Origin: a bacterium
Lineage (GTDB): Bacteria; Pseudomonadota; Gammaproteobacteria; Burkholderiales; Thiobacillaceae
DNA length: 64,000 bases
Assembly: GCA_009772925.1 (NCBI GenBank)
Contig: WOUQ01000005.1
Location: forward strand, 1 to 64,000
Reading direction: 5' to 3'
Shown: positions 1 to 64,000 of the stretch, one piece after another
Layout: every line of letters starts with the position of its first letter
Position numbering within the stretch: position 1 is the stretch's first letter
The notes under the pieces: model-generated
The model's input: only the letters and a program-made list of their open reading frames with translations
The model's database searches: none
What the model was told of the DNA's origin: nothing
Program-made: the position numbers and the translations under genes

Positions 1-1797
1 GACGTCGTGCATGCCGCGTTCGCTGGTCTGCACCAGTTTGTTGATGCCTTCGGCCAGTTGCAGGAAGAAGCCGTCCTTGCCGGCGACGTCGAGACGCTGG
101 CTGAAGTCGCCGGCGGCGGCGGCGCCGACGAGGTCGGCGATTTCCTTTTCCGTAGCCGCCTCGTCGGTGCGGTCGCGCCATTCGCCGACCGAACCCAGGC
201 GCTCGCCGGCGTCGTTGAAGATCGGGTTGGTGGTGAGGGCATACAGGCGTTCGCCGATGACGATCTCGGAACGCGCGGTCTCGCGCAGACTCGCCAGGCG
301 GTTCAGCGCCGCCTGCGGATCGGGGTAGAAAACGCCGATGGAGGAGCCGATGAAGCGGTCGGCCGAGAAACTGGGGATGCTCTTGCGGATCGCCACCTCG
401 GTACGCCGCAGCGTTGCCAGCAGCGCCTTGTTGGCGTAGAACACGCGGCCATCCTTGTCGGCGATGCGGACATTGGTGGAGACGCTGTCCAGGGCCTGGC
501 GGATGCGCAGATTCTCGTCGGCGACGCGCTTGGCCTCGGCGACGTCGAAGCCCAGCCTGGTCTGCATGGACTCCAGCCCCTCGAGCACCTGGCCGACCTC
601 GTCGTGGCGGTCGATGGCGATGGCGTTGTCGTAGCGTCCCTCGGCGATCTGCTCGAAATAACCGATGGTCCGCTCCAGCGGCCGGGCGATGGCGCGAATC
701 AACAGCCAGGCGATCCAGATGGCGAGGGCGATACCCAGGCCCATGCCACCGATGCCGATGATCAGCAGCTTCTGATAGCGCGCCTCGGCCACCTGGTAAT
801 CGGCCTGGGCCTGGTTCTGCACCAGGGTACGCAGGGCCTCCATCTTGTCGCGGGCATCGGCGTAGAGGGGGTTGACCTTGGTCAGCAGGATCTGGGTGGC
901 GGCCCGGTAGTTGCCCTCCTTCACCGCCCCCATCGCCGGCTGCAGGCCCTCCTGCACGTAGCGCGCGCGGGCCTCGGCGAAGGCGGCGGCCGCCGCGGCC
1001 GCTTCCGGCGGCAGGGTGACGGCCTCGAATTCCCGCCACAGTCCGGTGATCTTGTCGCGGTTGGCGGCGACCGTGTCGAGGTGCCGCTCGACGGGATGGT
1101 CGTGCTGGGTGGCGAAGGGACTGGTGGGGTCGTGCTGCACCGTGAGCGCCACCTGGGTCTGGTTTTCGCTCATCAAGCGCACCACCTGGCCGAGGATGCG
1201 GATCGGCTCCAGACGGGAATGGTAAAGCGCTGCCATCTCCTTGTTGGTCACCGCCACGCCGCCCATGCCGATGGCCGTACCCACCAGGATCATGGCCACC
1301 ACCAGGGCCATGATGCCGGCCAGGCGCTGCTTGATGCTCAGCCGGTTCAGCCTGGCGCGAATGCCGGTGGCATGCAGCGACTTGACCTTGCCCTCGTTGA
1401 GCCGACGATACAGGGTCTCGGCCTGGGTGATCTGCTCGCGCGAGGGTCGCCGCCGCACGGACAAATAGCCGCTGATCTGGCCGCTCTGGCGGATGGGCGT
1501 GACATGCGCCTCCACCCAGTAATGGTCGCCATTCTTGCAGCGGTTCTTCACCAGCCCGACCCAGGGTCGGCCGGCCTGGATGGTGTTCCACTGGTCCTGG
1601 AAGGCGGCGGCGGGCATGTCCGGATGGCGCACGATGTTCTGCGGCGCCCCCAGCAGTTCATCGCGACTGAAGCCGCTGACCTCGACAAAGGTGTCGTTGA
1701 CGTGGGTGATGACACCGCGGGTGTCGGTGGTGGAGACAATGGTTTCCGTGTCGCGCAGCGGGCGCTCGACGCCCGTGACCGGCATGTTCACTCGCAT
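1..1797 (-). CDS. Methyl-accepting chemotaxis protein, PAS-TM-HAMP-PAS, C-terminus off window
   Basis: Chemoreceptor cut by the left edge; 599 codons are visible. It starts MRVNMPVTGVERPL at 1797 with AAGGA nine bases upstream. Residues 1-120 are an Aer-type PAS domain (VITHVNDTFVEVSGF, then GDHYWVEAHVTPI). A first membrane segment follows, then an alanine-rich helical region resembling a four-helix-bundle sensor, a second membrane segment (LLIIGIGGMGLGIALAIWIA), a HAMP, a second PAS and a linker containing GDFSQRLDVAGKDGFF. The methyl-accepting signalling hairpin must lie beyond base 1. The first PAS suggests redox or energy taxis, but flavin binding cannot be judged here. A sigma-28-like promoter upstream fits a motility-regulon gene. 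Confidence 0.9.
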   Translation of the reverse strand, partial: MRVNMPVTGVERPLRDTETIVSTTDTRGVITHVNDTFVEVSGFSRDELLGAPQNIVRHPDMPAAAFQDQWNTIQAGRPWVGLVKNRCKNGDHYWVEAHVTPIRQSGQISGYLSVRRRPSREQITQAETLYRRLNEGKVKSLHATGIRARLNRLSIKQRLAGIMALVVAMILVGTAIGMGGVAVTNKEMAALYHSRLEPIRILGQVVRLMSENQTQVALTVQHDPTSPFATQHDHPVERHLDTVAANRDKITGLWREFEAVTLPPEAAAAAAAFAEARARYVQEGLQPAMGAVKEGNYRAATQILLTKVNPLYADARDKMEALRTLVQNQAQADYQVAEARYQKLLIIGIGGMGLGIALAIWIAWLLIRAIARPLERTIGYFEQIAEGRYDNAIAIDRHDEVGQVLEGLESMQTRLGFDVAEAKRVADENLRIRQALDSVSTNVRIADKDGRVFYANKALLATLRRTEVAIRKSIPSFSADRFIGSSIGVFYPDPQAALNRLASLRETARSEIVIGERLYALTTNPIFNDAGERLGSVGEWRDRTDEAATEKEIADLVGAAAAGDFSQRLDVAGKDGFFLQLAEGINKLVQTSERGMHDV

Positions 1798-1883
1798 GGT
1801 GCTTTCCTTGGCGTGGACCTCAGGTGCAGTCGCGGCCCGCAAGCGGGGCGGGCCGGCCCCGGCGACGGGTCGCTTGCTTCCGG

Positions 1884-1910
1884 TTATCGGCAGGCACGAC
1901 AGCTTCTTTA
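1884..1910 (-). promoter_or_regulatory. Sigma-28 (FliA) type promoter of the chemoreceptor gene
   Basis: On the minus strand, TAAAGAAG (1910-1903) is followed by an 11-bp spacer and GCCGATAA (1891-1884). The -10 element and spacer match the FliA consensus TAAAGTTT-N11-GCCGATAA exactly, and the -35 matches in its TAAAG core. Transcription would start near 1877, leaving a leader of about 80 nt before the chemoreceptor start. Confidence 0.75.
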
Positions 1911-2006
1911 ACGCGCAAGCAGGCGTGTCGGCATCGTGTAGAGGGGCTCAGCGAGCCAGCCAGGAGGCCGCCCCGCGGCGCGGACGCTCGTCCGCGAAAG
2001 CGGGCT

Positions 2007-2888
2007 TCAGCCGGTCAGCCGGCGCAGGGCCTCGCGGTATTTCTCGGCGGTGCGCGCCACCACCTCGGCGGGCAGTTCCGGGCCCGGAGCCTGCTTGTTC
2101 CAGCCCGAGGCGGTGAGCCAGTCGCGCACGTACTGCTTGTCGAAGCTGGGCGGGTTCTTGCCCACCTCGTACTGGTCGGCGGGCCAGAAGCGGGAGGAAT
2201 CGGGGGTCAGCACCTCGTCGATGAGGGTCAGGGTGCCTTGCTCGTCGAGGCCGAACTCGAACTTGGTATCGGCGATGAGGATGCCCTTGGTCAGGGCGTA
2301 TTCGGCGGCCGCCTTGTAGAGGGCAATGGCGGCGTCCCGCACCCGGGCCGCGATGTCGGCGCCCAGCAGGGCCTCGCAGCGGGCAAAGTCGATGTTCTCG
2401 TCGTGGGCGCCGACAGCCGCCTTGGTCGACGGGGTAAACAACGGCTCGGGCAACTTGTCCGCCTGACGCAGGCCGGCGGGCAGGGGAATGCCGCACACCT
2501 TGCCGGTCTGCTGGTAGTCGGCCCAGCCCGAACCCACCAGGTAGCCGCGCACGATGGCCTCCACCGGCAGGGCCTTGAGCCGTTTCACGACGATGGCGCG
2601 GCCGGCCACCTGGTCCCGCTCCTCGGCCGCCACCACCGACTCCGGGGCATCGCCGGTCAACTGGTTGGGCAGGATGTGCGCGAGCTTGCGGAACCAGAAA
2701 TCCGCCACCGCCGTCAGCACCCGCCCCTTGTCCGGAATGGGCGTCGGCAGCACCACGTCGAAGGCGGACAGGCGGTCGCTGGTGACGATGAGCATGCGCT
2801 TGTCGTCGACGGCGTAGATGTCGCGCACCTTGCCCTTGTGGATCAGGGGCAGGGACTGGATGGAGGATGCGAACAGGGTGTCGGACAT
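2007..2888 (-). CDS. purC: Phosphoribosylaminoimidazole-succinocarboxamide synthase
   Basis: SAICAR synthetase of de novo purine synthesis: condenses CAIR with aspartate using ATP, in the cytoplasm. The 293-aa product is the length of the long single-domain form. Visible family features are the N-terminal [16 protein letters not shown]-binding strand-loop, [19 protein letters not shown], the [10 protein letters not shown] signature and [15 protein letters not shown] near the C-terminus. It stands alone here; the neighbours are a chemoreceptor and a GGDEF protein, so no pur operon is present. Confidence 0.97.
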
Positions 2889-3047
2889 GATGGGCGGGCG
2901 TCTGGGGGATGCGGCATTTTAGCGGGTGACAGGGTGGATTGCCGTATCGGCGGCAACGCGCCCACGACGCTCCGGCCTGCAATGGCCGCTACTTTCATGG
3001 CCTGTTCACTCGTCGGCCATGCCTCTTGGCCAGCCGGGCGCCGCGAA

Positions 3048-4586
3048 TCAGCCGGCCAGGACGCGGTTCTTGCCGGCGCGCTTGGCCAGGTACATGGCCG
3101 CATCCGCGCGCTGATACGCATCCTCCTGGGATTCGCCTGTCGCCAGTTGGGCAACCCCGGCGCTGAAGGTGATCAAGACCTTCTCATTGTTCGCGAGAAA
3201 AAAATTCCGGGTCAGCTCTCGCTGCAAACGGCTCATGGCCTTCATGGCCTCATCCAGGGGTGTGTCCGGCATGAGAATGACGAATTCCTCCCCCCCATAA
3301 CGGGCGAGGGAATCCGAGGGACGCATGCACTCGCGCACCACTCTCACCAGGTGGACCAGCGCCGCGTCGCCGACGGTGTGTCCCAGACGGTCATTGAGCT
3401 TCTTGAAGTCGTCGACATCGAGCAAGGCAAGGGACAGTGACGTGCCTTTTCGCTGCATGGCCGCGATCTCGCGCACCATGACTTCGTCCAGGCCCTTTCT
3501 GTTCAGGGTGTTGGTCAAGGGGTCGTGGCGCGCCATCGCGCTGGCGTTGTTCAGCTCCAGATGCAGCTTGGCGATTTCCGATTCCGTGGCCAGGACCTTT
3601 TCGCGCAGCGCACCGAGTTCCTCCCGTGATCTCTCGGTATCCTCGGCCATGGCTCGGGTCGCCTGGATCACCTCGCTCAACAGCGGCGCCATCTCTTCCA
3701 GCGTCTTCACCCGTTCGAGTTTCCGCGCGCTATCTTCCAGCCGGCCATGGAATGTCGTGCTCGAATCGTTCATCGCCGTAAGCCGCTCGATGAACGTTCC
3801 CAGCATTTCGCGTATTTCCGCCTGGGCCTCAATGGCCCGTTCCTTGGCCGTCGCCTGCTTGTACATCACATCGCGGATGCGACGTTCCACATCATCCAGG
3901 CGACGCAGGCTCAGAGGGGGACTTACCGCTTCGATCAAGGCGGCAACCTGACCCTCAAGCCAGGAGTCTTCCATGATCAGTTTGCTGATGTTCTCGATGA
4001 TGACATGCAGCAACTTCAGCAAGGCGTGCTTGATTTCCCCCTGTTCCTCGGCCGCGAAGGCGAGGCGCCGGCAGAAGAGGTCGAACTCGTCGCGGACAAC
4101 CTGGATATCCGCCATGGGGTCGCGCAGCGTATGCACCACCCCGCCCATCTGCTCCGCGAAGCCCTCGTCTTCGTCGGCCAGAGCGGGACGCATGCTGTCG
4201 ATGAGGCCGGCGACCCTCGAGAAACAGTCGCGGGCGTAGGCGCTGGTATCCTCCGCCGCCAGCGGAGCGGCCTCGCCGCCCTCGATGGATTCGGATCCGA
4301 TCCCCCGTTGGACATACTCCTGCAAGGCAAGCCCGACGCCTTTCCAGCTGTGCTTTCTGATCGCGAGATCGAGCTGGTCCAGCTGTTCCTGCTGGTCGAC
4401 GTTATGCGCCTTGAGGGCAAGCGCGATCTGTCGCAACTGGTCTTCGGGAAAGCCCTGCATGTGGGGCTTTTCCGCGATCTCGTAGTAACACTCCTGGTAG
4501 TTGGCCGGGGTCGGGGACAGCTTGCGCGCCGATAACAGCTTTAGCGCCTCGCGGGCAATTTCGGAGGGATGTTTGATGGGCTTCAT
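3048..4586 (-). CDS. Diguanylate cyclase with helical N-terminal region
   Basis: Predicted cyclase making c-di-GMP from two GTP. The C-terminal GGDEF domain carries the active-site loop YGGEEF at about residues 430-435 and a product-inhibition I-site RPSD exactly five residues before it. The first ~250 residues are soluble and helical, begin MKPIKHPSEIAREALKLLS, and match no sensor domain I can name; a coiled coil (EELGALREKVLATESEIAKL) leads into GGDEF. No signal peptide or membrane span is seen, so it is cytoplasmic. The ATG at 4586 fits the conserved start better than an upstream in-frame GTG at 4661; neither has a strong ribosome site. Confidence 0.9.
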   Translation of the reverse strand: MKPIKHPSEIAREALKLLSARKLSPTPANYQECYYEIAEKPHMQGFPEDQLRQIALALKAHNVDQQEQLDQLDLAIRKHSWKGVGLALQEYVQRGIGSESIEGGEAAPLAAEDTSAYARDCFSRVAGLIDSMRPALADEDEGFAEQMGGVVHTLRDPMADIQVVRDEFDLFCRRLAFAAEEQGEIKHALLKLLHVIIENISKLIMEDSWLEGQVAALIEAVSPPLSLRRLDDVERRIRDVMYKQATAKERAIEAQAEIREMLGTFIERLTAMNDSSTTFHGRLEDSARKLERVKTLEEMAPLLSEVIQATRAMAEDTERSREELGALREKVLATESEIAKLHLELNNASAMARHDPLTNTLNRKGLDEVMVREIAAMQRKGTSLSLALLDVDDFKKLNDRLGHTVGDAALVHLVRVVRECMRPSDSLARYGGEEFVILMPDTPLDEAMKAMSRLQRELTRNFFLANNEKVLITFSAGVAQLATGESQEDAYQRADAAMYLAKRAGKNRVLAG

Positions 4587-4745
4587 GCAAATGCGAGTAT
4601 GCCCCAGGTCCTTGTCACGCTGGCAGATCCAATCGGTGTCCTCCCATAGGCCTTGTCTCACTCACATAGAGACCCTCCTGCCCGCTCTCCGTCATGGCGA
4701 TGGCCTGTCAACCAGGGGCAGCCTGGGTCATGTGGACTTCGACGC

Positions 4746-4777
4746 AAAAAAATGGCGGCCACAGGCCGCCATTTTTT
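4746..4777 (-). terminator. Strong intrinsic terminator after fba (works in both directions)
   Basis: Arms AATGGCGGCC and GGCCGCCATT flank the loop ACA, with an A-run on one side and a T-run on the other. In the leftward direction it ends the tkt-gap-pgk-pyk-fba run just after the fba stop at 4796, and the symmetry would also stop rightward transcripts. Confidence 0.92.
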
Positions 4778-4795
4778 CGTGCATCCGCCAGGTGC

Positions 4796-5863
4796 TCAGT
4801 TGACCTTGGGATCCAGCTCGCCCTTGTCGTAGCGCTTCTGCATGTCTTCCAGGCTGTAGACCTTGGTGATCTTGCTGGCCATGCCGGCGGCGCCGAAGGC
4901 TTCATAACGGGCGGCGCAGATGGCGCTCATGGCCTTGGTGGCTTCCTTGAGGAACTTGCGCGGGTCGAAGTTCGACTTGTTTTCCGCCAGATGCTTGCGG
5001 ATGGAACCGGTCGAGGCCATGCGCAGGTCGGTGTCGATGTTGACCTTGCGCACGCCGTTCTTGATGCCTTCGACGATCTCGCTGACGGGCACGCCATAGG
5101 TCTGGCCCATGTCGCCGCCGTAGCTGTTGATGATGGCGAGCCAGTCTTCCGGCACCGAGGAGGAGCCGTGCATGACCAGATGGACGCTGGGGATGCGCTG
5201 GTGGATTTCCTTGACGCGGTCGATGCGCAGCACCTTGCCGGTGGGCTTCTGGGTGAACTTGTAGGCGCCGTGGCTGGTGCCGATGGCGATGGCGAGGGCG
5301 TCGACGTGGGTCTTGCTGACGAAGTCGGCGGCTTCGTTGGGGTCGGTCAGCAGGGCGGAGTGGTCCAGCACGCCTTCGGCGCCGTGGCCGTCTTCCTCGC
5401 CGGCCTTGCCGGTTTCCAGGGAACCCAGGCAGCCCAGCTCACCTTCCACGGAGACGCCGCAGGCATGGGCCAGTTCCACCACGTGGCGGGTGGTATCCAC
5501 GTTGTATTCATAGGTGGAGGGGGTCTTGCCGTCGGTGCCCAGGGAGCCGTCCATCATCACCGAGCTGAAGCCGGACTGGATGGAGCGGAAGCAGATGCTG
5601 GGGGAGGCGCCGTGGTCCTGGTGCATGCACACGGGGATGTGCGGGTAGGACTCGATGGCGGCCAGGATGAGGTGACGCAGGAAGGGCTCGCCGGCATAGG
5701 AGCGGGCGCCGGCGGAGCCTTGCAGGATCACAGGGCTGTTGGTCTTGTCGGCGGCCTGCATGATGGCCTGGACCTGTTCCATGTTGTTGACGTTGAAGGC
5801 GGGCAGGCCGTAGCCGTTCTCGGCGGCGTGGTCGAGCAGTTGACGCAGGGATATCAGAGCCAT
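4796..5863 (-). CDS. fba: Fructose-1,6-bisphosphate aldolase, class II
   Basis: Zinc-dependent aldolase interconverting fructose-1,6-bisphosphate with glyceraldehyde-3-P and dihydroxyacetone-P. The 355-aa product has the class II catalytic and metal-binding features: CMHQDHGAS with the zinc histidine, [36 protein letters not shown], and NIDTDLRMA for phosphate binding. AGGAGA lies before the ATG. It is the last gene of the central-carbon run and is followed by a strong terminator. In autotrophs this orthologue is called cbbA, but no Rubisco or phosphoribulokinase gene is in view. Confidence 0.97.
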
Positions 5864-5890
5864 CTGGAGTTCTCCTGTAGGGTTGAACGG

Positions 5891-7327
5891 TTATGTGACT
5901 TTACGTTCGCCGATGCGAACGATCTTCATGGTGTTGGTGCCGCCCGAGCGGCCGATCGGCTCGCCGATGGTCAGCAGGATGAGGTCGCCGTTACGGACCG
6001 CGCCGCGCCGGCGAAGTTCATCCTGGGCCTCGGCGAGGAGCTGATCGCGGTCGTTACTGGAAGGCTTGAAGTTGACCGGATAGACGCCGCGGAACAGGGT
6101 GACCTTGCGCCGCGTCTCCACCTCGGGGGTGAGGGCGTAGATCGGTACGTGCGTGCTGATGCGGCTCATCCACAGGGCGGTGGAGCCGGACTGGGTCATC
6201 GCGGCGATGGCCTTCACGTTGAGGTTGAGCGCCGTGTAGGCCGCCGACTTGGCGATGGCCTCGTCCACCCGCAGGATGCCTTCCTTGCTCTGGAAGTCGT
6301 TGAAATCGGGCGTATCCACCTCTTTTTCCGCCTCGATACAGATGCGGTTCATGGCGGCGATGGTCTCGATGGGGTAGTCGCCCACCGCCGTCTCCGCCGA
6401 CAGCATCACCGCGTCGGTGCCATCCAGCACGGCATTGGCCACGTCGGAAACCTCGGCGCGGGTGGGGATCGGGCTGGAGATCATCGACTCCATCATCTGC
6501 GTGGCGGTGATGGCCAGCTTGTTGTGCAGCCGGGCGAGCCGGATCATGCGCTTCTGCAGCGAGGGCACGGCGGCATCGCCCACCTCCACGCCGAGGTCGC
6601 CGCGCGCCACCATGATGGCGTCGGCCGCCTTGACGATCGCCTCCAGGCCCTCCACGGCCTCGGCGCGCTCGATCTTGGCGACGATCCAGGACCTGCCGCC
6701 GTGCGCCTGCAGGATTTCGCGGGCCTGCTGGATGTCCGCCGCCGAGCGCGGGAAGGACACCGCCAGATAGTCCGCCTTGAGGGCGGCGGCAGTCTTGATG
6801 TCCTCGATGTCCTTGTCGGTCAGGGCCGAGGCGGAGAGGCCTCCACCCTTGCGGTTGATGCCCTTGTTGTTGGAGAGCACGCCGCCCTGCACCACCTTGC
6901 AGATGACCTGGGTGCCCTGCACGTCCTCGACCCACATCTCGATGCGGCCGTCGTCGAGCAGCAGCGTGGAACCGCGCGAGACGTCGTAGACCAGGTCGAC
7001 ATAGTCGAGGCCGACGCGCTCCTGGTCGCCCAGCTCGCAGTCGGCGTCAAGAATGAACTTGTCGCCGTTGGCGAGGGTGATCTTGCCGTCCTTGAACTTG
7101 CCGATGCGGATCTTCGGGCCCTGCAGGTCGACCAGCACGCCGACGGCGCGGCCGCGGGTCTTGGCCAGGGAGCGCACGAGGTCGGCGCGCTGGATATGCT
7201 CTTCGGCGGAACCGTGGGAAAAGTTCAGGCGGACGACATCGACACCGGCCTCGATCATGCGATCCAGAACCTTGGGATCGGTACAGGCGGGGCCGAGGGT
7301 GGCGACGATTTTGGTTCTGCGTAGCAT
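5891..7327 (-). CDS. pyk: Pyruvate kinase
   Basis: Converts phosphoenolpyruvate and ADP to pyruvate and ATP. The 478-aa product has the complete fold: MLRRTKIVATLGPA at the N-terminus, VVRLNFSHG with the substrate Arg/Asn, the catalytic stretch IVAKIERAEAVEGL, MVARGDLGVEVG, and ATQMMESMI. It sits between pgk and fba. The leader immediately before the ATG is pyrimidine-rich and shows no Shine-Dalgarno, because it is formed by a simple-sequence inverted repeat (7333-7412). Its translation may be weak or depend on that structure. Confidence 0.96.
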   Translation of the reverse strand: MLRRTKIVATLGPACTDPKVLDRMIEAGVDVVRLNFSHGSAEEHIQRADLVRSLAKTRGRAVGVLVDLQGPKIRIGKFKDGKITLANGDKFILDADCELGDQERVGLDYVDLVYDVSRGSTLLLDDGRIEMWVEDVQGTQVICKVVQGGVLSNNKGINRKGGGLSASALTDKDIEDIKTAAALKADYLAVSFPRSAADIQQAREILQAHGGRSWIVAKIERAEAVEGLEAIVKAADAIMVARGDLGVEVGDAAVPSLQKRMIRLARLHNKLAITATQMMESMISSPIPTRAEVSDVANAVLDGTDAVMLSAETAVGDYPIETIAAMNRICIEAEKEVDTPDFNDFQSKEGILRVDEAIAKSAAYTALNLNVKAIAAMTQSGSTALWMSRISTHVPIYALTPEVETRRKVTLFRGVYPVNFKPSSNDRDQLLAEAQDELRRRGAVRNGDLILLTIGEPIGRSGGTNTMKIVRIGERKVT

Positions 7328-7332
7328 GATTT

Positions 7333-7412
7333 GGGGGAAACGGGAAATGTGAAACGGGAAACGCCAACGCGCCCGTCAGTCACGTTTCCCTTTTCCCGTT
7401 TCCCTTTTCTCG
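7333..7412. repeat. GGGAAAC-type inverted repeat between pgk and pyk
   Basis: The left arm (7334-7363) is built from GGGGAAACGGGAAA and GAAACGGGAAACG units. The right arm (7383-7412) is its imperfect complement (CGTTTCCC, TTTTCCCG), and the loop is about 19 bp. It fills the whole gap and abuts both the pgk stop codon and the pyk start region. The left arm is 28/30 identical to the one at 8664-8693. Confidence 0.8.
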
Positions 7413-8597
7413 TTAGTTGGAAGCCCGCTTTTCCAGGATGTCCACAGCGGGCAGGACCTTGCCCTCCAGGTATTCCAGGAAAGCGCCGCCGGCGGTGGAG
7501 ATGTACGACACCTTGTCGTAGATGTCGTACTTCTGGATGGCGGCGATGGTGTCGCCGCCGCCGGCGAGGGTGAACGCCTTGGTCTCGGCGATGGCCTTGG
7601 CGATGGCCTTGGTGCCCTCGCCGAACTGGTCGAACTCGAACACGCCGACCGGACCGTTCCAGACCACGGTGCCGGCCTGCATGATGATGTCCACCAGCTC
7701 CTGGGCGGACTTGGGGCCGATGTCGAAGATCATGTCGTCATCGGCCACGGCGTCGGCGGTCTTGCCCACGGCGGGCTCGGCGGCGTCGAATTTCTTGCCG
7801 CACACCACGTCCACGGCGATGGGGATGGTGGCGCCGCGCGCGGACATCTTGGTGATCAGCGCCTGGGCGGTGGGGATCAGGTCATGCTCGCACAGGGACT
7901 TGCCCACGTTCTTGCCGGTGGCGGCGAGGAAGGTGTTGGCGATGCCGCCGCCGACCACCAACTGGTCGCACTTCTCGGACAGGGCTTCGAGCACGGTCAG
8001 CTTGGTGGAGACCTTGGAGCCGCCGACGATGGCCACCATCGGGCGGGCGGGGTTGGCCAGGGCCTTGGCCAGGGCGTCCAGTTCCTCGGTGACCAGCATG
8101 CCGGCGCAAGCGGTGGGGGCGAACTGGGCGATGCCGTAGGTGGAGGCCTCGGCGCGGTGGGCGGTGCCGAAGGCGTCCATGACAAAGACGTCGCAGAGGG
8201 CGGCGTACTTCTTCGCGGTGTCTTCCACGTTCTTCTTCTCGCCCTTGTTGACGCGGCAGTTCTCCAGCAGGACCACTTCGCCCTCGGCCACGTCGAAGCC
8301 GCCGTCGACCCAGTCCTTGATCAGGCGCACGGGCTTGCCCAGCTTGGCGGCCATGACGTCGGCCACGGGCTTCAGGGACACCTCCTCGGACCACTCACCC
8401 TCGGTGGGGCGACCCAGGTGCGAGGTGACCATGACCTTCGCGCCGGCCTTCATGGCGAACTCGATGGTCGGCATGGAAGCGGTGATGCGCGCGTCGGAGG
8501 TAACCTTGCCTTCCTTGACAGGCACGTTGAGGTCGGCGCGGATGAAGACGCGCTTGCCCTTCAGGGCGAGGTCGGTCATGCGCAGGAATTTGGACAT
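7413..8597 (-). CDS. pgk: Phosphoglycerate kinase
   Basis: Transfers phosphate between 1,3-bisphosphoglycerate and ADP. The 394-aa product shows the usual landmarks: [15 protein letters not shown] at the N-terminus, [58 protein letters not shown], and the nucleotide loop [20 protein letters not shown] precedes the ATG. It lies between gap and pyk, with large inverted repeats on both sides. Confidence 0.97.
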
Positions 8598-8663
8598 TTG
8601 GGTTCTCCTTGGAGCGTTAAGCGGTAAGGGTTGGGTTGGCCCAGGCCTTACGGCTCAATGATC

Positions 8664-8744
8664 GGGGAAACGGGAAAAGAGAAACGGGAAACGTGGATAC
8701 GGGCGCGCAGTTGCGTTTCCCATTTCCCGTTTCCCATTTCCCGG
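8664..8744. repeat. GGGAAAC-type inverted repeat between gap and pgk
   Basis: The left arm 8664-8693 is made of GGGAAACG and GAAACGGG units, the right arm 8714-8744 is CGTTTCCC and ATTTCCCG units, and the loop is about 20 bp. It has the same family, arm length and orientation as the element at 7333-7412. It begins about 54 bp upstream of the pgk start and ends just after the gap stop. Confidence 0.8.
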
Positions 8745-8750
8745 AGTCAA

Positions 8751-9875
<1,125 letters not shown>

Positions 9876-11864
9876 TTACAAAATGCCCTTGACCGTGGCG
9901 ACGACGTTCTCCACGGTGAATCCGAACTCCTTGAACAGCTGCGGCGCGGGGGCGGACTCGCCGAAACGGTCGAGGCCGATGACGGCGCCGCGCAGGCCGA
10001 CGTACTTCCACCAGCCGTCGGTGACACCGGCTTCGATGGCGACCTTGTGCACGGTGGGCAGCAGCACGCTGTCCTTGTAGGCCTTGTCCTGCTTGTCGAA
10101 GGTGTTGGTACAAGGCATGGAGACGACACGAGCGGCGATGCCGTCGGCCTTCAGGGCGTCCTGCGCCTTCAGCGCCAGTTCCACCTCGGAACCGGTGGCG
10201 AGCAGCACCACCTTGGCCTCACCCTCGCAGTCGGCGAGCACGTAGCCGCCCTTCCTGATGTCGGCGATCTGGGCTTCGGAACGGGCCACGAAGGGCAGGT
10301 TCTGGCGGCTCAGGATCAGGCTGGTGGGACCGTCCTTCTTCTCCACGCCGGCGGCCCATGCCACCAGGGTCTCGGTGGTGTCGCAGGGACGCCAGACCGA
10401 CATGTTGGGGATCATGCGCAGGGTGGCGGTCTGCTCGACCGGCTGGTGGGTCGGGCCGTCCTCGCCCAGGCCGATGGAGTCATGCGTGAACACGTAGACC
10501 ACGCGCTGCTTCATCAGGGCCGACATGCGCAGGGCGTTGCGGGCGTATTCCGAGAACATCAGGAAGGTGCCGCCGAAGGGGAACAGGCCGCCGTGCAGCG
10601 CCATGCCGTTCATGATGTGGCTCATGCCGAACTCGCGCACGCCGTAGGAGATGTAGTTGGCCTTCTCGTGGCGGTGGATCGGCTGGCAGTTGGGCCAGTT
10701 GGTCAGGTTGGAGCCGGTCAGGTCGGCGGAACCGCCGACGCGCTCGGGCAGGGTGGAGACCAGGCGCTCGATGGCGAGTTGGGACGCCTTGCGGGTGGCC
10801 ACGGTCTCGGCCTTCTCCAGGGTGGTCTTCATGGCGGCGGCTACACGGTCAGACCAGTCGGCCGGCAGGTCGCCATTCATGCGGCGGGTGAATTCGGCCG
10901 CTTCAGCGGGGAACTGGGCGGCGTACTCGGCAAACTTGTTGTTCCACAGCTTTTCCAGACCTTCGCCCTTGGTCTTGGCGTTCCAGCCTTCGTACACGTC
11001 GGCGGGAATCTCGAAGGGAGGATGGGGCCAGCCGATGGTCTCGCGGGCGGCGGCGATTTCCTTGTCACCCAGGGGGGCGCCGTGGCAGTCATGGCCACCC
11101 TGCTTGTTGGGCGCGCCCTTGCCGATGATGGTCTTGGCCTGGATCAGGGTGGGTTTGTCGGAAGACTGCTTGGCCTGCTGCACGGCGGCTTCCAGGGCGG
11201 CGAAGTTATGGCCGTCGACGTTGCGGATCACGTTCCAGCCATAGGCCGCGAAGCGGCCGCAGACGTCCTCGGTGAACCAGCCCTCGGTGTGGCCGTCGAT
11301 GGAGATGCCGTTGTCGTCCCAGAACGCCACCAGCTTGTTCAGCTTCCAGGTGGCGGCCAGGGCGCAGGCCTCGTGGGAGATGCCTTCCATCATGCAGCCG
11401 TCGCCCAGGAACACGTAGGTGTGGTGGTTGACGATGTCATGGCCGGGCTTGTTGAACTCGGCGGCCAGCAGCTTCTCGGCGAGCGCCATGCCGACGGCGT
11501 TGGTGATGCCCTGGCCGAGCGGGCCGGTGGTGGTCTCGACGCCGGCGGTGTAACCGTATTCAGGGTGGCCGGGGGTGCGCGAGTGCAGCTGACGGAACTG
11601 CTTGATGTCGTCGATGGTGACGTCATAGCCGGTCAGGTGCAGCAGGGAATAGATGAGCATGGAACCGTGGCCGTTCGACAGCACGAAGCGGTCGCGGTCC
11701 GGCCACTTGGGATTGGCCGGGTTGTGGCGCAGGTGGTGGTTCCACAGCACTTCGGAGATTTCCGCCATGCCCATGGGGGCGCCGGGGTGGCCGGATTTGG
11801 CCTTTTCGACTGCATCCATCGCCAGGGCGCGGATCGCGTTCGCGAGGTCGGTGCGGGTTGCCAT
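9876..11864 (-). CDS. tkt: Transketolase
   Basis: Thiamine-diphosphate enzyme moving two-carbon ketol units between sugar phosphates (pentose phosphate or Calvin cycle). The 662-aa product is full length. Landmarks are [32 protein letters not shown], the ThDP/Mg motif [13 protein letters not shown] through [12 protein letters not shown], the ThDP-activating glutamate region [21 protein letters not shown], and a C-terminal domain with [21 protein letters not shown] precedes the ATG. It is the first gene of the leftward tkt-gap-pgk-pyk-fba set. Confidence 0.97.
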
Positions 11865-12176
11865 GTCTTTGTTTCCTTGGAGAAAAAAACGAAATCTTGG
11901 CCCTAGGGGGCGGAAAGCTTGGATTATGTCGTACCGCGCGAGCCACCGGCAAGCTGACGCGGGACTGACAAACGCCTGCCAAGGCCCGTGAAATCAGGGA
12001 AGAAGCCTTGTATTTCGCGGCTTCTCGGGGCTTCCCGGGGGTTCCGGTGAAAGAATTAAAATATTTTTATATTCGGCCATCCGGTTCTTATGGAGTCCGC
12101 TGTTGGTGCGACGCACAAGCCGATTGAGGCCCTCTTTCCGGATCTCCCGACGGCGTTCCGCTCGTTCAGCCGCTGC
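11865..12176. other. Gene-free gap upstream of tkt with an AT-rich tract
   Basis: No credible gene is present. The stretch 12052-12076 is strikingly AT-rich for this genome (runs such as ATTAAAATATTTTTATATT). A possible tkt promoter on the minus strand is TTGCCG (11952-11947), an 18-bp spacer and CATAAT (11928-11923). I saw no divergent LysR/CbbR gene and no clear hairpin terminator for the upstream phosphatase gene. Confidence 0.5.
11923..11952 (-). promoter_or_regulatory. Possible sigma-70 promoter for tkt
   Basis: TTGCCG and CATAAT separated by 18 bp, about 60 bp before the tkt start codon. Each hexamer has mismatches and nothing independent supports it. Confidence 0.35.
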
Positions 12177-12971
12177 TCAAACCCCCACCCAGGCGCGCCA
12201 CTGGCTGAGCAGTTCGGGAGTCAGGGCGGCCAGCACGGAACGGTTCCAGGGGTCCACGGCGCGGAAGTCGCCGCCATCCAGGGCGCAAACGGCGCCACCC
12301 GCCTCCCGCAGGATCAGGCAACCCGCCGCGTAATCCCACAGCTTCTGGCCGCCGTGCAGATAGACATGCAGGCGGCCGGCGGCCAGGTAGCACCAGTCCA
12401 GGGTGCTGGCGCCGAGGTTGCGCTGGGAACTGAAGGGATGTTCGAAGGCCAGACGCCCGGCCAGCTCGCGGTCGATGCGCTTGAGTTCGATGCCGGCCAT
12501 GCAGCGGCGCAGTTCGGTGGGCGCGGCCTTGATGGGCAGGCGCTCGCCGTCGAGGAAGGCGCCCTGCCCCGCGATGGCATAAAAGGCTTCGTCCGCCGCC
12601 GGATCGTAGACCACGCCGAGGACGCTCTTGCGGTCACGGATGAGCGCCACGGAAATGGCGAAATAGGGCAGGCCATTGACGAAATTGCTGGTGCCGTCGA
12701 TCGGATCCACGCACCAGAAGGCCTCCTCGCCCAGGTCCCAGACCGCGCGCTGTTCCGCCTCGGTCATCTCCTCGCCCAGCACGGGGTAGGGGGCGATGGC
12801 CTGGAGGCGGCGGCACAAGGCGTTCTGCGCGGCGACGTCGGCCTCGGTGAGCAGGCTGCCGTCGACCTTGCGCTGGTGCGCCACCTTCAGGTAGCGCGGC
12901 ATGACCTCTTCCCGCCCCACATCCCGGCAGGCGGCGATGACTTGGTCGAGGATCCGGTTCAGGTCCGCCAC
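12177..12971 (-). CDS. Inositol monophosphatase family protein
   Basis: Mg-dependent phosphatase of the IMPase/FBPase/CysQ superfamily. The 264-aa product has the metal-binding motifs LGEEMTE, VDPIDGTSNFVNGLPYF and WDYAAGCLILREAGG. The substrate is not decided by these motifs; inositol-1-P, histidinol-P and PAP are all possible in relatives. The proposed GTG start at 12971 overlaps the stop of the thioredoxin-fold gene, which implies translational coupling. An N-terminal extension would read through the end of that gene and looks unnatural. Confidence 0.9.
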   Translation of the reverse strand: MADLNRILDQVIAACRDVGREEVMPRYLKVAHQRKVDGSLLTEADVAAQNALCRRLQAIAPYPVLGEEMTEAEQRAVWDLGEEAFWCVDPIDGTSNFVNGLPYFAISVALIRDRKSVLGVVYDPAADEAFYAIAGQGAFLDGERLPIKAAPTELRRCMAGIELKRIDRELAGRLAFEHPFSSQRNLGASTLDWCYLAAGRLHVYLHGGQKLWDYAAGCLILREAGGAVCALDGGDFRAVDPWNRSVLAALTPELLSQWRAWVGV

Positions 12972-13513
12972 TTGATGGAACAGCCCATGCTGGGAATCTG
13001 CTCGGCCGGACCGTGCTGGGTCTCGGCGACCTGCCGCATGGCCTCGAACAGGTCGCGGCGCACGCCCTCGGGGGCGGCCTCCTTGCGCGACTCGTCCAGA
13101 CGGCCGCGGTACTGCAACTCCAGATCGCGGTTGAAGCCGAAGAAATCCGGCGTGCACACCGCGCCGTAGGCCTTGGCGACGTCCTGGCTCGCGTCCAGCA
13201 CATAGGGCATGGGGAAACCCAGGCGGGCGGCCACTTCCCGCATGTTGTCGAAGCTGTCCTCGGGATACTCGGTGGCATCGTTGGCCATGATGGCGACGGC
13301 GCCGATGCCCAGGGCCTTGAGTTCCTTGACGTCGCGGACGATGCGATCGATGACCGCCTTCACGTAGGGGCAGTGATTGCAGATGAACATGACCAGCAGG
13401 CCGTTCGGCCCGGCCACATCCTTCAGGCTGTAGGTCTTGCCATCGACGCCGGGCAGGGCGAAATCCAACGCCTTCCAGCCGAAATCGCAGACCGGGGTTT
13501 CCATGCGCACCAT
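12959..13513 (-). CDS. Thioredoxin-fold (AhpC/TSA, redoxin) family protein
   Basis: A 184-aa cytoplasmic protein with a redoxin fold: FALPGVDGKTYSLKDVAGPNGLLVMFICNHCPYVKAV. The active-site region is CNHCPYV, a C-x2-C pattern where a peroxiredoxin has its peroxidatic cysteine. It ends VAETQHGPAEQIPSMGCSIKWR, typical of the family annotated as thioredoxin family protein in proteobacteria. The start at 13513 is favoured by GGGAGAG seven bases upstream. It is divergent from rsmE and coupled to the downstream phosphatase. The physiological substrate is unknown. Confidence 0.85.
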   Translation of the reverse strand: MVRMETPVCDFGWKALDFALPGVDGKTYSLKDVAGPNGLLVMFICNHCPYVKAVIDRIVRDVKELKALGIGAVAIMANDATEYPEDSFDNMREVAARLGFPMPYVLDASQDVAKAYGAVCTPDFFGFNRDLELQYRGRLDESRKEAAPEGVRRDLFEAMRQVAETQHGPAEQIPSMGCSIKWRT

Positions 13514-13574
13514 CGTGTCTCTCCCGACGAAATCAATGCGTTGAAGTTTATCATCCGGACCGAGGACTCCCCCC

Positions 13575-14306
13575 ATGCCACGCTTCTATTGCGACCTGCC
13601 CCTGGCCCCCGGCCGCCTCGTCGAACTGCCCGCCGAAACGGCCCGGCACGCGACCGGCGCCCTGCGCCTGCGCGAGGGCGACGAGCTCACCCTGTTCAAC
13701 GGCGACGGCGGTGAATACGCCGGCACCCTCGAGTTGCGCGGCAAGCTGGCCTTCGCCCGCATCGCCGCGCACGACGCGACAGAGCGCGAGTCCCCCCTGC
13801 GCATCGTCCTCGCCCAGGGCATCTCCGCCGGCGAGCGCATGGACCTGACCCTGCAGAAGGCCGTGGAACTGGGGGTCAGCGCCATCCAGCCGCTGATGAT
13901 GCGGCGCAGCGTGGTGCGGCTCGATGCCGAGAAGGCCGCGCGGCGCCTGAAGCACTGGCGCGGCATCGTCGTCGCCGCCTGCGAACAGTGCGGCCGCAAC
14001 CAGCCGCCGGCGCTGGCGGAGATCCGCGACGGCCTGCAATGGCTGGGCACCGAGGCCGCATGCACGGGGTCGCACCGCTATCTGCTGGATCCGCAAGGGA
14101 CGCGGGGCCTGGGTGGAAGCCCCGTCCCGGACGGTCCCGTCCTCTTGCTCGCCGGGCCGGAAGGCGGCTTCGACCCGGTCGAGCGGCAGGCCGCCCTGCG
14201 CGCCGGCTTTCAGCCGCTGCGCCTGGGCCCGCGCATCCTGCGCACCGAGACCGCGGCGCTGGCGGCGCTGGCCGCCATGCAGGCCGTCTGGGGAGATTTC
14301 CAATGA
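13575..14306 (+). CDS. rsmE: 16S rRNA m3U1498 methyltransferase
   Basis: SPOUT-fold methyltransferase modifying U1498 in the decoding centre of 16S rRNA with S-adenosylmethionine. The 243-aa product shows an N-terminal PUA-like domain (MPRFYCDLPL, then RHATGALRLREGDELTLFNG), the ELGVSAIQPLMMRRS and ACEQCGRNQPP stretches, and the knotted cofactor site LLAGPEGGFDPVE plus LGPRILRTETAALAAL. It is diverged from the redoxin gene across a short shared promoter region and lies 75 bp before argA. Confidence 0.95.
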   Translation: MPRFYCDLPLAPGRLVELPAETARHATGALRLREGDELTLFNGDGGEYAGTLELRGKLAFARIAAHDATERESPLRIVLAQGISAGERMDLTLQKAVELGVSAIQPLMMRRSVVRLDAEKAARRLKHWRGIVVAACEQCGRNQPPALAEIRDGLQWLGTEAACTGSHRYLLDPQGTRGLGGSPVPDGPVLLLAGPEGGFDPVERQAALRAGFQPLRLGPRILRTETAALAALAAMQAVWGDFQ

Positions 14307-14381
14307 CACCGACGATTCAAGTTTTTCCCCGGCGCGCCGTAACCCGCGCCAATCAAGCAAGTAAAACGGAGGGCTAGGGCC

Positions 14382-15698
14382 ATGGCGAAAACGGGGGAAC
14401 ACAACGCCGCCGCCTACGTGGACTGGTTCCGCGCGGCGGCACCCTACATCCACGCCTTCCGCGGCAAGACCTTCGTGCTGGCCTTCGGCGGCGACGCCAT
14501 GCTGCGCGAGGACTTCGTCGATCTCGTCTACGACATCAATCTGCTCAACGCCCTCGGCGTCCGCCTGGTCCTGGTGCACGGCGTGCGTCCGCAGGTGGAG
14601 GAACGCCTGGCCGGCGAAGCCCAGTACGTGCGTGGCCGCAGGGTCACCGACGCCGAGTCCCTGGAACATGTGAAGGACGCCGTGGGCTCGGTGCGGGTGG
14701 ACATTGAAAGCCTGCTCTCCGTGGGCCTGCCCAACACCCCCATGGCCGGTGCCGATATCCGCGTCGCCTCCGGCAACTATGTCACCGCCCAGCCCGCCGG
14801 CGTCGTCGACGGCGTCGATCTGCTGTTCACCGGCGAGGTGCGCAGGATCGCCGTGACCGCGATCCGCGACCGTCTCGACGGCGGCGAGATCGTGCTGCTC
14901 TCGCCAATCGGCTATTCCGCCACCGGCGAGGTCTTCAACCTGACCCTGGAGGAGGTGGCCACGCACGCCGCCATCGCCCTGGGGGCGGACAAGCTGATCT
15001 TCATCCTGGACCATGCCGACGACGCGGCCGACAAGCCCATCAGCCGGCTCACCGCCAGCCAGGCGCAACGTCTGCTGAAGGAACTGCCGGACGGCGACAT
15101 GAAGCTGTACCTGCCGCACGCCATCCAGGCCTGCAAGAAGGGGGTGGCCAAGGTGCATCTGGTCAGCGCCGAGGTCGACGGTGCCCTGCTGCTGGAGCTG
15201 TTCACGCACGAAGGTGTGGGCACCATGGTCACCCGCCAGTCGGTGGAGAACCTGCGCCCGGCCGGCATCGACGATGTCGGCGGCATCCTCTCGGTCATCG
15301 AGCCGCTGGAACAAGACGGCGTCCTGGTGCGCCGCTCGCGCGAGCGTCTGGAACAGGAAATCGACCAGTTCTTCGTCGATGAACTGGACGGTCTCATCGT
15401 CGGCTGTGTCGCCCTCTACCCCTTCCCCGAAGCCGGCGCCGCCGAGATGGCCTGCCTGGCGGTGGCCCCCGAGTTCCGCCGCGGCGGGCGCGGCGACGCG
15501 CTGCTCACGGCGGTCGAGGAGGCGGCGCGGGCGCAGGGGCTGAGCCGCCTGTTCGTGCTCACCACGCGCACCACCCACTGGTTCATCGAGCGCGGCTTCG
15601 TGGCGGCCGGTCCCGACGACCTGCCGGCGCCGCGCAAGGCCATGTACAACTGGCAGCGGCGTTCCAAGGTGCTGGTGAAATCCCTGGGGGGTGCCTGA
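14382..15698 (+). CDS. argA: Amino-acid N-acetyltransferase (N-acetylglutamate synthase)
   Basis: First step of arginine synthesis: glutamate plus acetyl-CoA to N-acetylglutamate. The 438-aa classical fusion has an N-terminal amino-acid-kinase domain (FVLAFGGDAML, LGVRLVLVHGVRPQVEERL, up to about residue 285) and a C-terminal GNAT domain (MACLAVAPEFRRGGRGDALL, then TTRTTHWFIERGF). Its stop TGA is immediately followed by the ATG of the PhnD-like gene. This unusually puts arginine synthesis at the head of a c-di-GMP signalling operon. Confidence 0.95.
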   Translation: MAKTGEHNAAAYVDWFRAAAPYIHAFRGKTFVLAFGGDAMLREDFVDLVYDINLLNALGVRLVLVHGVRPQVEERLAGEAQYVRGRRVTDAESLEHVKDAVGSVRVDIESLLSVGLPNTPMAGADIRVASGNYVTAQPAGVVDGVDLLFTGEVRRIAVTAIRDRLDGGEIVLLSPIGYSATGEVFNLTLEEVATHAAIALGADKLIFILDHADDAADKPISRLTASQAQRLLKELPDGDMKLYLPHAIQACKKGVAKVHLVSAEVDGALLLELFTHEGVGTMVTRQSVENLRPAGIDDVGGILSVIEPLEQDGVLVRRSRERLEQEIDQFFVDELDGLIVGCVALYPFPEAGAAEMACLAVAPEFRRGGRGDALLTAVEEAARAQGLSRLFVLTTRTTHWFIERGFVAAGPDDLPAPRKAMYNWQRRSKVLVKSLGGA

Positions 15699-16517
15699 AT
15701 GGGTCTCGCGGGCGCCGCGCTCGCCCTCTTCCTGGCGGTGTCGCCGGGCCTGGCCCTGGCCTTCACCGTCGGCGTCCTGCCGATCCACAGCTCGCGCGTG
15801 CTGGTGGAGCGCTATGAGCCGCTGCGCGCCTACCTCGAGCGCCATCTGAAGCAGCCGGTACACCTCGAGAGCGCTCCGGATTTCGCCCGCTTCCATGCCC
15901 GCAGCCTGCGCGGCGACTTCGACCTCACCATCACCGCCGCCCATTTCGCGCGTCTCGCCCAGAAGGGCGCGGGCCTGCAACCCCTGGTGCAGTTCACCCC
16001 CGACCATGACGCCCTGCTCATCCACCACGCCGAGCGTCCCCTGTCGGGACCCGGTGAACTGCGCGGCGGGCAGTTGGCGGTCATCGACCACCTCGCGATC
16101 TCGGTCACCGCCACCCTGAGCCACCTGCGCGAGCAGGGCCTGGAAGCCGGGCGCGACTTCACCGCCAACGAACATCGCTCGCATGCGAGTGTCGTGCACG
16201 CGCTCAGCTCGGGCGTCGCCCGCGCGGCGGTGACCACCAGCCAGGGACTGCTGCAGATTCCCGAGGAAATACGCGGCAAGCTGCTGGTACTCAAGCACAT
16301 TGCCGACATTCCCGCCTTCGTGTTCCTCGCCAAGGCCGATCTCGGCAAGCCCGAGGCCGAGCGTCTGCGCGCCCTGCTGCTGGCGTTTCCGCGCGAGGAA
16401 GAGGGCATGAGATTCCTCGCTCAGACCGGTTACAGCGGACTGCACCCGGCCGGCGAGAAAGCGATGAAGCGCGCCGATGCCTACCTTAAAGAAACCCGGA
16501 AGGCGCTCAAGCCTTGA
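15699..16517 (+). CDS. PhnD-like periplasmic substrate-binding protein
   Basis: A 272-aa exported protein with signal peptide GAALALFLAVSPGLALA. The mature part is a type 2 periplasmic binding fold of the phosphate/phosphite/phosphonate (PhnD) family: VGVLPIHSSRVLVERYEPLRAYLERHL, DFDLTITAAHFARL, LSHLREQGLEAGRDF, ARAAVTTSQGLLQIPEE. No ABC permease or ATPase gene is nearby. It is instead coupled (4-bp overlap) to a membrane GGDEF-EAL protein with a periplasmic domain, so it more likely presents a ligand to that sensor than feeds a transporter. Confidence 0.82.
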   Translation: MGLAGAALALFLAVSPGLALAFTVGVLPIHSSRVLVERYEPLRAYLERHLKQPVHLESAPDFARFHARSLRGDFDLTITAAHFARLAQKGAGLQPLVQFTPDHDALLIHHAERPLSGPGELRGGQLAVIDHLAISVTATLSHLREQGLEAGRDFTANEHRSHASVVHALSSGVARAAVTTSQGLLQIPEEIRGKLLVLKHIADIPAFVFLAKADLGKPEAERLRALLLAFPREEEGMRFLAQTGYSGLHPAGEKAMKRADAYLKETRKALKP

Positions 16518-19330
16518 ATGCACCCACGTTCACTCACGGCCGCCCACGCTTCCCGCTGTGGATCAAGCTGACCCTGGCCGGCGTCCTGGTCGAGGCCGTC
16601 ATGCTGGTGGTGCTGGTGGCCAGCAATGCCCGGCTCACCGAACAGGAACTCAGCGAAAAGGCCTATCAGCGCATCAGCAGCACCGTGCCCCTGCTCAACG
16701 CGGCCCTGGCCGGCCCCCTCATGCAGCGGGACTACGGCGCCCTGCAGGAAATCCTCGACGAAGCGCGGCGGGACGACAGTTATGCCTACCTGCTGCTGCT
16801 GGACCTGGAGGGACGCCGCGTCGCGCAGACCGGCCTGCATGCCGATACGCGGCTGCCGGAACTCGACCAGGAGATCTCCACGCGCAATCCCGACCACGTG
16901 TACGACACCGAGATTGCCATCAATCTCTCGGGCAGGGTCTACGGCCACCTGCGCTTCGGCATCCCCACCAATTTTCTCGTGCAGGCGCGCGAGCGGGTGC
17001 TGCGCCAGGGCGCCTACATCGGCGTCGCCGCGCTCGCCCTGACCCTGGTCACCCTGGCCCTGATCGGCTACCTGCTGACGCGCCGCCTGAAGCAGCTCAC
17101 CCTGGCCAGCCAGGCCATCGCCGACGACCACTTCGACGCCCTGCTGCCGGCGCACGGGCGCGACGAGGTGGGCCAGCTCACCGCCGCTTTCCGGCAGATG
17201 TCCGAGCAGCTCAAGGCGCGGCTGTCCGAGCTCAGGCAGAGCGAGCAACGCTTCTTCGCCATCGTCCATTACACCTACGACCTGGAACTCTGGATCGAAC
17301 CCTCCGGGCGCACCATCTGGGTCAACCCCTCGGTGCAACGCATGACCGGCTACACGCCCGAGGAGTGTCTGGCCATGCCGGGATTCCCCCTCTGCCTGAT
17401 CGACCCGCAAGCTCAGGAGGAAGCCGGCCACCGCTTCCGCCGGGCCCTGGGCGGCGACTCGGGAGAGGGGTACCAGTTCCGCATGCGGCGCAAGTCCGGC
17501 GACAGTTTCTGGGCGGCGGTGAACTGGCTTCCCATCTATGACCGGGAAGGCCAGTCCCTCGGCATCCGCGCCAGCATCCGCGATATTTCCGAACTGAAGG
17601 ACTCGGAGGAACGCGCCCTGGAATACCTCGCCGGCACCGAGGCCGAGCGCGCGCGCCTCAAGGCCCTGCTGTCGGCGATGAACCTGGGCATCCTGTTCGT
17701 CGGCGCCGACGGGCGGGTGATCTACCACAACCCCGCCTTCAGCCATATCTGGCGCATGCCGGATCAAAGTTCGCTGATCGGCCTGGACTGTGACACCTGC
17801 TTCACCTTCTCGGCCTGCGAACTGGCCGACGCCGCCGGCTTCCGCGCCCATCTCGGCCAGGTCCTGGTGCACCGGGAGGAGGCCGACAGCCACGAGATCC
17901 AGATGAAGGACGGCCGCGTGGTGACGCAGCTCAGCTACGCGGTGCGCGATCGCGAAAACCGCTTCCTCGGCTATCTGTGGATCTACGAGGACGTCACCAG
18001 CGAGCGCCAGACCGCCGAACAGATGCTCTACCTGGCCGAGCGCGACTCCCTCACCGGCCTCTACAACCGCCACCGTTTCCAGGCCGAGCTGGAACGCATG
18101 ATGGCCGAATCCGGCCGCCACCGGGCAGCCTCGGCCCTGCTGTATTTCGACCTCGACGAATTCAAGACCATCAACGACCACTTCGGCCATCGCGCCGGCG
18201 ACGCCCTGCTCATCCGGGTGGCCGGCGAAATCTCCGGCATGACCCGGCGCAACGAGATGCTCTTCCGCCTGGGCGGCGACGAATTCTCCGTGCTCATGCC
18301 GGGTGCCGATCGCCAGCAGGCGGAGGTACTGGCCGATCGCATCGTGCGCTCCATCGCGCAGATTCCCTTCCGCTTCGAAGGCCAGACCCTGCGCATCTCC
18401 TCCAGCCTGGGCATCGCCCTCTATCCCGAGCACGCCGCCGACCAGGACCAGCTGGTGGCCTGCGCCGACGCCGCCATGTACCAGGCCAAGCAGGCCGGCA
18501 AGAACGCCTGGCGCGCCTATCGCGCCGACCTCGACACCACGCCGGAAATGGTCAACCGCCTGTCCTGGAACGAGCGCCTCGCGCACGCCCTGGAACATGA
18601 CCTGTTCGAACTGCATTACCAAGGGGTCTACACCATCCGCGACCGCAAGCTGGCGCACCTGGAGGCCCTGATCCGCCTGCGCGACGAGACCAGCGGCGAA
18701 CTGGTCTCGCCGGGGCTGTTCATTCCGGTGGCGGAAAAGAGCAACAAGATCCTGGAGATCGACCGCTGGACCCTGCGCCGGGTGGTACGCCTGCTCGCCG
18801 AGCAGCCCGAAGCGCCGCCCATCGCCGTCAACCTGTCCGGGCGTTCCTTCGACGATCCCGCCCTGCCCGGTTTCATCGCCGATCTGCTCAGGGAACACCG
18901 TGCCGACCCGGCGCGGCTGATCATCGAGATCACCGAGACCGCCGCCGTTTCCGACCTCACCGACGCGGAGCGCTTCATTGAGGCCCTCAAGCAGACCGGC
19001 TGCGGCGTCTGCCTCGACGATTTCGGCGCCGGCTTCGCTTCCTTCGCCTACCTCAAGCACATCCGCGTCGACACCATCAAGCTGGACGGCATGTTCATCC
19101 GCAACCTGCCGCACGACCACGACAACCAGGTGTTCGTGCGCGGCATGGTCGAGGTGGCGCGCGGCCTGGGCAAGGTCACCGTCGCCGAATGCGTGGAGGA
19201 CGAGGCCACCCTGAACCTGCTCGCCACCCTGGGCGTGGACAAGGCCCAGGGCTTCCATCTCGACAAACCCCAGGCCCATCACCCCGCCCTGCTGCGCCCA
19301 TTACCGGAGGGACACCATGAACCAGGCTGA
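16514..19330 (+). CDS. Membrane sensor with HAMP, two PAS, GGDEF and EAL domains
   Basis: A 938-aa c-di-GMP enzyme. TM1 is near residues 16-38, a periplasmic sensor of about 135 residues follows, TM2 is near 178-200, then HAMP, PAS (about 245-365), PAS (about 385-490), GGDEF (LGGDEFSVLMP near 587) and EAL (EALIR near 717). EAL catalytic positions look intact: NLSGR, EITET, CLDDFGAGF, IKLDG, AECVED, QGFHLDKP. Both cyclase and phosphodiesterase activities are therefore possible. The only reasonable in-frame start is TTG at 16514, inside the end of the PhnD-like gene. The 3-prime end overlaps the next GGDEF gene. Confidence 0.92.
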   Translation: MNAPTFTHGRPRFPLWIKLTLAGVLVEAVMLVVLVASNARLTEQELSEKAYQRISSTVPLLNAALAGPLMQRDYGALQEILDEARRDDSYAYLLLLDLEGRRVAQTGLHADTRLPELDQEISTRNPDHVYDTEIAINLSGRVYGHLRFGIPTNFLVQARERVLRQGAYIGVAALALTLVTLALIGYLLTRRLKQLTLASQAIADDHFDALLPAHGRDEVGQLTAAFRQMSEQLKARLSELRQSEQRFFAIVHYTYDLELWIEPSGRTIWVNPSVQRMTGYTPEECLAMPGFPLCLIDPQAQEEAGHRFRRALGGDSGEGYQFRMRRKSGDSFWAAVNWLPIYDREGQSLGIRASIRDISELKDSEERALEYLAGTEAERARLKALLSAMNLGILFVGADGRVIYHNPAFSHIWRMPDQSSLIGLDCDTCFTFSACELADAAGFRAHLGQVLVHREEADSHEIQMKDGRVVTQLSYAVRDRENRFLGYLWIYEDVTSERQTAEQMLYLAERDSLTGLYNRHRFQAELERMMAESGRHRAASALLYFDLDEFKTINDHFGHRAGDALLIRVAGEISGMTRRNEMLFRLGGDEFSVLMPGADRQQAEVLADRIVRSIAQIPFRFEGQTLRISSSLGIALYPEHAADQDQLVACADAAMYQAKQAGKNAWRAYRADLDTTPEMVNRLSWNERLAHALEHDLFELHYQGVYTIRDRKLAHLEALIRLRDETSGELVSPGLFIPVAEKSNKILEIDRWTLRRVVRLLAEQPEAPPIAVNLSGRSFDDPALPGFIADLLREHRADPARLIIEITETAAVSDLTDAERFIEALKQTGCGVCLDDFGAGFASFAYLKHIRVDTIKLDGMFIRNLPHDHDNQVFVRGMVEVARGLGKVTVAECVEDEATLNLLATLGVDKAQGFHLDKPQAHHPALLRPLPEGHHEPG

Positions 19331-20234
19331 ACAAGCGCATGCCGCCACGCTGGCCCGTCTGCATGATCTCGACCGCGCCATCGTCAATCATTCACAGTGG
19401 ATGGCGCGGCTCAACCGCCAGCTCATCTGCGGCGGCCAGGACACCGGCGACGACCTCGCCGAGGACGCTCACCTGCGCTGCGGCCTGGGCGGCTGGCTGC
19501 ACGGCGCCGGCAAGGCCGGCCTGGAACAGGAAGCGGGCTACGCGGCCATCGAGATCGCGCACCGCTCCATGCACGGCATCGCCCGTCATCTCCTGGAAAA
19601 CCAGGCCGCCGGCCAGCCCATCGCGCCGGCCGATTACGACGCCCTGGTGGCGGTCGCCGCGCGCCTGCGCCAGTTGTTGCGGCGCATGGAACAGGACCTC
19701 ATGGAACGCCTGGGCGCGGTGGACAAGCTCACCGGCGTCTGGAACCGCCAGGCCGTGCACCTGCGCCTGGCCGAGGAGATCGAGCGCGTGCAGCGCACGC
19801 GCCAGCCCTGCGTGGTGTGCTACGTCGATCTCGACGATTTCGCCCGCATCAACGAAAACCACGGCCAGCGCGCCGGCGACCAGGTGCTGAAAGCGGTGGC
19901 CGCTTTCTTCGCCGCCCACCTGCGCGGCTACGACACCATCTACCGCCTGGGTGGCGAGGAATTCCTGCTCTGCCTGCCCACCACCGACCTGGACCAGGCC
20001 GGCGCCCTGCTCAACCGCCTGCGCGAGGTACTCGCCGCCACGCCCTTCCCGGTCGAGGGAGGCAGCATCCGCCTGACCGCCTCCTTCGGCGTGGTCACCC
20101 TCGACCCCATCTTCTTCATCGACGAAACCCTGGAGCGCGTCGAACGCGCGCAACTCATCGCCAAGACCGAGGGCGGCAACCGCGTCTGCCTTTGGCACGA
20201 CGAGTTGAGCCTGTTCGACCCGGCGGCCGACTGA
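19317..20234 (+). CDS. Diguanylate cyclase with zinc-sensing CZB domain (DgcZ-like)
   Basis: A 305-aa soluble cyclase with the architecture of E. coli DgcZ (YdeH). The N-terminal CZB domain has candidate zinc ligands His25 (NHSQW), Cys55 (RCGLGGWLHG) and the histidine pair near 81-85 (IAHRSMHG). The GGDEF domain from about residue 130 has YRLGGEEFLLCLP. In DgcZ, zinc binding to CZB inhibits the cyclase; the same residues here suggest zinc-controlled c-di-GMP output. It overlaps the preceding GGDEF-EAL gene by 14 bp, so the pair is co-translated. Confidence 0.9.
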   Translation: MNQAEQAHAATLARLHDLDRAIVNHSQWMARLNRQLICGGQDTGDDLAEDAHLRCGLGGWLHGAGKAGLEQEAGYAAIEIAHRSMHGIARHLLENQAAGQPIAPADYDALVAVAARLRQLLRRMEQDLMERLGAVDKLTGVWNRQAVHLRLAEEIERVQRTRQPCVVCYVDLDDFARINENHGQRAGDQVLKAVAAFFAAHLRGYDTIYRLGGEEFLLCLPTTDLDQAGALLNRLREVLAATPFPVEGGSIRLTASFGVVTLDPIFFIDETLERVERAQLIAKTEGGNRVCLWHDELSLFDPAAD

Positions 20235-20259
20235 GCGATCCAAGCCCCCGCGCGCGGTT

Positions 20260-22215
20260 TCAGCGCAGTTTCAATTCCCCCCGTCGGAATGCGCGGAAGG
20301 CGGTCTGGTAGTAGGCCACCGCCTCGTCGCGCAAGGTTGGGTCGATGGTCGTGGCGACGGCGGTGCCGTCCGCCTCGAGTTGGTAAGCCTCCACCCGCCG
20401 CCTCGGCCCCAGCACGGTCAGCCGATCTCCCTTGAGATAACCCAGTTCCTGGTAGTTGCTGATGAAGGCACGTGGCGTCGTGCCGGCCTGCTCGAACAGC
20501 GAGCGGCCAAAGAAATGGTCGTCCCCGGGCAGGCCGAGGACATCCAGCAGGGTGGGCGGGACGTCGATCTGGCTGGCCACGCGGTCGTCACGTCCCGGCG
20601 GCAACAGCTGCGGCGCGTAGAGGATGAGGGGGATGTGGTAGCCGGCCACCGGCAGTCTGGTCTTGCCCGCGGCGGAAGCGCAGTGGTCGGCGACGATGAC
20701 GAACAGGGTGTCGGCAAACCAGGGCCTGCGCCTGGCCTGCTCGATGAAGCGGCCGATGGCGTAGTCGCTGTATTTCACGGCGCCTGCCCGACCACCGGGG
20801 GATGGAATGTCGATTCGGCCGGCCGGGTAGGTGAACGGCCGGTGGTTTGAGGTGGTCATGAGTTGCGCCAGGAACGGCCTGCCCGCCGCGTGCGCCCGAT
20901 CCAGGCGGACCAGGGCGTTGTCGTAGAGGAATTCATCCGCCACACCCCAGACGTTCTCGAAGCCCACCGACCCCTTGATGAAATCGGTGCGGTCGATGAC
21001 CTGGTAGTCATTGCCCGCGAAATAGGCGTTCATGTTGTCGAAGTAGCCATAGCCGCCGTAGAGGAAGTAGGTGTCGTAGCCCTGCCGGCGCAGGATCTCC
21101 CCCACCGTCGCCAGGTGTTCGTTGCCGGGGCGGCGCACGATGGCCTGGCCCGGGATGGGCGGCGTGCCCAGGGACAGGGCCTCCAAGCCCCGCACGGTGC
21201 GGGTGCCGGTGGCGTAGATCCGGGTGAACAGCAATCCCTGACCTGCCAGGGCGTCCAGGTTGGGGGTCAGGCCGCGGGCATCGCCAAAGGCGCCGAGATA
21301 GCCGGCCGACAGGCTCTCCACCGTGATCAGCACCACATTGCGGGGCGCCTTGCGGAATGGCAGGCGCTGGGCGTCAAAGGCTTCGTCTTCGTCGGCGCCA
21401 GCGCCCAGCGCCTCGTCCGCTGTTTTCCGCTCCACGCCGAGCCGGGCCAGGATGCGGGCGGCCTCGGCCTCGGGCAGGGTGGCGTAGAAGCGGTCGTAGT
21501 CGAGGTCGTTGCGGCGCAGGGCGGCGGCGAAGGTCATCAGGCCGTTGCCTGCCAGTTCATTGGCGTAGGCATTTTCGGAGAAGCGCATGCCGTCGAGGTC
21601 GGCCAGCTGCCAGGCCGTCCACGGCAGGAGCAGGGCCAGCAGCGCGGGAATCGCGCGTCGCGCCCCATGCGGCGGCAAGACATCGGTGCGCCCGATGCAG
21701 CCGCGCGCAAACCAGGTGATGCTGGCCGCCAGGGCGGCGATGCCGGTCAGCAGCCAGCCCAGGGGATAGGACTCGACGATGTTGCCGATCACCTCGTGGG
21801 TATAAATCAGGTAATCCACGGCGATGAAATTGAAGCGGCTGGAGAATTCCGCCCAGAACGTCCACTCCGCCAGCGCCAGGAACAGCCATATCGCGGTGGC
21901 CAGCCAGAACATCAGCAGGCGGACGCGGCCGCGCCAGGGTCGTGTCTGTACCCGCCGGATGCGCAGGGCCTCGAGCAACAGCAAAGGCGCCAGCAGCCAG
22001 GACAGCACCGCCAGGTCGAACCCCATCCCCCGCGCGAAGATGCCCGGCCACAAAGCGGGCGGCACTTCGCTCGGACCCATCGCCAGGGTCAGGGCAAGAC
22101 GCGTCAGGCCGGCAATGGCGAGATAGACCAGCGCGAACAGGGCAGTGGGATGCGGGGACAGCAAAAGACCTGCTGGAAGTAAGCGCAAGGTGGCAGCCGT
22201 ATGGGAAAAACCCAA
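20260..22215 (-). CDS. LTA-synthase-like membrane sulfatase-fold protein
   Basis: A 651-aa inner-membrane protein with about five N-terminal helices (residues 20-190) and a periplasmic alkaline-phosphatase/sulfatase-fold domain (from about 290). Motifs are VLITVESLSAGYLGAFGD (metal Glu), the TGTRTVRGLEAL loop with the expected catalytic Thr, MTTSNHRPF, and FVIVADHCAS (Asp-His metal pair). In Gram-negatives such proteins are phosphoglycerol or phosphoethanolamine transferases acting on glucans or envelope glycans. The substrate here is unknown. The start is unclear: no ATG precedes the first helix, and TTG at 22215 is the longest choice. Confidence 0.85.
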   Translation of the reverse strand: MGFSHTAATLRLLPAGLLLSPHPTALFALVYLAIAGLTRLALTLAMGPSEVPPALWPGIFARGMGFDLAVLSWLLAPLLLLEALRIRRVQTRPWRGRVRLLMFWLATAIWLFLALAEWTFWAEFSSRFNFIAVDYLIYTHEVIGNIVESYPLGWLLTGIAALAASITWFARGCIGRTDVLPPHGARRAIPALLALLLPWTAWQLADLDGMRFSENAYANELAGNGLMTFAAALRRNDLDYDRFYATLPEAEAARILARLGVERKTADEALGAGADEDEAFDAQRLPFRKAPRNVVLITVESLSAGYLGAFGDARGLTPNLDALAGQGLLFTRIYATGTRTVRGLEALSLGTPPIPGQAIVRRPGNEHLATVGEILRRQGYDTYFLYGGYGYFDNMNAYFAGNDYQVIDRTDFIKGSVGFENVWGVADEFLYDNALVRLDRAHAAGRPFLAQLMTTSNHRPFTYPAGRIDIPSPGGRAGAVKYSDYAIGRFIEQARRRPWFADTLFVIVADHCASAAGKTRLPVAGYHIPLILYAPQLLPPGRDDRVASQIDVPPTLLDVLGLPGDDHFFGRSLFEQAGTTPRAFISNYQELGYLKGDRLTVLGPRRRVEAYQLEADGTAVATTIDPTLRDEAVAYYQTAFRAFRRGELKLR

Positions 22216-22333
22216 GGCTAGACCGCGTGCCTTAACCCCTGCTTAACATCGATTGCGCGTAGCGATTTCCCATCGACCATGAGCGCCGCCGACCGCCCGG
22301 CGGGCTCCGGAGCGGCTGTTGGGCCAGGGCCGT

Positions 22334-22786
22334 TCAGGGGCGCGTGCGCAATGCCTCGACCCGCTTAACCTCCTCCGCGCGGATCGTCGCCAGCATCGCT
22401 TCGTCCGGATTCGGCCAGTCAACGCCGGCGCTGCGCGCCATCCAGGCCGTGGCGCGGGCGAAATCCCCCAGGGAGAGATCGGCGCGACCGCCCCTTGGCG
22501 GCATGCCGCGCACCCCGACCCAACCGTGCGCGGTAACGATGGCCTGTCCTTCGGCAAGCAACTTGGCCCAGGCCGCAGCGTCGCCCACCTTGGGCGCGTT
22601 GATGACGCCGGTCTCGTGGCAGGCTTTGCAGACCTGCTGGTAGGTCCGTCCACCGTCGTCGTCGTTGGCAACCTTCGGCGCCGCCGCGGGCGGCGTGTCC
22701 TCGCCGGCAGCGGGCGGACTCGCGCGCTGCTCACAGGCGGCAAGCGACATGGCAAGGACAAGTGACAGGTAACTGGTGTGTTTCAT
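22334..22786 (-). CDS. Cytochrome c (c5-like) lipoprotein
   Basis: A 150-aa exported monoheme cytochrome. It starts MKHTSYLSLVLAMSLAACEQ, where LAAC is a lipobox, so the mature protein is probably lipid-anchored. After a Pro/Ala-rich linker the heme site is VCKACHETG, with a later Met in MPPRGGR as possible sixth ligand. CKACHETG resembles the cytochrome c5 (CycB) class. The start at 22786 has AAGGA upstream. No partner oxidoreductase adjoins it. Confidence 0.85.
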   Translation of the reverse strand: MKHTSYLSLVLAMSLAACEQRASPPAAGEDTPPAAAPKVANDDDGGRTYQQVCKACHETGVINAPKVGDAAAWAKLLAEGQAIVTAHGWVGVRGMPPRGGRADLSLGDFARATAWMARSAGVDWPNPDEAMLATIRAEEVKRVEALRTRP

Positions 22787-22853
22787 GTTAGCAATCCTTG
22801 TGTTCAGGTCGGTACGACAACTCAAATTAGAGCCCTCTCAGGACACTCATATT

Positions 22854-23218
22854 TCATAGCAGGCGGGAGATCCATTGTCCTCGTAGGCGGTGGTATCGGC
22901 ATGATTGCTTACGGTAACTGAACCACGTGCTGTGCATGCGGGTGCTGTCCAGGGAGGCCAGATCGACCTCGCCGCCGCGGATGTCGCGCCGGTAGATGCG
23001 CAGCACATTGTGGAATTCACCGCGGCAGGCGTCGGTAAAGCGGCGCCCATCGCTCCAGCTACCCCTCTACAAGGTGCCGTTCAGTCGGATTCGTGTGTTG
23101 TAGGGCTCTAGACGAGTGAGAGCCGTTGTTTCCACAATCCCCATGGGGGGGGCGGGGTGGTCACTGAGTCCTGGCTAGTACAGCCGCCTAGCAGGGCGAA
23201 GAGAGTCAGGGAGATCAA
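22854..23218 (-). pseudogene. Decayed lipoprotein-like gene (frameshift and stop)
   Basis: On the minus strand a TTG at 23218 opens a lipoprotein-like start, MISLTLFALLGGCTSQDSVTT, with a lipobox-like LLGGC. The frame breaks beside a G8 tract (23145-23152). In another frame the reading continues IVETTALTRLEPYNTRIRLNG, hits one TAG, then stays open through DGRRFTDACRGEFHNVLRIY and GGEVDLASLDSTRMHSTWF to a TGA at 22854. This looks like a small exported-protein gene disabled by one slip and one nonsense change. I do not recognise the family. The rest of the 22787-23248 gap holds nothing else I can identify. Confidence 0.35.
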
Positions 23219-23248
23219 TGGCTTTATGGAGAGACCTCGATCAAGGGT

Positions 23249-24508
23249 TCAGTGGAGTTCGTCACCGTATCCGAGGGGCCAGAGCCGGTGGGCATCCAGC
23301 ATCAGTCGGGCGGTGGCCTCGTTGGCGGCAAGGCGGGCCTGGCCCGCGGCCAGTTGCGCTTCCAGGGCGGTGCGCTGGGCGAGCATGGTCTCGGACAGGC
23401 CGATTTCGCCCAGTTCCATGGCGCGGCGTGCCAGGTCGGCATGGCGGGCCAAAGCCTGGGCAGCCTCTTCCAGGCGCTGCCAGCTTTCCACGCCGGCGGC
23501 GGCCCGCCGCCAATTGGCGGCGGCCTCGGCGGCCAGACGCCGGCGGGTTGCCGCCTCCATCTCCGCCAGGGCCTCGGCCTGGGCCAGGCGAAGCCAGGAC
23601 TGGGAGTGGCGTGCCTCGCCGGGCAGAGGGATGGAGATGCTCACGCCGACGATCTTTTCGTTGCCCCCCTGTTCGTTTGCGAAATGCAGGCCCAGTGTAG
23701 GGTCGGGCATGCGGTTCGCCTCGGCCCGGCGGGTCTGCAGGCGAGCCTGCTCCAGAGTCCGCTGGGTCATGAGCAATTCATGGTTGTGCTCCAGGGTTTG
23801 TGCTAGCCAGGCGGCTTGGTCGCCTTCCGGGACCAAGGGTTGAGCTGCGCTATCGTCCGGCGGCGGCAATTCCGGGAAGCGAGCCTTGAGTTCGGCCAGG
23901 GCAGCCTGTTCCCGCGCGGCAGCCGCCGTGGCTTGAGAACCGGCCTGGGCGAGGGCAGCATCGGCCTGGAGCTGGTCGATGCGAGCGGCATCGCCCCGCT
24001 TCACCCGGGTACTCACGACGCGCTGCTGCTCGCGGTAGAGGTCCGCCTGCTTGCGCCAGAGAACGGCTTCCAGCCCCGCCTGGCGGACGGCGTACCACAG
24101 ACCCAGGAGTTGGCGGGCGGTTTCGTGACGAGCGTCTCCGATGCGCTCCACCGCCGCCAGCACGCCCTGGGCGCCGATCTGCTCGTCCAGCCTGGCCTTG
24201 CCGGGCAGGCGCAGGCCCCGCTCGATGGCCATGCCCCATTCTGTGTGGTCCGGGCCGCCGCTGACATTGCGCCGCTGGGTGGTGAGACTCACGCCGTATT
24301 CGTGCTCCCCGGCCTTGAGCGCGCCATGCTCCGCCCGGGCACTACGCATGCCGGCGTGGGCAGCGCGCACCTGCGGGCTGGAGGAGATGGCTCGCTCCAC
24401 GGCTTCAGACGGCGGCAGGTCGGCCGGCGCCGCCATGCCCTGGGCCACGGCAAGTGAAGCCCAGGCCAAGCCGGCGCCCAGGCAACCATGCAACAACAGT
24501 TTCTTCAT
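23249..24508 (-). CDS. TolC-family outer-membrane channel of metal efflux (CzcC-like)
   Basis: A 419-aa outer-membrane efflux protein, last gene of the RND operon. Signal peptide MKKLLLHGCLGAGLAWASLAVAQG, then two long helical outer-membrane-efflux repeats (AVERAISSSPQVRAAHAG, RMPDPTLGLHFANEQGGNEKIVGVSISIPLP). The IVGVSISIPLPG stretch is typical of CzcC/CusC-type channels. It starts at 24508 with GGGAG upstream and overlaps the DUF3240 gene by 4 bp. It would complete the tripartite pump with the adaptor and RND proteins. Confidence 0.9.
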   Translation of the reverse strand: MKKLLLHGCLGAGLAWASLAVAQGMAAPADLPPSEAVERAISSSPQVRAAHAGMRSARAEHGALKAGEHEYGVSLTTQRRNVSGGPDHTEWGMAIERGLRLPGKARLDEQIGAQGVLAAVERIGDARHETARQLLGLWYAVRQAGLEAVLWRKQADLYREQQRVVSTRVKRGDAARIDQLQADAALAQAGSQATAAAAREQAALAELKARFPELPPPDDSAAQPLVPEGDQAAWLAQTLEHNHELLMTQRTLEQARLQTRRAEANRMPDPTLGLHFANEQGGNEKIVGVSISIPLPGEARHSQSWLRLAQAEALAEMEAATRRRLAAEAAANWRRAAAGVESWQRLEEAAQALARHADLARRAMELGEIGLSETMLAQRTALEAQLAAGQARLAANEATARLMLDAHRLWPLGYGDELH

Positions 24509-24810
24509 GCGAATCTCCCGAATTGAATCACCGGTTCCAGCCACCAGGCCACGTCACGCTTGGGAAAACGGTGTTTCAGGTGGGCCAGCAGGGCCTGGGC
24601 GTTGTCCGCCTCCAGGACGATCTGCACCAGGATGCGTTGCGTGCGCCCTCGCACCAGTTCCTGGGCGCTGAGGGTTTCGTGGTGGCGGCTGTAGCCTTCC
24701 GCCTTGAGGAGTGTGAAGCCGGAGGCCCACTCGGGGCGCTCCAGGAATTGTTCCACCAGTTCCTCCCCCAGATGCAGGGGCGCCGCCAGGGAAAGTTTCA
24801 CAAGAGTCAT
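24505..24810 (-). CDS. DUF3240 family protein (PII-like small protein)
   Basis: A 101-aa cytoplasmic protein starting MTLVKLSLAAPLHLGEELVEQFLE, with RTQRILVQIVLEADNAQALLAHL. DUF3240 proteins are predicted PII-like and recur in HME-RND operons; their function is not established. It lies between the RND pump gene (one base away) and the TolC-type gene (ATGA overlap), so its stoichiometry is tied to the pump. A role in sensing metal or controlling transport is inference only. Confidence 0.82.
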   Translation of the reverse strand: MTLVKLSLAAPLHLGEELVEQFLERPEWASGFTLLKAEGYSRHHETLSAQELVRGRTQRILVQIVLEADNAQALLAHLKHRFPKRDVAWWLEPVIQFGRFA

Positions 24811-24811
24811 G

Positions 24812-27800
24812 TCATTTCCCTTTAAGGATCAGGCGTCGGTAAAGAACCGGCAGCATGAGCAGGGTCAGGGCGGTGGAGCTGAACAGGCCACCCACCACGA
24901 CGATAGCCAGGGGCTTCTGAATCTCCGATCCTGGGCCGGTGGCCAGCAGCAGGGGGATGAGGCCGAAGGCGGTGATGCTGGCGGTCATGAGCACGGGCCG
25001 TAGCCGGCGCAAGGCCCCTTCCCGCACCACCCGGTCCGGCGCCATGCCCTGGCTAGCCAGCTGGTTGAAGTAGGTCACCAGCACCACGCCGTTGAGCACG
25101 GCGATGCCCAGAAGGGCGATGAAGCCCACCGAGGCCGGCACCGACATGTATTCCCCGGTGACGAACAGGGCAGCGATGCCCCCCACCAGGGCGAAGGGCA
25201 CCATGGCGATGACCAGGCCCGCCTGACGCAGGGATTTAAAGGTGGCGAACAGCAGGGCGAAGATCAGGGCCAAGGCCACGGGCACCACCACCGCCAGGCG
25301 GGCGGCGGCCCGCTGCTGGTTCTCGAACTGGCCGCCGTAGACCACGGAATAGCCATTGGGCAGCTTCACCTCCTGGGCGACCTTCGCCTTCACCTCCTCC
25401 ACGAAGCCCACCAGGTCGCGGCCGGCCACGTTGCACTGGATGGTGACATAGCGGGCCGCATTCTCACGGCTGACCGCCACGGGACCTTCGGTGCGCACCA
25501 GCCTGGCCACCTCCCGCAAGGGAATGGCGATGCCGTTTTCCGTGGGAATGCGCAGGGCCTCGAACAGGGCCGGGGATAGGCGCACGTCCTCCCCGGCGCG
25601 CAATACCAGGGGGGTGCGCTTCACGCCCTCCTGGACGGTGCCCAGCTGCAGCCCCTCCAGGTTGGCCCGCAGGAAAGCGGAAACGTCGTCCATGGACAGG
25701 CCGTAACGGCCGGCGGCCAGGCGGTCCACTTCCACCTTGAAGTACTGCACGCCGTCGTTCTTCAGGCTGAACACGTCCTGGGCCCCGGGCACCTTGCTCA
25801 ACAGCGTTTCCACCGAACCCGCCAGGGTGTTGAGGGTGTTGATGTCCGTGCCGAATACCTTGATGGCCAGGTCGCCCCGGGAGCCGGTGAGCATCTCCGA
25901 AACCCGCATGTCGATGGGCTGGGTGAAGCCGTAGGTCACGCCGGGGAAGTCGTTCATGACCTTACGGATTTCCTCCATGAGCCATTCCTTGTCCGGCTTG
26001 CGCCATTGTTCCCGGGGCTTCAGCACCAGGAAGGAGTCGGTCTGATTCAGCCCCATGGGGTCCAGGCCCAGCTCGTCTGAACCGGCCCGGGCCACCACGC
26101 CCGCCACTTCCGGCACCCGCTTGAGCAGGGCGCGCTGGACAGACTGGTCCAGGGCCAGGCTTTCCTCCAGGCTGATGGACGGCAGCTTTTCCAGCTGGAT
26201 CAGCAGGTCTCCCTCGTCCAGGGTGGGCATGAAGGACTTGCCTATGAGAGGGAACAGGCCTACGGCCACCACCAGCAGGACCACGGCGGAGGCCATCACG
26301 AGCTTGAAACGGCCCAGGGCGAAGTCCAGCAGGGGGGTATAGAGGCGCAACGCAGTGCGTACCAGCCAGGGTTCGCCATGCTGGCCTTCCTTCAGCAGCC
26401 AGGAAGCGATGACCGGAACCACCGTCAGGGCCAGCAGCATGGCCGAGCCCAGGGCGAAGACGATGGTCAGGGCCACGGGAATGAACAGCTTGCCTTCCAG
26501 GCCTTCCAGGGTGAGCAGGGGCAGGAACACGATCATGATGATCAGCACCCCGGCGGAAGTGGGGGTGGCCACCTCGCGTACCGCGCGGAACACCCGGTGC
26601 AACTTGGACTGCCCGCCCTGGTCATGGGCCAGGTGGGTGACCACGTTCTCCACCACCACCACCGCGCCGTCCACCAGCATGCCGATGGCGATGGCCAGTC
26701 CCCCAAGGCTCATGAGGTTGGCGGAGAGGCCGAACTGGCGCATGAGAAGGAAGGTGGCCAGGGCCGCCAGGGGAAGGCTGATGGCTACGGTCAGGGCCGC
26801 GCGCACGTTGCCCAGGAACAGGAACAACAGCAACAGCACCAGCAGGATAGCCTCGGCCAGGGCCTTGGTCACGGTGTTGACGGCCCGTTCCACCAGGGCG
26901 GAACGGTCGTAGAAGGCCTTTACCGTCACGCCCTTGGGCAGGGTGGGCTGGATCTCCGCCAGGCGTTGCTTCACCACCTTGACCAACTCCTGGGCGTTTG
27001 CACCGCGTAGGCCCAGGACCAGGCCTTCCACCGCCTCGCCCCGGCCGTCCTTGCTGACGCCACCGTAGCGGGTGAGGCTGCCCAGGCGCACCTCGGCCAC
27101 GTCGGCCACCCGCACCGGAATGCCGCCCACGTTCTTGACCACGATGTTGGCCAGGTCGTCCAGGCTCTTCACCGCCCCTTCCACCCTCACCAACCAGACT
27201 TCCTCGCCTTCCGTCAGGCGGCCGGCCCCGTCGTTGCGGTTGTTGGCCTGGATGGCGTCCCGCAACTGGGTCAGGGTGACGCCCCGGGCGCTCATGGCGG
27301 CGTTGTCCGGTACCACTTCAAAGGTCTTGACGTGGCCCCCCAGGGCGTTCACGTCGGCCACCCCGGGCAGGGTGCGCAGCTTGGGCCGGATCACCCAGTC
27401 CAGCAGGGCGCGGCGTTCGGCCAGGCTGAGGTGATCCCCTTCTACAGTGAACATGAACATTTCCGACAGGGGCGTAGTGATGGGAGCCAGGCCGCCACTC
27501 GTGCCCTCGGGCAGGTCCGCCAGCACGGCGTTGAGACGCTCGGCTACCTGCTGGCGGGCCCAGTAGATGTCGGTGCCATCCTCGAAATCGATGGTCACGT
27601 CCGTGAGTCCGTATTTGGAGGTGGAACGCAGGATGCGCTGCTTGGGAATGCCCAGCATCTCCATCTCGATGGGCGCCGCTATGCGGGTTTCCACCTCTTC
27701 CGGGGTCATGCCCGGGGCCTTGAGGATCAGTTTGACCTGGGTGGTGGAGACATCCGGAAAGGCGTCGATGGGCAACCCGCGCCAGGCCTGGATGCCCGCC

Positions 27801-27880
27801 GCCAACAGCAGCAGGGTCAGGCCGATGACCAGAAGGCGCTGGGTCAGGGAGAATTCAGTCAGCTTGCTTAACATGCTCAT
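24812..27880 (-). CDS. HME-family RND heavy-metal efflux pump (CzcA/CusA-like)
   Basis: A 1022-aa inner-membrane proton antiporter. Twelve helices in the RND pattern flank two large periplasmic loops; it starts MSMLSKLTEFSLTQRLLVIGLT, with GLPIDAFPDVSTTQVKLILKAPGMTPEEVE characteristic of HME pumps. The TM4 signature reads AIGMLVDGAVVVVEN. It keeps the VDGAVV aspartate but lacks the DFG of CzcA/CnrA and differs from the CusA version, so the metal (Zn, Cd, Co, Ni or Cu/Ag) cannot be assigned. It overlaps the adaptor gene by 4 bp. Confidence 0.93.
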   Translation of the reverse strand: MSMLSKLTEFSLTQRLLVIGLTLLLLAAGIQAWRGLPIDAFPDVSTTQVKLILKAPGMTPEEVETRIAAPIEMEMLGIPKQRILRSTSKYGLTDVTIDFEDGTDIYWARQQVAERLNAVLADLPEGTSGGLAPITTPLSEMFMFTVEGDHLSLAERRALLDWVIRPKLRTLPGVADVNALGGHVKTFEVVPDNAAMSARGVTLTQLRDAIQANNRNDGAGRLTEGEEVWLVRVEGAVKSLDDLANIVVKNVGGIPVRVADVAEVRLGSLTRYGGVSKDGRGEAVEGLVLGLRGANAQELVKVVKQRLAEIQPTLPKGVTVKAFYDRSALVERAVNTVTKALAEAILLVLLLLFLFLGNVRAALTVAISLPLAALATFLLMRQFGLSANLMSLGGLAIAIGMLVDGAVVVVENVVTHLAHDQGGQSKLHRVFRAVREVATPTSAGVLIIMIVFLPLLTLEGLEGKLFIPVALTIVFALGSAMLLALTVVPVIASWLLKEGQHGEPWLVRTALRLYTPLLDFALGRFKLVMASAVVLLVVAVGLFPLIGKSFMPTLDEGDLLIQLEKLPSISLEESLALDQSVQRALLKRVPEVAGVVARAGSDELGLDPMGLNQTDSFLVLKPREQWRKPDKEWLMEEIRKVMNDFPGVTYGFTQPIDMRVSEMLTGSRGDLAIKVFGTDINTLNTLAGSVETLLSKVPGAQDVFSLKNDGVQYFKVEVDRLAAGRYGLSMDDVSAFLRANLEGLQLGTVQEGVKRTPLVLRAGEDVRLSPALFEALRIPTENGIAIPLREVARLVRTEGPVAVSRENAARYVTIQCNVAGRDLVGFVEEVKAKVAQEVKLPNGYSVVYGGQFENQQRAAARLAVVVPVALALIFALLFATFKSLRQAGLVIAMVPFALVGGIAALFVTGEYMSVPASVGFIALLGIAVLNGVVLVTYFNQLASQGMAPDRVVREGALRRLRPVLMTASITAFGLIPLLLATGPGSEIQKPLAIVVVGGLFSSTALTLLMLPVLYRRLILKGK

Positions 27881-28989
27881 TCACCCTGCCAAGCGGCCTT
27901 CAGGGCGGCCACGCCTTCAATGGCGATCTGTTCCTCGCCGCTGAAGCGTCCGTCGATGGCCGCCCACTGGGCGGATTGACTCAAGACCTTTATCTGCTCG
28001 GGCTCAAAGCCGCCGGGGCGTTCCACGAACACCCAGTTCTGGCCTGCCTGGCGCACGATGGCCTTCACCGGCACGCGCCATTGTTTGTCGCCCGCCACGC
28101 CCTCGATGCGGGCGGATACGCTCTGGTTCAGGCGCAACAGGTTGCCGCGGTTGCTCACCCGGGCGCGGATGGGCACGGTCTGGGCCTCGCTCACGCTCCG
28201 GCCCACGGAGATCACCTGGCCGGTGGCGTCGGTGCCGGGCACGCTGACCTGCTGTCCGGTCTTCACCCGGGCCGCCATTTCCGCCGGGGCCTGGATCTCC
28301 AGCCAGAGGGGATCGAGCCGGCCCACCTTGAACAGCATGCCGGCCGTGTCCATGCGGGCGCCGATGACGGCACCCTGTTCCAGCACCACGCCACTGATGG
28401 GGCTGGCCAGGGCGATGCTGTCCGTCAGCCGTTCTCCCCGCTCCGCGGCCTTGATGGCACCCTGGTCAAGGCCAATGAGGCGCAACCAGGCACGGCGTTC
28501 GTTGAGTACGGCGGCGGCCTGGGCCTGGTTGGCCCGGCTGTTCTGCAGACGGGACTCGGGGATGATTCCTTCCTTGAACAGGGCTTCGTCGCGATGTACC
28601 GATTCCTGGGCCAAGCGGGCCTGGACTGCCGCCTGGGCAATGTCCTTTTGGGCTCCGATGAGGCTTTCACCCCGCAACACAGCCAGGGTCTGGCCTGTCT
28701 TCACTGTATCGCCTGCGGCCACCCTGACCTCGCTGACGATGCCCGCCATGGGGGCGGCCACCAGGCGTTCCTGGGTAGGCGGAATGGTGACCCGGGCGGG
28801 CAGGCCGACGGTGACGGCGCCGGCGTGGGCCACCAGGGGTGTGGTGCTCACGCGCAGGGCGGCGCGTTGGGCCGGGGTCAGGGAAATCAGCTTATCGCCG
28901 GCCTGGACGGGCCAGGCGAAGGTCATGGCTACGGCAAGGGCGACGGCAAGAAAGGGCAGGGGCAAAATATCTTGGCGAAAGGGGGGCAT
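27877..28989 (-). CDS. RND efflux periplasmic adaptor (CzcB/CusB-like)
   Basis: A 370-aa membrane-fusion protein. The N-terminal membrane or signal segment is LPLPFLAVALAVAMTFAWPVQAG. A lipoyl-like half follows (VAAPMAGIVSEVRVAAGDTVKTGQTLAVL), a helical hairpin (QAAVQARLAQESVHRDEALFKEGI), then the second lipoyl half (ASPISGVVLEQGAVIGARMDTAGMLFKVGRL) and beta-barrel domains. I see no His- or Met-rich N-terminal metal-binding stretch. The ATG at 28989 (MPPFRQD) is favoured because longer versions add sequence unlike a signal peptide. It follows the Gly-rich protein gene. Confidence 0.9.
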   Translation of the reverse strand: MPPFRQDILPLPFLAVALAVAMTFAWPVQAGDKLISLTPAQRAALRVSTTPLVAHAGAVTVGLPARVTIPPTQERLVAAPMAGIVSEVRVAAGDTVKTGQTLAVLRGESLIGAQKDIAQAAVQARLAQESVHRDEALFKEGIIPESRLQNSRANQAQAAAVLNERRAWLRLIGLDQGAIKAAERGERLTDSIALASPISGVVLEQGAVIGARMDTAGMLFKVGRLDPLWLEIQAPAEMAARVKTGQQVSVPGTDATGQVISVGRSVSEAQTVPIRARVSNRGNLLRLNQSVSARIEGVAGDKQWRVPVKAIVRQAGQNWVFVERPGGFEPEQIKVLSQSAQWAAIDGRFSGEEQIAIEGVAALKAAWQGE

Positions 28990-29074
28990 CGTGGAGGTGC
29001 AGTCAGGGTTATTGGACGTGAAAAGGGACGGTGCGTGGCCCGCGCCGTCCGTCGAGTTGAAAAGGCTGGTTGCG

Positions 29075-29401
29075 TCAGCGGTTGCGTCCTCCGCCCGGGC
29101 CCATGCCACCGCCGCCGGGGCCCCAGCCCGGCCCCATGCCGCCGCCCAGGGCGGGGGGCGCGTCCGGGAGACTCTTGCCCTGGGCCTTGGCTCGGGCCTG
29201 CATGGCCTGATGATGTTCTAGACGAATTTGCTCGCGTTCCAGGGCCGTGGTGGCGGTATGCATCCTGTTGCGGTATTCGATGCGTTCCTGGGCCGTCATC
29301 AATTGGCTGCCGTGGATGACCTCATCGGCCGGGTAAGCAGTCCCAGCACCCAGGGTGATGGCCATGGCCAGCGCCGTCATGATCAGTTTGGGGGCGCGCA
29401 T
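29075..29401 (-). CDS. Small exported glycine-rich protein of the metal-efflux operon
   Basis: A 108-aa protein, first gene of the efflux operon, with AAGGAG before the ATG. Signal peptide up to GAGTAYPA. The middle is a charged helix, LMTAQERIEYRNRMHTATTALEREQIRLEHHQAMQARAKAQ. The C-terminus is a flexible tail of GMGPGWGPGGGG-type residues. The helix resembles small periplasmic proteins often seen beside HME-RND genes. Three His and several Met suggest metal handling, but this is inferred from composition and position only. Confidence 0.8.
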   Translation of the reverse strand: MRAPKLIMTALAMAITLGAGTAYPADEVIHGSQLMTAQERIEYRNRMHTATTALEREQIRLEHHQAMQARAKAQGKSLPDAPPALGGGMGPGWGPGGGGMGPGGGRNR

Positions 29402-29516
29402 GATGTACTCCTTTCTAATGGGCTCAAGTCCCGGCCGCCCGGTCGGAACGCCCGTATCAACCTCGATTCCATTAGAGCAAGGGCATGTAACCGGCCTGCA
29501 ACCGCAAAATGGTGTT

Positions 29517-29565
29517 TTTGTAAGACGATGTGACAGAGCCTGGACCTGTTACATGGATTTACAAA
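29517..29565. promoter_or_regulatory. Divergent operator: 20-bp inverted repeat with tandem TGTAA half-sites
   Basis: The arm TTTGTAAGACGATGTGACAG (29517-29536) and the reverse complement of 29546-29565 (TTTGTAAATCCATGTAACAG) match at 16 of 20 positions across a 9-bp spacer. Each arm contains two direct half-sites, TGTAA and TGTGA/TGTAA, 10 bp apart, the arrangement used by OmpR-family dimers. It lies between the leftward efflux operon and the rightward response-regulator gene, so that regulator is the obvious binder. Confidence 0.7.
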
Positions 29566-29623
29566 TTGGCCCGTGGCGCTCTGGTGGCAGGAAAATAATC
29601 TCCATCAAAACAAGGACCGGACC

Positions 29624-30340
29624 ATGAAACAGGAGCATCTGCTGGTAGTGGACGACGACGCGGAACTGCGCGCACTGCTCCAGGACTACCTTGGGCAGGC
29701 AGGCTTCCGTGTCAACGCTGTGGCGGATGGCCGCCAGATGCTGCGTGCGCTGGAGGCGGCCCCCTACGACCTGGTGATCCTGGACGTGATGTTGCCCGGC
29801 GAGGATGGCCTGTCCCTGTGCCGCCGCCTGCGGACTGAGAGCCGCATCCCCATCCTCATGCTCACCGCCCGGGGAGACGAGGTGGACCGCATCGTCGGCC
29901 TTGAAATGGGGGCAGACGACTACCTGCCCAAGCCATTCAACCCCCGGGAGCTGCTGGCCCGGGTGAAGAGCGTCCTGCGGCGTGCAGGAAGTCTGCCGGA
30001 AAACCTGGCGGACGAGGATGTGCGCCGTTACCGTTTCGAGAGGTGGACGCTGGATACCCGGACCCGGCAGCTACTTTCCCCCACGGGCGTGGTGGTGGAT
30101 CTGTCCGGGGCGGAATACAAGTTGCTGCGCATTCTGTTGGAACATCCCAACCGGGTGCTCTCCCGGGACCAGATGCTGGAGTTCACCCAGGGCAGGGAAG
30201 CCAACGTATTCGACCGGGCCATCGATGTGCAGATCGGCCGCCTGCGTCGCAAGCTGGGAGATGACCCCCGTGAGCCGTGCCTGATCAAGACCGTGCGTAA
30301 CGAGGGCTACGTGCTGTCCGTGCCCGTGGAGCGGCAGTGA
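29624..30340 (+). CDS. OmpR-family response regulator of the metal-efflux locus
   Basis: A 238-aa DNA-binding regulator. The receiver domain has the acidic pair VDDDAE, the phospho-acceptor in LVILDVMLPGEDG (Asp near 54), MLTARGDE and the DDYLPKPFNPREL lysine. The winged-helix domain covers about 135-235 (LLSPTGVVVDLSGAEYKLL, RVLSRDQML, RLRRKLGDDPREPCLIKTVRNEGY). The start at 29624 has AAGGA upstream. It is followed after 7 bp by its kinase gene and divergent from the efflux genes it probably controls. Confidence 0.93.
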   Translation: MKQEHLLVVDDDAELRALLQDYLGQAGFRVNAVADGRQMLRALEAAPYDLVILDVMLPGEDGLSLCRRLRTESRIPILMLTARGDEVDRIVGLEMGADDYLPKPFNPRELLARVKSVLRRAGSLPENLADEDVRRYRFERWTLDTRTRQLLSPTGVVVDLSGAEYKLLRILLEHPNRVLSRDQMLEFTQGREANVFDRAIDVQIGRLRRKLGDDPREPCLIKTVRNEGYVLSVPVERQ

Positions 30341-30347
30341 GTAGGCC

Positions 30348-31658
30348 ATGAAGCGTATCGATTCCATCTATATGCGCGTGGCCGGGGTGTTGCTTATCGG
30401 CCTGCTTGCGGCCCAGTGGATATCCGAGCAGCTCTACCAAGAGGAGCGGGAACGGCTGCTTTCCCACCTTATCGCCGGCCCCCTGGTGCAGCGGCTGGGG
30501 GCGATAGCAGACCAGCTGGACCGGACCCCGGCGGCGGAGCGCCCGGCCCTGCTGCGGGCGTTTACTTCGCCACGCATCACCTTCAGCCTGGCAGACCGGC
30601 CGGCGGAGGGTCTCCACGATGGCGCCCTGGATAAGCTCCAGGCACGGCTGCCCCATGAGATGGGCGTTCTGCGCCGAGTCACGGTGGCCAGCGGGCCCCA
30701 TGAAACCGCAGACGGGGTGCCCATCCTGACCCGCATCTCTTTCGTGCTTCGCGATGGGCAGATCATCCTGGCCACCCACCATTTCCCCGGCGACGAGCAG
30801 GTGGTCCCCAGCCGCCACTTGCCCCTGTTGACGGGATATTTCCTGGCCATCGCCCTGCTGGCCCTGGTGGCTATGCGCTGGGCGGTGGAGCCCCTGCGCC
30901 GCATGGCGGTGGCGGCTGACGCCCTGGGACGGGACCTCAGCGGCCCACCCCTGCCGGAAACCGGTCCCCGAGAGGTACGCCAGGCTGCCCACGCCTTCAA
31001 CACCATGCAAAAACGCCTGGCCAGTTATCTGGATGACCGCCTGCGCATCCTTGCCGCCGTATCGCACGATCTCAAGACGCCCATCACCCGACTTAAGCTG
31101 CGCGCCGAGATGCTTGCGGACGAGGGTCAGCGGGGAAAATTCCTGCGGGACTTGGAAGACATGGAGACCATGATCGGCGTCACCCTTGATTTCCTGCGGG
31201 GCGAGTCCGACAAGGAATCCGGCGTGCCCCTGGACATCAACGCCCTGCTATCCACCCTGAGGGATGACATGGCCGCCTTGGGCGAGCAGGTGGAAGTGGA
31301 GGGCGAGGCCGCCGAGCCTCTCCAGGCCAGGCCTCAGGCCCTCAAGCGCTGTCTCTCCAACCTGATCGAGAACGCGGTGCGGTACGGAGGCAATGCCCGG
31401 ATCAGGGTGGAAGACAGCGCCACGGAGTTGACCTTGCATATTGATGACGATGGGCCGGGTATTCCCGATGACAAGCTGGAACAGATGTTCCAGCCCTTCC
31501 GCCGGGGCGAGGACTCCCGCAACCGGGCCACGGGCGGCGTGGGCCTGGGCCTGGCCATAGCGCGCAACCTGGCCCGAGCCCATGGTGGCGAGGTGACTTT
31601 GTCCAACCGCCGAGAAGGCGGTTTACGGGTTACTGTGGTTCTGCCCCGGGAGACCTGA
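30348..31658 (+). CDS. Sensor histidine kinase of the metal-efflux locus
   Basis: A 436-aa membrane kinase of EnvZ-like layout: TM1 near residues 8-28, a periplasmic sensor of about 130 residues, TM2 near 160-180 (LLTGYFLAIALLALVAM), HAMP, a HisKA domain with the phospho-His in VSHDLKTPITRLKLRAEML, and HATPase_c boxes LSNLIENAVRYG, DDDGPGIPD and GVGLGLAIARNLARAHGG. The periplasmic loop (EQVVPSRHLPL near its end) shows no metal cluster I recognise. It is operonic with the response regulator. Confidence 0.93.
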   Translation: MKRIDSIYMRVAGVLLIGLLAAQWISEQLYQEERERLLSHLIAGPLVQRLGAIADQLDRTPAAERPALLRAFTSPRITFSLADRPAEGLHDGALDKLQARLPHEMGVLRRVTVASGPHETADGVPILTRISFVLRDGQIILATHHFPGDEQVVPSRHLPLLTGYFLAIALLALVAMRWAVEPLRRMAVAADALGRDLSGPPLPETGPREVRQAAHAFNTMQKRLASYLDDRLRILAAVSHDLKTPITRLKLRAEMLADEGQRGKFLRDLEDMETMIGVTLDFLRGESDKESGVPLDINALLSTLRDDMAALGEQVEVEGEAAEPLQARPQALKRCLSNLIENAVRYGGNARIRVEDSATELTLHIDDDGPGIPDDKLEQMFQPFRRGEDSRNRATGGVGLGLAIARNLARAHGGEVTLSNRREGGLRVTVVLPRET

Positions 31659-31680
31659 CTGCGGGCAAACCCTCCCGCAG
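31659..31680 (+). terminator. Weak stem-loop after the kinase gene
   Basis: CTGCGGG and CCCGCAG pair around an 8-nt loop directly after the TGA. There is no T-run, so this is at best a weak terminator or an mRNA-stabilising 3-prime hairpin. Confidence 0.3.
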
Positions 31681-31814
31681 GCGCCTCGTAGTCGCGGACA
31701 CAAGCGAAGCGCTTCGCCATGCCAACGTCCAGCAACACGTCGTGTCGTCTCAGAACATGATTTGCGTCGAGAGCAGCGGCCGGTATGGCAGGGGACTCCT
31801 ACGCGGGTAGCGCA

Positions 31815-31912
31815 CCACCTTCACCGTTATCCGCTCTAAAGCCTCGCCAAAGCTTCGCCTCAGATTTCCTTAAGCTTTCCGCTTCAAGCTGTGGTCGTGT
31901 TCATCCCACACA
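31815..31912 (+). repeat. 98-bp duplicated leader, copy 1 (before the octaheme operon)
   Basis: Matches 35188-35285 at 89 of 98 positions without gaps and stands in the same place, 21 bp before a cytochrome c start codon. It contains CTTAAGC, a 5-nt loop and GCTTCAAG, which can fold as a short stem. Two of the nine differences fall in that loop while the arms are unchanged. It presumably carries the promoter or an operator for the downstream cytochrome operon. Confidence 0.85.
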
Positions 31913-31933
31913 TTCACTCTGAGGAGCGCATCG

Positions 31934-32413
31934 ATGAAACGCAAATTGCTGGCCGTCACCCTCTGCGCAACCATGATTGCCCCAGCCATTGCTCAAGAGG
32001 AAATCACTTACCGACAACACATTGGCCCCATGCTGAAGAAGTACTGCAACGAGTGCCACGCCGCACCCGATGCTCCCACCATGGCTGACTTCAAGCTGGA
32101 CGAAGAAAAGTGGAAAAAGGCCAAGGTTGGCGCACGCTTGGACACTTACGAACACCTGGTGATCCTGGTGGCCTACCCGTCAACCGGAGCGATCATGCGT
32201 CGCCTTGACGATGGCACCAGCCAATACGCCAATGGCAAGCCAGGCAACATGTACAAGTACCTGGGGAAAACCGACGAAGAGCGCCAGGCCAACCTGGCCA
32301 TCATGAAAGCGTGGGTAGGCGAAGGTGGCTGGAACCTGAACCGCATGAAAGCCCGCGGAGACGTGCCTGCCCTGACCAAAGAGCAGTTCGACAAGCTCGA
32401 ACTCAAGTACTGA
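31934..32413 (+). CDS. Periplasmic monoheme cytochrome c
   Basis: A 159-aa protein with signal peptide MKRKLLAVTLCATMIAPAIAQ and one heme site, KKYCNECHAAPDAPTM. The rest (DFKLDEEKWKKAKVGARLDTYEHLVILVAYPSTGAIMRRLDD, GKPGNMYKYLG, MKAWVGEGGWNLNRM) resembles small cytochromes annotated only as hypothetical or cytochrome c; a Met in GNMYKYLG may be the sixth ligand. It is the first gene of a four-gene electron-transfer operon and stands directly behind the duplicated leader. Confidence 0.9.
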   Translation: MKRKLLAVTLCATMIAPAIAQEEITYRQHIGPMLKKYCNECHAAPDAPTMADFKLDEEKWKKAKVGARLDTYEHLVILVAYPSTGAIMRRLDDGTSQYANGKPGNMYKYLGKTDEERQANLAIMKAWVGEGGWNLNRMKARGDVPALTKEQFDKLELKY

Positions 32414-32440
32414 ACAAATTGCCAGGGAATCCCCTGCGTC

Positions 32441-33709
32441 ATGACCTCTCTCGGCTTGCTGCTTTGGATTGTTCTTGGCATCGCTTTGCAGGTGGGGCTG
32501 TTCCTGGGCATCAGTTTCTGGCAGCACTGGCAGTCTTACAGCCGTCTCAAGCACGGACAGCCCGAAGCAGACGAATCACTACCCGCGGCCAGCCTGCCAA
32601 AAGCGGAAGTGGCTGGCTGGTCGGGCTTTCGCCCTTTCAAGGTTGCCCAGCGCGTTATAGAGGACAGCGCAGGGCAAATCTGTTCTTTCTACCTGGAGCC
32701 CGAAGATAGGCAAGCTCTTCCGTCATACCAGCCCGGCCAGTTCCTGACCTTCCGTTTGGACGTTCCCAAGGCCGACGGCAGCGGTACCGAGCAAATCACC
32801 CGCTGCTACTCCCTGTCGGATGCCCCCCAGTCCGGCCATTATCGTGTTTCGATCAAGCGGGTGCCGCCCCCGCCGAACCGCGACCTTCCCCCGGGGCGTT
32901 CCTCGAACTTCTTCCACGACCGTGTCCAGGTCGGTACGACGTTGCAAGTCCGCGCCCCCTCGGGCCACTTCTATCTCGAACCGGGCGGCAGCCCCATCGT
33001 CCTGATCGCCGGCGGCATCGGCATCACGCCCATGCTCAGCATGCTCAACTGGTGCCAATCGCACCAACCCGAGCGCGAAGTCTGGTTCTTCTATGGCGTG
33101 CGCAACAGCAGGGAAACCGCTTTTGCAGCGCATCTGGGCGCAATCGCCGCGGCCAACCCCAAAGTCCATCTGCGCTTGTGCTTCAGCGACCCGCTGCCGG
33201 AAGATCGACTGGGCCGAGACTTCCACCACCACGGTCGCGTAGATGTGCATCTGTTCCGCATGGAATTGCCGCTGAAGCCCTACCACTACTACATCTGCGG
33301 GCCCACACCGATGATGGAATCCCTAGTGCCGGCACTGGACGACTGGGGCGTGCCCGATGCGCACATCCACTTCGAAGCCTTCGGTCCCGCTTCGATCAAG
33401 CGTCGCAAACCGGAGACCGCTGCTACCGGGAGTGCCATTGCAACCCCTGCAAGCGACATCACGGTGACCTTCGCCAAATCAGGCAAACAGGCCCGGTGGT
33501 CAGCGCAGTCGGGCAGCCTGCTGGAATTCGCAGAATCCCAGGGGATTGCCATCGATTCGGGCTGCCGCGCAGGCGGCTGCGGCACCTGCCAGACGACGAT
33601 ACGTTCCGGCGAAGTGTCCTATCAGCAATCTCCGGACTTCGATCCCGAACCCGGCACCTGCCTGATGTGCGTCAGCATCCCCAAGACCCATGTGACGCTG
33701 GAGGCCTGA
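32441..33709 (+). CDS. Membrane-anchored FAD/NAD(P)H reductase with C-terminal 2Fe-2S ferredoxin domain
   Basis: A 422-aa flavoprotein. One N-terminal helix (LLLWIVLGIALQVGLFLGISFW) is followed by positive residues, which places the rest in the cytoplasm. An FAD-binding ferredoxin-reductase domain (TRCYSLSDAPQSGHYRVSIKRV), an NAD(P)-binding domain (IAGGIGITPMLSML, CGPTPMMESLVPAL) and a plant-type 2Fe-2S domain (DSGCRAGGCGTCQTTI, then CLMC) follow. The domain order resembles phenol and benzoate dioxygenase reductases or HCP reductase. In this operon it would move electrons from NAD(P)H to the membrane cytochrome b next door. Confidence 0.92.
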   Translation: MTSLGLLLWIVLGIALQVGLFLGISFWQHWQSYSRLKHGQPEADESLPAASLPKAEVAGWSGFRPFKVAQRVIEDSAGQICSFYLEPEDRQALPSYQPGQFLTFRLDVPKADGSGTEQITRCYSLSDAPQSGHYRVSIKRVPPPPNRDLPPGRSSNFFHDRVQVGTTLQVRAPSGHFYLEPGGSPIVLIAGGIGITPMLSMLNWCQSHQPEREVWFFYGVRNSRETAFAAHLGAIAAANPKVHLRLCFSDPLPEDRLGRDFHHHGRVDVHLFRMELPLKPYHYYICGPTPMMESLVPALDDWGVPDAHIHFEAFGPASIKRRKPETAATGSAIATPASDITVTFAKSGKQARWSAQSGSLLEFAESQGIAIDSGCRAGGCGTCQTTIRSGEVSYQQSPDFDPEPGTCLMCVSIPKTHVTLEA

Positions 33710-33710
33710 C

Positions 33711-34301
33711 ATGACATCACCCGGCACCGCTTCCCTCTGGCTCAACCACATCCTGCCCTTCACGCTGTTGGTGACCCTGCTCGGGGTGGCGACGGTCCTC
33801 GGCGACTACCTGCTGCATCGTCTCGATATGGTCTGGGTGGGCCGCTATCTCGGCATCCCCGGCACCTTGCTGATCATCGGATCGCTGACCTATTCCCTGC
33901 GCAAGCGGAAAGTCATCGCGTCCGGGAACGTCAAATCCTGGCTCAGCATGCACGAGCTCGGCACCTGGCTGGGTTCCTGGATGGTGCTGCTTCATGCCGG
34001 GGTCCATTTCAATGCCATCCTGCCCTGGCTGGCCACAATCGCCATGGGGGTCAATGTCATCAGCGGCATGGTCGGCAAGATGCTGCTGAAACGCTCGCGC
34101 GAACATGTCCAGGCCCGGCGCGAACAGTATCAGTTGCGCGGGTTGCCCAAGGCGGAGGTCGAGCAGACGGTGTTCTGGGAATCGGTAACTTTTGACGCCA
34201 TGGCCAAGTGGCGCAAGGTCCACATACCGATCTTCATTGCCTTTGCCGTGCTGGCCCTGGGGCACATCGTCAGCATCTTCCTGTTCTGGGGGTGGCGATG
34301 A
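33711..34301 (+). CDS. Small four-helix membrane protein, probable b-type cytochrome
   Basis: A 196-aa integral membrane protein with about four helices. Histidines sit in or near the helices: SMHELGTWLGSWMVLLHAGVHFNAILPWL, KVHIPIFIAFAVLALGHIVSIFLF. This spacing is what a di-heme b561-like bundle would show, though no family signature is certain. A 30-residue polar loop (RSREHVQARREQYQLRGLPKAEVEQTVF) separates helices 3 and 4. It starts 2 bp after the reductase gene and ends in an ATGA overlap with the octaheme cytochrome gene, so it likely carries electrons between the two. Confidence 0.75.
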   Translation: MTSPGTASLWLNHILPFTLLVTLLGVATVLGDYLLHRLDMVWVGRYLGIPGTLLIIGSLTYSLRKRKVIASGNVKSWLSMHELGTWLGSWMVLLHAGVHFNAILPWLATIAMGVNVISGMVGKMLLKRSREHVQARREQYQLRGLPKAEVEQTVFWESVTFDAMAKWRKVHIPIFIAFAVLALGHIVSIFLFWGWR

Positions 34302-35047
34302 GCAAGACCCTCAAGTTCATTCTGGCGGCCAACCTGATCGTCCTGGCCATCCTGGCCTTTGCCTATCCCCATTTGATGGTCGGCCCCGGCAAGCTGATTC
34401 CCGGCCACAGCAAGCTCGAAACAGATTGCTTTGTCTGCCACGCACCGTTTCTCGGGACCACGACCGAACGCTGTATCTCCTGTCACAAGCCCGAAGCAAT
34501 CGGCAAGCTCACGACTCTTGGGCAGCCGATCCAGAAACCGCTCACCAGCACACCGTTCCATCAGAAGCTCGTCAAGCAGGATTGCCTTGCGTGCCACAGT
34601 GATCACGCCGGAGTGAAACGCTTCCGTAGCGCAGGCCGGTTCAACCACGCCTTGCTCCAGGCGGATGCCCGCAAGGAATGTCAGTCCTGCCACAAGTCAC
34701 CCAAAGATTCGCTCCATCAGCAGATCACCGGAAATTGCAGCCAGTGCCATAGCCAGGAGAAATGGGTACCCGCGAACTTCGATCACGGTAAGTATTTCGT
34801 TCTGGACCGTGATCACAACGTGAAATGCGCAACTTGTCACGTGCGTAACGACTACAACCGCTACACCTGCTACGGCTGCCATGAGCACTCCCCCGAGAAG
34901 ATCCGGCGCGAGCATATCGAAGAAGGAATTCGCGACTTCAAGAACTGCGTTGAATGCCACCGAAGCGCCGATGAGCACGACATTCGGATGCCGGGGCGCG
35001 GGAGAGTGCGCGAACAAGGACAAGGCGTGGCGCGGGATAACGACTGA
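34298..35047 (+). CDS. Octaheme c-type cytochrome, membrane-anchored
   Basis: A 249-aa multiheme protein with one N-terminal helix (KTLKFILAANLIVLAILAFAYP) likely kept as an anchor. Eight CxxCH sites are visible in order: CFVCH, CISCH, CLACH, CQSCH, CSQCH, CATCH, CYGCH, CVECH. Spaced histidines (FHQKL, NHALLQ, LHQQI, FDHGKYF, DRDHNVK, HEHSPEKI, EEHI) fit bis-His ligation in a class III/c3-like fold. The start at 34298 overlaps the cytochrome b stop. As the operon's final gene it is the likely periplasmic electron outlet. The redox partner is unknown. Confidence 0.92.
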   Translation: MSKTLKFILAANLIVLAILAFAYPHLMVGPGKLIPGHSKLETDCFVCHAPFLGTTTERCISCHKPEAIGKLTTLGQPIQKPLTSTPFHQKLVKQDCLACHSDHAGVKRFRSAGRFNHALLQADARKECQSCHKSPKDSLHQQITGNCSQCHSQEKWVPANFDHGKYFVLDRDHNVKCATCHVRNDYNRYTCYGCHEHSPEKIRREHIEEGIRDFKNCVECHRSADEHDIRMPGRGRVREQGQGVARDND

Positions 35048-35187
35048 CGGCAATCAAAACACACCCAGCCTGTATTGCCATGCCGGGATTTCCATCGGCT
35101 GGCGCGAACACCTGCATACGCCGCCTTGGTCATGGCAAACGACACTGGATGCCATCACACGACTTGACTTGCCTGGCTCCCGGCGGG

Positions 35188-35285
35188 CCACCTTCACCGT
35201 TATTCGGTCTTAAGCCTCGCCAAAGCTTCACCTCAGATTTCCTTAAGCTCCCCGCTTCAAGCTGTGGCCATGTTCACCCCACACA
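35188..35285 (+). repeat. 98-bp duplicated leader, copy 2 (before the SHP operon)
   Basis: Ungapped, 91% identical to 31815-31912, and placed 11 bp before the SHP start codon. The same stem arms CTTAAGC and GCTTCAAG are kept. The rest of the 35048-35296 gap holds no gene I can support. Confidence 0.85.
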
Positions 35286-35296
35286 GGAGCATGACC

Positions 35297-35701
35297 ATGA
35301 AAGCACTGATTCCCGTATTGATTGGCCTATTCGCCGTGACGGCGCAGGCCGCCACGCCCAACGAAATTCTCGCCGGCTATCGCGCCGAGGCGGCGAAGAA
35401 CAACCCCCGTTACCAGTCATCGGCGGAGCTCGGCGCGCAGTTGTACAGGCACTCGTTCGGCGTGTCCGCCAAGATGCCGTCGTGCAGCAGCTGCCACGGC
35501 GACGATCCCGCCCGTGGCGGCAGTCATGTGGTGACCGGCAAGGCGATCCAGCCCCTGGCGCCCGCCGCCAATGCGGAGCGCTTCAGCGACCCGGCCAAGG
35601 TGGAAAAGTGGTTCCGCCGCAACTGCGGCGAAGTGCTCGGCCGGGAATGCAGCGCCACCGAAAAGGCCGATTTCATCACCTTCGTGATGCGGGGGCGCTG
35701 A
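35297..35701 (+). CDS. shp: SHP-type (DUF1924) monoheme cytochrome c
   Basis: A 134-aa periplasmic cytochrome with signal peptide MKALIPVLIGLFAVTAQAA and the heme site PSCSSCHGDD. It matches the sphaeroides heme protein family: a conserved Asn (Asn109 of the precursor, about 90 of the mature form, in WFRRNC) and a Cys pair (Cys110, Cys118 in RRNCGEVLGREC). In Rhodobacter sphaeroides SHP an Asn is the sixth ligand and leaves on reduction, allowing O2 or NO binding. The second of two nearby ATGs is chosen because AGGAG is seven bases before it. First gene of an SHP-DHC-b561-two-component operon. Confidence 0.9.
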   Translation: MKALIPVLIGLFAVTAQAATPNEILAGYRAEAAKNNPRYQSSAELGAQLYRHSFGVSAKMPSCSSCHGDDPARGGSHVVTGKAIQPLAPAANAERFSDPAKVEKWFRRNCGEVLGRECSATEKADFITFVMRGR

Positions 35702-35702
35702 G

Positions 35703-36197
35703 ATGAACGCCGCGCATCTGCTCGCTCCTCTGTTTTCCATGTTCATGGTGTGCACGGCACAGGCCGACGATCTGCGCCTGCCTGCCGGCGCGCCGCCGGC
35801 CTTCCAGAGCGAATGCGGCGCCTGCCACCTGGCTTTCCCGCCGCGACTGCTGGTGGCCGAGGACTGGCGTCGCGTGATGGCCGGTCTCGACCGGCACTAC
35901 GGTGACAACGCCAGTCTCGACGAGCCGACGCGCCGCGCCATCGAGGCGTATCTGGTCGAAAACGCCGGCAAACCGAAAAAGCTCGGCCCCAGCGGCACGG
36001 CGGCGCCGGGCGAAGCGCCGCGTTTGACCGCCACCGCCTGGTTCAAGCGCAAGCACCACGAGGTGCCGCCGGCTTACTGGCGACATGCCGAAGTGCGCAG
36101 CCCGGCCAACTGCGCCGCCTGTCACAAACAGGCCGCAAGCGGCAGTTACCGCGAGCGCGAGATCGTCATGCCCGGCGGCCGTCGCTGGCAAGATTGA
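35703..36197 (+). CDS. Diheme cytochrome c (DHC)
   Basis: A 164-aa periplasmic cytochrome with signal peptide ending MVCTAQADD and two heme sites, SECGACHLAFPP near residue 38 and ANCAACHKQA near 139. LVAEDWRRVMAGLDRHYGDNASLD and the SPANCAACH ending are typical of the DHC family that serves as electron partner of SHP. It starts one base after the SHP stop codon and is followed 10 bp later by cytochrome b561, giving the expected chain b561 to DHC to SHP. Confidence 0.92.
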   Translation: MNAAHLLAPLFSMFMVCTAQADDLRLPAGAPPAFQSECGACHLAFPPRLLVAEDWRRVMAGLDRHYGDNASLDEPTRRAIEAYLVENAGKPKKLGPSGTAAPGEAPRLTATAWFKRKHHEVPPAYWRHAEVRSPANCAACHKQAASGSYREREIVMPGGRRWQD

Positions 36198-36207
36198 GGA
36201 GCGGATG

Positions 36208-36813
36208 ATGAACAGGATTCTGGTCTGGGACTGGCCGGTGCGCATCGGCCATTGGCTGCTGGCGGGCGCCTTCGTCCTTGCCTGGCTCACCGGCGACAGC
36301 GAAACCTGGCGCCTGGTGCATGTCTGGGCCGGCGGCGCCGTCGTCGGCGTGGTGTTGTTCCGCCTGCTCTGGGGCCTGGTGGGCACGCGCTACGCGCGCT
36401 TCGCCAGCTTCGTGCGCGGCCCCGGCGCGGTGAAGGCGTATTTCCTCGGGTTGTTCAGGCACACGCTCGCTGAACAGCCCGGCCACAATCCCGCCGGCGG
36501 CTGGGCCATCGTCGCACTGCTGTCGCTGGGCCTGCTCAGCGGCGCCAGCGGCTGGCTGATCTATCAGGACATAGGCGGGGAGTGGCTGGAGGAACTGCAC
36601 GAAACGTTGGCCTCGACCATGCTGGCGATGGTCATCGTTCATGTCATCGGCGTGCTGACCGGCAGTCTGGCGCATGGCGAAAACCTGGTGCGCGCCATGT
36701 TCACCGGCATGAAGCGCGGTGATGCCGACGCCGCCATCGCCGGCGCGCGGCCACTCGCCGTACCCCTGCTGCTGACCTGCGCGGCGACCTGCGCCTGGTG
36801 GCTGGCCCGGTAG
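36208..36813 (+). CDS. Cytochrome b561 family membrane protein
   Basis: A 201-aa four-helix di-heme b cytochrome. MNRILVWDWPVRIGHWLLAGAFVLAWLTGD and HVWAGGAVVGVVLFRLLWGLVGTRYARF carry the first heme histidines; ELHETLASTMLAMVIVHVIGVLTGSLAHGENL carries the others. It would take electrons from quinol and reduce the diheme cytochrome. The ATG at 36208 is preferred over 36205 from its distance to GAGGAG. Next comes the response regulator gene. Confidence 0.92.
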   Translation: MNRILVWDWPVRIGHWLLAGAFVLAWLTGDSETWRLVHVWAGGAVVGVVLFRLLWGLVGTRYARFASFVRGPGAVKAYFLGLFRHTLAEQPGHNPAGGWAIVALLSLGLLSGASGWLIYQDIGGEWLEELHETLASTMLAMVIVHVIGVLTGSLAHGENLVRAMFTGMKRGDADAAIAGARPLAVPLLLTCAATCAWWLAR

Positions 36814-36826
36814 AATTCCGCCCATC

Positions 36827-37486
36827 ATGCGCATCCTGCTCGTCGAAGACGATCCGCACCTGGGCAACGCGCTCATGGTCGGCCTGCGCCAGCACGGCCA
36901 TGCCGTGGACTGGCTGCGCGACGGCGTGGCCGCCGATCTCGCCCTGAAGAGCGAGCCTTTCGATCTGCTGGTGCTGGATCTCGGCTTGCCGCGCCTCGAT
37001 GGCGTCGAGGTGCTGCGGCGGCTGCGCGGGCGCGGCCAGGTCTTGCCGGTGCTGATCCTCACCGCGCGCGATGCCACCGGCGACAAGGTAATCGGGCTGG
37101 ATGCCGGCGCCGACGATTACCTGGTCAAGCCCATCGATCTCGACGAACTCGCCGCGCGCGCCCGCGCCCTGGCCCGGCGCGCGGCCGGCCATGCCAGCCC
37201 ATGCCTGGACCTCGGCGAACTGTCCATCGATCCCGCCGCGCGCCAGGCGACGCTGCGCGGCGCGCTGCTGGAATTGACCGCGCGCGAGTTTTCCCTGCTG
37301 CTGACGCTGGCGGAAAACGTCGGTCGCGTGCTGACCCGCGCCCAGCTCGAAGCCTCGCTCTATGGCTGGCGCGACGAACCGGACAGCAACGCGCTGGAAG
37401 TGCACATCCACAATCTGCGCAAGAAGCTGGGCGGTGAACGCATCAAGACCCTGCGCGGCATCGGCTACGGCATGCCGAAGCCATGA
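36827..37486 (+). CDS. OmpR-family response regulator of the SHP cluster
   Basis: A 219-aa QseB/PmrA-like regulator: receiver MRILLVEDDPHLGNALMVGL, phospho-acceptor in LLVLDLGLPRLDG, LTARDATGDKVIGLDAGADDYLVKPIDLDEL; winged helix with LELTAREFSLLLTLAENVGRVLTRAQLEASLY and HIHNLRKKLGGERIKTLRGIGY. It overlaps the kinase gene by 4 bp and follows b561 by 13 bp. It is therefore part of the cytochrome operon and may autoregulate it through the duplicated leader. Confidence 0.93.
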   Translation: MRILLVEDDPHLGNALMVGLRQHGHAVDWLRDGVAADLALKSEPFDLLVLDLGLPRLDGVEVLRRLRGRGQVLPVLILTARDATGDKVIGLDAGADDYLVKPIDLDELAARARALARRAAGHASPCLDLGELSIDPAARQATLRGALLELTAREFSLLLTLAENVGRVLTRAQLEASLYGWRDEPDSNALEVHIHNLRKKLGGERIKTLRGIGYGMPKP

Positions 37487-38832
37487 CCACGCGCTGGTTT
37501 TCCCTGCGCCGGCGTTTGTTCGCGCTGCTGCTGGGTGGTGTCACCGCCGGCTGGCTGGTCACCATGGTGTTCTCCTATGTCGATGCCCACCACGAAATCG
37601 ACGAGTTGTTCGATGCCCAACTGGCACAGGCCGCCCAGACCCTGCTTGCGCTCGCCAGCGAATATGACGATGACGACGATGTCGTCGAACTGACGGGGGA
37701 CGGCCACCCCTACCAGAAGAAACTGGTGTTCCAGCTCTGGGATGACGAGGGTCGCCTGCTGTTGCGCTCACGTGATGCGCCGACCCGACGGCTGACCGAC
37801 GCGCTGGGTTACTCGGAACGGGTGGACGCCCGGGGGCAACGCTGGCTGTACTACAGCCAGTGGGATGCCCAACGGCAATTGCGTGTCGAGGTCGGCGAGA
37901 ACCATGCGGTGCGCGAGGAGCTTTCGCGCCACATTGCCATGCGCCTGCTGGCCCCCGCCGTGCTGGGCCTGCCGCTGCTCGGTCTGTGGGTATGGTTCGC
38001 CATCGGACGCGGCATCGCCCCCATTGCCGCGGTCACCGATCAGGTCAGCCGGCGCGCGCCGGAACGCCTCGATGCGCTGGCACCGGAACGCGCGCCGGAA
38101 GAGATCCGTCCCCTGCTCGAAGCGCTCAACGCGCTGTTCGCGCGCGTCGAACACACCCTCGACCACGAGCGCCGCTTCACCGCCGACGCCGCCCATGAAT
38201 TGCGCACCCCGCTGGCGGCGCTGGCGGCGCAGGCGCAGGTGGCGCTGCGGGCGGATGACGCGCGGCAACGCGAGCAGGCCCTGGCGCGGATCGTCGCCGG
38301 CAGCCAGCGCGCCGGCCGGCTGGTCGGGCAGTTGCTGACCCTGGCGCGGCTGGACCCGGCAAGCCGGCCCGCGCTGCAGGCGGTTGCGCTCGATGTCCTC
38401 GCCACCGAGGCATGCGCGGAGCTCGGCCGGATCGCCCTGGAGCGGCATATCAGCCTGGAACTGGAGGCGCCCGAAGCCGTGGTGGTGGACGCCAACGCCG
38501 ACCTGCTGCGCGTCCTGCTGCGCAACCTGATCGACAACGCCCTGCGCTACACGCCGGAGGGCGGCAGGGTCGAAGTGGCGGTGAGCATGACGGATGCGGG
38601 CGCCAGCCTGGTGGTCGGCGATGACGGACCCGGCATCCCGGAAGGCGAACGTGACGCCGCCCTGCTGCGCTTCCATCGCCTGGCCGGGCAGGAAGTCGAA
38701 GGCAGCGGTCTCGGCCTGTCCATCGTCGCGCGCATCGCCGAGTTGCACGCGGCGCGGCTGACGTTGGGCGACGGCCCCGCCGGCAAGGGATTGACGGTAC
38801 GCGTGCTGTTTCCCCGGCCAGCGACGCGCTAA
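37483..38832 (+). CDS. QseC-like sensor histidine kinase of the SHP cluster
   Basis: A 449-aa membrane kinase: TM1 near 10-30 (LFALLLGGVTAGWLVTMVFSY), a periplasmic region of about 130 residues including the acidic stretch EYDDDDDVVELTGDG, TM2 near 158-175, HAMP, HisKA with DAAHELRTPLAALAAQAQVAL, and HATPase_c boxes LIDNALRYTPEGG, VGDDGPGIPEGE and GSGLGLSIVARIAELH. It is the last gene of the SHP operon. The signal it senses (redox, NO or metal) is not evident. Confidence 0.93.
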   Translation: MTTRWFSLRRRLFALLLGGVTAGWLVTMVFSYVDAHHEIDELFDAQLAQAAQTLLALASEYDDDDDVVELTGDGHPYQKKLVFQLWDDEGRLLLRSRDAPTRRLTDALGYSERVDARGQRWLYYSQWDAQRQLRVEVGENHAVREELSRHIAMRLLAPAVLGLPLLGLWVWFAIGRGIAPIAAVTDQVSRRAPERLDALAPERAPEEIRPLLEALNALFARVEHTLDHERRFTADAAHELRTPLAALAAQAQVALRADDARQREQALARIVAGSQRAGRLVGQLLTLARLDPASRPALQAVALDVLATEACAELGRIALERHISLELEAPEAVVVDANADLLRVLLRNLIDNALRYTPEGGRVEVAVSMTDAGASLVVGDDGPGIPEGERDAALLRFHRLAGQEVEGSGLGLSIVARIAELHAARLTLGDGPAGKGLTVRVLFPRPATR

Positions 38833-38905
38833 CCGCTCATGGCCGGCAAGCGTTTTCATGGACGGTTGCGGCTGACCGGCAATGAACGGTTTCCCTCACC
38901 CCCAG

Positions 38906-38931
38906 CCCCTCTCCCGCCTGCGGGAGAGGGG
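38906..38931. repeat. Perfect GC-rich hairpin between the kinase and ABC-F genes
   Basis: CCCCTCTCCCG and CGGGAGAGGGG pair around CCTG. There is no T-run. It may act as a weak terminator or be one of the common CTCTCCC-type intergenic palindromes. Confidence 0.5.
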
Positions 38932-39028
38932 AGCATCGAGAGTCGCTATCGCGACCTTCACGGTACGGCGACGCCACAGCCGATTGCGGATACCCGTAAA
39001 ATCACGCCTGATCTTTCAAGGCGCTTCC

Positions 39029-40648
39029 ATGCTCACCGCTTCCAACCTCACCATCCAGTTCGGCGCCAAGCCGTTGTTCGAGAACGTCAACGTCAAGTTC
39101 GGCGACGGCAACCGCTACGGCCTCATCGGCGCCAACGGCTGTGGCAAATCTACCCTCATGAAGATCCTGGCCGGGGTGCTGGAGCCCTCCGCCGGCAACG
39201 TCGCCATCGATCCGCACGAGCGCATGGCCTTCCTGCGCCAGGACCAGTTCGCCTTCGAGGACGAGCGGGTGCTGGACGTGGTGCTCATGGGCCACGCCGA
39301 CCTGTGGGCCTGCATGCGCGAGAAGGACGCCATCTACATGAACCCGGAGGCGACGGAAGCGGACTACATGCGCGCCGCCGAGCTGGAGGCTCACTTCGGC
39401 GAGATGGGCGGCTACGACGCCGAGGCCCGCGCCGGCGAGCTGCTGCTGGGCCTGGATATCCCTTCCGACAAGCACAACGGCCCCATGCGCGAAGTGGCGC
39501 CGGGCTGGAAGCTGCGGGTGTTGCTGGCGCAGGTGCTGTTCGCCAACCCGGACATCCTGCTGCTCGATGAACCCACCAACAACCTGGACATCAACACCAT
39601 CCGCTGGCTGGAGGACGTGCTCAACGCGCGCGACTCCACCATGATCATCATCTCCCACGACCGCCACTTCCTGAATCAGGTCTGCACCCACATGGCCGAC
39701 CTCGACTACCGCACCCTGAAGGTCTATCCGGGCAACTACGACGACTACATGGAAGCCTCCACCCAGGCCCGCGAGCGACAGTCCGCCGCCAACGCCAAGG
39801 CCAAGGAACGGGTCGCCGAGTTGCAGGAGTTCGTGCGCCGCTTTTCCGCCAACAAGTCCAAGGCCAAGCAGGCCACCAGCCGCATGAAGCTGATCGAGAA
39901 GATCAAGCCGGAGGATGTGAAACCCTCCAGCCGGCAATATCCCTGGATCCGCTTCGAATACGACGAGAAGGAAAAGCTGCACCGCCTGGCCGTGGAGGTG
40001 GAAAACCTCTGCTTCGGCTACGACGCGGGCCAGACTGTCATCCGAAATCTCAACGTACACATCGCCGCCGGCGACCGGGTCGCCATCATCGGCGAGAACG
40101 GCGTCGGCAAGACCACCCTGCTCAAGCTGCTGGTGGGCGAACTGCTAGCCCAGCACGGCAGCGTGAAGTGGGCGGAAAAGGCCAAGCCCGGCTACTTCGC
40201 CCAGGACCACTCCGCCGATTTCGACAGCGACCTGTCCCTCACCGACTGGATTTCCGAATGGGTGCGGGCCGGCGGCTACGATGGCGAAGACCTCATCACC
40301 CTGGTGCGCGGCACCCTGGGGCGCCTGCTGTTCTCTGGCGACGAGGTGAAGAAGCCGGTGCGTGTGATCTCCGGTGGCGAGCAGGGCCGCATGCTGTTCG
40401 GCAAGCTCATGCTGCTGCGCCCCAACGTGCTGGTGATGGACGAGCCCACCAACCACCTGGACATGGAATCCATCGAGTCGCTCAACAATGGCCTGGACGC
40501 CTTCACCGGCACCCTGGTGTTCGTCTCCCACGACCGTCAGTTCGTGTCGTCGCTGGCCAACAAGATCATCGAGCTCAAGCTGGACGGCAGCCACGTCGTC
40601 TACGAGGGCGGCTACGAGGACTACCTGGCCAGCCAGGGACTGGAATGA
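39029..40648 (+). CDS. ABC-F family ATPase (YbiT-like)
   Basis: A 539-aa soluble twin-ATPase translation factor. First cassette: Walker [10 protein letters not shown], Walker [13 protein letters not shown], switch HDRHF. The inter-domain linker contains the YbiT-like [12 protein letters not shown]. Second cassette: Walker [10 protein letters not shown], signature SGGEQGR, Walker [13 protein letters not shown]. There is no membrane domain. Relatives act on the ribosomal E site; here this is family inference. The ATG at 39029 ([12 protein letters not shown]) is the conserved start. Confidence 0.93.
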
Positions 40649-40672
40649 ACCGCCCCGGTTTACAGCCGGCGA

Positions 40673-41152
40673 CTACTTGCAGTTGCCGCTGCAGCGGATC
40701 AGGCGCTCGGCGCAGGTGATGCGAGCGAAATCCTCTTTCAGTTCCGGCTGGCTGTCGCCGCCCTGATGGAATTCGGTGGCGCTGTTGCAATGGTTCTGGC
40801 TGGTCACGTACACCGGCTCGCCCAGCCACTGCACGTCATTGCAGCCGCTGGAGCCGACGCCGAATCGCATGCCCAGCTCGTAGGTGCCGCACAGCATGCC
40901 GCGATGACTGACCCGCCCGCGCGCCTGCCAGTCGCCGTTGGGCATCACCCAGGCCTGGCTGTCGAAGAAGTTGAAATCGATGCGGTCCGGCTTGCCCGCC
41001 ACGCTCAACATGGCGCTGGGCCGCGCCGCGGCGGTGGACTTCTTGATGTAGTCGGAGTCGGCCTGGACAGACAGCGCCCAGGGCAGCAACAGCACGGCGA
41101 CCAGATGGACGGCGACGCCCGGCTGCGACTCGGGGGGATGGGTTTTGATCAT
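40673..41152 (-). CDS. Exported cysteine-rich hypothetical protein
   Basis: A 159-aa protein with signal-like segment GVAVHLVAVLLLPWALSVQADS. The mature part has about six cysteines (MLCGTYELG, SSGCNDV, NHCNSAT, ITCAERLIRCSGNCK), which in an exported protein suggests disulfides. GRVSHRGMLCGTYELGMRFGVGSSG is not a family I can name. It is convergent with the ABC-F gene and 49 bp downstream of the patatin gene on the same strand, so it may be co-transcribed with it. Confidence 0.7.
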   Translation of the reverse strand: MIKTHPPESQPGVAVHLVAVLLLPWALSVQADSDYIKKSTAAARPSAMLSVAGKPDRIDFNFFDSQAWVMPNGDWQARGRVSHRGMLCGTYELGMRFGVGSSGCNDVQWLGEPVYVTSQNHCNSATEFHQGGDSQPELKEDFARITCAERLIRCSGNCK

Positions 41153-41201
41153 GGTGTGTCCTGGATCATTCGGGAGTGGAGGGTGATGCGATCCGCCGCC
41201 A

Positions 41202-43469
41202 TCAGAAGCTGAACAGGGGCCCCAGATAGAGGTACAAGCTGTTCTGGCTCTCGCTGTTGCGGCCATAGCTCAGGTACAAGGGCCCGATGGGCGTATCCAG
41301 CCCCAGGAAGACATTGCCCGCGTAGACCAGATCGCTGCCGAAATCACTGGAATCCTGCCAGACATTGCCCGCCTCCAGGGCCCCGCCGATATAGGCCTTG
41401 AAAAACTGGATATCGTTGATACGGCGCATGTAGAAGACCTGGGCCAGACCGAAATGTTGCCCGCTCAGCTGGTCCTGCTCGAAGCCCGACAGTCTCATGA
41501 AGCCGCCCAGCTGATACAGGCTCTGTACCGGGGCATCGTCATCCGCCGTGGTACCCAAGGAAAGGTTACCGAACAGGGTATTGCGTCCCCAGGAATACGC
41601 ATGGCCGTAATTGGCGAAGACCTGGTCGAAATCCGAGTCGGCTCCAAGACTGTCGCGGGAACCTCGCCATTCCAGGCGCCCCATGTGTCCGCTGGTCGGA
41701 AAGTAGGGGTTGTCCAGCTTGTCGTCGCTCAGGCGGACGTACACCATGCCGGTATCGAATCCCCAGTCCGATCTTGGCTGGCCGGTCACCACGTCGGCGC
41801 GGCCGTGTTCACGCAGGTAACCGACACGTACTTCACCCCAGGTGCCAAACTGCCGCCCCAGAGCCAGATCCAGGGCATATTTTTTTGAGTACAGTTCGTA
41901 CAGGTGGTTGCCCTTGCGGTCATAGACACTGATGTCCTGGGTGTTGTAGCCGATCCTGCCGTTGAAGTAGTAGTCGGCGGCCGCATCAAGGGGCTGAAAC
42001 AGCTCGAACGCCAGCCCGGCCTCGTCACCCAACTGGCCGGCGACACGGAATTCGCCATTGAGTGGATTGATCTGGGTGAGGGTGTAGGTCAAACCCAGAC
42101 GAAAAGCACTTTCTCCCTCGAAGTTCGTGGAAGTAATCATGCCGGTCTGCAGGTAGCCGGGCCCCCAGGATTTCTCCCGAGCATGCACCAGCAACCCGGT
42201 CGCCTCGCCCTCTTGGACAATTTCATAGCGCACCGACTCGAAGATTTCCAGGCCATAGAGCTGCTGGAGGTCCGCCTCCAGCCTGGACACATCCAGGGGC
42301 TGACCGAGACGCGCGGAAATCTTGCTGGTGATGACCGCGTCGCCGACTTTGGACTGGTTGTCGACGCGGATGAAGGCAATGGCAGGCATGTCTGCCTTGG
42401 GTTGCGCGCGCGCGGCGACGTGTCGGCGATAGGCCTCCGGGCTCAGGGCGTAGCGACCGATGCTGTCGATGGAGCGCCGCGCCGCCTGCTCGCCCAGGGG
42501 GATCGCTTCGACGATGCGATCGAAGCTGCCGGCGCCGATGTCGCCCAGCTTGACCGAAATCAGCACATCGCGGGGACCCAGAGTCTTCAGGGCTGCCTCG
42601 GAGTTCAGGCCAAACAGGAAATTGACCAGCTGCCCGGCGACGCTCAGGGCAGAGGTAATCTGCTCGCGGGTCAGCATCTCGCTGCCGAGATCCGAGACGA
42701 TCACCACGTCGGCACCCATGGCCCGCGCCACGCTGACCGGGATGTTGTTGGCGATGCCGCCGTCGACCAGCAGGCGGTCGTCAATCGGCACCGGATCGAA
42801 GGCGCCGGGCACCGCCATGCTGGAGCGCAGCGCGCGCGCCAGGCTGCCCGACTTCAGGACCACTTCCTGGCCGGTCTCCAGGTCCGCCGCGACGGCACTG
42901 AAGGGAATGGGCAGGTGGTTGAAATCCTTGATGCCGGCGACCCTCCCGGTCAGACGGCTGAGTTGCAGGTCGAACTTCTGGCCCTGAATGTAGGCCAACG
43001 GCAGTTCGATCTTGTAATCGTTGAAGCCCGGCTTGGCCTTGAACACGTACAGCCGGTCATCCTGCTTGCGCCGGAAGGAGCGGTCTGCGCGCGCGGGATC
43101 GTCGTTGAACACGTCCAGCCAGTCGATGGTGCGGATTTCCCGTTCGATCTCCTGGGGACTCAGGCCCGCTGCGTAGAGGCCGCCGACGATCGAGCCCATG
43201 CTGGTTCCGGCCACGAAATCGATGGGGATGCGCATCTCCTCCAGCACCTTGAGCACGCCCACGTGGGCCGCCCCCTTGGCGCCGCCGCCAGCCAACACCA
43301 GGCCGATCTTCGGCCGCTGCGTCTCACCTTCGCTTGCCTGTGCTTTCTCCTGGGAAGCCTGTACGCTGGGTTGCCCGAACAGGAAAGCCATGCCACCCAG
43401 TCCTGCCAGGAGACAGGCAAAACGGAGAAATCGCTTCCGGTCGGGGATCGGGGTAGGGATCGGATTCAC
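41202..43469 (-). CDS. Patatin-like phospholipase with POTRA and outer-membrane barrel (PlpD type)
   Basis: About 755 aa. An N-terminal signal (FACLLAGLGGMAFLFGQPSVQAS) precedes a patatin domain with oxyanion loop LAGGGAKGAAHVG, nucleophile GTSMG and catalytic aspartate in LLVDGGIANN. A POTRA-like segment (IAFIRVDNQSKVGDAVITSKI) and a C-terminal beta barrel ending YLYLGPLFSF (terminal Phe) follow. This is the type Vd secretion layout of Pseudomonas PlpD. The GTG at 43469, with AGAGGA 8 bp upstream, gives a better signal peptide than the ATG at 43493. Confidence 0.9.
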   Translation of the reverse strand: MNPIPTPIPDRKRFLRFACLLAGLGGMAFLFGQPSVQASQEKAQASEGETQRPKIGLVLAGGGAKGAAHVGVLKVLEEMRIPIDFVAGTSMGSIVGGLYAAGLSPQEIEREIRTIDWLDVFNDDPARADRSFRRKQDDRLYVFKAKPGFNDYKIELPLAYIQGQKFDLQLSRLTGRVAGIKDFNHLPIPFSAVAADLETGQEVVLKSGSLARALRSSMAVPGAFDPVPIDDRLLVDGGIANNIPVSVARAMGADVVIVSDLGSEMLTREQITSALSVAGQLVNFLFGLNSEAALKTLGPRDVLISVKLGDIGAGSFDRIVEAIPLGEQAARRSIDSIGRYALSPEAYRRHVAARAQPKADMPAIAFIRVDNQSKVGDAVITSKISARLGQPLDVSRLEADLQQLYGLEIFESVRYEIVQEGEATGLLVHAREKSWGPGYLQTGMITSTNFEGESAFRLGLTYTLTQINPLNGEFRVAGQLGDEAGLAFELFQPLDAAADYYFNGRIGYNTQDISVYDRKGNHLYELYSKKYALDLALGRQFGTWGEVRVGYLREHGRADVVTGQPRSDWGFDTGMVYVRLSDDKLDNPYFPTSGHMGRLEWRGSRDSLGADSDFDQVFANYGHAYSWGRNTLFGNLSLGTTADDDAPVQSLYQLGGFMRLSGFEQDQLSGQHFGLAQVFYMRRINDIQFFKAYIGGALEAGNVWQDSSDFGSDLVYAGNVFLGLDTPIGPLYLSYGRNSESQNSLYLYLGPLFSF

Positions 43470-43595
43470 GGTGTAGTCCTCTGCGGTATGCATGGGCGGC
43501 GATCGCAGCCTATGGATCGGGCTATCGGGTGGCAAGGATAAGCTGAATCGATCCGCTTTTCCCAGCCGCCCCGCACATCCGGATGGCGCCAGTGG

Positions 43596-44594
43596 TCACG
43601 GATTTTCGGGGCACTGCATCTGCCCCAGCAGCGTATCCGAGGGGTATTCACCGAAACACTCCTTGTAGGCGCGCGCGAATTCGCCAAAGTGCCAGAACCC
43701 CCATCGGAGTGCCTCGGTCGACACCGAGGTCGAGCCGGGTGCCGCCGCCAGAAGGGCTTGGCGAACGCGATGCAGTCTCAGACGGGTCAGGTAGGCCACC
43801 GGCGTCAGTCCCATCACAGCCTTGAAGGCGTATTCCAGGCTGCGCTCGCTGACACCGGCAGCCTTGCACAGGTCGGTCACGTAGATATTGGCGCCGGGCA
43901 GCGACAGGGCATGGTCCTCGGCGATCCTCACGATGCGGCTTTGCGCCTGCCGCGTCCGGTCGCCTCGGCCTGGTTCGAAATCATGGGCCACTTCGAGGGC
44001 CGCCAACAGCGTCTCGATCAACTCGGCCTGGGCGGCCTCGCGCTCGGTCGCGTACTCGTTGAACAGCGCGGGGTCGAGCATGGCGGCATCCACCAGCCGC
44101 TTCCCCCAGTCGTAAAGCACCCGCGCGCGTGCCTCATCGACCTGCAGGGCTTCCACGCCCTCGGGCGGGTGAAATTCGCGATCACGCTGACGGCCGGCCA
44201 GATGCTCGCCGAGACATTGGGGTGGAATCAGGAAGCTCATGCTTTCCCAGCCGGAGTCGATGACAAACGTGGCCTCCGTTTCGGGCGCCACAGCCAGCAT
44301 CATGCCGGGCCGGACCAATAGACCGTTCACCGTCCCCCGTGCCTGCGGGCCGAACACCACGTAAGCGAGCTGGCCCGCATGCGCGCTGGTACGGGTGCGC
44401 AGGCGAAGGTTGCTGGCATGGTAGACGGCCGTGGCGGTCGCGAGCCGCACGGTGACGCGGCGCGCGCGCAAAGGCTGCGCTTGCAACTGCACCGCATCCT
44501 GCTCGAGCAACTCGATACCGGCGTTGACCGTCGCGGGGTCGTCGATGTCGTGGACCGTGACCGCCGGGTGGGCGATGGAGGATAGGGGATTCAT
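43596..44594 (-). CDS. AraC-family regulator divergent from the sulfatase
   Basis: A 332-aa transcription factor. The C-terminal AraC/XylS double helix-turn-helix is YVTDLCKAAGVSERSLEYAFKAVMGLTPVAYLTRLRLHRVRQAL, then EALRWGFWHFGEFARAYKECFGEYPSDTL. The N-terminal half (ARRVTVRLATATAVYHASNL, RPGMMLAVAPETEATFVID) resembles the ligand-binding region of the AraC_binding_2 type. It is divergent from the Tat-sulfatase gene across 235 bp and is therefore the likely regulator of the sulfatase-porin genes. Confidence 0.9.
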   Translation of the reverse strand: MNPLSSIAHPAVTVHDIDDPATVNAGIELLEQDAVQLQAQPLRARRVTVRLATATAVYHASNLRLRTRTSAHAGQLAYVVFGPQARGTVNGLLVRPGMMLAVAPETEATFVIDSGWESMSFLIPPQCLGEHLAGRQRDREFHPPEGVEALQVDEARARVLYDWGKRLVDAAMLDPALFNEYATEREAAQAELIETLLAALEVAHDFEPGRGDRTRQAQSRIVRIAEDHALSLPGANIYVTDLCKAAGVSERSLEYAFKAVMGLTPVAYLTRLRLHRVRQALLAAAPGSTSVSTEALRWGFWHFGEFARAYKECFGEYPSDTLLGQMQCPENP

Positions 44595-44829
44595 GGATGG
44601 AAAGACTTTGCGGAATTTCGATAGACGGCCCTGGTGACTTATCGGAAACTGCAACTCGACCTGACTACGGGGCGATATTGCCACGAGGTTGAGGCAAGTG
44701 TAGTGGCCGGCTGGACGTCCGCGGCCCAGGAAACTGGCCGAATCGTCAGGTTCAGGATCACAGGTTGAGCGCGTGGCGCTCCAGGAGCCTGTCCCGATGA
44801 ATTCACGACCTATCCAGGAGTCAGACGTC

Positions 44830-46632
44830 ATGGAACAAGACAAACCATCCGCCCCGGACGAAACGCGCCGTGACTTTCTCAAGACCGCCGGCGCGGGTGC
44901 CCTCGCGACGGCTCTGGGGGGGCCTTTGCTGGGGACCCCGGCGATGGCCTCGCAAGCTTCCGCCAGCCTGGGACAACGCAAGATGGCGGGTGGGCCTTAC
45001 AACATCCTGTTCATCCTCACCGACCAGGAACGCCATTTCCGCCCGAATGAGCTGCCCCGGGGCTACCGCCTGCCGGCGCACGAGCGGCTGGCGAAGCAAG
45101 GCATCGTGTTCGACAACCACCGCATCAACTCCTGCGTGTGCACGTCCTCGCGCTCCGTGCTTTATACCGGCCGGCATATCCAGCAGACGCGGATGTTCGA
45201 CAACACGAACTTCCCCTGGATCCAAAGCATGTCCACCGAGATCAAGACGCTCGGCCATTTGCTGCGCGAGGCAGGCTACTACACCGCCTACAAGGGCAAG
45301 TGGCATCTCACCCGGGAGTTCGAGACGGTCAACAAGCTGGAGGCGCCCGAGAAGATCTTCACCAAGGAGATGGAGGCCTACGGCTTTTCCGATTACCTCG
45401 GGGTCGGCGACATCATTGCCCACACCCAGGGCGGCTACCTGCACGACGGCATGATCGCCGCGTCGGCGGCGAGCTGGCTGCACGGGCGAGCGGCGGAACT
45501 GGCACAGCAGAACAAGCCGTGGTTTCTCGCCGTGAACCTGGTCAACCCGCATGACGTGATGTTCTACAACACCGACCGGCCGGGTGAGTCCTTCCAGGAC
45601 AAGAACAATCTCACCCACATTGCACGGGAACCGGCGCACACGCTCTACGCCAGGAAGTGGGACTTCGACCTGCCGGCGAGCTTTTCGCAGCCGGTCGACG
45701 CGCCCGGACGCCCCGCCGCGCACACCGACTTCAGCATCGGCAACGACGTGATGACCGGCCCGCTCCCGGTGAACGAACCCTGGCGCTGGCGCAAGCGGCA
45801 CAACTTCTATCTCAACTGCCTGCGCGACGTCGATCGCCACGTCATTACGCTGCTGGATGAGCTGGAGGCAACCGGGCTCGCCGCCAACACCATCGTCATC
45901 TACACCTCGGACCATGGCGAACTCGGTGGAGCCCACCAGCTGAGCGGCAAGGGCGCCTCCTCCTACCGCGAGCAGAACAACGTGCCGCTGATCGTGGCGC
46001 ATCCGGCCTACCCGGGTGGCAAGCGCTGCAAGGCGGTGACTTCGCACCTGGACATCGCGCCGACCCTGATCGCCCTCACCAACGCCAACCCTGAGAAGAA
46101 AGCGGCGATCACCCAGTCTCTGCCGGGCAAGGACTTCTCGCCGGTGCTCGCCGCCCCGGAGAAGGCACGCCACGACGCCGTGCGCGACGGGCAGCTGTAT
46201 TGCTTCAACATGTTCGCCTCGCTGGACGGCAGCTTTCTGCAGAAGGCGCGCGATCTGCTGAAGCAGGGCGGACCGGCGAAGATCAAGGAATCCGGCCTGC
46301 GCCCGGACCTCACCAAACGCGGCGCGATCCGCAGCGTTTTCGACGGCCGCTACCAATTCACCCGCTACTTCTCTCCCAAGCAGCACAACCGCCCCGAGTC
46401 GATCGAGGAGCTGTTTACATTGAACGACGTTGAACTGTTCGACCTTCAGACCGACCCCAACGAAGTCAACAACCTCGCAATGGAGCCAAAGAAGCACGGC
46501 GCTCTGCTCATCGCCATGAACGCCAAGCTGAACAAGCTGATCGACGCGGAGGTGGGCGAGGACGCCGGCCAGATGCTGCCCGGCGGCATAGACGCCGGCT
46601 GGGTGGCGACCCCCGCCGTCAATGACTTGTGA
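44830..46632 (+). CDS. Tat-exported sulfatase-family hydrolase
   Basis: A 600-aa enzyme with a twin-arginine leader ETRRDFLKTAGAGALATALGG. The alkaline-phosphatase-fold catalytic part starts YNILFILTDQERH. The nucleophile region reads CVCTSSRSVLYTGRHIQQTRM; the usual C-x-P-S-R has Ser where Pro is expected. Other metal and active-site motifs are present: GYYTAYKGKWHL, YTSDHGELGGAHQLSGKG, LDIAPTLIALT. AGGAG lies nine bases before the chosen ATG. Followed by an OprB porin gene, it may act on a sulfated or phosphorylated nutrient. The substrate is unknown. Confidence 0.87.
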   Translation: MEQDKPSAPDETRRDFLKTAGAGALATALGGPLLGTPAMASQASASLGQRKMAGGPYNILFILTDQERHFRPNELPRGYRLPAHERLAKQGIVFDNHRINSCVCTSSRSVLYTGRHIQQTRMFDNTNFPWIQSMSTEIKTLGHLLREAGYYTAYKGKWHLTREFETVNKLEAPEKIFTKEMEAYGFSDYLGVGDIIAHTQGGYLHDGMIAASAASWLHGRAAELAQQNKPWFLAVNLVNPHDVMFYNTDRPGESFQDKNNLTHIAREPAHTLYARKWDFDLPASFSQPVDAPGRPAAHTDFSIGNDVMTGPLPVNEPWRWRKRHNFYLNCLRDVDRHVITLLDELEATGLAANTIVIYTSDHGELGGAHQLSGKGASSYREQNNVPLIVAHPAYPGGKRCKAVTSHLDIAPTLIALTNANPEKKAAITQSLPGKDFSPVLAAPEKARHDAVRDGQLYCFNMFASLDGSFLQKARDLLKQGGPAKIKESGLRPDLTKRGAIRSVFDGRYQFTRYFSPKQHNRPESIEELFTLNDVELFDLQTDPNEVNNLAMEPKKHGALLIAMNAKLNKLIDAEVGEDAGQMLPGGIDAGWVATPAVNDL

Positions 46633-46703
46633 CAGCGGGCAAGGCTGGAGCGCAATCCGAACCCGCCGCACCTCATCCAACGATTTCGACAAAAAACCGA
46701 GAC

Positions 46704-48089
46704 ATGAAAAACCCCCTAAGAATGACCGTCCTGCTGTCCGCGCTGGGCGCCGCCCTGCCGCTGCATGCCATGCCGCCCGCCGCGCCGGAGACCTGGGGCG
46801 GCGATCTGGAGTCAAGGCCCCGGCTGACCGGCGACTGGGGCGGGGTGAGGGACGACATGGCCAGGAAGGGCGTGACGCTCAACCTCGACCTCTACTGGAT
46901 GCCGCAGACGATCACCAGCGGGGGAAAGGACGATGGCAGTGGCGGGGGCTGGGGCAACGCCGTCGCCACGCTCAGCGTCGATACGGGCAAGGCGGGCCTC
47001 TGGCAGGGCGGTCACTTCAAGGCCCAGACCGTCACCAGCTTCGGGCATAACATTGCCCGGGACACCGGTACCATGGTGCCCGCCAACATCACCTGGATGC
47101 TACCCAGCCCCGCTGACAGGGATACCGGCCTGCAGGAACTCACCTACACGCAATTTCTCAGCCAGCATTCCGCGGTATTCCTCGGCAAGATCAATTCCAT
47201 CGCCCCGACCAACGTACTGCATGGCGACTACCACACCGGTTTCCTGAATACGGCGATGAACCTGCCGCTGGCCTTGGCCATGGTTCCGCTCTCGGCCTAT
47301 GGCGCCGGCGCCCTCTACCTGCCTTCCCACGACGTGACCCTCGCGGCCATGGTGCTGGATGCGAACGGCACCATCGAGAACGACGACCTGGGCGATGCCT
47401 TCAAGGATGGCGTCATGGCGCTCGCCAGCGCCGACCTGAAGGTCAAGCCGGGCGGGCTGCCCGGCCATCAGAACCTGACGCTGGCCTGGAGCAACAAGGA
47501 CCGCACCTCGCTGATCCAGGATCCCGCGAACATCGCGGGCCATCTCCTGGCCGCGCGCTTTCCCCTGCTCGGCAACCCCGGCCCGATCCTCGGCCAGATC
47601 CTGGCGACGCTTGGCCCATTGGGGGCGCCCACCGCGTTGAACATGGAGGACGAAACCTGGGCCGCCGTCTACAGCTTCGAACAGTTCCTCTGGCAGCCCA
47701 AGGGCGACCCCAAGCGCGGCATCGGCATGTTCTTCAGCGCCGGCGTGAGCGACGGCAAGGCGAATCCGATCAAGCACAGCTTTTCCGTGGGCCTGGTCGG
47801 CAAGGGCGTGGTGCCGGGGCGGCCGCGCGACGATTTCGGCATCGGCTGGGCGCGCACGGAATTCAGCGACGATTTCGTTTCCTACCTGAGGGACAGCTTG
47901 AGTCTTGGCCTGGACCGCGAGGACGCCGTCGAGCTGTACTACAACGCCGCGGTCACGCCCTGGCTGAGCATCAGCCCCAGCCTGCAGATCATCTCGCCGG
48001 CGCTGAACAAGACGCTCGACGCGAACGGCAACTTCCAGGATCTGGAAACCACCTATATTGCAGGAGTACGCGTGGGTATCCGGTTCTGA
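46704..48089 (+). CDS. OprB-family carbohydrate-selective porin
   Basis: A 461-aa outer-membrane protein: signal peptide MTVLLSALGAALPLHAM, then the OprB signature RLTGDWGGVRDDMARKGVTLNLDLYW, many amphipathic strands (NLTLAWSNKDRTSLI, FFSAGVSDGKANPIKHSFSVGLVGKG) and a C-terminal aromatic end (AGVRVGIRF). It lies 71 bp after the sulfatase gene in the same direction, suggesting uptake of its product. Substrate specificity is not readable from the sequence. Confidence 0.87.
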   Translation: MKNPLRMTVLLSALGAALPLHAMPPAAPETWGGDLESRPRLTGDWGGVRDDMARKGVTLNLDLYWMPQTITSGGKDDGSGGGWGNAVATLSVDTGKAGLWQGGHFKAQTVTSFGHNIARDTGTMVPANITWMLPSPADRDTGLQELTYTQFLSQHSAVFLGKINSIAPTNVLHGDYHTGFLNTAMNLPLALAMVPLSAYGAGALYLPSHDVTLAAMVLDANGTIENDDLGDAFKDGVMALASADLKVKPGGLPGHQNLTLAWSNKDRTSLIQDPANIAGHLLAARFPLLGNPGPILGQILATLGPLGAPTALNMEDETWAAVYSFEQFLWQPKGDPKRGIGMFFSAGVSDGKANPIKHSFSVGLVGKGVVPGRPRDDFGIGWARTEFSDDFVSYLRDSLSLGLDREDAVELYYNAAVTPWLSISPSLQIISPALNKTLDANGNFQDLETTYIAGVRVGIRF

Positions 48090-48206
48090 AGCTTTCCCCT
48101 CGATCGCCTGCCTGAAGCGGGCTTCGCGGAGGGCCGACGGTCACGGGGCCGCACTGGCGGTAGCGCAGTGTGCAATGTTCAGTGGATGTCGTGCAGGAGG
48201 ACCGTA

Positions 48207-48986
48207 ATGAAGCACGTGGCAAGGATCGGCAAACTAGGCGCCGTCGCCGTGGCCCTGCTCCTCGCCGCGGCGTTGCCGCGGGCGGCACTGGCGCAGCCGG
48301 AGTCGATCGCCCCGGCCGCCAGGCAGCTGCTGAAGGCGTCGACCGATTTTCTCGCCGGCCAGCGGGCGTTCAGCGTGGACACGCAGAGCAGCATCGAGGT
48401 CGTGCTCGACTCGGGGCAGAAGCTCCAGTTCGACCACACGGCGAAGGTGGCGGTCGAGCGCCCCGACAAATTGCGTGCGGAGCGCACCGGCGACCTGGTT
48501 GACCAGGTCTTCTACTACGACGGGAAATCGCTGACGCTGCATAACCCGGCGCGCAACTACTACTCGACCGTCGCCGCGCCTGGCACGCTCGAGGAGACGC
48601 TTGATTTCGCGCGCGAGCAGCTCGACATCGTGGCGCCGGCCAGCGACCTCTTCTACAAGAACGCCTACGACATCCTGATGCAGGACGTGACCTCGGGCTT
48701 CGTCGTAGGCGTGGCCGTGATCGACGGGGTGCGCTGCAACCATCTCGCCTTCCGTGCGCCGCACGTCGACTGGCAGGTGTGGATCGAGGAGGGCGCGCGT
48801 CCGCTGGTACGCAAGCTGGTGATCACCACCCGCGACAAGCTCAACGCCCCGCAGTTCACGGTCATCGCGAAGAAGTGGGACCTCGATCCCAGGTTCGCCG
48901 CCGGGGCCTTCAGCTTCGTGCCGCCGCAATGCCCGCGGAAAGTCGAGTTCGCGGTCCCCGGCGCGAGCGCGGGCAAGGCCCCGTGA
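48207..48986 (+). CDS. DUF2092 family exported protein
   Basis: A 259-aa protein with signal peptide MKHVARIGKLGAVAVALLLAAALPRAALAQ. The mature domain (LLKASTDFLAGQRAFSVDTQSSIEVVLDSGQKLQFDHT, FYYDGKSLTLHNPARNYYST, VDWQVWIEEGARPLVRKLVITT) is the LolA-like curved-sheet fold predicted for DUF2092, so it may bind a lipid or hydrophobic ligand in the periplasm. AGGAGG precedes the ATG. Next in line are the repeat protein and the DUF2252 gene. Confidence 0.82.
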   Translation: MKHVARIGKLGAVAVALLLAAALPRAALAQPESIAPAARQLLKASTDFLAGQRAFSVDTQSSIEVVLDSGQKLQFDHTAKVAVERPDKLRAERTGDLVDQVFYYDGKSLTLHNPARNYYSTVAAPGTLEETLDFAREQLDIVAPASDLFYKNAYDILMQDVTSGFVVGVAVIDGVRCNHLAFRAPHVDWQVWIEEGARPLVRKLVITTRDKLNAPQFTVIAKKWDLDPRFAAGAFSFVPPQCPRKVEFAVPGASAGKAP

Positions 48987-49067
48987 GCCGTGCAGCGCGA
49001 CGATGTCGTAGCGAGGAGGCGGCCGCCCCGGCGGCTGCTGAAGCTCCGAACCAATAGAGGTGGCACG

Positions 49068-49439
49068 ATGAACAGCAAACGCAGCAAGTGGATGGGCCAG
49101 CTGGCGATCGGCGTGGCGCTGGCCACGCTCTCGGGCGTGCCCCATGCGTGGGACCCAGGCATCAATCAGCCCGGCGTCGTCGGCGGGACGGCCGGTGTCG
49201 GCGCGCCCGGGGCCGGCGTGTGGGATCCGGGCCTCAACCAGCCTGGCGCGCTGGGCAACGTCGGCGGCGGTGCCCCGGGGGTCGGCGTGCGGGACCCCGG
49301 CGTCAACCAGCCCGGGGCCATCGGCAACTCGCCGGGGGTGGGCGTCGGCGCCCCGGGGGCCGGGGTGCGGGATCCGGGCATCAACCAGCCCGGGGCCATC
49401 GGCAATACCGGCCCGGCCCGGCGGTCGATACGACGTTGA
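49068..49439 (+). CDS. Small exported protein with four DPGxNQPGxxG repeats
   Basis: A 123-aa protein with signal segment QLAIGVALATLSGVPHA. The rest consists of four repeats: WDPGINQPGVVGG, WDPGLNQPGALGN, RDPGVNQPGAIGN and RDPGINQPGAIGN, separated by Gly/Val/Ala linkers, ending RRSIRR. There are no Cys and no catalytic-looking residues. AGAGG precedes the ATG. The repeats vary at the DNA level but conserve the peptide, which indicates a selected coding repeat. Function unknown; a structural or binding role in the envelope is plausible. Confidence 0.78.
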   Translation: MNSKRSKWMGQLAIGVALATLSGVPHAWDPGINQPGVVGGTAGVGAPGAGVWDPGLNQPGALGNVGGGAPGVGVRDPGVNQPGAIGNSPGVGVGAPGAGVRDPGINQPGAIGNTGPARRSIRR

Positions 49440-49570
49440 GCGGCCACGCACCGGGCGCTGGCGTCGGGGGGCCTTGGGTTTGCCTCCCGGTGCAGCCAGG
49501 CGGACGGCGGGCGGAATGAAGGCGGGCGACGCCTGGTCGCCTGGCATGCAACCTTGAATGGGAGTAGAAG

Positions 49571-50983
49571 ATGGCAAGCGTTTCCAGGAAGCCGCAAAGA
49601 TCGAGGGCCAGGGTGGCCCCCGCCGAGCCCGCGCCACTGCTTCTCCCGCGGGCGGAACGTCTCGCCGCTGGCAAGGCCTTGCGCGACAGCGTGCCGCGGG
49701 CGAGCCACGCGGAGTGGAAACCTTCGGCAAAGCACCGTGACCCGATCGACATCCTGGAAGCGTCGAACAAGGACCGCGTGCCGGAATTGGTGCCGATCCG
49801 CTACGGGCGCATGCTCGCCAGCCCCTTCACCTTCCTGCGCGGCTCGGCGGGGCTGATGGCCAGCGACCTCGCGGCGACTCCGAATACCGGCATTCGGGTG
49901 CAGGCCTGCGGCGATTGCCACCTGCTCAATTTCGGCATGTTCGCCACGCCGGAGCGCAACCTGGTGTTCGACCTCAACGATTTCGACGAGACCCTGCCGG
50001 CCCCCTGGGAGTGGGACCTCAAGCGGCTGGCCGTCAGCTTCGCTGTCGCCGCCCGCGACAACAAGCTGTCCGACGCCGACGCGCGGGACGCCGCCGAGAC
50101 CTGCGGACGCGCCTACCGGGAAGCGCTGCGCGGCTACTCGCGCATGAGTCCGCTGGAAGTGTGGTATGCCCGCCTGGACGTGGAGACGCTGATCGCCACG
50201 GCACCGGACGAACAGGCCAGGAAGATCCGCCGGGACCTCGCCACCAAGGCCCGCCAGCGCGTGATCGAAAACCTCTTTCCCAGGATCGTCGGCGAGGTCG
50301 CGGGCAAGCGCCGCCTGGTCGATCAGCCGCCGGTGCTTTTCCATGTTTCGGACCCCGAGGCGGAAGAACTGATGCGGGAGGGGGTGGCCGCCTACCGCGA
50401 GTCGCTGCCGGACGAGCGCCGCGTGCTGTTCGACCGCTACCGCCTGGAAGACTCGGCAGCGAAGGTGGTCGGCATCGGCAGCGTCGGCACCCGCTGCCTG
50501 GTGGCGCTGTTCTTCGACAAGGAGAACCACCCCCTGATCCTGCAGATCAAGGAGGCCGTGCCTTCCGTACTCGCGCCCTACGCCGGCAAGAGCCGCTACG
50601 ACAACCAGGGCCAGCGCGTCGTCGTCGGGCAGCGGCTGATGCAGTCCTCCAGCGACATCTTCCTGGGCTGGGCGCGCGGGCGGCATGGGCGCGACTTCTT
50701 CGTGCGGCAGCTGCGGGACATGAAGTTCTCCCCCCCGGTCGAGGGCTTCAAGGCGGTTCATCTCAAACGCTATGCCGTCATCTGCGGCGGTATCCTGGCC
50801 CGCGCCCATGCCAAGTCCGGGGATGCCTCGAGCATCAGCGGCTACCTGGGCAAGAGCGACCGTTTCGACCAGGCGCTGGGTGCCTTCGCGCTGGCCTATG
50901 CGGACCAGAACGAGCAGGATCACGCGGCCCTGGTGCAGGCCGTGAACGCCGGGCGGGTCGAGGCACTCATCGAGGAGGCCTGA
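49571..50983 (+). CDS. DUF2252 family protein
   Basis: A 470-aa cytoplasmic protein without signal or membrane segments, after GGGAGTAGAAG. Conserved stretches are VPIRYGRMLASPFTFLRGSA, QACGDCHLLNFGMFATPERNLVFDLNDFDE and APWEWDLKRLAVS, plus a later helical half with GVGSVGTRC-like GIGSVGTRCLVALF. The CGDCHLLNFG and DLNDFDE motifs recall the catalytic and metal loops of aminoglycoside-phosphotransferase-like kinases, to which DUF2252 has been related. The substrate is unknown. One base separates its stop from the next gene. Confidence 0.87.
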   Translation: MASVSRKPQRSRARVAPAEPAPLLLPRAERLAAGKALRDSVPRASHAEWKPSAKHRDPIDILEASNKDRVPELVPIRYGRMLASPFTFLRGSAGLMASDLAATPNTGIRVQACGDCHLLNFGMFATPERNLVFDLNDFDETLPAPWEWDLKRLAVSFAVAARDNKLSDADARDAAETCGRAYREALRGYSRMSPLEVWYARLDVETLIATAPDEQARKIRRDLATKARQRVIENLFPRIVGEVAGKRRLVDQPPVLFHVSDPEAEELMREGVAAYRESLPDERRVLFDRYRLEDSAAKVVGIGSVGTRCLVALFFDKENHPLILQIKEAVPSVLAPYAGKSRYDNQGQRVVVGQRLMQSSSDIFLGWARGRHGRDFFVRQLRDMKFSPPVEGFKAVHLKRYAVICGGILARAHAKSGDASSISGYLGKSDRFDQALGAFALAYADQNEQDHAALVQAVNAGRVEALIEEA

Positions 50984-50984
50984 C

Positions 50985-52067
50985 ATGGCGAGTGCCGTCG
51001 AACACGGCATCCGGCCTTCGCGTCGCGGCTGGATCGCCGGTGTACTGGCACTGATGGCTCTGGCCGGTTGCGCGACTGTGTCGCCCCAGCACGTCACCAC
51101 CGACCGCATGGACTACGGGCAGGTGGTAGCGGATTCCTGGAAGCGGCAGACGCTGCTGAACGTGGTGCGCCTGCGTTATGCCGACGCGCCGGTATTCCTG
51201 GACGTGGCCTCCATCATCAACAGCTACACGGTGGGCGGCGAAGCGAGCGCGCTGGCGACGATTCCCAGCCGGATCGACCCGAACGTGCTGGAGTTCGGCG
51301 CCACCGGCAAGTGGTCCAACACCCCGACGGTGACCTATCAGCCCTTGCTGGGAGACCGCTTCACCAAGTCGTTGCTGCGCCCCATTCCGCCGGCCTCGGT
51401 GTTCCAGTTGGTGCAGGGCGGCTGGGGGGCGACCCTGGTGTTTCGCACCGTGGTGGGCTCGGTCAACGGTCTGCGCAACACCGCTCACGGCGTGGCCGCG
51501 GACCCCGGTTTTACCGAACTGACCGAAGCCCTGGAGAACATTCAGCGTGCCGGCAACATCGGCATCCGGATCGAGTCCCGCAAGGATGACGGCGCTGTCC
51601 TGGCCGTGCTCCGGCGCGCGGCGGAGGGCGCCGAGCCCGGCGAGAATACCCGGCGCGTGCGCAGGCTGCTCGGGCTGGAAGAAGACGCCAGCGAGTTCGA
51701 AATCGCCTACGGCCTGATTCCCCGCAAGCCCAACGAGGTCGCCATGCTCACCCGCTCGATGATGGAAATCATGCTGCAACTGGGTTTCGGCATCGACCTG
51801 CCGGCCGCCCATGCGGCGAGCGGCCGCGCATTGCCCGGCCAAAGCCGACCCGGCGAGGCCGAGGCCGCGCCGCTGGTGCGCATCCGCTCCGGCACGGATG
51901 CGCCGGAGGACGCCTACTCCGCGGTGCCCTACAAGGGATATTGGTACTGGATCGACGACAGCGATATCGCGAGCAAGCGCACGTTCACGTTTCTGATGAT
52001 CCTTTTTTCCCTCGCCGAAACCGGTCAGGCCAGCGCATCCCCGGTGGTGACGGTACCCACGCGATGA
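50985..52067 (+). CDS. Hypothetical lipoprotein
   Basis: A 360-aa protein with lipobox MALAGCATVSPQ after a positively charged leader. The mature part, DSWKRQTLLNVVRLRYADAPVFLDVASIINSYTVGGE and SNTPTVTYQPLLGDRFTKSLLRPIPPASVFQLVQGGW, is seen in uncharacterised proteobacterial lipoproteins; the ending YWYWIDDSDIASKRTFTFLMILFSLAE is well conserved in that group. It is tightly coupled to the DUF2252 gene. The function is not known. Confidence 0.78.
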   Translation: MASAVEHGIRPSRRGWIAGVLALMALAGCATVSPQHVTTDRMDYGQVVADSWKRQTLLNVVRLRYADAPVFLDVASIINSYTVGGEASALATIPSRIDPNVLEFGATGKWSNTPTVTYQPLLGDRFTKSLLRPIPPASVFQLVQGGWGATLVFRTVVGSVNGLRNTAHGVAADPGFTELTEALENIQRAGNIGIRIESRKDDGAVLAVLRRAAEGAEPGENTRRVRRLLGLEEDASEFEIAYGLIPRKPNEVAMLTRSMMEIMLQLGFGIDLPAAHAASGRALPGQSRPGEAEAAPLVRIRSGTDAPEDAYSAVPYKGYWYWIDDSDIASKRTFTFLMILFSLAETGQASASPVVTVPTR

Positions 52068-52116
52068 TCAGGCCGATGCCTCTGTAGATCCCTCGCGTGA
52101 GGTGGCGTCGCGGACT

Positions 52117-53151
52117 CTAGTCCCCGCCCGGGGCTCGCGCCTGGAAAGGCAGACCCTCGCGGATGCGGCGGGAAAAATCCGCCGCCTGGTCGGCCGCCCG
52201 CGCCCGTTCGTTGACGTGGGAGCGTTGTTGCAGTTGCGTGAACGACATGCCGTTGTCGAGCAGACCCCGCTCATGGAGGTAGGCCGGCACATAGCCGCTG
52301 GCCAGGATTTCCCAGCTCAGGGGAAGATGGCCCGGGTTCACCCGGGTGTTCATCCAGATGCCGGTGGTGCAGTTGTCGGCGAGGGTGTTGTAGAACTCCG
52401 GCCGCTCTTTCAGGCCGTTGATGCGGTGCATGTATTCGAGGAACACCCGGCGGCCGTTTTCCAGGTTGCCCCGCACCCGGTAGATGTAGACGTCCTCGGG
52501 CGGATCCTTGCGGTAGTTGGTGCGCACCCGCACGACATCGCGCTCGTCGGCCACCACGTAGTACAACTCGTACTGCTTGAAGAAACCCTTGAGGGTGGAA
52601 TAGCCCTCGTTCTTCTCCTTGCGGGTCTCGATGGAGACGGCCAGGTGATCGCCGCCGGCGAAGCCGAAGCTGAGGAAGGTGTGGGCAATGGCCGGACCCA
52701 TCCAGTACACGGCCACCAGGTCGACAGACTCCAGTTTGTCCAACTCGAAAGTCTTGTCGTACCAGGCGGGGGTGAAGTCGGTCTCGCTGCGGTAATCGAA
52801 ATTGCGGATGTTGCGCACCGTGATGCGCTTGCCCTCGATCTCCGCATGCGCCAGGCGCGCCACCTCGGGCTGCCAGTCGCGATCGTTGGAGGCTTCGATC
52901 CCGCTCCACCAGATGAGCAGGCCGCCGAACAGGACGAGGAAGGCCAGGCCGGCCTTCCCGCGCCGCCACCCGAACAACTGGGCGCCCGCCGCCACCAGCC
53001 CCGCCAGGCTGAAGAGTCCGGTCAAGGCGCTGCGCAGGCCCGCATTCGCCAGATCGGAATAGAACAAGGCGAAGGCCCCCCATGCCGTCATGCCGACGAT
53101 GACGACCGCCAGTGTCAGCCTGCCCAGGCCTCCGGCCAGACGCAGCCACAT
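52117..53151 (-). CDS. DUF4105 (Lnb-type) membrane protein
   Basis: A 344-aa protein with two or three N-terminal helices (residues 8-85) and a periplasmic domain: RNFDYRSETDFTPAWYDKTFELDKLESVDLVAVYWMGPAIAHTFLSFGF, then FYNTLADNCTTGIW. The His in AIAHTFLSFGF and the Cys in DNCTT fit the catalytic pair of the Lnb domain (DUF4105), an N-acyltransferase fold shown to act on lipoproteins in some Firmicutes. Whether the proteobacterial members do so is open. It is convergent with the lipoprotein gene. Confidence 0.82.
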   Translation of the reverse strand: MWLRLAGGLGRLTLAVVIVGMTAWGAFALFYSDLANAGLRSALTGLFSLAGLVAAGAQLFGWRRGKAGLAFLVLFGGLLIWWSGIEASNDRDWQPEVARLAHAEIEGKRITVRNIRNFDYRSETDFTPAWYDKTFELDKLESVDLVAVYWMGPAIAHTFLSFGFAGGDHLAVSIETRKEKNEGYSTLKGFFKQYELYYVVADERDVVRVRTNYRKDPPEDVYIYRVRGNLENGRRVFLEYMHRINGLKERPEFYNTLADNCTTGIWMNTRVNPGHLPLSWEILASGYVPAYLHERGLLDNGMSFTQLQQRSHVNERARAADQAADFSRRIREGLPFQARAPGGD

Positions 53152-53270
53152 ACTCCATGTCCCTCGCTAAACGAAAAGCACGGGGCGTCACCCCCTGGCG
53201 CTTGCGCTCCTGCTTGACGCCCCCGTCCGCCGCTTGGCATCCCGGGGAAACCACTCATCCCCACGGAGGC

Positions 53271-53834
53271 TTACTCCGGCTTGAACTTGGTGAACTTCTC
53301 ACCCTTGAAGGAATACCCGCCCATCAGGCCCTTCTTGCCGAAGACGAAGCCGAGCACCGAGGACTTGCCCTTCAGGGTGTTCAGGTCTCCGCCAACACCC
53401 TCGTCCACCACCGTCAGGCCGGCCTCGACCCCAGCCGTCCAGCCTTCGCTCTTGCGGAACTTGTCGAGGGCTTCCTGGGTAAGGAAGATGAACACGAAAT
53501 TGGCTTCCTGGTAGCCGGCCTGGAAGCCCAGGGAGCCCTCGCCCATCTTGTAGTAGTCCACCGTCTTGCCGCCGATCTGCAGGGCGCCCGCGCCCCAACG
53601 CCCGCCGACGATGAAGCCGACCTTCTTGATCTCCGGCATCACCAGCACGCCCTTTGCCGAAGCCAGGTACTCCTCGGCGCCTTTGACGTTCTTGCGGAAT
53701 TCCGCCATGGCGGCCTGCACTTCCACGTCGATTTCCTTCGCGGACTTGGCCTGCGCCACGCCCATCTGCATGCCGAACAGGCAGAAGGCAAGGCCCACAC
53801 CGGCGAAGAATCTGGAAACATTGCTGGCAGACAT
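53271..53834 (-). CDS. Exported SYLF-domain (YSC84-like) lipid-binding protein
   Basis: A 187-aa protein with signal peptide FFAGVGLAFCLFGMQMGVAQA and one SYLF domain: YLASAKGVLVMPEIKKVGFIVGGRWGAGAL, GFQAGYQEANFVFIFLT, and a C-terminus with VFGKKGLMGGYSFKGEKFTKF. In eukaryotes SYLF binds phosphoinositides; bacterial versions are exported and of unknown role. AGGAG precedes the ATG at 53834. It is first of several small exported proteins on this strand. Confidence 0.88.
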   Translation of the reverse strand: MSASNVSRFFAGVGLAFCLFGMQMGVAQAKSAKEIDVEVQAAMAEFRKNVKGAEEYLASAKGVLVMPEIKKVGFIVGGRWGAGALQIGGKTVDYYKMGEGSLGFQAGYQEANFVFIFLTQEALDKFRKSEGWTAGVEAGLTVVDEGVGGDLNTLKGKSSVLGFVFGKKGLMGGYSFKGEKFTKFKPE

Positions 53835-53939
53835 GATCACACTCCTTTTTTGTCGGCCCGGTTGAGTGTGCGCAAAGGAACCGGCCGACCGCTTCCCTTG
53901 CGCAGAAGCCGGCGGGGCTCCGCGCGGCTCCACCCAGCA

Positions 53940-54332
53940 TTACTTGGGCGTGCAGGATCCGAACATCACGAAGGCCCCGTCCGCATCCGCCAGGGTGGCG
54001 GTCATGCCGCCCTGACTGTCGAGGGCCAGCGACCAGGCAAAGCCCAGTTCGGTACCCTGCAGCAGAAGCTGGTCCTCATCCTTCTGCGTGTAAAGGATGG
54101 GAGTGGCACGCAGCGGCCCCACGACCACCTTTTTCTCGAAATCGATGTGCATGAAATTGGGCGCGCCCAGATTGCCGGGGACGTCGGCGACGCAGGCTCT
54201 TCCTGCAGCGCAATCGATCGCCTGCACGGGCGCGCAGAGCAGGGACTTGGAACCGTCGAAATCCGCCGCGTGGGTGAAAGCGGTGGCGCCGATAAGAGCG
54301 GCCGTGGCCGTCAGATGAAACCCGTAACGCAT
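53940..54332 (-). CDS. Exported hypothetical protein
   Basis: A 130-aa protein with signal peptide TATAALIGATAFTHAAD. The mature part has four cysteines (LLCAPVQAIDCAAGRACVADV, FGSCTPK) and a beta-rich pattern: MHIDFEKKVVVGP, LGFAWSLALDSQGGMTATLADADGAFVMFGSC. No family recognised. It lies 12 bp from the glycine-zipper gene on the same strand, so the two are probably co-transcribed. Confidence 0.72.
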   Translation of the reverse strand: MRYGFHLTATAALIGATAFTHAADFDGSKSLLCAPVQAIDCAAGRACVADVPGNLGAPNFMHIDFEKKVVVGPLRATPILYTQKDEDQLLLQGTELGFAWSLALDSQGGMTATLADADGAFVMFGSCTPK

Positions 54333-54344
54333 GATGATTCCCCT

Positions 54345-54809
54345 TCAGTTGACGGTATAGCCACGACCTTGCATGCAGGCACCATAGGCGCGATAGAAAG
54401 TCTGTATGGTTTGTTGATGTTGGGTCTGGCTCTGCGCCTGGCTTTTGGCCTGATTTTCGCGCGCCTGCCGCCCGCCCCCCATGGTGCCGAGCACCGCGCC
54501 CACACCGGCGCCCTTGCCGGCATCGCCGACGATGGCGCCGATGGCGGCGCCACCCAGGGCACCCCGCACCGCCCCCTGGACGCGTTCATTGCCGCCCGAG
54601 GAGGACTGGGTTTGCGCCGGAGTCTGCGCCACCACGGCGGGATCGATGCCGGTATTCTGCTTGGCCCATACATAGCATTCACCGTCATCCTTCGACTGCT
54701 GCTGCGGCGTCTGCCCCTTGGACGGGTAAATGATGGGCTGCTGGGCGAAGGCGGCCGTGGCCAGGCACAGCGATGCAACACCCGCAGCCAGATGCTTGTA
54801 GTTACGCAT
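54345..54809 (-). CDS. Glycine-zipper exported protein (YMGG-like)
   Basis: A 154-aa protein with signal peptide AAGVASLCLATAAFAQQ. The centre is a glycine zipper, VRGALGGAAIGAIVGDAGKG followed by GAVLGTMGGG, flanked by Gln-rich stretches; the end (TFYRAYGACMQGRGYTV) and the early DDGECYVWAKQNTGIDP provide two cysteines. Such proteins associate with membranes and are often induced by envelope stress. AAGGAG precedes the ATG. Confidence 0.82.
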   Translation of the reverse strand: MRNYKHLAAGVASLCLATAAFAQQPIIYPSKGQTPQQQSKDDGECYVWAKQNTGIDPAVVAQTPAQTQSSSGGNERVQGAVRGALGGAAIGAIVGDAGKGAGVGAVLGTMGGGRQARENQAKSQAQSQTQHQQTIQTFYRAYGACMQGRGYTVN

Positions 54810-54899
54810 GATCCACTCCTTGTTGCTCGAAACGGTAACCCGCACTTCTTACTTTCCCACGACAGGGGAGGAAGGCCACAAGGATAAACCCGGGCCGCT

Positions 54900-55403
54900 T
54901 CAGGGTGCGAGGGGAATCTCTTCCGCCAGATCGGCGCGGACCAGCGCACGCACCTTGTTCTCGATCTGCAGGTAACGCATGGCCTTGGTGGCCGGCAGCA
55001 CACCTTCGAGTTTCCCGGCATAGGTGCGCATCAGCGCCGTTTCGGCATCCTGGATTTCCAGCGTTTCACGGATGAGCCTTTTCGCCAGCTCATCATCCAC
55101 CTTCTTGGCCTTGTACGCCCCAGCGTAGTCCTTGATCAGCCTGGCCAGGCGCTTGTTGAGTTCGCCCAGGTCCTTCTGGTAGGCCTCATACACCGGCCAG
55201 AACACAGTTGCCTCGGCTTCGCTGAGCTTCATGTTCTTGGCGACTATGAATTTCTTGTCCGCCTTGATCTTGTCGCGCAGGATCTGGGCGTTGCTGGCGG
55301 GCTTGTCCTCGGCCTTGGCGGCGGTTTCCTGCTGGGCAACGGCGGGGAAAGACGCCCCGGTCATGACGGCCAGTGCCAGGATGAGGAGAGACTTGTGCTT
55401 CAT
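54900..55403 (-). CDS. Exported helical hypothetical protein
   Basis: A 167-aa periplasmic protein with signal peptide LLILALAVMTGASFPAVAQ. The mature part is almost entirely charged helix: KIKADKKFIVAKNMKLSEAEATVFWPVYEAYQKDLGELNKRLARLI, then LIRETLEIQDAETALMRTYAGKLEGVLPATKAMRYLQIENK. The LSEAEATVFWPVYEAYQ stretch recalls the CpxP/Spy-like helix-hairpin class of uncharacterised bacterial proteins, but I cannot assign it firmly. It stands alone, 91 bp upstream of the glycine-zipper gene. Confidence 0.75.
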   Translation of the reverse strand: MKHKSLLILALAVMTGASFPAVAQQETAAKAEDKPASNAQILRDKIKADKKFIVAKNMKLSEAEATVFWPVYEAYQKDLGELNKRLARLIKDYAGAYKAKKVDDELAKRLIRETLEIQDAETALMRTYAGKLEGVLPATKAMRYLQIENKVRALVRADLAEEIPLAP

Positions 55404-55566
55404 GTGAAACCCTTTCTTTCGATGGATGAGGCCGGACGCGGAGTGCATCAGGAACGCCTCGGCGGCGATCCAGTATTGTTGAGAGAAACCGGCTGCGAGG
55501 CTTCACTTTTCTGGACAGCAGGCACCCCCGGCGGCGCACCCCGCCTGCCCGCGCCTCGGCCGCCGG

Positions 55567-55608
55567 CCTCAACACCGGAGCCTCAACACCCGAGCCTCAA
55601 CACCGGAG
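55567..55608. repeat. Three tandem 14-bp repeats before an AraC gene
   Basis: CCTCAACACCGGAG occurs three times head to tail (55567-55580, 55581-55594 with one change, 55595-55608). The array ends about 50 bp before the ATG of the AraC gene. Direct repeats at such a position could be regulator half-sites; replication slippage is the plain alternative. Confidence 0.7.
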
Positions 55609-55657
55609 CCTTGTAGGTAACGCGAACTTGCGGATAATCGCCGCGCGGATCGCGGGC

Positions 55658-56767
55658 ATGGACGGCAAGGCGCCGCGCGTGCAGCGTGTTGAAAAACCAC
55701 GGGAGAGCTCCGACTTGGCGAATGAGGAAGCAGCGACACGGTTGGTGGGGGTGCTCGGCATCATCCCCTCCCTGCTCCGTGCAGCCGGCGTCGACCCCGC
55801 GCCGGTGCTGGCCCGGGCCGGCCTGGCCGGCGACGCCCTGAACGATCCCGCCGGCCGCATCGCCTACGCCAATCTCCTGCGTCTGCTGCACGAAGCAATC
55901 CGCGCGAGTGGCCTGCCGCATTTCGGATTGCTGGTCGGCCGCGCCTGGAGCATCTCCCAGGCCGGACTGCCCGGTGAAATACTGCGTCATTCCCCGACGG
56001 TGGGCGAGGGACTTGCCGAATTCATCGTGCGCCATCACCTCAACGACACGGCCGCCCTGCCCTTTCTGCAAACCCACGGGGAAATGGCCGACCTCGGCTA
56101 TGCGCTCTTCCTGCCCGTGCCGGACAGCCCGGCCCCCTTCTACGATGCGGTCATCGCCGCCGGCGTCAACCTGATGCGCGAACTCTGCGGCAGCGCCTGG
56201 GCACCCTCGGCGGTCCTGCTGGCACACGCCGCGCCGGCGGATGTGGAACCCTATCGCCGGCATTTCCGGTCACCGGTCCGCTTCCATTCGGAAATCAATG
56301 CGATCCGCTTCCCAGCCCACTACCTGGCGCGGCCCATTGCCGGCGCGGACGCGCAGCGACTGCGTCAAGCGCGGGCCGAGGCCAACGCCGCCGCGCAACC
56401 CCCCTTTACCGCCAACGTACACCGGGCCCTGCGCACCTTGCTGCTGCATGGCAGGTATGGAGGCAGCGACGTCGCCCAGGTCCTGGGTATGCACCGGCGT
56501 ACCCTGATTCGCCGGCTGGGTGCCGACCACACCAGCTTCCAACGCATCCTCGACGAAGTGCGCAACGCCGTGGCCCGCGAATTGCTGCGCGACACCGGGA
56601 TTCCCCTGCGGGACATCGCCGCCTGTGTCGGTTACGCCAGCGTGCCGCCCTTCATCCGCGCTTTCCAGCGCTGGAACGGCACCACTCCCGGCGCCTGGCG
56701 GGCTGGCGCGCACGGCGGCGACGGCCCCGCGCCCGGGCAGCAATTCCGGTTGTCGGCCGAAGGATAG
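55658..56767 (+). CDS. AraC-family regulator (arabinose-binding-like N-terminus)
   Basis: About 369 aa. The N-terminal domain (LGIIPSLLRAAGVDPAPVLARAGLAGDALNDPAGRIAYANLLRLLHEA) is the Arabinose_bd type found in OruR/ArgR-like regulators. The C-terminal double HTH is GGSDVAQVLGMHRRTLIRRLGADHTSFQRILDEVRNAVARELLRDTGIPLRDIAACVGYASVPPFIRAFQRWNG. The start is uncertain: ATG at 55658 has no ribosome site, while TTG at 55715 has GGGAGAG eight bases upstream. The target is unknown; the DUF3313 gene follows. Confidence 0.86.
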   Translation: MDGKAPRVQRVEKPRESSDLANEEAATRLVGVLGIIPSLLRAAGVDPAPVLARAGLAGDALNDPAGRIAYANLLRLLHEAIRASGLPHFGLLVGRAWSISQAGLPGEILRHSPTVGEGLAEFIVRHHLNDTAALPFLQTHGEMADLGYALFLPVPDSPAPFYDAVIAAGVNLMRELCGSAWAPSAVLLAHAAPADVEPYRRHFRSPVRFHSEINAIRFPAHYLARPIAGADAQRLRQARAEANAAAQPPFTANVHRALRTLLLHGRYGGSDVAQVLGMHRRTLIRRLGADHTSFQRILDEVRNAVARELLRDTGIPLRDIAACVGYASVPPFIRAFQRWNGTTPGAWRAGAHGGDGPAPGQQFRLSAEG

Positions 56768-56869
56768 CGCCGGCCCGGTGGAACACCGTTGCCAATCTGG
56801 CCTAAACTCGGCCCGCGTCCTGTCTGCGACAGCGCGATTCGAATTTGCCCACCCCTCATGGAGCGAACC

Positions 56870-57550
56870 ATGCGTCAAACGAAAGCACCCCAATCCTTCT
56901 TGTCCCTCTGCCTGCTGGCGGGGATCACGGCGATTTCCCTCCCGGCCTGGTCGCAATCCTCCGCATCGGTGTTCATCAGCAACATGCCCGCCCTGCAGTC
57001 CGACGCGGCGGGGCCCGGCTCCCAGCGCTGGATGGCGCCCACGGCCAACCTGGCGAACTATGACAAGGTGCTGCTGGAACCGCTCACCCTCTATATCGCG
57101 CCGGACTCCGAGGAGAAGGGCCTCAACCCCGACGCGCTCAAGAGCCTGGCGGACGAGTTCCACAAGCTCGTATCCAATCAACTCGAGCCCTCCTACCCGG
57201 TGGTGAACAAGCCCGGCAAGGGAGTCCTGGTCTTGCGGCCGGCCCTGACCAACGTCCAGATCAAGAAAAAAAGCCGCGGCCTGCTCAGCTTCACTCCCAT
57301 CGGCCTGGTCGCCTACGCGGCTCGGGAAGCCTATGCCAAGGAGTATTCCCTGGAGAAGGCAGCCCTCGAGGTCGAGGTACTGGACGGCGTGTCGGGCGAA
57401 CGGATCGGGGTTCTCATCGACCGCAGCCCCGAGAAAACCAACGTGAGCGAAGACAAGAGTCTCGACTGGACTCGCATCGAGGATACCTACACCTTCTATG
57501 CCAAGCGTCTGCAACAGCGACTGGACGCGGCGCGCGGCGGCGCCAAATAA
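56870..57550 (+). CDS. DUF3313-like exported protein
   Basis: A 226-aa protein with signal peptide SFLSLCLLAGITAISLPAWSQ and no lipobox cysteine. The mature part, YDKVLLEPLTLYIAPDSEEKGLNPDALKSLADEFHKLVSNQLEPSYPVVNKPGKGVLVLRPALTNVQ, then AALEVEVLDGVSGERIGVLIDRS, resembles DUF3313, a periplasmic family without known function. The ATG at 56870 has GGAG upstream. It lies 102 bp after the AraC gene. Confidence 0.8.
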   Translation: MRQTKAPQSFLSLCLLAGITAISLPAWSQSSASVFISNMPALQSDAAGPGSQRWMAPTANLANYDKVLLEPLTLYIAPDSEEKGLNPDALKSLADEFHKLVSNQLEPSYPVVNKPGKGVLVLRPALTNVQIKKKSRGLLSFTPIGLVAYAAREAYAKEYSLEKAALEVEVLDGVSGERIGVLIDRSPEKTNVSEDKSLDWTRIEDTYTFYAKRLQQRLDAARGGAK

Positions 57551-57663
57551 GTCACCCGGCCGATGACCGCCGCGCGCGGCGTCGGCCGCGTTGCCGCTGC
57601 CCGCGGACAGCGCGGTAAACTTCGGCGGACCGCTCCCCCCTCCCCCAATTCCGACGCCCAGCC

Positions 57664-58089
57664 ATGACCAAGCGCCTGTCGTCTCTCCTGATGTCGCTGC
57701 TGGCCCCCCTCACCCTGGCCGGCTGCCTGCAGGACTCCGCCTCCTACACGCTGGCCGGAGAGGATCACGCCATCACCCTGATCCGCCTGCAGGACTGGCC
57801 CTGGCAGAGCACGGTGAACCTCGACGTGGTGGCGATCCGCATGCCCGACTGCAACGGCGGCCTGCGCATCCGCGACGTCCCGCGCAAGGCGGAGCCCGCC
57901 CTGTTCCAGGCGCCGGAAGCGTACGCCGAACCGATCTATATCCTGCGCGTGGAGCAGCGGCATTTCGCGGTGAGCACCGCATCCTGCCGGGTACAGGAAT
58001 TCAAGGAAGCCCCCGACGATGCCGGCCGCATGCTCGGCCACTTCCGCGAGCAGGACGGCCGCTTCGCCTTCGTGCCGGCCGAGGCCTGA
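57664..58089 (+). CDS. Hypothetical lipoprotein
   Basis: A 141-aa protein with lipobox LAPLTLAGCLQDS. The mature part (AGEDHAITLIRLQDWPWQSTVNLDVVAIRMPDCNGGLRI, IYILRVEQRHFAVSTASCRVQEFK) has two cysteines and a beta-rich pattern. I do not recognise the family. It ends 9 bp before ubiD in the same direction, so the two may share a transcript. Confidence 0.75.
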   Translation: MTKRLSSLLMSLLAPLTLAGCLQDSASYTLAGEDHAITLIRLQDWPWQSTVNLDVVAIRMPDCNGGLRIRDVPRKAEPALFQAPEAYAEPIYILRVEQRHFAVSTASCRVQEFKEAPDDAGRMLGHFREQDGRFAFVPAEA

Positions 58090-58098
58090 GGCACGCCC

Positions 58099-59565
58099 AT
58101 GCGTTACGCCGACCTGCGCGATTTCATCGCCCAACTCGAAGCCCGCGGCGAGTTGAAGCGCATCCGCGCGGAAATCGACCCCCGCCTGGAAATGACCGAG
58201 ATCGGCGACCGGGTGCTGCGCGCCGGCGGACCCGCCTTGCTGTTCGAAAAACCGAAGGGCTTCGCCATGCCGGTGCTGGCCAACCTGTTCGGCACGGTCG
58301 GGCGGGTGGCCCTGGGCATGGGCGAGGAGGACCCGGCCAAGCTGCGCGAGATCGGCAGGCTGCTCGCCTACCTCAAGGAACCGGAGCCGCCGAAGGGCCT
58401 CAAGGACGCCTGGGACAAGTGGCCGGTGCTGAAGCAGGTGCTCAACATGAGCCCGAAAGAAGTACGTTCCCCCGCCTGTCAGGAAGTGGTGTGGGAGGGC
58501 CGGGACGTCGACCTCTCGCGCCTGCCCATCCAGACCTGCTGGCCCGGCGATGCCGCGCCGCTGCTCACCTGGGGCCTGGTCATCACGCGCGGGCCGCACA
58601 AGCCGCGGCAGAACCTGGGCATCTACCGGCAGCAGGTGATCGGCCCCGACAAGCTCATCATGCGCTGGCTGGCGCATCGCGGCGGCGCCCTCGATTTCCG
58701 CGAGTTCCAGGCGGCGCACCCGGGCCAGCCCTTCCCCGTCTGCGTGGCGGTCGGTGCCGACCCGGCCACCATCCTGGGGGCGGTGACGCCGGTGCCGGAT
58801 TCCCTCTCCGAGTACCAGTTCGCGGGCCTGCTGCGTGGCGCCAAGACGGAAGTGGCGAAGGCCCTGGGTTCGGACCTGCAGGTGCCGGCCAGCGCCGAGA
58901 TCGTCCTGGAAGGCGTCATCCACGCCGGTGAAACCGCTCTGGAAGGCCCCTTTGGCGACCACACCGGCTACTACAACGAGCAGGAGACCTTCCCGGTCTT
59001 CACGGTCGAACGCATCACCATGCGCCGCGACCCCATCTATCACAGCACCTACACCGGCAAGCCGCCGGACGAGCCGGCCATCCTCGGCGTGGCGCTGAAC
59101 GAGGTGTTCGTGCCCCTGCTGCAGAAGCAGTTCCCCGAGATCACCGACTTCTACCTGCCGCCGGAAGGCTGTTCCTACCGGATGGCGGTGGTGAGCATGA
59201 AGAAGCAGTACCCGGGCCACGCGAAAAGGGTGATGTTCGGCATCTGGAGCTTCCTGCGCCAGTTCATGTACACCAAGTTCATCCTGGTGACCGACGAGGA
59301 CGTCAACGTGCGCGACTGGAACGACGTCATGTGGGCGCTCACCACCCGCGTCGACCCGGCGCGCGACACCCTGCTGGTGGAGAACACGCCAATCGACTAT
59401 CTCGATTTCGCCAGCCCGGTCTCCGGACTCGGTTCCAAGATGGGCATCGACGCCACCAACAAATGGCCGGGCGAGACCAGCCGGGAATGGGGCACGCCGA
59501 TCCGCATGACGGACGAGGTCAGGCGGCGCGTGGACGGCCTCTGGCGCGAACTCGACCTGGATTGA
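58099..59565 (+). CDS. ubiD: 4-hydroxy-3-polyprenylbenzoate decarboxylase
   Basis: Prenylated-FMN-dependent decarboxylase of ubiquinone biosynthesis. The 488-aa product covers the whole family: [69 protein letters not shown] with the catalytic Glu region, and [43 protein letters not shown]. UbiX, which makes the cofactor, is not in view. The next gene starts 5 bp after the stop. Confidence 0.95.
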
Positions 59566-59570
59566 CGCGG

Positions 59571-60605
59571 ATGATCGTCGACTACCGCCAGTTCGTCCCG
59601 CTCAACGGCCTCTCCGACGAGGCTCTGGCCGAAGTCGCCGGCCTCGCCCGCCGCATCCGTCTCGACGCCGGACAGATCCTGTTCCGCCAGGGCGAGCACG
59701 ACGACGCGCGCTATTACCTGCTGTCCGGGGAAGTCAGCCTGGAGGCAGGCGACGAGGGCGCGCCCCTGCTCATCCGCGCCGACAGCGAGGCGGCCCGCCA
59801 TCCCCTGGCCCGCCTCAAGCCGCGCCGCTATACGGGCCGCGCGAGCGGCGTCTGCGAACTGCTCGGCTTCCCCGAGGGCGTCCTGGAGAACCTGGTCGCG
59901 CGCGATCAGGCCACGGCTTACGAGGTCACCGAGTTCGAGGGCGACGATCCGGCCTGGATGTTCGACCTGCTGCGCAACCCCGCCTTCGCGCGGGTGCCGC
60001 CCGCCAACCTGCACACCCTGTTCGCCCGCTTCGAAGCCATGCCGGTGGCCGCCGGCCAGGTGGTGATCCGCCAGGGCGAGGCGGGCGACTACTACTACCT
60101 CATCCGGCGCGGGCGCGCCCGCGTCGACCGACTGACCAGCGCCGGCACGCCGCTGCGCCTTGCTGAACTGGAGGCCGGCCAGGGTTTCGGCGAGGAGGCC
60201 CTGATTTCCGGCGAAGCCCGCAACGCCACCGTCACCCTGCTCGAGGACGGCCTGCTCATGCGTCTGGCGGCCGACGACTTCCACGCCCAGTTGCAGGCGC
60301 CTCTGGTACGTCTGGTGGACGAGGCGGAGGCGCTGCGGCTGCTGCGCGAGAGCGGCGCGCAGACCGTGGACGTGCGCCTGGAAGACGAATACCGCCACGG
60401 CAGCCTGCCCGGCGCCCTCAACATCCCCCTCTACCTGCTGCGCGTAAAGGCCGCCGCGCTGCCCCGCGACCGCCTCTACATCCTCTTTGGCCACGGCGAA
60501 CGCCGCGCCAGCACGGCCGCCTTCCTGCTCGCGCAGCGCGGCTTCGATACGCGCGTATTGCGCGACGGCCTGGCCGGCCTGAAAAAACCGCTGGCATCCG
60601 GCTAA
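59571..60605 (+). CDS. Double cyclic-nucleotide-binding protein with Cys-less rhodanese domain
   Basis: A 344-aa cytoplasmic protein. CNB domain 1 covers about residues 5-110 (DAGQILFRQGEHDDARYYLLSGEVSL) and domain 2 about 130-245 (AAGQVVIRQGEAGDYYYLIRRGRARV, GFGEEALISGEARNATVTLL). The C-terminal rhodanese domain is 255-344 (VDVRLEDEYRHGSLPGALNIPLYLL). The rhodanese active loop reads ILFGHGERRAS, with Phe where the catalytic Cys is expected, so sulfur transfer is unlikely. The phosphate-cassette arginines of CNB domains are not obvious, so the ligand is open. It is closely spaced after ubiD. Confidence 0.87.
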   Translation: MIVDYRQFVPLNGLSDEALAEVAGLARRIRLDAGQILFRQGEHDDARYYLLSGEVSLEAGDEGAPLLIRADSEAARHPLARLKPRRYTGRASGVCELLGFPEGVLENLVARDQATAYEVTEFEGDDPAWMFDLLRNPAFARVPPANLHTLFARFEAMPVAAGQVVIRQGEAGDYYYLIRRGRARVDRLTSAGTPLRLAELEAGQGFGEEALISGEARNATVTLLEDGLLMRLAADDFHAQLQAPLVRLVDEAEALRLLRESGAQTVDVRLEDEYRHGSLPGALNIPLYLLRVKAAALPRDRLYILFGHGERRASTAAFLLAQRGFDTRVLRDGLAGLKKPLASG

Positions 60606-60629
60606 TAGTTGATTACAATACTCGGGTAT
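60605..60629 (+). promoter_or_regulatory. IscR type 1-like operator before the ankyrin gene
   Basis: The 25-bp site runs ATAGTTGATTAC, then AATACTCGGGTAT. Compared with the E. coli type 1 consensus (ATASYYGACTRWWWYAGTCRRSTAT) it agrees at 22 of 25 positions, including the ends and the TCGGGTAT half. It begins in the stop codon of the cNMP-rhodanese gene and lies 20 bp before the ankyrin start codon. Confidence 0.6.
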
Positions 60630-60649
60630 TAATTTTCCCGGAGATGCCC

Positions 60650-61237
60650 ATGTCCACTGAACTTCACCTCGCCGCCCAGGCAGGAGACAGCGCCGAGGTG
60701 CGCCGCCTGCTGGCCGCCGGTGCCGCCCCCGACAGCCGCGACCAGGACGGCCGGACCGCCTTGCACCTGGCCGCCCAGGGCGGACACCTGGAGGCCGCGC
60801 GCGCCCTGCTGGAAGCCGGCGCCGACTGCAACGCGCGCGACGCCAATGACTGGACCCCCCTGTTCAAGGCCGCCTACAACCACGAGCTGGATTGCGGCTT
60901 CGCCCCGGTGGTGCGGGCCCTGGCGGAGGCCGGCGCCGACGTCAACGCGCGCATCTTCTATGGTCTCAGCCCCCTCATGCTGGCGGCCGGTGCCGGCGAG
61001 GCGGCGGTCTGCGAGGTGCTGCTGGAAGCCGGCGCCGACGTGAAGGCCGCCAACGACGGCGGTCGCACCGCGCTGGCCATGGCCAAGGAGCGCTTCTTCG
61101 TCGACGTCATCAATCTGCTGCACGAAGCCGAGGGCTTTCTCATGGAAACCGAGGGCGGCGGCAGCTGCTCCAGTTCGCGCAAGGGCCCGCCATCCGAGGC
61201 CAAGGTCGTGAATTTCATGAAGCGGCCGATGCACTGA
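60650..61237 (+). CDS. Ankyrin-repeat protein
   Basis: A 195-aa protein made of about four ankyrin repeats: ELHLAAQAGDSAEVRRLLAAGAAPDSRD, GRTALHLAAQGGHLEAARALLEAGADCNARD, FAPVVRALAEAGADVNARIFYGLSPLMLAAGAGEAAVCEVLLEAGADVKAAN, GRTALAMAKERFFVDVINLLHEAE. No signal peptide, so cytoplasmic. The tail has GGGSCSSSRKGP. The second ATG is chosen from its spacing to CCGGAG. The IscR-like box directly upstream hints at control by Fe-S status; the partner protein is unknown. Confidence 0.88.
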   Translation: MSTELHLAAQAGDSAEVRRLLAAGAAPDSRDQDGRTALHLAAQGGHLEAARALLEAGADCNARDANDWTPLFKAAYNHELDCGFAPVVRALAEAGADVNARIFYGLSPLMLAAGAGEAAVCEVLLEAGADVKAANDGGRTALAMAKERFFVDVINLLHEAEGFLMETEGGGSCSSSRKGPPSEAKVVNFMKRPMH

Positions 61238-61254
61238 GTGCCCCCTCCCCCCAC

Positions 61255-61381
61255 CTGCGGGGGAGCGCCGTAGGGCGCATCAGCCGCAAGGCGTAATTCG
61301 CCGGATGGATTGGCGCAATGCGCGGAGTTTACCCCCGCATCGCGGGGGCTTATTGCGCCCTACGGTTCTGCGGGGGAGCGC
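61255..61381. mobile_element. MITE/REP-like palindromic element flanked by 14-bp direct repeats
   Basis: Terminal inverted repeats CCGTAGGGCGCA (61268-61279) and TGCGCCCTACGG (61354-61365) enclose about 75 bp with an inner palindrome CCCCCGC-ATC-GCGGGGG. The 14-bp sequence CTGCGGGGGAGCGC occurs just outside both ends (61255-61268 and 61368-61381). No coding capacity; it sits between the convergent ankyrin and penicillin-binding genes. The GTAGGGCGCA ends resemble widespread proteobacterial non-autonomous repeats. Confidence 0.65.
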
Positions 61382-61419
61382 TACACGGGGCCGCTTGCGC
61401 GGCCCTCGCCCTTTCTACC

Positions 61420-64000
61420 TCAACCGCCGCGCGAAAAACTCCACCCCTCTCCTTCCGGCGCGCTCCAGGGGCCGCCGCGCTTTTCCCTGGGCGGCGGCGT
61501 CTGGCTTCTGGGTGTGGGCGCCTGCGGGGGTGGCGGCGGATCCGGTTTGTCCACCTGCGGCGGCGGCGGCGCCTGCATGGGCTCCTCCTCCACCGGCTTC
61601 ACCGGCGTCGTCGGCACGGGCTTAGGTTTCAACGCTGCCGGCAGCGGTGGAGACGGCGGCTGCGCCGGCTTGGGCGCCGCCTGCCGGGCGGGGGGCGCCG
61701 GCTTGCCGGCAGCGGCGGAGGCCGGCGTGGCGGGCGTCACCGGCATGGCCCCGGAGGGCAGCGGGGCGGCCTGCGGGGCTGCCGCGCTGGGCGGGATTAA
61801 CTCGGACTCGAAGGCCATCAGCGTCTCTTCCCAGGTCGGTTCCAGGACCTCACTGCCCAACACCAGCCCGCGCAGGGCGGGCTCGATGTTCTTCATGATC
61901 TGCACCGCGATGCCGCTGGTGAAGCCATAGTCGGCAGCCGCCTCGCCGGGCACGAATACCGTCATCACGCCGAAGAAACGCTCGCCCAGGAAGAAGGCGA
62001 AGGTGGCGGTGCGGTTCATGACCTTGGATTCCAGCACCTGGCCGCTGGCCGAATACACCTCGTAGCGGTGATCGCCGGTACCGGTCTTGCCACCGATGAT
62101 CAGAAACTCGCCGCCGCCGAGCGGATAGGCGCCGCGCAGGCGGCGGGCGGTACCCTCTTGCACGACGTCGACGAGGGCGCGGCGCACCACCCCGGCCACC
62201 TCGGCGGAGAAGATGCGCGTGGCCTCCGGTTGCTCGCGCTTGAGCACGCTGTGATAGGGCGTGCCCGCGGCGAACTCGACGCGGGTGAGGGTGACGGGCT
62301 GCAGCTTGACACCGTCGTTGAGGATCACGCCCATCATCTCGGCCAGGGCGGCGGGCCGGTCTGCCGAGGAACCGATGGCGGTGGCATAGGAGGGCACCAA
62401 AGTGCCGAACGGATAGCCGAGCTGACGCCAGCGCCGATGGATTTCCTGGAAGGCCTCGATCTCCAGCAGGGAGAGGATGCGCGAATCCTGGGCGTTCTTG
62501 TGGCTGGTCTTCAGCAGCCAGCCATACACCTCCTGGCGCTCCTTCTGGCTGGCCTTGGTGATGTCGCTCCAGCCGGCCTGCGGATTCGCGCGCAAATAAG
62601 CCACCAACCACAGTTCCAGGGGATGGATCTGGGCGATGTAGCCGCGGTCGGAGAGGTCGAATTTGTCCGGGCCGTAGGTTTCGTAGAGGAACTGGTAATC
62701 CCCCTCGTTCAGGCTGGCGGGATTGTTCAGGCGCTGCCGGATGAAGGTACTGAAGGCGGCCACGTCGGCCTGGGGTTCCAGGTAGCGGTGTACCGCTGCC
62801 AGCCGCCTGGGGTTGGCGGTGAGGTGATTGAGCAGGGCGCCGCTGGCTTCCTCCGGTTTCAGCCCCTTGTACTTCTTGTGGAAGCGGGCCAGATAGGACT
62901 TGCCCTCCTTGTCCGCGAAGCGCCGCAGGTATTCCGCGCGGCGCGGGTCCTGGGGGTCGTCAAGGATCTGCGCCGCGCCCTTGGGGTCGCGATACATGAA
63001 GTGCCGGACGATGTCGCGCATCAGGCGGATGAAGGGCAGGTTCACCGAATTGCGCGTGGCCTCCCACATGTCCATGACCTTGTTGTTGTCCTCGCGGTTG
63101 AAGTTGGCGAACTGGTGCACGCCACCGCCGGTGAGGAAGGATTCCGCCGGGCTGGCCGAATAGGGCCGCGCCATGGCCGCTTCCAGCATGGGCGTGAGGG
63201 ATTTGTCGCGGGCCCCGGCGAGATAGTTGAGCGCCCAGCGCAGCAGCAGATCCTTGTCCGCCACCTTGACCCTGAGCAGCTCGCCACGCGACAGGCCGGC
63301 GTACTGTTCGTGCAGTTCCGCCACCAGTTGCAGGTAGGTCAGGAGGGTGCGCAGCTTGGCCGAGGACCCCATGTCCAGCTTGGCACCCTTGTTGATGTCG
63401 AAGGGCTGGTTCAGGTTGTCGGCCTGCACCCGCAGCAGGGCGCCCTCTTCCGTGTTCTCGTACAGGGTGAAACTGTAGATCGGTTTGCTCAGGTCGTTCC
63501 CGGGCGCCAGCAGGTATTGCCCGTAGAGGCCGGCGGCCTCTACCACCAGCGGGTCGGACAGGCGCCGCAGGAAGGCGGAAATTGCGCGCTGGGTGGGCGC
63601 GTGCAGGGTGGCGCGGGCCTTCACGTCGAGGCGGTCGAGGTCATACAGGCGCGGCACACCCAGGCGACCGGAGAGCTCGACGCGCAGGGCGCTGGCCGCC
63701 TTGTCCTCGAACGGCTCGGCACCACCGTTGCGCCGCGACTTGCCATTCACGCGAAAGGCGATGCGCTCGCGCAGGGCCGCGTCGCGCAGTTCCGGGCTGA
63801 TCACCCGCGCCTCCGCCAGCAGACGCAGATGCGCGTCGGCATGGGCGTTCAGCTGGTCGCGGCCGGACAGCAGGTAATAAGACGGCTTGCGCTGGGAAAT
63901 CAGCAGACCGAGCACGTGCTTGTAGGCACGCGCGGTTTCCGGCGTCGGTTTCGGCACGCGCAGCAGGCGGTTGGCCTCCTCGAAATCCAGGCCGAACCAG
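61420..64000 (-). CDS. Penicillin-binding-protein-like transpeptidase, N-terminus off window
   Basis: The gene enters from the right edge in frame (WFGLDFEEANRLLRVP), so the start is not visible; 859 residues are. The transpeptidase region shows a probable nucleophile motif SSAK (in KLDMGSSAKLRTLL), a candidate second motif SVN (RNSVNLPFIRLMRD) and KTGTGD. The spacing between them is longer than in classical class A PBPs. The last 130 residues are a Pro/Ala-rich tail with PPPPPQAPTPRS, probably disordered. A glycosyltransferase domain may lie off the window. Convergent with the ankyrin gene. Confidence 0.82.
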   Translation of the reverse strand, partial: WFGLDFEEANRLLRVPKPTPETARAYKHVLGLLISQRKPSYYLLSGRDQLNAHADAHLRLLAEARVISPELRDAALRERIAFRVNGKSRRNGGAEPFEDKAASALRVELSGRLGVPRLYDLDRLDVKARATLHAPTQRAISAFLRRLSDPLVVEAAGLYGQYLLAPGNDLSKPIYSFTLYENTEEGALLRVQADNLNQPFDINKGAKLDMGSSAKLRTLLTYLQLVAELHEQYAGLSRGELLRVKVADKDLLLRWALNYLAGARDKSLTPMLEAAMARPYSASPAESFLTGGGVHQFANFNREDNNKVMDMWEATRNSVNLPFIRLMRDIVRHFMYRDPKGAAQILDDPQDPRRAEYLRRFADKEGKSYLARFHKKYKGLKPEEASGALLNHLTANPRRLAAVHRYLEPQADVAAFSTFIRQRLNNPASLNEGDYQFLYETYGPDKFDLSDRGYIAQIHPLELWLVAYLRANPQAGWSDITKASQKERQEVYGWLLKTSHKNAQDSRILSLLEIEAFQEIHRRWRQLGYPFGTLVPSYATAIGSSADRPAALAEMMGVILNDGVKLQPVTLTRVEFAAGTPYHSVLKREQPEATRIFSAEVAGVVRRALVDVVQEGTARRLRGAYPLGGGEFLIIGGKTGTGDHRYEVYSASGQVLESKVMNRTATFAFFLGERFFGVMTVFVPGEAAADYGFTSGIAVQIMKNIEPALRGLVLGSEVLEPTWEETLMAFESELIPPSAAAPQAAPLPSGAMPVTPATPASAAAGKPAPPARQAAPKPAQPPSPPLPAALKPKPVPTTPVKPVEEEPMQAPPPPQVDKPDPPPPPQAPTPRSQTPPPREKRGGPWSAPEGEGWSFSRGG

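Follow-up and report, generated by a model that had tools for sequence, protein, structure and literature searches.

A Conserved Reductase, Membrane Protein and Octaheme Cytochrome c Gene Cluster as a Candidate Route from NAD(P)H to the Periplasm

Introduction

Periplasmic multiheme cytochromes are usually supplied with electrons from quinol (CymA, NapC and Cbc types). A locus in a Thiobacillaceae bacterium (GenBank assembly GCA_009772925.1, contig WOUQ01000005.1, positions 1 to 64,000; this 64,000-nucleotide stretch is hereafter the window) raises the question of whether such cytochromes could also be fed from NAD(P)H. A preliminary description had taken four consecutive genes for a transmembrane conduit that would bypass quinone and that matched no named system. 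Here, we compare the locus with its relatives in other genomes and with described systems. The genes are lettered A (monoheme cytochrome c), B (reductase), C (196-aa membrane protein) and D (octaheme cytochrome c).

Results

The four genes lie where they had been placed (Table 1), and the reported spacings were recovered: 27 bp between A and B, 1 bp between B and C, and a 4-bp overlap (ATGA) of C and D.

Table 1. Features of the locus (window coordinates; genes A to D are open reading frames of the window).
Feature	Position	Strand	Basis or remark
Repeat copy 1, 103 bp, promoter region	31810..31912	+	just upstream of gene A
Gene A, PccH-family monoheme cytochrome c, accessory	31934..32413	+	Pfam PF22297 E=1.7e-58; PDB 4rlr E=1.6e-35
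Gene B, predicted membrane-anchored FNR-type reductase: FAD + NAD(P) + C-terminal plant-type 2Fe-2S	32441..33709	+	domain matches, topology signals
Gene C, 196-aa membrane protein, predicted diheme cytochrome b	33711..34301	+	HX13H pairs, AF2 model
Gene D, N-terminally anchored octaheme cytochrome c, class III/c7-like	34298..35047	+	8 CxxCH + 9 further invariant His
Repeat copy 2, 103 bp, 89% identical	35183..35285	+	just upstream of SHP operon
SHP (sphaeroides heme protein, DUF1924)	35297..35701	+	PF09086 E=6.1e-36
Diheme cytochrome c (DHC)	35703..36197	+	PF09626 E=2.2e-35
Cytochrome b561-type subunit of SHP operon	36205..36813	+	PF01292 E=4.5e-24
OmpR-type response regulator	36827..37486	+	best NCBIfam models PmrA, QseB, both below cut-offs
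QseC-like sensor kinase with 2CSK_N domain	37483..38832	+	QseC model below cut-off

The order first described in the window recurs in other genomes. Relatives of C numbered 306 in the genome collection, and the best 80 loci were kept, a choice biased toward close relatives; B-C-D is retained in all 80, and the arrangement is therefore not due to chance. Three of these loci are incomplete (B of L068 and D of L039 are cut by a contig end, and B of L112 reads in two pieces). C and D overlap by exactly 4 bp in 80/80 of the same best loci, and the gap between B and C is 0 bp in 59/79. Among more distant loci, complete B-C-D was found in 6/7 of a class-wide draw (own genome left out) and in 8/12 of order- and phylum-wide draws, with C-D lacking B in 1/7 and 4/12, respectively. 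Hosts of C relatives include Gallionellaceae and Thiobacillus, as well as the isolates Dechloromonas agitata and Aromatoleum toluvorans, and C had no match in a plasmid collection. A cation-efflux (CDF) exporter gene lies within 2 kb downstream in 26/66 loci.

Gene A does not belong to this unit. It is a clear homologue of PccH (GSU3274) of Geobacter sulfurreducens, which is reported to be necessary for electron uptake from cathodes (PMC9300713), and it scores 196.9 bits against PF22297 (cut-off 24.4). PccH is found in only 2/80 B-C-D loci and in 2/13 C-positive genomes tested (own included), so gene A is accessory here, differing in this from Geobacter PccH. The four-gene unit of the preliminary description is ruled out by the same count, and the conserved unit consists of the three genes B-C-D. 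The flanking genes typed in the window are two-component regulators and an SHP operon; since there is no porin among these genes, the idea that the window cluster includes an outer-membrane conduit was rejected.

Profile searches assign FAD_binding_6, NAD_binding_1 and Fer2 domains to B, whose single N-terminal hydrophobic segment is followed by net positive charge. Both features had been described before, and the prediction places B on the cytoplasmic rather than the periplasmic side, in agreement with the preliminary description. The N-terminal helix is present in 79/80 loci, and motifs are widely kept (FAD 77/80, NAD 74/80, CGPxPM-type 64/80, 2Fe-2S 79/80). The best solved relatives are the reductase part of flavohemoproteins and NqrF, which is likewise membrane-anchored. 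Na+-NQR subunit F and PaaE/BenC-type reductases share the FAD/NAD and 2Fe-2S chemistry, but B differs from them in the C-terminal position of its 2Fe-2S domain; no Nqr partner occurs among the adjacent genes typed in the window.

The window C carries two HX13H pairs (H81/H95 and H171/H185), the invariant H36 and H99, and an SGxxG motif. Both pairs and SGxxG are present in 81/81 C sequences, and all six His are invariant in 87/87. The PCC3/PCC4-type pattern WX3HX13H, with a Trp four residues ahead of each pair, can be read twice in the window protein (W77 and W167); across the family, W167 is kept in 87/87 sequences and W77 in 23/87, with L or Y in the other 64. The AF2 model has five long helices (mean pLDDT 77, pTM 0.64). 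Diheme transmembrane cytochromes b are liganded in this pattern of two HX13H pairs, which is invariant in C, and it is thus likely that C binds heme b, as had been presumed when it was called a small cytochrome b. Pfam and NCBIfam searches assigned C to no family at E ≤ 0.1, and two PDB searches returned only E values of 0.7 and more in one case and nothing in the other. Across the family, PF01794 (Ferric_reduct) matches 0/87 members at E ≤ 1, DUF4405 matches 24/87 (best E=7e-4) and Ni_hydr_CYTB matches 2.

Distant relatives of C adjoin multi-CxxCH genes in 16/16 loci where the open reading frame selection showed them (22 examined). An hhalign comparison of C with ~300-aa HX13H proteins encoded beside multiheme c genes gave 99.2% (E=3e-19) over 88 columns covering the first HX13H and SGXXG only; the 15 sequences used had been collected with C as query and are not necessarily PCC3/PCC4 proper. 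By sequence comparison, C shares ancestry with membrane proteins whose genes adjoin those of other multiheme cytochromes.

The eight CxxCH motifs of D behind an N-terminal hydrophobic helix, noted earlier, were counted again in the window, and eight are present in 78/80 D proteins. Nine further His are invariant in all 80 aligned sequences, which is enough for bis-His ligation. The AF2 model of D is poor (pLDDT 52).

Downstream of D stands an operon with the full SHP set, namely SHP, DHC, cytochrome b and regulator. We take DUF1924 to be SHP. This assignment fits the operon of Meyer et al. (2010; PMC2909971), for which linkage to CzcD has already been recorded in Allochromatium, Thermochromatium, Lutiella and Thauera. 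An SHP gene occurs in 22 and a DHC gene in 19 of the 80 best B-C-D loci, and in 13 of these 22 there is, in addition, a gene belonging to the NOX-like Ferric_reduct+FAD+NAD cluster (one cluster member was typed). SHP was found in 6/12 C-positive genomes versus 107/399 overall (own genome in both). Since no more than 6/12 carry it, SHP is ruled out as a general electron sink.

The 103-bp repeat is common to the regions upstream of the A-D operon and of the SHP operon. Copy 1 contains, at 31859, a site with 2 mismatches to TTAAG-N6-TTAAG, and the window's own boxes have 2 mismatches each. Ahead of B, a PmrA/QseB/BqsR-type box is found in 40/77 loci versus 2.57 in shuffles, leaving 37/77 upstreams without one at 2 mismatches; ahead of other genes the same type occurs in 21/540 upstreams. 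In a spacer control at 2 mismatches, spacers other than N5 yielded 5 to 20/77. Ahead of SHP, the box is present in 7/7 loci that have a QseC-type kinase in the vicinity versus 1/15 that do not, whereas ahead of B it is not commoner near the kinase (4/12 with, 36/65 without). Among distant upstreams, 12/17 have no such box. A sigma-70 scan gave 0 sites versus 0.8 expected. A single response regulator of the PmrA/QseB/BqsR-like type probably activates the two operons, as the repeat and the boxes suggest, and probably does so under cation or iron stress.

Discussion

The reading that we favor, and consider fairly probable on gene order, motifs and topology signals, is that B, C and D form one membrane complex passing electrons from NAD(P)H to the periplasm, that is, a split NOX-like conduit with an octaheme acceptor, probably under stress-type control. 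B would oxidize cytoplasmic NAD(P)H via FAD and hand single electrons to its 2Fe-2S cluster. From there they would reach the cytoplasmic-side heme b of C (H81/H171), cross within C to the periplasmic-side heme b (H95/H185) and enter the octaheme D. The chain would thus run NAD(P)H, FAD, 2Fe-2S, two b hemes, octaheme c. D may then deliver to small periplasmic carriers, PccH in this organism and possibly also DHC/SHP of the next operon. We infer complex formation, the NAD(P)H donor and the outward direction. Of the conduit first proposed, the B-C-D part finds support in its conserved order, its topology signals and its heme-ligand pattern, and gene A falls away; the bypass of quinone can be proposed only tentatively, given the distant C-D pairs that lack B.

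Such a conduit would be an analogue of the NOX/MsrQ type in which the reductase is a separate subunit and the acceptor a multiheme wire. NOX/ferric reductase domain proteins and MsrQ-Fre resemble C in carrying bis-His pairs on two helices, and resemble the proposed B-C-D in their FNR-type FAD/NAD(P)H module and one-electron transfer directed outward; MsrQ has a candidate donor in the separate protein Fre, and SpNOX can reduce cytochrome c (PMC5676040). C differs in having five helices rather than six (AF2) and no match to Pfam Ferric_reduct, and B-C-D adds a 2Fe-2S domain (B) and an octaheme acceptor (D). The likeness to NOX rests on the ligand pattern because C matches no Ferric_reduct/NOX model. 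MsrQ-like flavinylation systems (PMC8238504) are also alike in combining a cytosolic donor, a transmembrane heme protein and an extracytosolic carrier, often with an NAD-binding domain, but there the carrier is a flavinylated protein and the membrane part PF01794, in place of an octaheme c and a protein without PF01794.

For C and D, the closest precedents are the inner-membrane proteins of PCC3/PCC4 and the short HX13H proteins of He et al. (2017; PMC5566968), which share with our locus five helices, two HX13H pairs and an adjacent multiheme c; SGXXG is common to C and the PCC3/PCC4 proteins. In those systems another redox protein is often nearby and the short class is mostly without a porin, as here, whereas the PCC3/PCC4 porin-cytochrome conduit has one. 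They differ from our locus in that the inner-membrane protein is described downstream of the cytochrome, while C is ahead of D, and in that the portion of the text available to us names no FNR/2Fe-2S reductase beside it. Because He et al. (2017) had already noted short HX13H proteins next to orphan multiheme cytochromes, B-C-D is a variation on a known kind. The earlier statement that no named system matches is fair for the combination, and too strong for the C/D architecture. In the literature searched (titles and abstract starts, mostly open-access), we found no description of the B-C-D combination or of its apparent stress-type switch, a result that does not establish absence from print; the portion of PMC10734462 available to us held nothing matching B-C-D. 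New here are the 103-bp repeat before both operons and the PmrA/QseB/BqsR-type box before B. BqsRS/QseBC/PmrAB regulons include Fe(II)- or Fe(III)-responsive members, and the BqsR operator is TTAAG-N6-TTAAG (PMC4682146, PMC12737762, PMC10597456), to which the window copies have 2 mismatches; unlike the targets given in the available parts of these papers, the putative ones here are electron-transfer operons. The SHP-DHC-cytochrome b operon adjoins B-C-D, together with QseC-like regulators, but is a separate operon, and the available portion of PMC2909971 describes no reductase or octaheme protein in it.

Other readings of the locus have to be weighed. B-C-D might be the dedicated donor of SHP/DHC and carry electrons from NAD(P)H to SHP, a protein reactive with O2 and NO; this would accord with the shared promoter repeat, the SHP and DHC genes at part of the loci and the NOX-like gene in many SHP loci; half of the C-positive genomes (6/12) are without SHP, however, and we regard this idea as rather doubtful. 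Slightly less probable still, and in our judgment unlikely, is a quinol-linked system in which C draws from (mena)quinol or exchanges with the pool, D distributes, and B is an accessory feeding or draining the same b hemes. PCC3/PCC4 were modelled as possibly quinone-active (PMC5566968), and the distant C-D pairs without B leave room for another donor, such as quinol or a soluble reductase. Against this, B is present and nearly abuts C in the 80 closest relatives.

The inward direction, with periplasmic electrons from PccH, an electrode or Fe(II) passing through D and C to B or a cytoplasmic acceptor, seems quite improbable to us. Reduction of NAD+ by such electrons would run uphill, against the membrane potential, and PccH is rare among the loci and genomes, even though gene A has the cathode-linked homologue in Geobacter and Gallionellaceae and Thiobacillus are among the hosts. 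That the genes are co-transcribed redox genes with separate roles and form no functional conduit is the least credible reading, and we give it hardly any weight: biochemistry of the B-C-D proteins was not found in the literature searched, but overlap, order and heme ligands are preserved among the sampled Pseudomonadota loci.

Starting from the outward conduit that we favor, a wider picture can be offered only tentatively. B-C-D may be a widespread "split NOX" that vents NAD(P)H electrons into a periplasmic octaheme hub without quinone, serving as effector arm in an iron/cation-stress response of the PmrA/QseB/BqsR type. It would work with cation exporters and, here, with the O2-binding SHP, and would exemplify a general architecture whose diheme-b/multiheme-c export unit can be served by interchangeable dehydrogenases of the cytoplasm. 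The putative operator common to both operons makes this physiology directly testable, through induction by Fe(II), Fe(III) or another cation.

If the favored reading is true, the NAD(P)H-to-multiheme route would provide a quinone-independent exit for electrons in numerous Betaproteobacteria from the environment and in related bacteria; C has 306 relatives in the genome collection, of which the best 80 were examined for gene order. It would also assign a function to octaheme cytochromes that are otherwise orphans, for example in Rhodocyclaceae and Gallionellaceae, and would offer a compact three-gene part for bioelectrochemistry.

Results

The preliminary description had read four adjacent genes, encoding a cytochrome c (A), an FAD/2Fe-2S reductase (B), a 196-aa membrane protein (C) and an octaheme cytochrome c (D), as one operon for a possible conduit from NAD(P)H to the periplasm that would bypass quinone. 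Re-examination of the window reproduced the positions and spacings of these genes (see table), but the conserved unit comprises three genes, B-C-D, not four. A profile search of a genome collection with C returned 306 relatives; the best 80, which include Rhodocyclaceae, Accumulibacter, Dechloromonas, Aromatoleum, Zoogloea, Thiobacillus, Gallionellaceae and Rhodoferax, were kept for locus counts. All 80 retained loci have the order B, C, D seen in the window, counting two where B (L068) or D (L039) is truncated by the contig end and one with B in two pieces (L112). C and D overlap by 4 bp in 80/80, and the gap between B and C is 0 bp in 59/79. Gene A, in contrast, is present in two of the 80 loci: L038, with a C protein sharing 99% identity with the window's, and L109, where A lies about 1 kb downstream of D. 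PccH was found in 2/13 C-positive genomes tested (own included) and in 1/5 C-negative genus-mates.

Close relatives of C occurred in 8 of 274 genomes drawn class-wide, and C-positive genomes numbered 12/399 and 23/299 in order-wide and phylum-wide draws (own genome included throughout). Leaving out the own genome, D accompanied C in 7/7 class-wide positives and B in 6/7. Twelve of 13 regions from the two wider draws have an intact C-D pair, with B in eight of these 12; the thirteenth holds C and D as fragments only. As C is missing from all five genus-mates of the host that were covered, the distribution is patchy. Pairs of C and D lacking the reductase were seen in L124, downstream of ArsR-ArsP (permease) genes, in L126, downstream of a rhodanese gene, and in L125, L133 and L036.

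Coordinates of features in the window and in related loci
Feature	Position	Strand
Gene A, PccH-family cytochrome c	31934-32413	+
Gene B, FAD/2Fe-2S reductase	32441-33709	+
Gene C, membrane protein	33711-34301	+
Gene D, octaheme cytochrome c	34298-35047	+
103-bp repeat, copy before gene A	31810-31912	
103-bp repeat, copy before SHP operon	35183-35285	
CusA/CzcA-family RND metal efflux, adaptor, outer-membrane factor	part of 23249-31658	-
EnvZ/OmpR-like pair, adjoining the conduit operon	29573-31658	+
Perfect TTAAG-N6-TTAAG box	22231-22246	-
Sulfatase-family membrane protein gene	20260-22215	-
Second SHP (DUF1924) gene, own genome	G000:C4:3963-4235	
Ten-CxxCH frame in the position of D, L059	8573-9469	
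TerB/DUF533-like gene, 12 loci	L048-L052, L054, L056, L063, L087, L097, L113, L114	

Gene A belongs to the PccH family in Pfam and aligns with PDB 4rlr (E=1.6e-35). D matches class III/c7 cytochrome models, and its profile found a sixteen-heme cytochrome (E=1.4e-4). The eight CxxCH motifs attributed to D were recovered on recounting and are kept in 78/80 sequences, the exceptions being a contig-end copy with two and another with ten. Ten-CxxCH frames occupy the position of D in a few lineages (L059, L128, L129 and L131). Maturation of c-type cytochromes is periplasmic, so the hemes of D must be periplasmic. Nine invariant histidines outside the CxxCH motifs, for eight hemes, would fit a role in bis-His electron transfer more readily than one in catalysis.

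The reductase carries FAD_binding_6 and NAD_binding_1 domains with Fer2 at its C-terminal end (Pfam), and its closest solved structures are flavohemoproteins (reductase part) and NqrF. An N-terminal helix is present in 79/80 sequences, with greater positive charge after it than before in 67/80. The FAD motif is retained in 77/80, the NAD motif in 74/80 and the 2Fe-2S motif in 79/80. The FAD, NAD and 2Fe-2S domains should thus lie on the cytoplasmic side, as first proposed.

Searched against Pfam and NCBIfam, C matched no family at E<=0.1, and PDB searches gave no credible relative; scanned singly, 24/87 family members matched DUF4405 weakly (best E=7e-4). Six histidines are invariant in 87/87 aligned sequences. 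Four form two HX13H pairs, H81/H95 and H171/H185, present in 81/81 counted; H36 and H99 lie outside both pairs and should face the periplasm. The AF2 model has five long helices (mean pLDDT 77). Cytoplasmic loops are suggested by an RKRK conserved at 64-67 and by a basic stretch at 123-147; this would place H81 and H171 towards the cytoplasm and H95 and H185 towards the periplasm.

Weaker matches to C (25-38% identity) lie mostly within frames of about 300 aa, and profile-profile comparison related these to C with 99.2% probability (E=3e-19, 88 columns). A protein with two WX3HX13H motifs and SGxxG was seen by ORF picking in 16/22 distant loci, adjoining a gene with 4-15 CxxCH motifs in 16/16; one such neighbour was typed as FHA plus cytochrome c3. 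Eight other neighbours typed comprised four pyridine-nucleotide reductases with 4Fe-4S domains (three of the four genes on the opposite strand), two cyclic-nucleotide-binding 4Fe-4S proteins and two CycH-type TPR proteins.

In the window a 103-bp direct repeat stands before gene A and again, 89% identical, before the SHP operon. An 18-bp core of it, searched with <=3 mismatches, is confined to these two sites (0 expected). The box YTTAAG-N5-YTTAAG (that is, TTAAG-N6-TTAAG), scored at <=2 mismatches within 200 bp upstream, precedes B in 40/77 loci. Dinucleotide shuffles gave 2.57, and 21/540 upstreams of other genes carry it; in a non-redundant set the count was 31/65, against 1.87 expected. 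The Fisher value for this enrichment overstates independence because the species are related. At <=1 mismatch the N5 spacing occurs in 25/77 and six other spacings in 0 or 1 each, but at 2 mismatches other spacings reach 5 to 20 of 77, so that N5 is specific only for better sites. A perfect box also lies just upstream of the sulfatase-family gene.

Of the 66 loci with enough sequence behind D, 26 encode a cation diffusion facilitator within the next 2 kb, in the same orientation. One, typed, scored best as MntE, below cut-off; two from the class draw were Cdf31-like (above cut-off) and FieF-like (below). By gene cluster, with one SHP and one NOX-like member (L053) typed, and DHC typed in the window, SHP is near in 22/80 loci, DHC in 19/80 and a NOX-like Ferric_reduct+FAD+NAD gene in 15/80 (L041, L047-L055, L058, L078, L087, L092 and L114; SHP also in 13/15). 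This NOX-like protein is a possible further NAD(P)H entry point beside SHP/DHC. A TerB/DUF533-like gene lies near or downstream of D in 12/80 loci (one, L050, typed).

Discussion

B-C-D is a conserved unit and probably a transmembrane conduit driven by NAD(P)H that may bypass quinone, in which electrons would pass from NAD(P)H through FAD, 2Fe-2S and two hemes b to octaheme c. By established bioenergetics, such outward flow would plausibly run downhill, with assistance from the membrane potential.

The working principle resembles that of NOX and MsrQ-Fre (PMC5676040, in excerpt). However, C falls outside PF01794, which matched none of 87 family members scanned singly (E<=1). By motifs and profile, C groups instead with the HX13H inner-membrane proteins of He et al. 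(2017), whose conserved short members adjoin orphan multiheme cytochromes, in most cases together with a further redox protein and no porin (PMC5566968, in excerpt). The SHP operon and its link with CzcD were described by Meyer et al. (2010; PMC2909971, in excerpt). The available portions of these two papers do not name the reductase-membrane protein-octaheme trio.

In Pseudomonas aeruginosa, BqsR, which responds to Fe(II), has an operator identical to this box (PMC4682146, in excerpt). Haemophilus has a QseBC homologue that likewise responds to Fe(II) (PMC12737762, in excerpt), and E. coli PmrB is activated by Fe(III) and activates QseB too (PMC10597456, in excerpt). From these parallels, an iron- or cation-stress setting is proposed for B-C-D. 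Upstream of SHP, the box is found in 7/7 loci with a nearby QseC-type kinase versus 1/15 without. Before B, however, it occurs in 4/12 with such a kinase and 36/65 without, and only 5/17 distant upstreams have it at 2 mismatches, both of which count against a simple local link.

The cNMP-binding 4Fe-4S proteins and pyridine-nucleotide/4Fe-4S reductases of distant loci (L009-L030) are possible alternative donors to C-like units. Given the homology of C to multiheme-adjacent proteins with other reductase neighbours, one diheme-b/multiheme-c unit may accept electrons from various cytoplasmic donors, of which B would be one.
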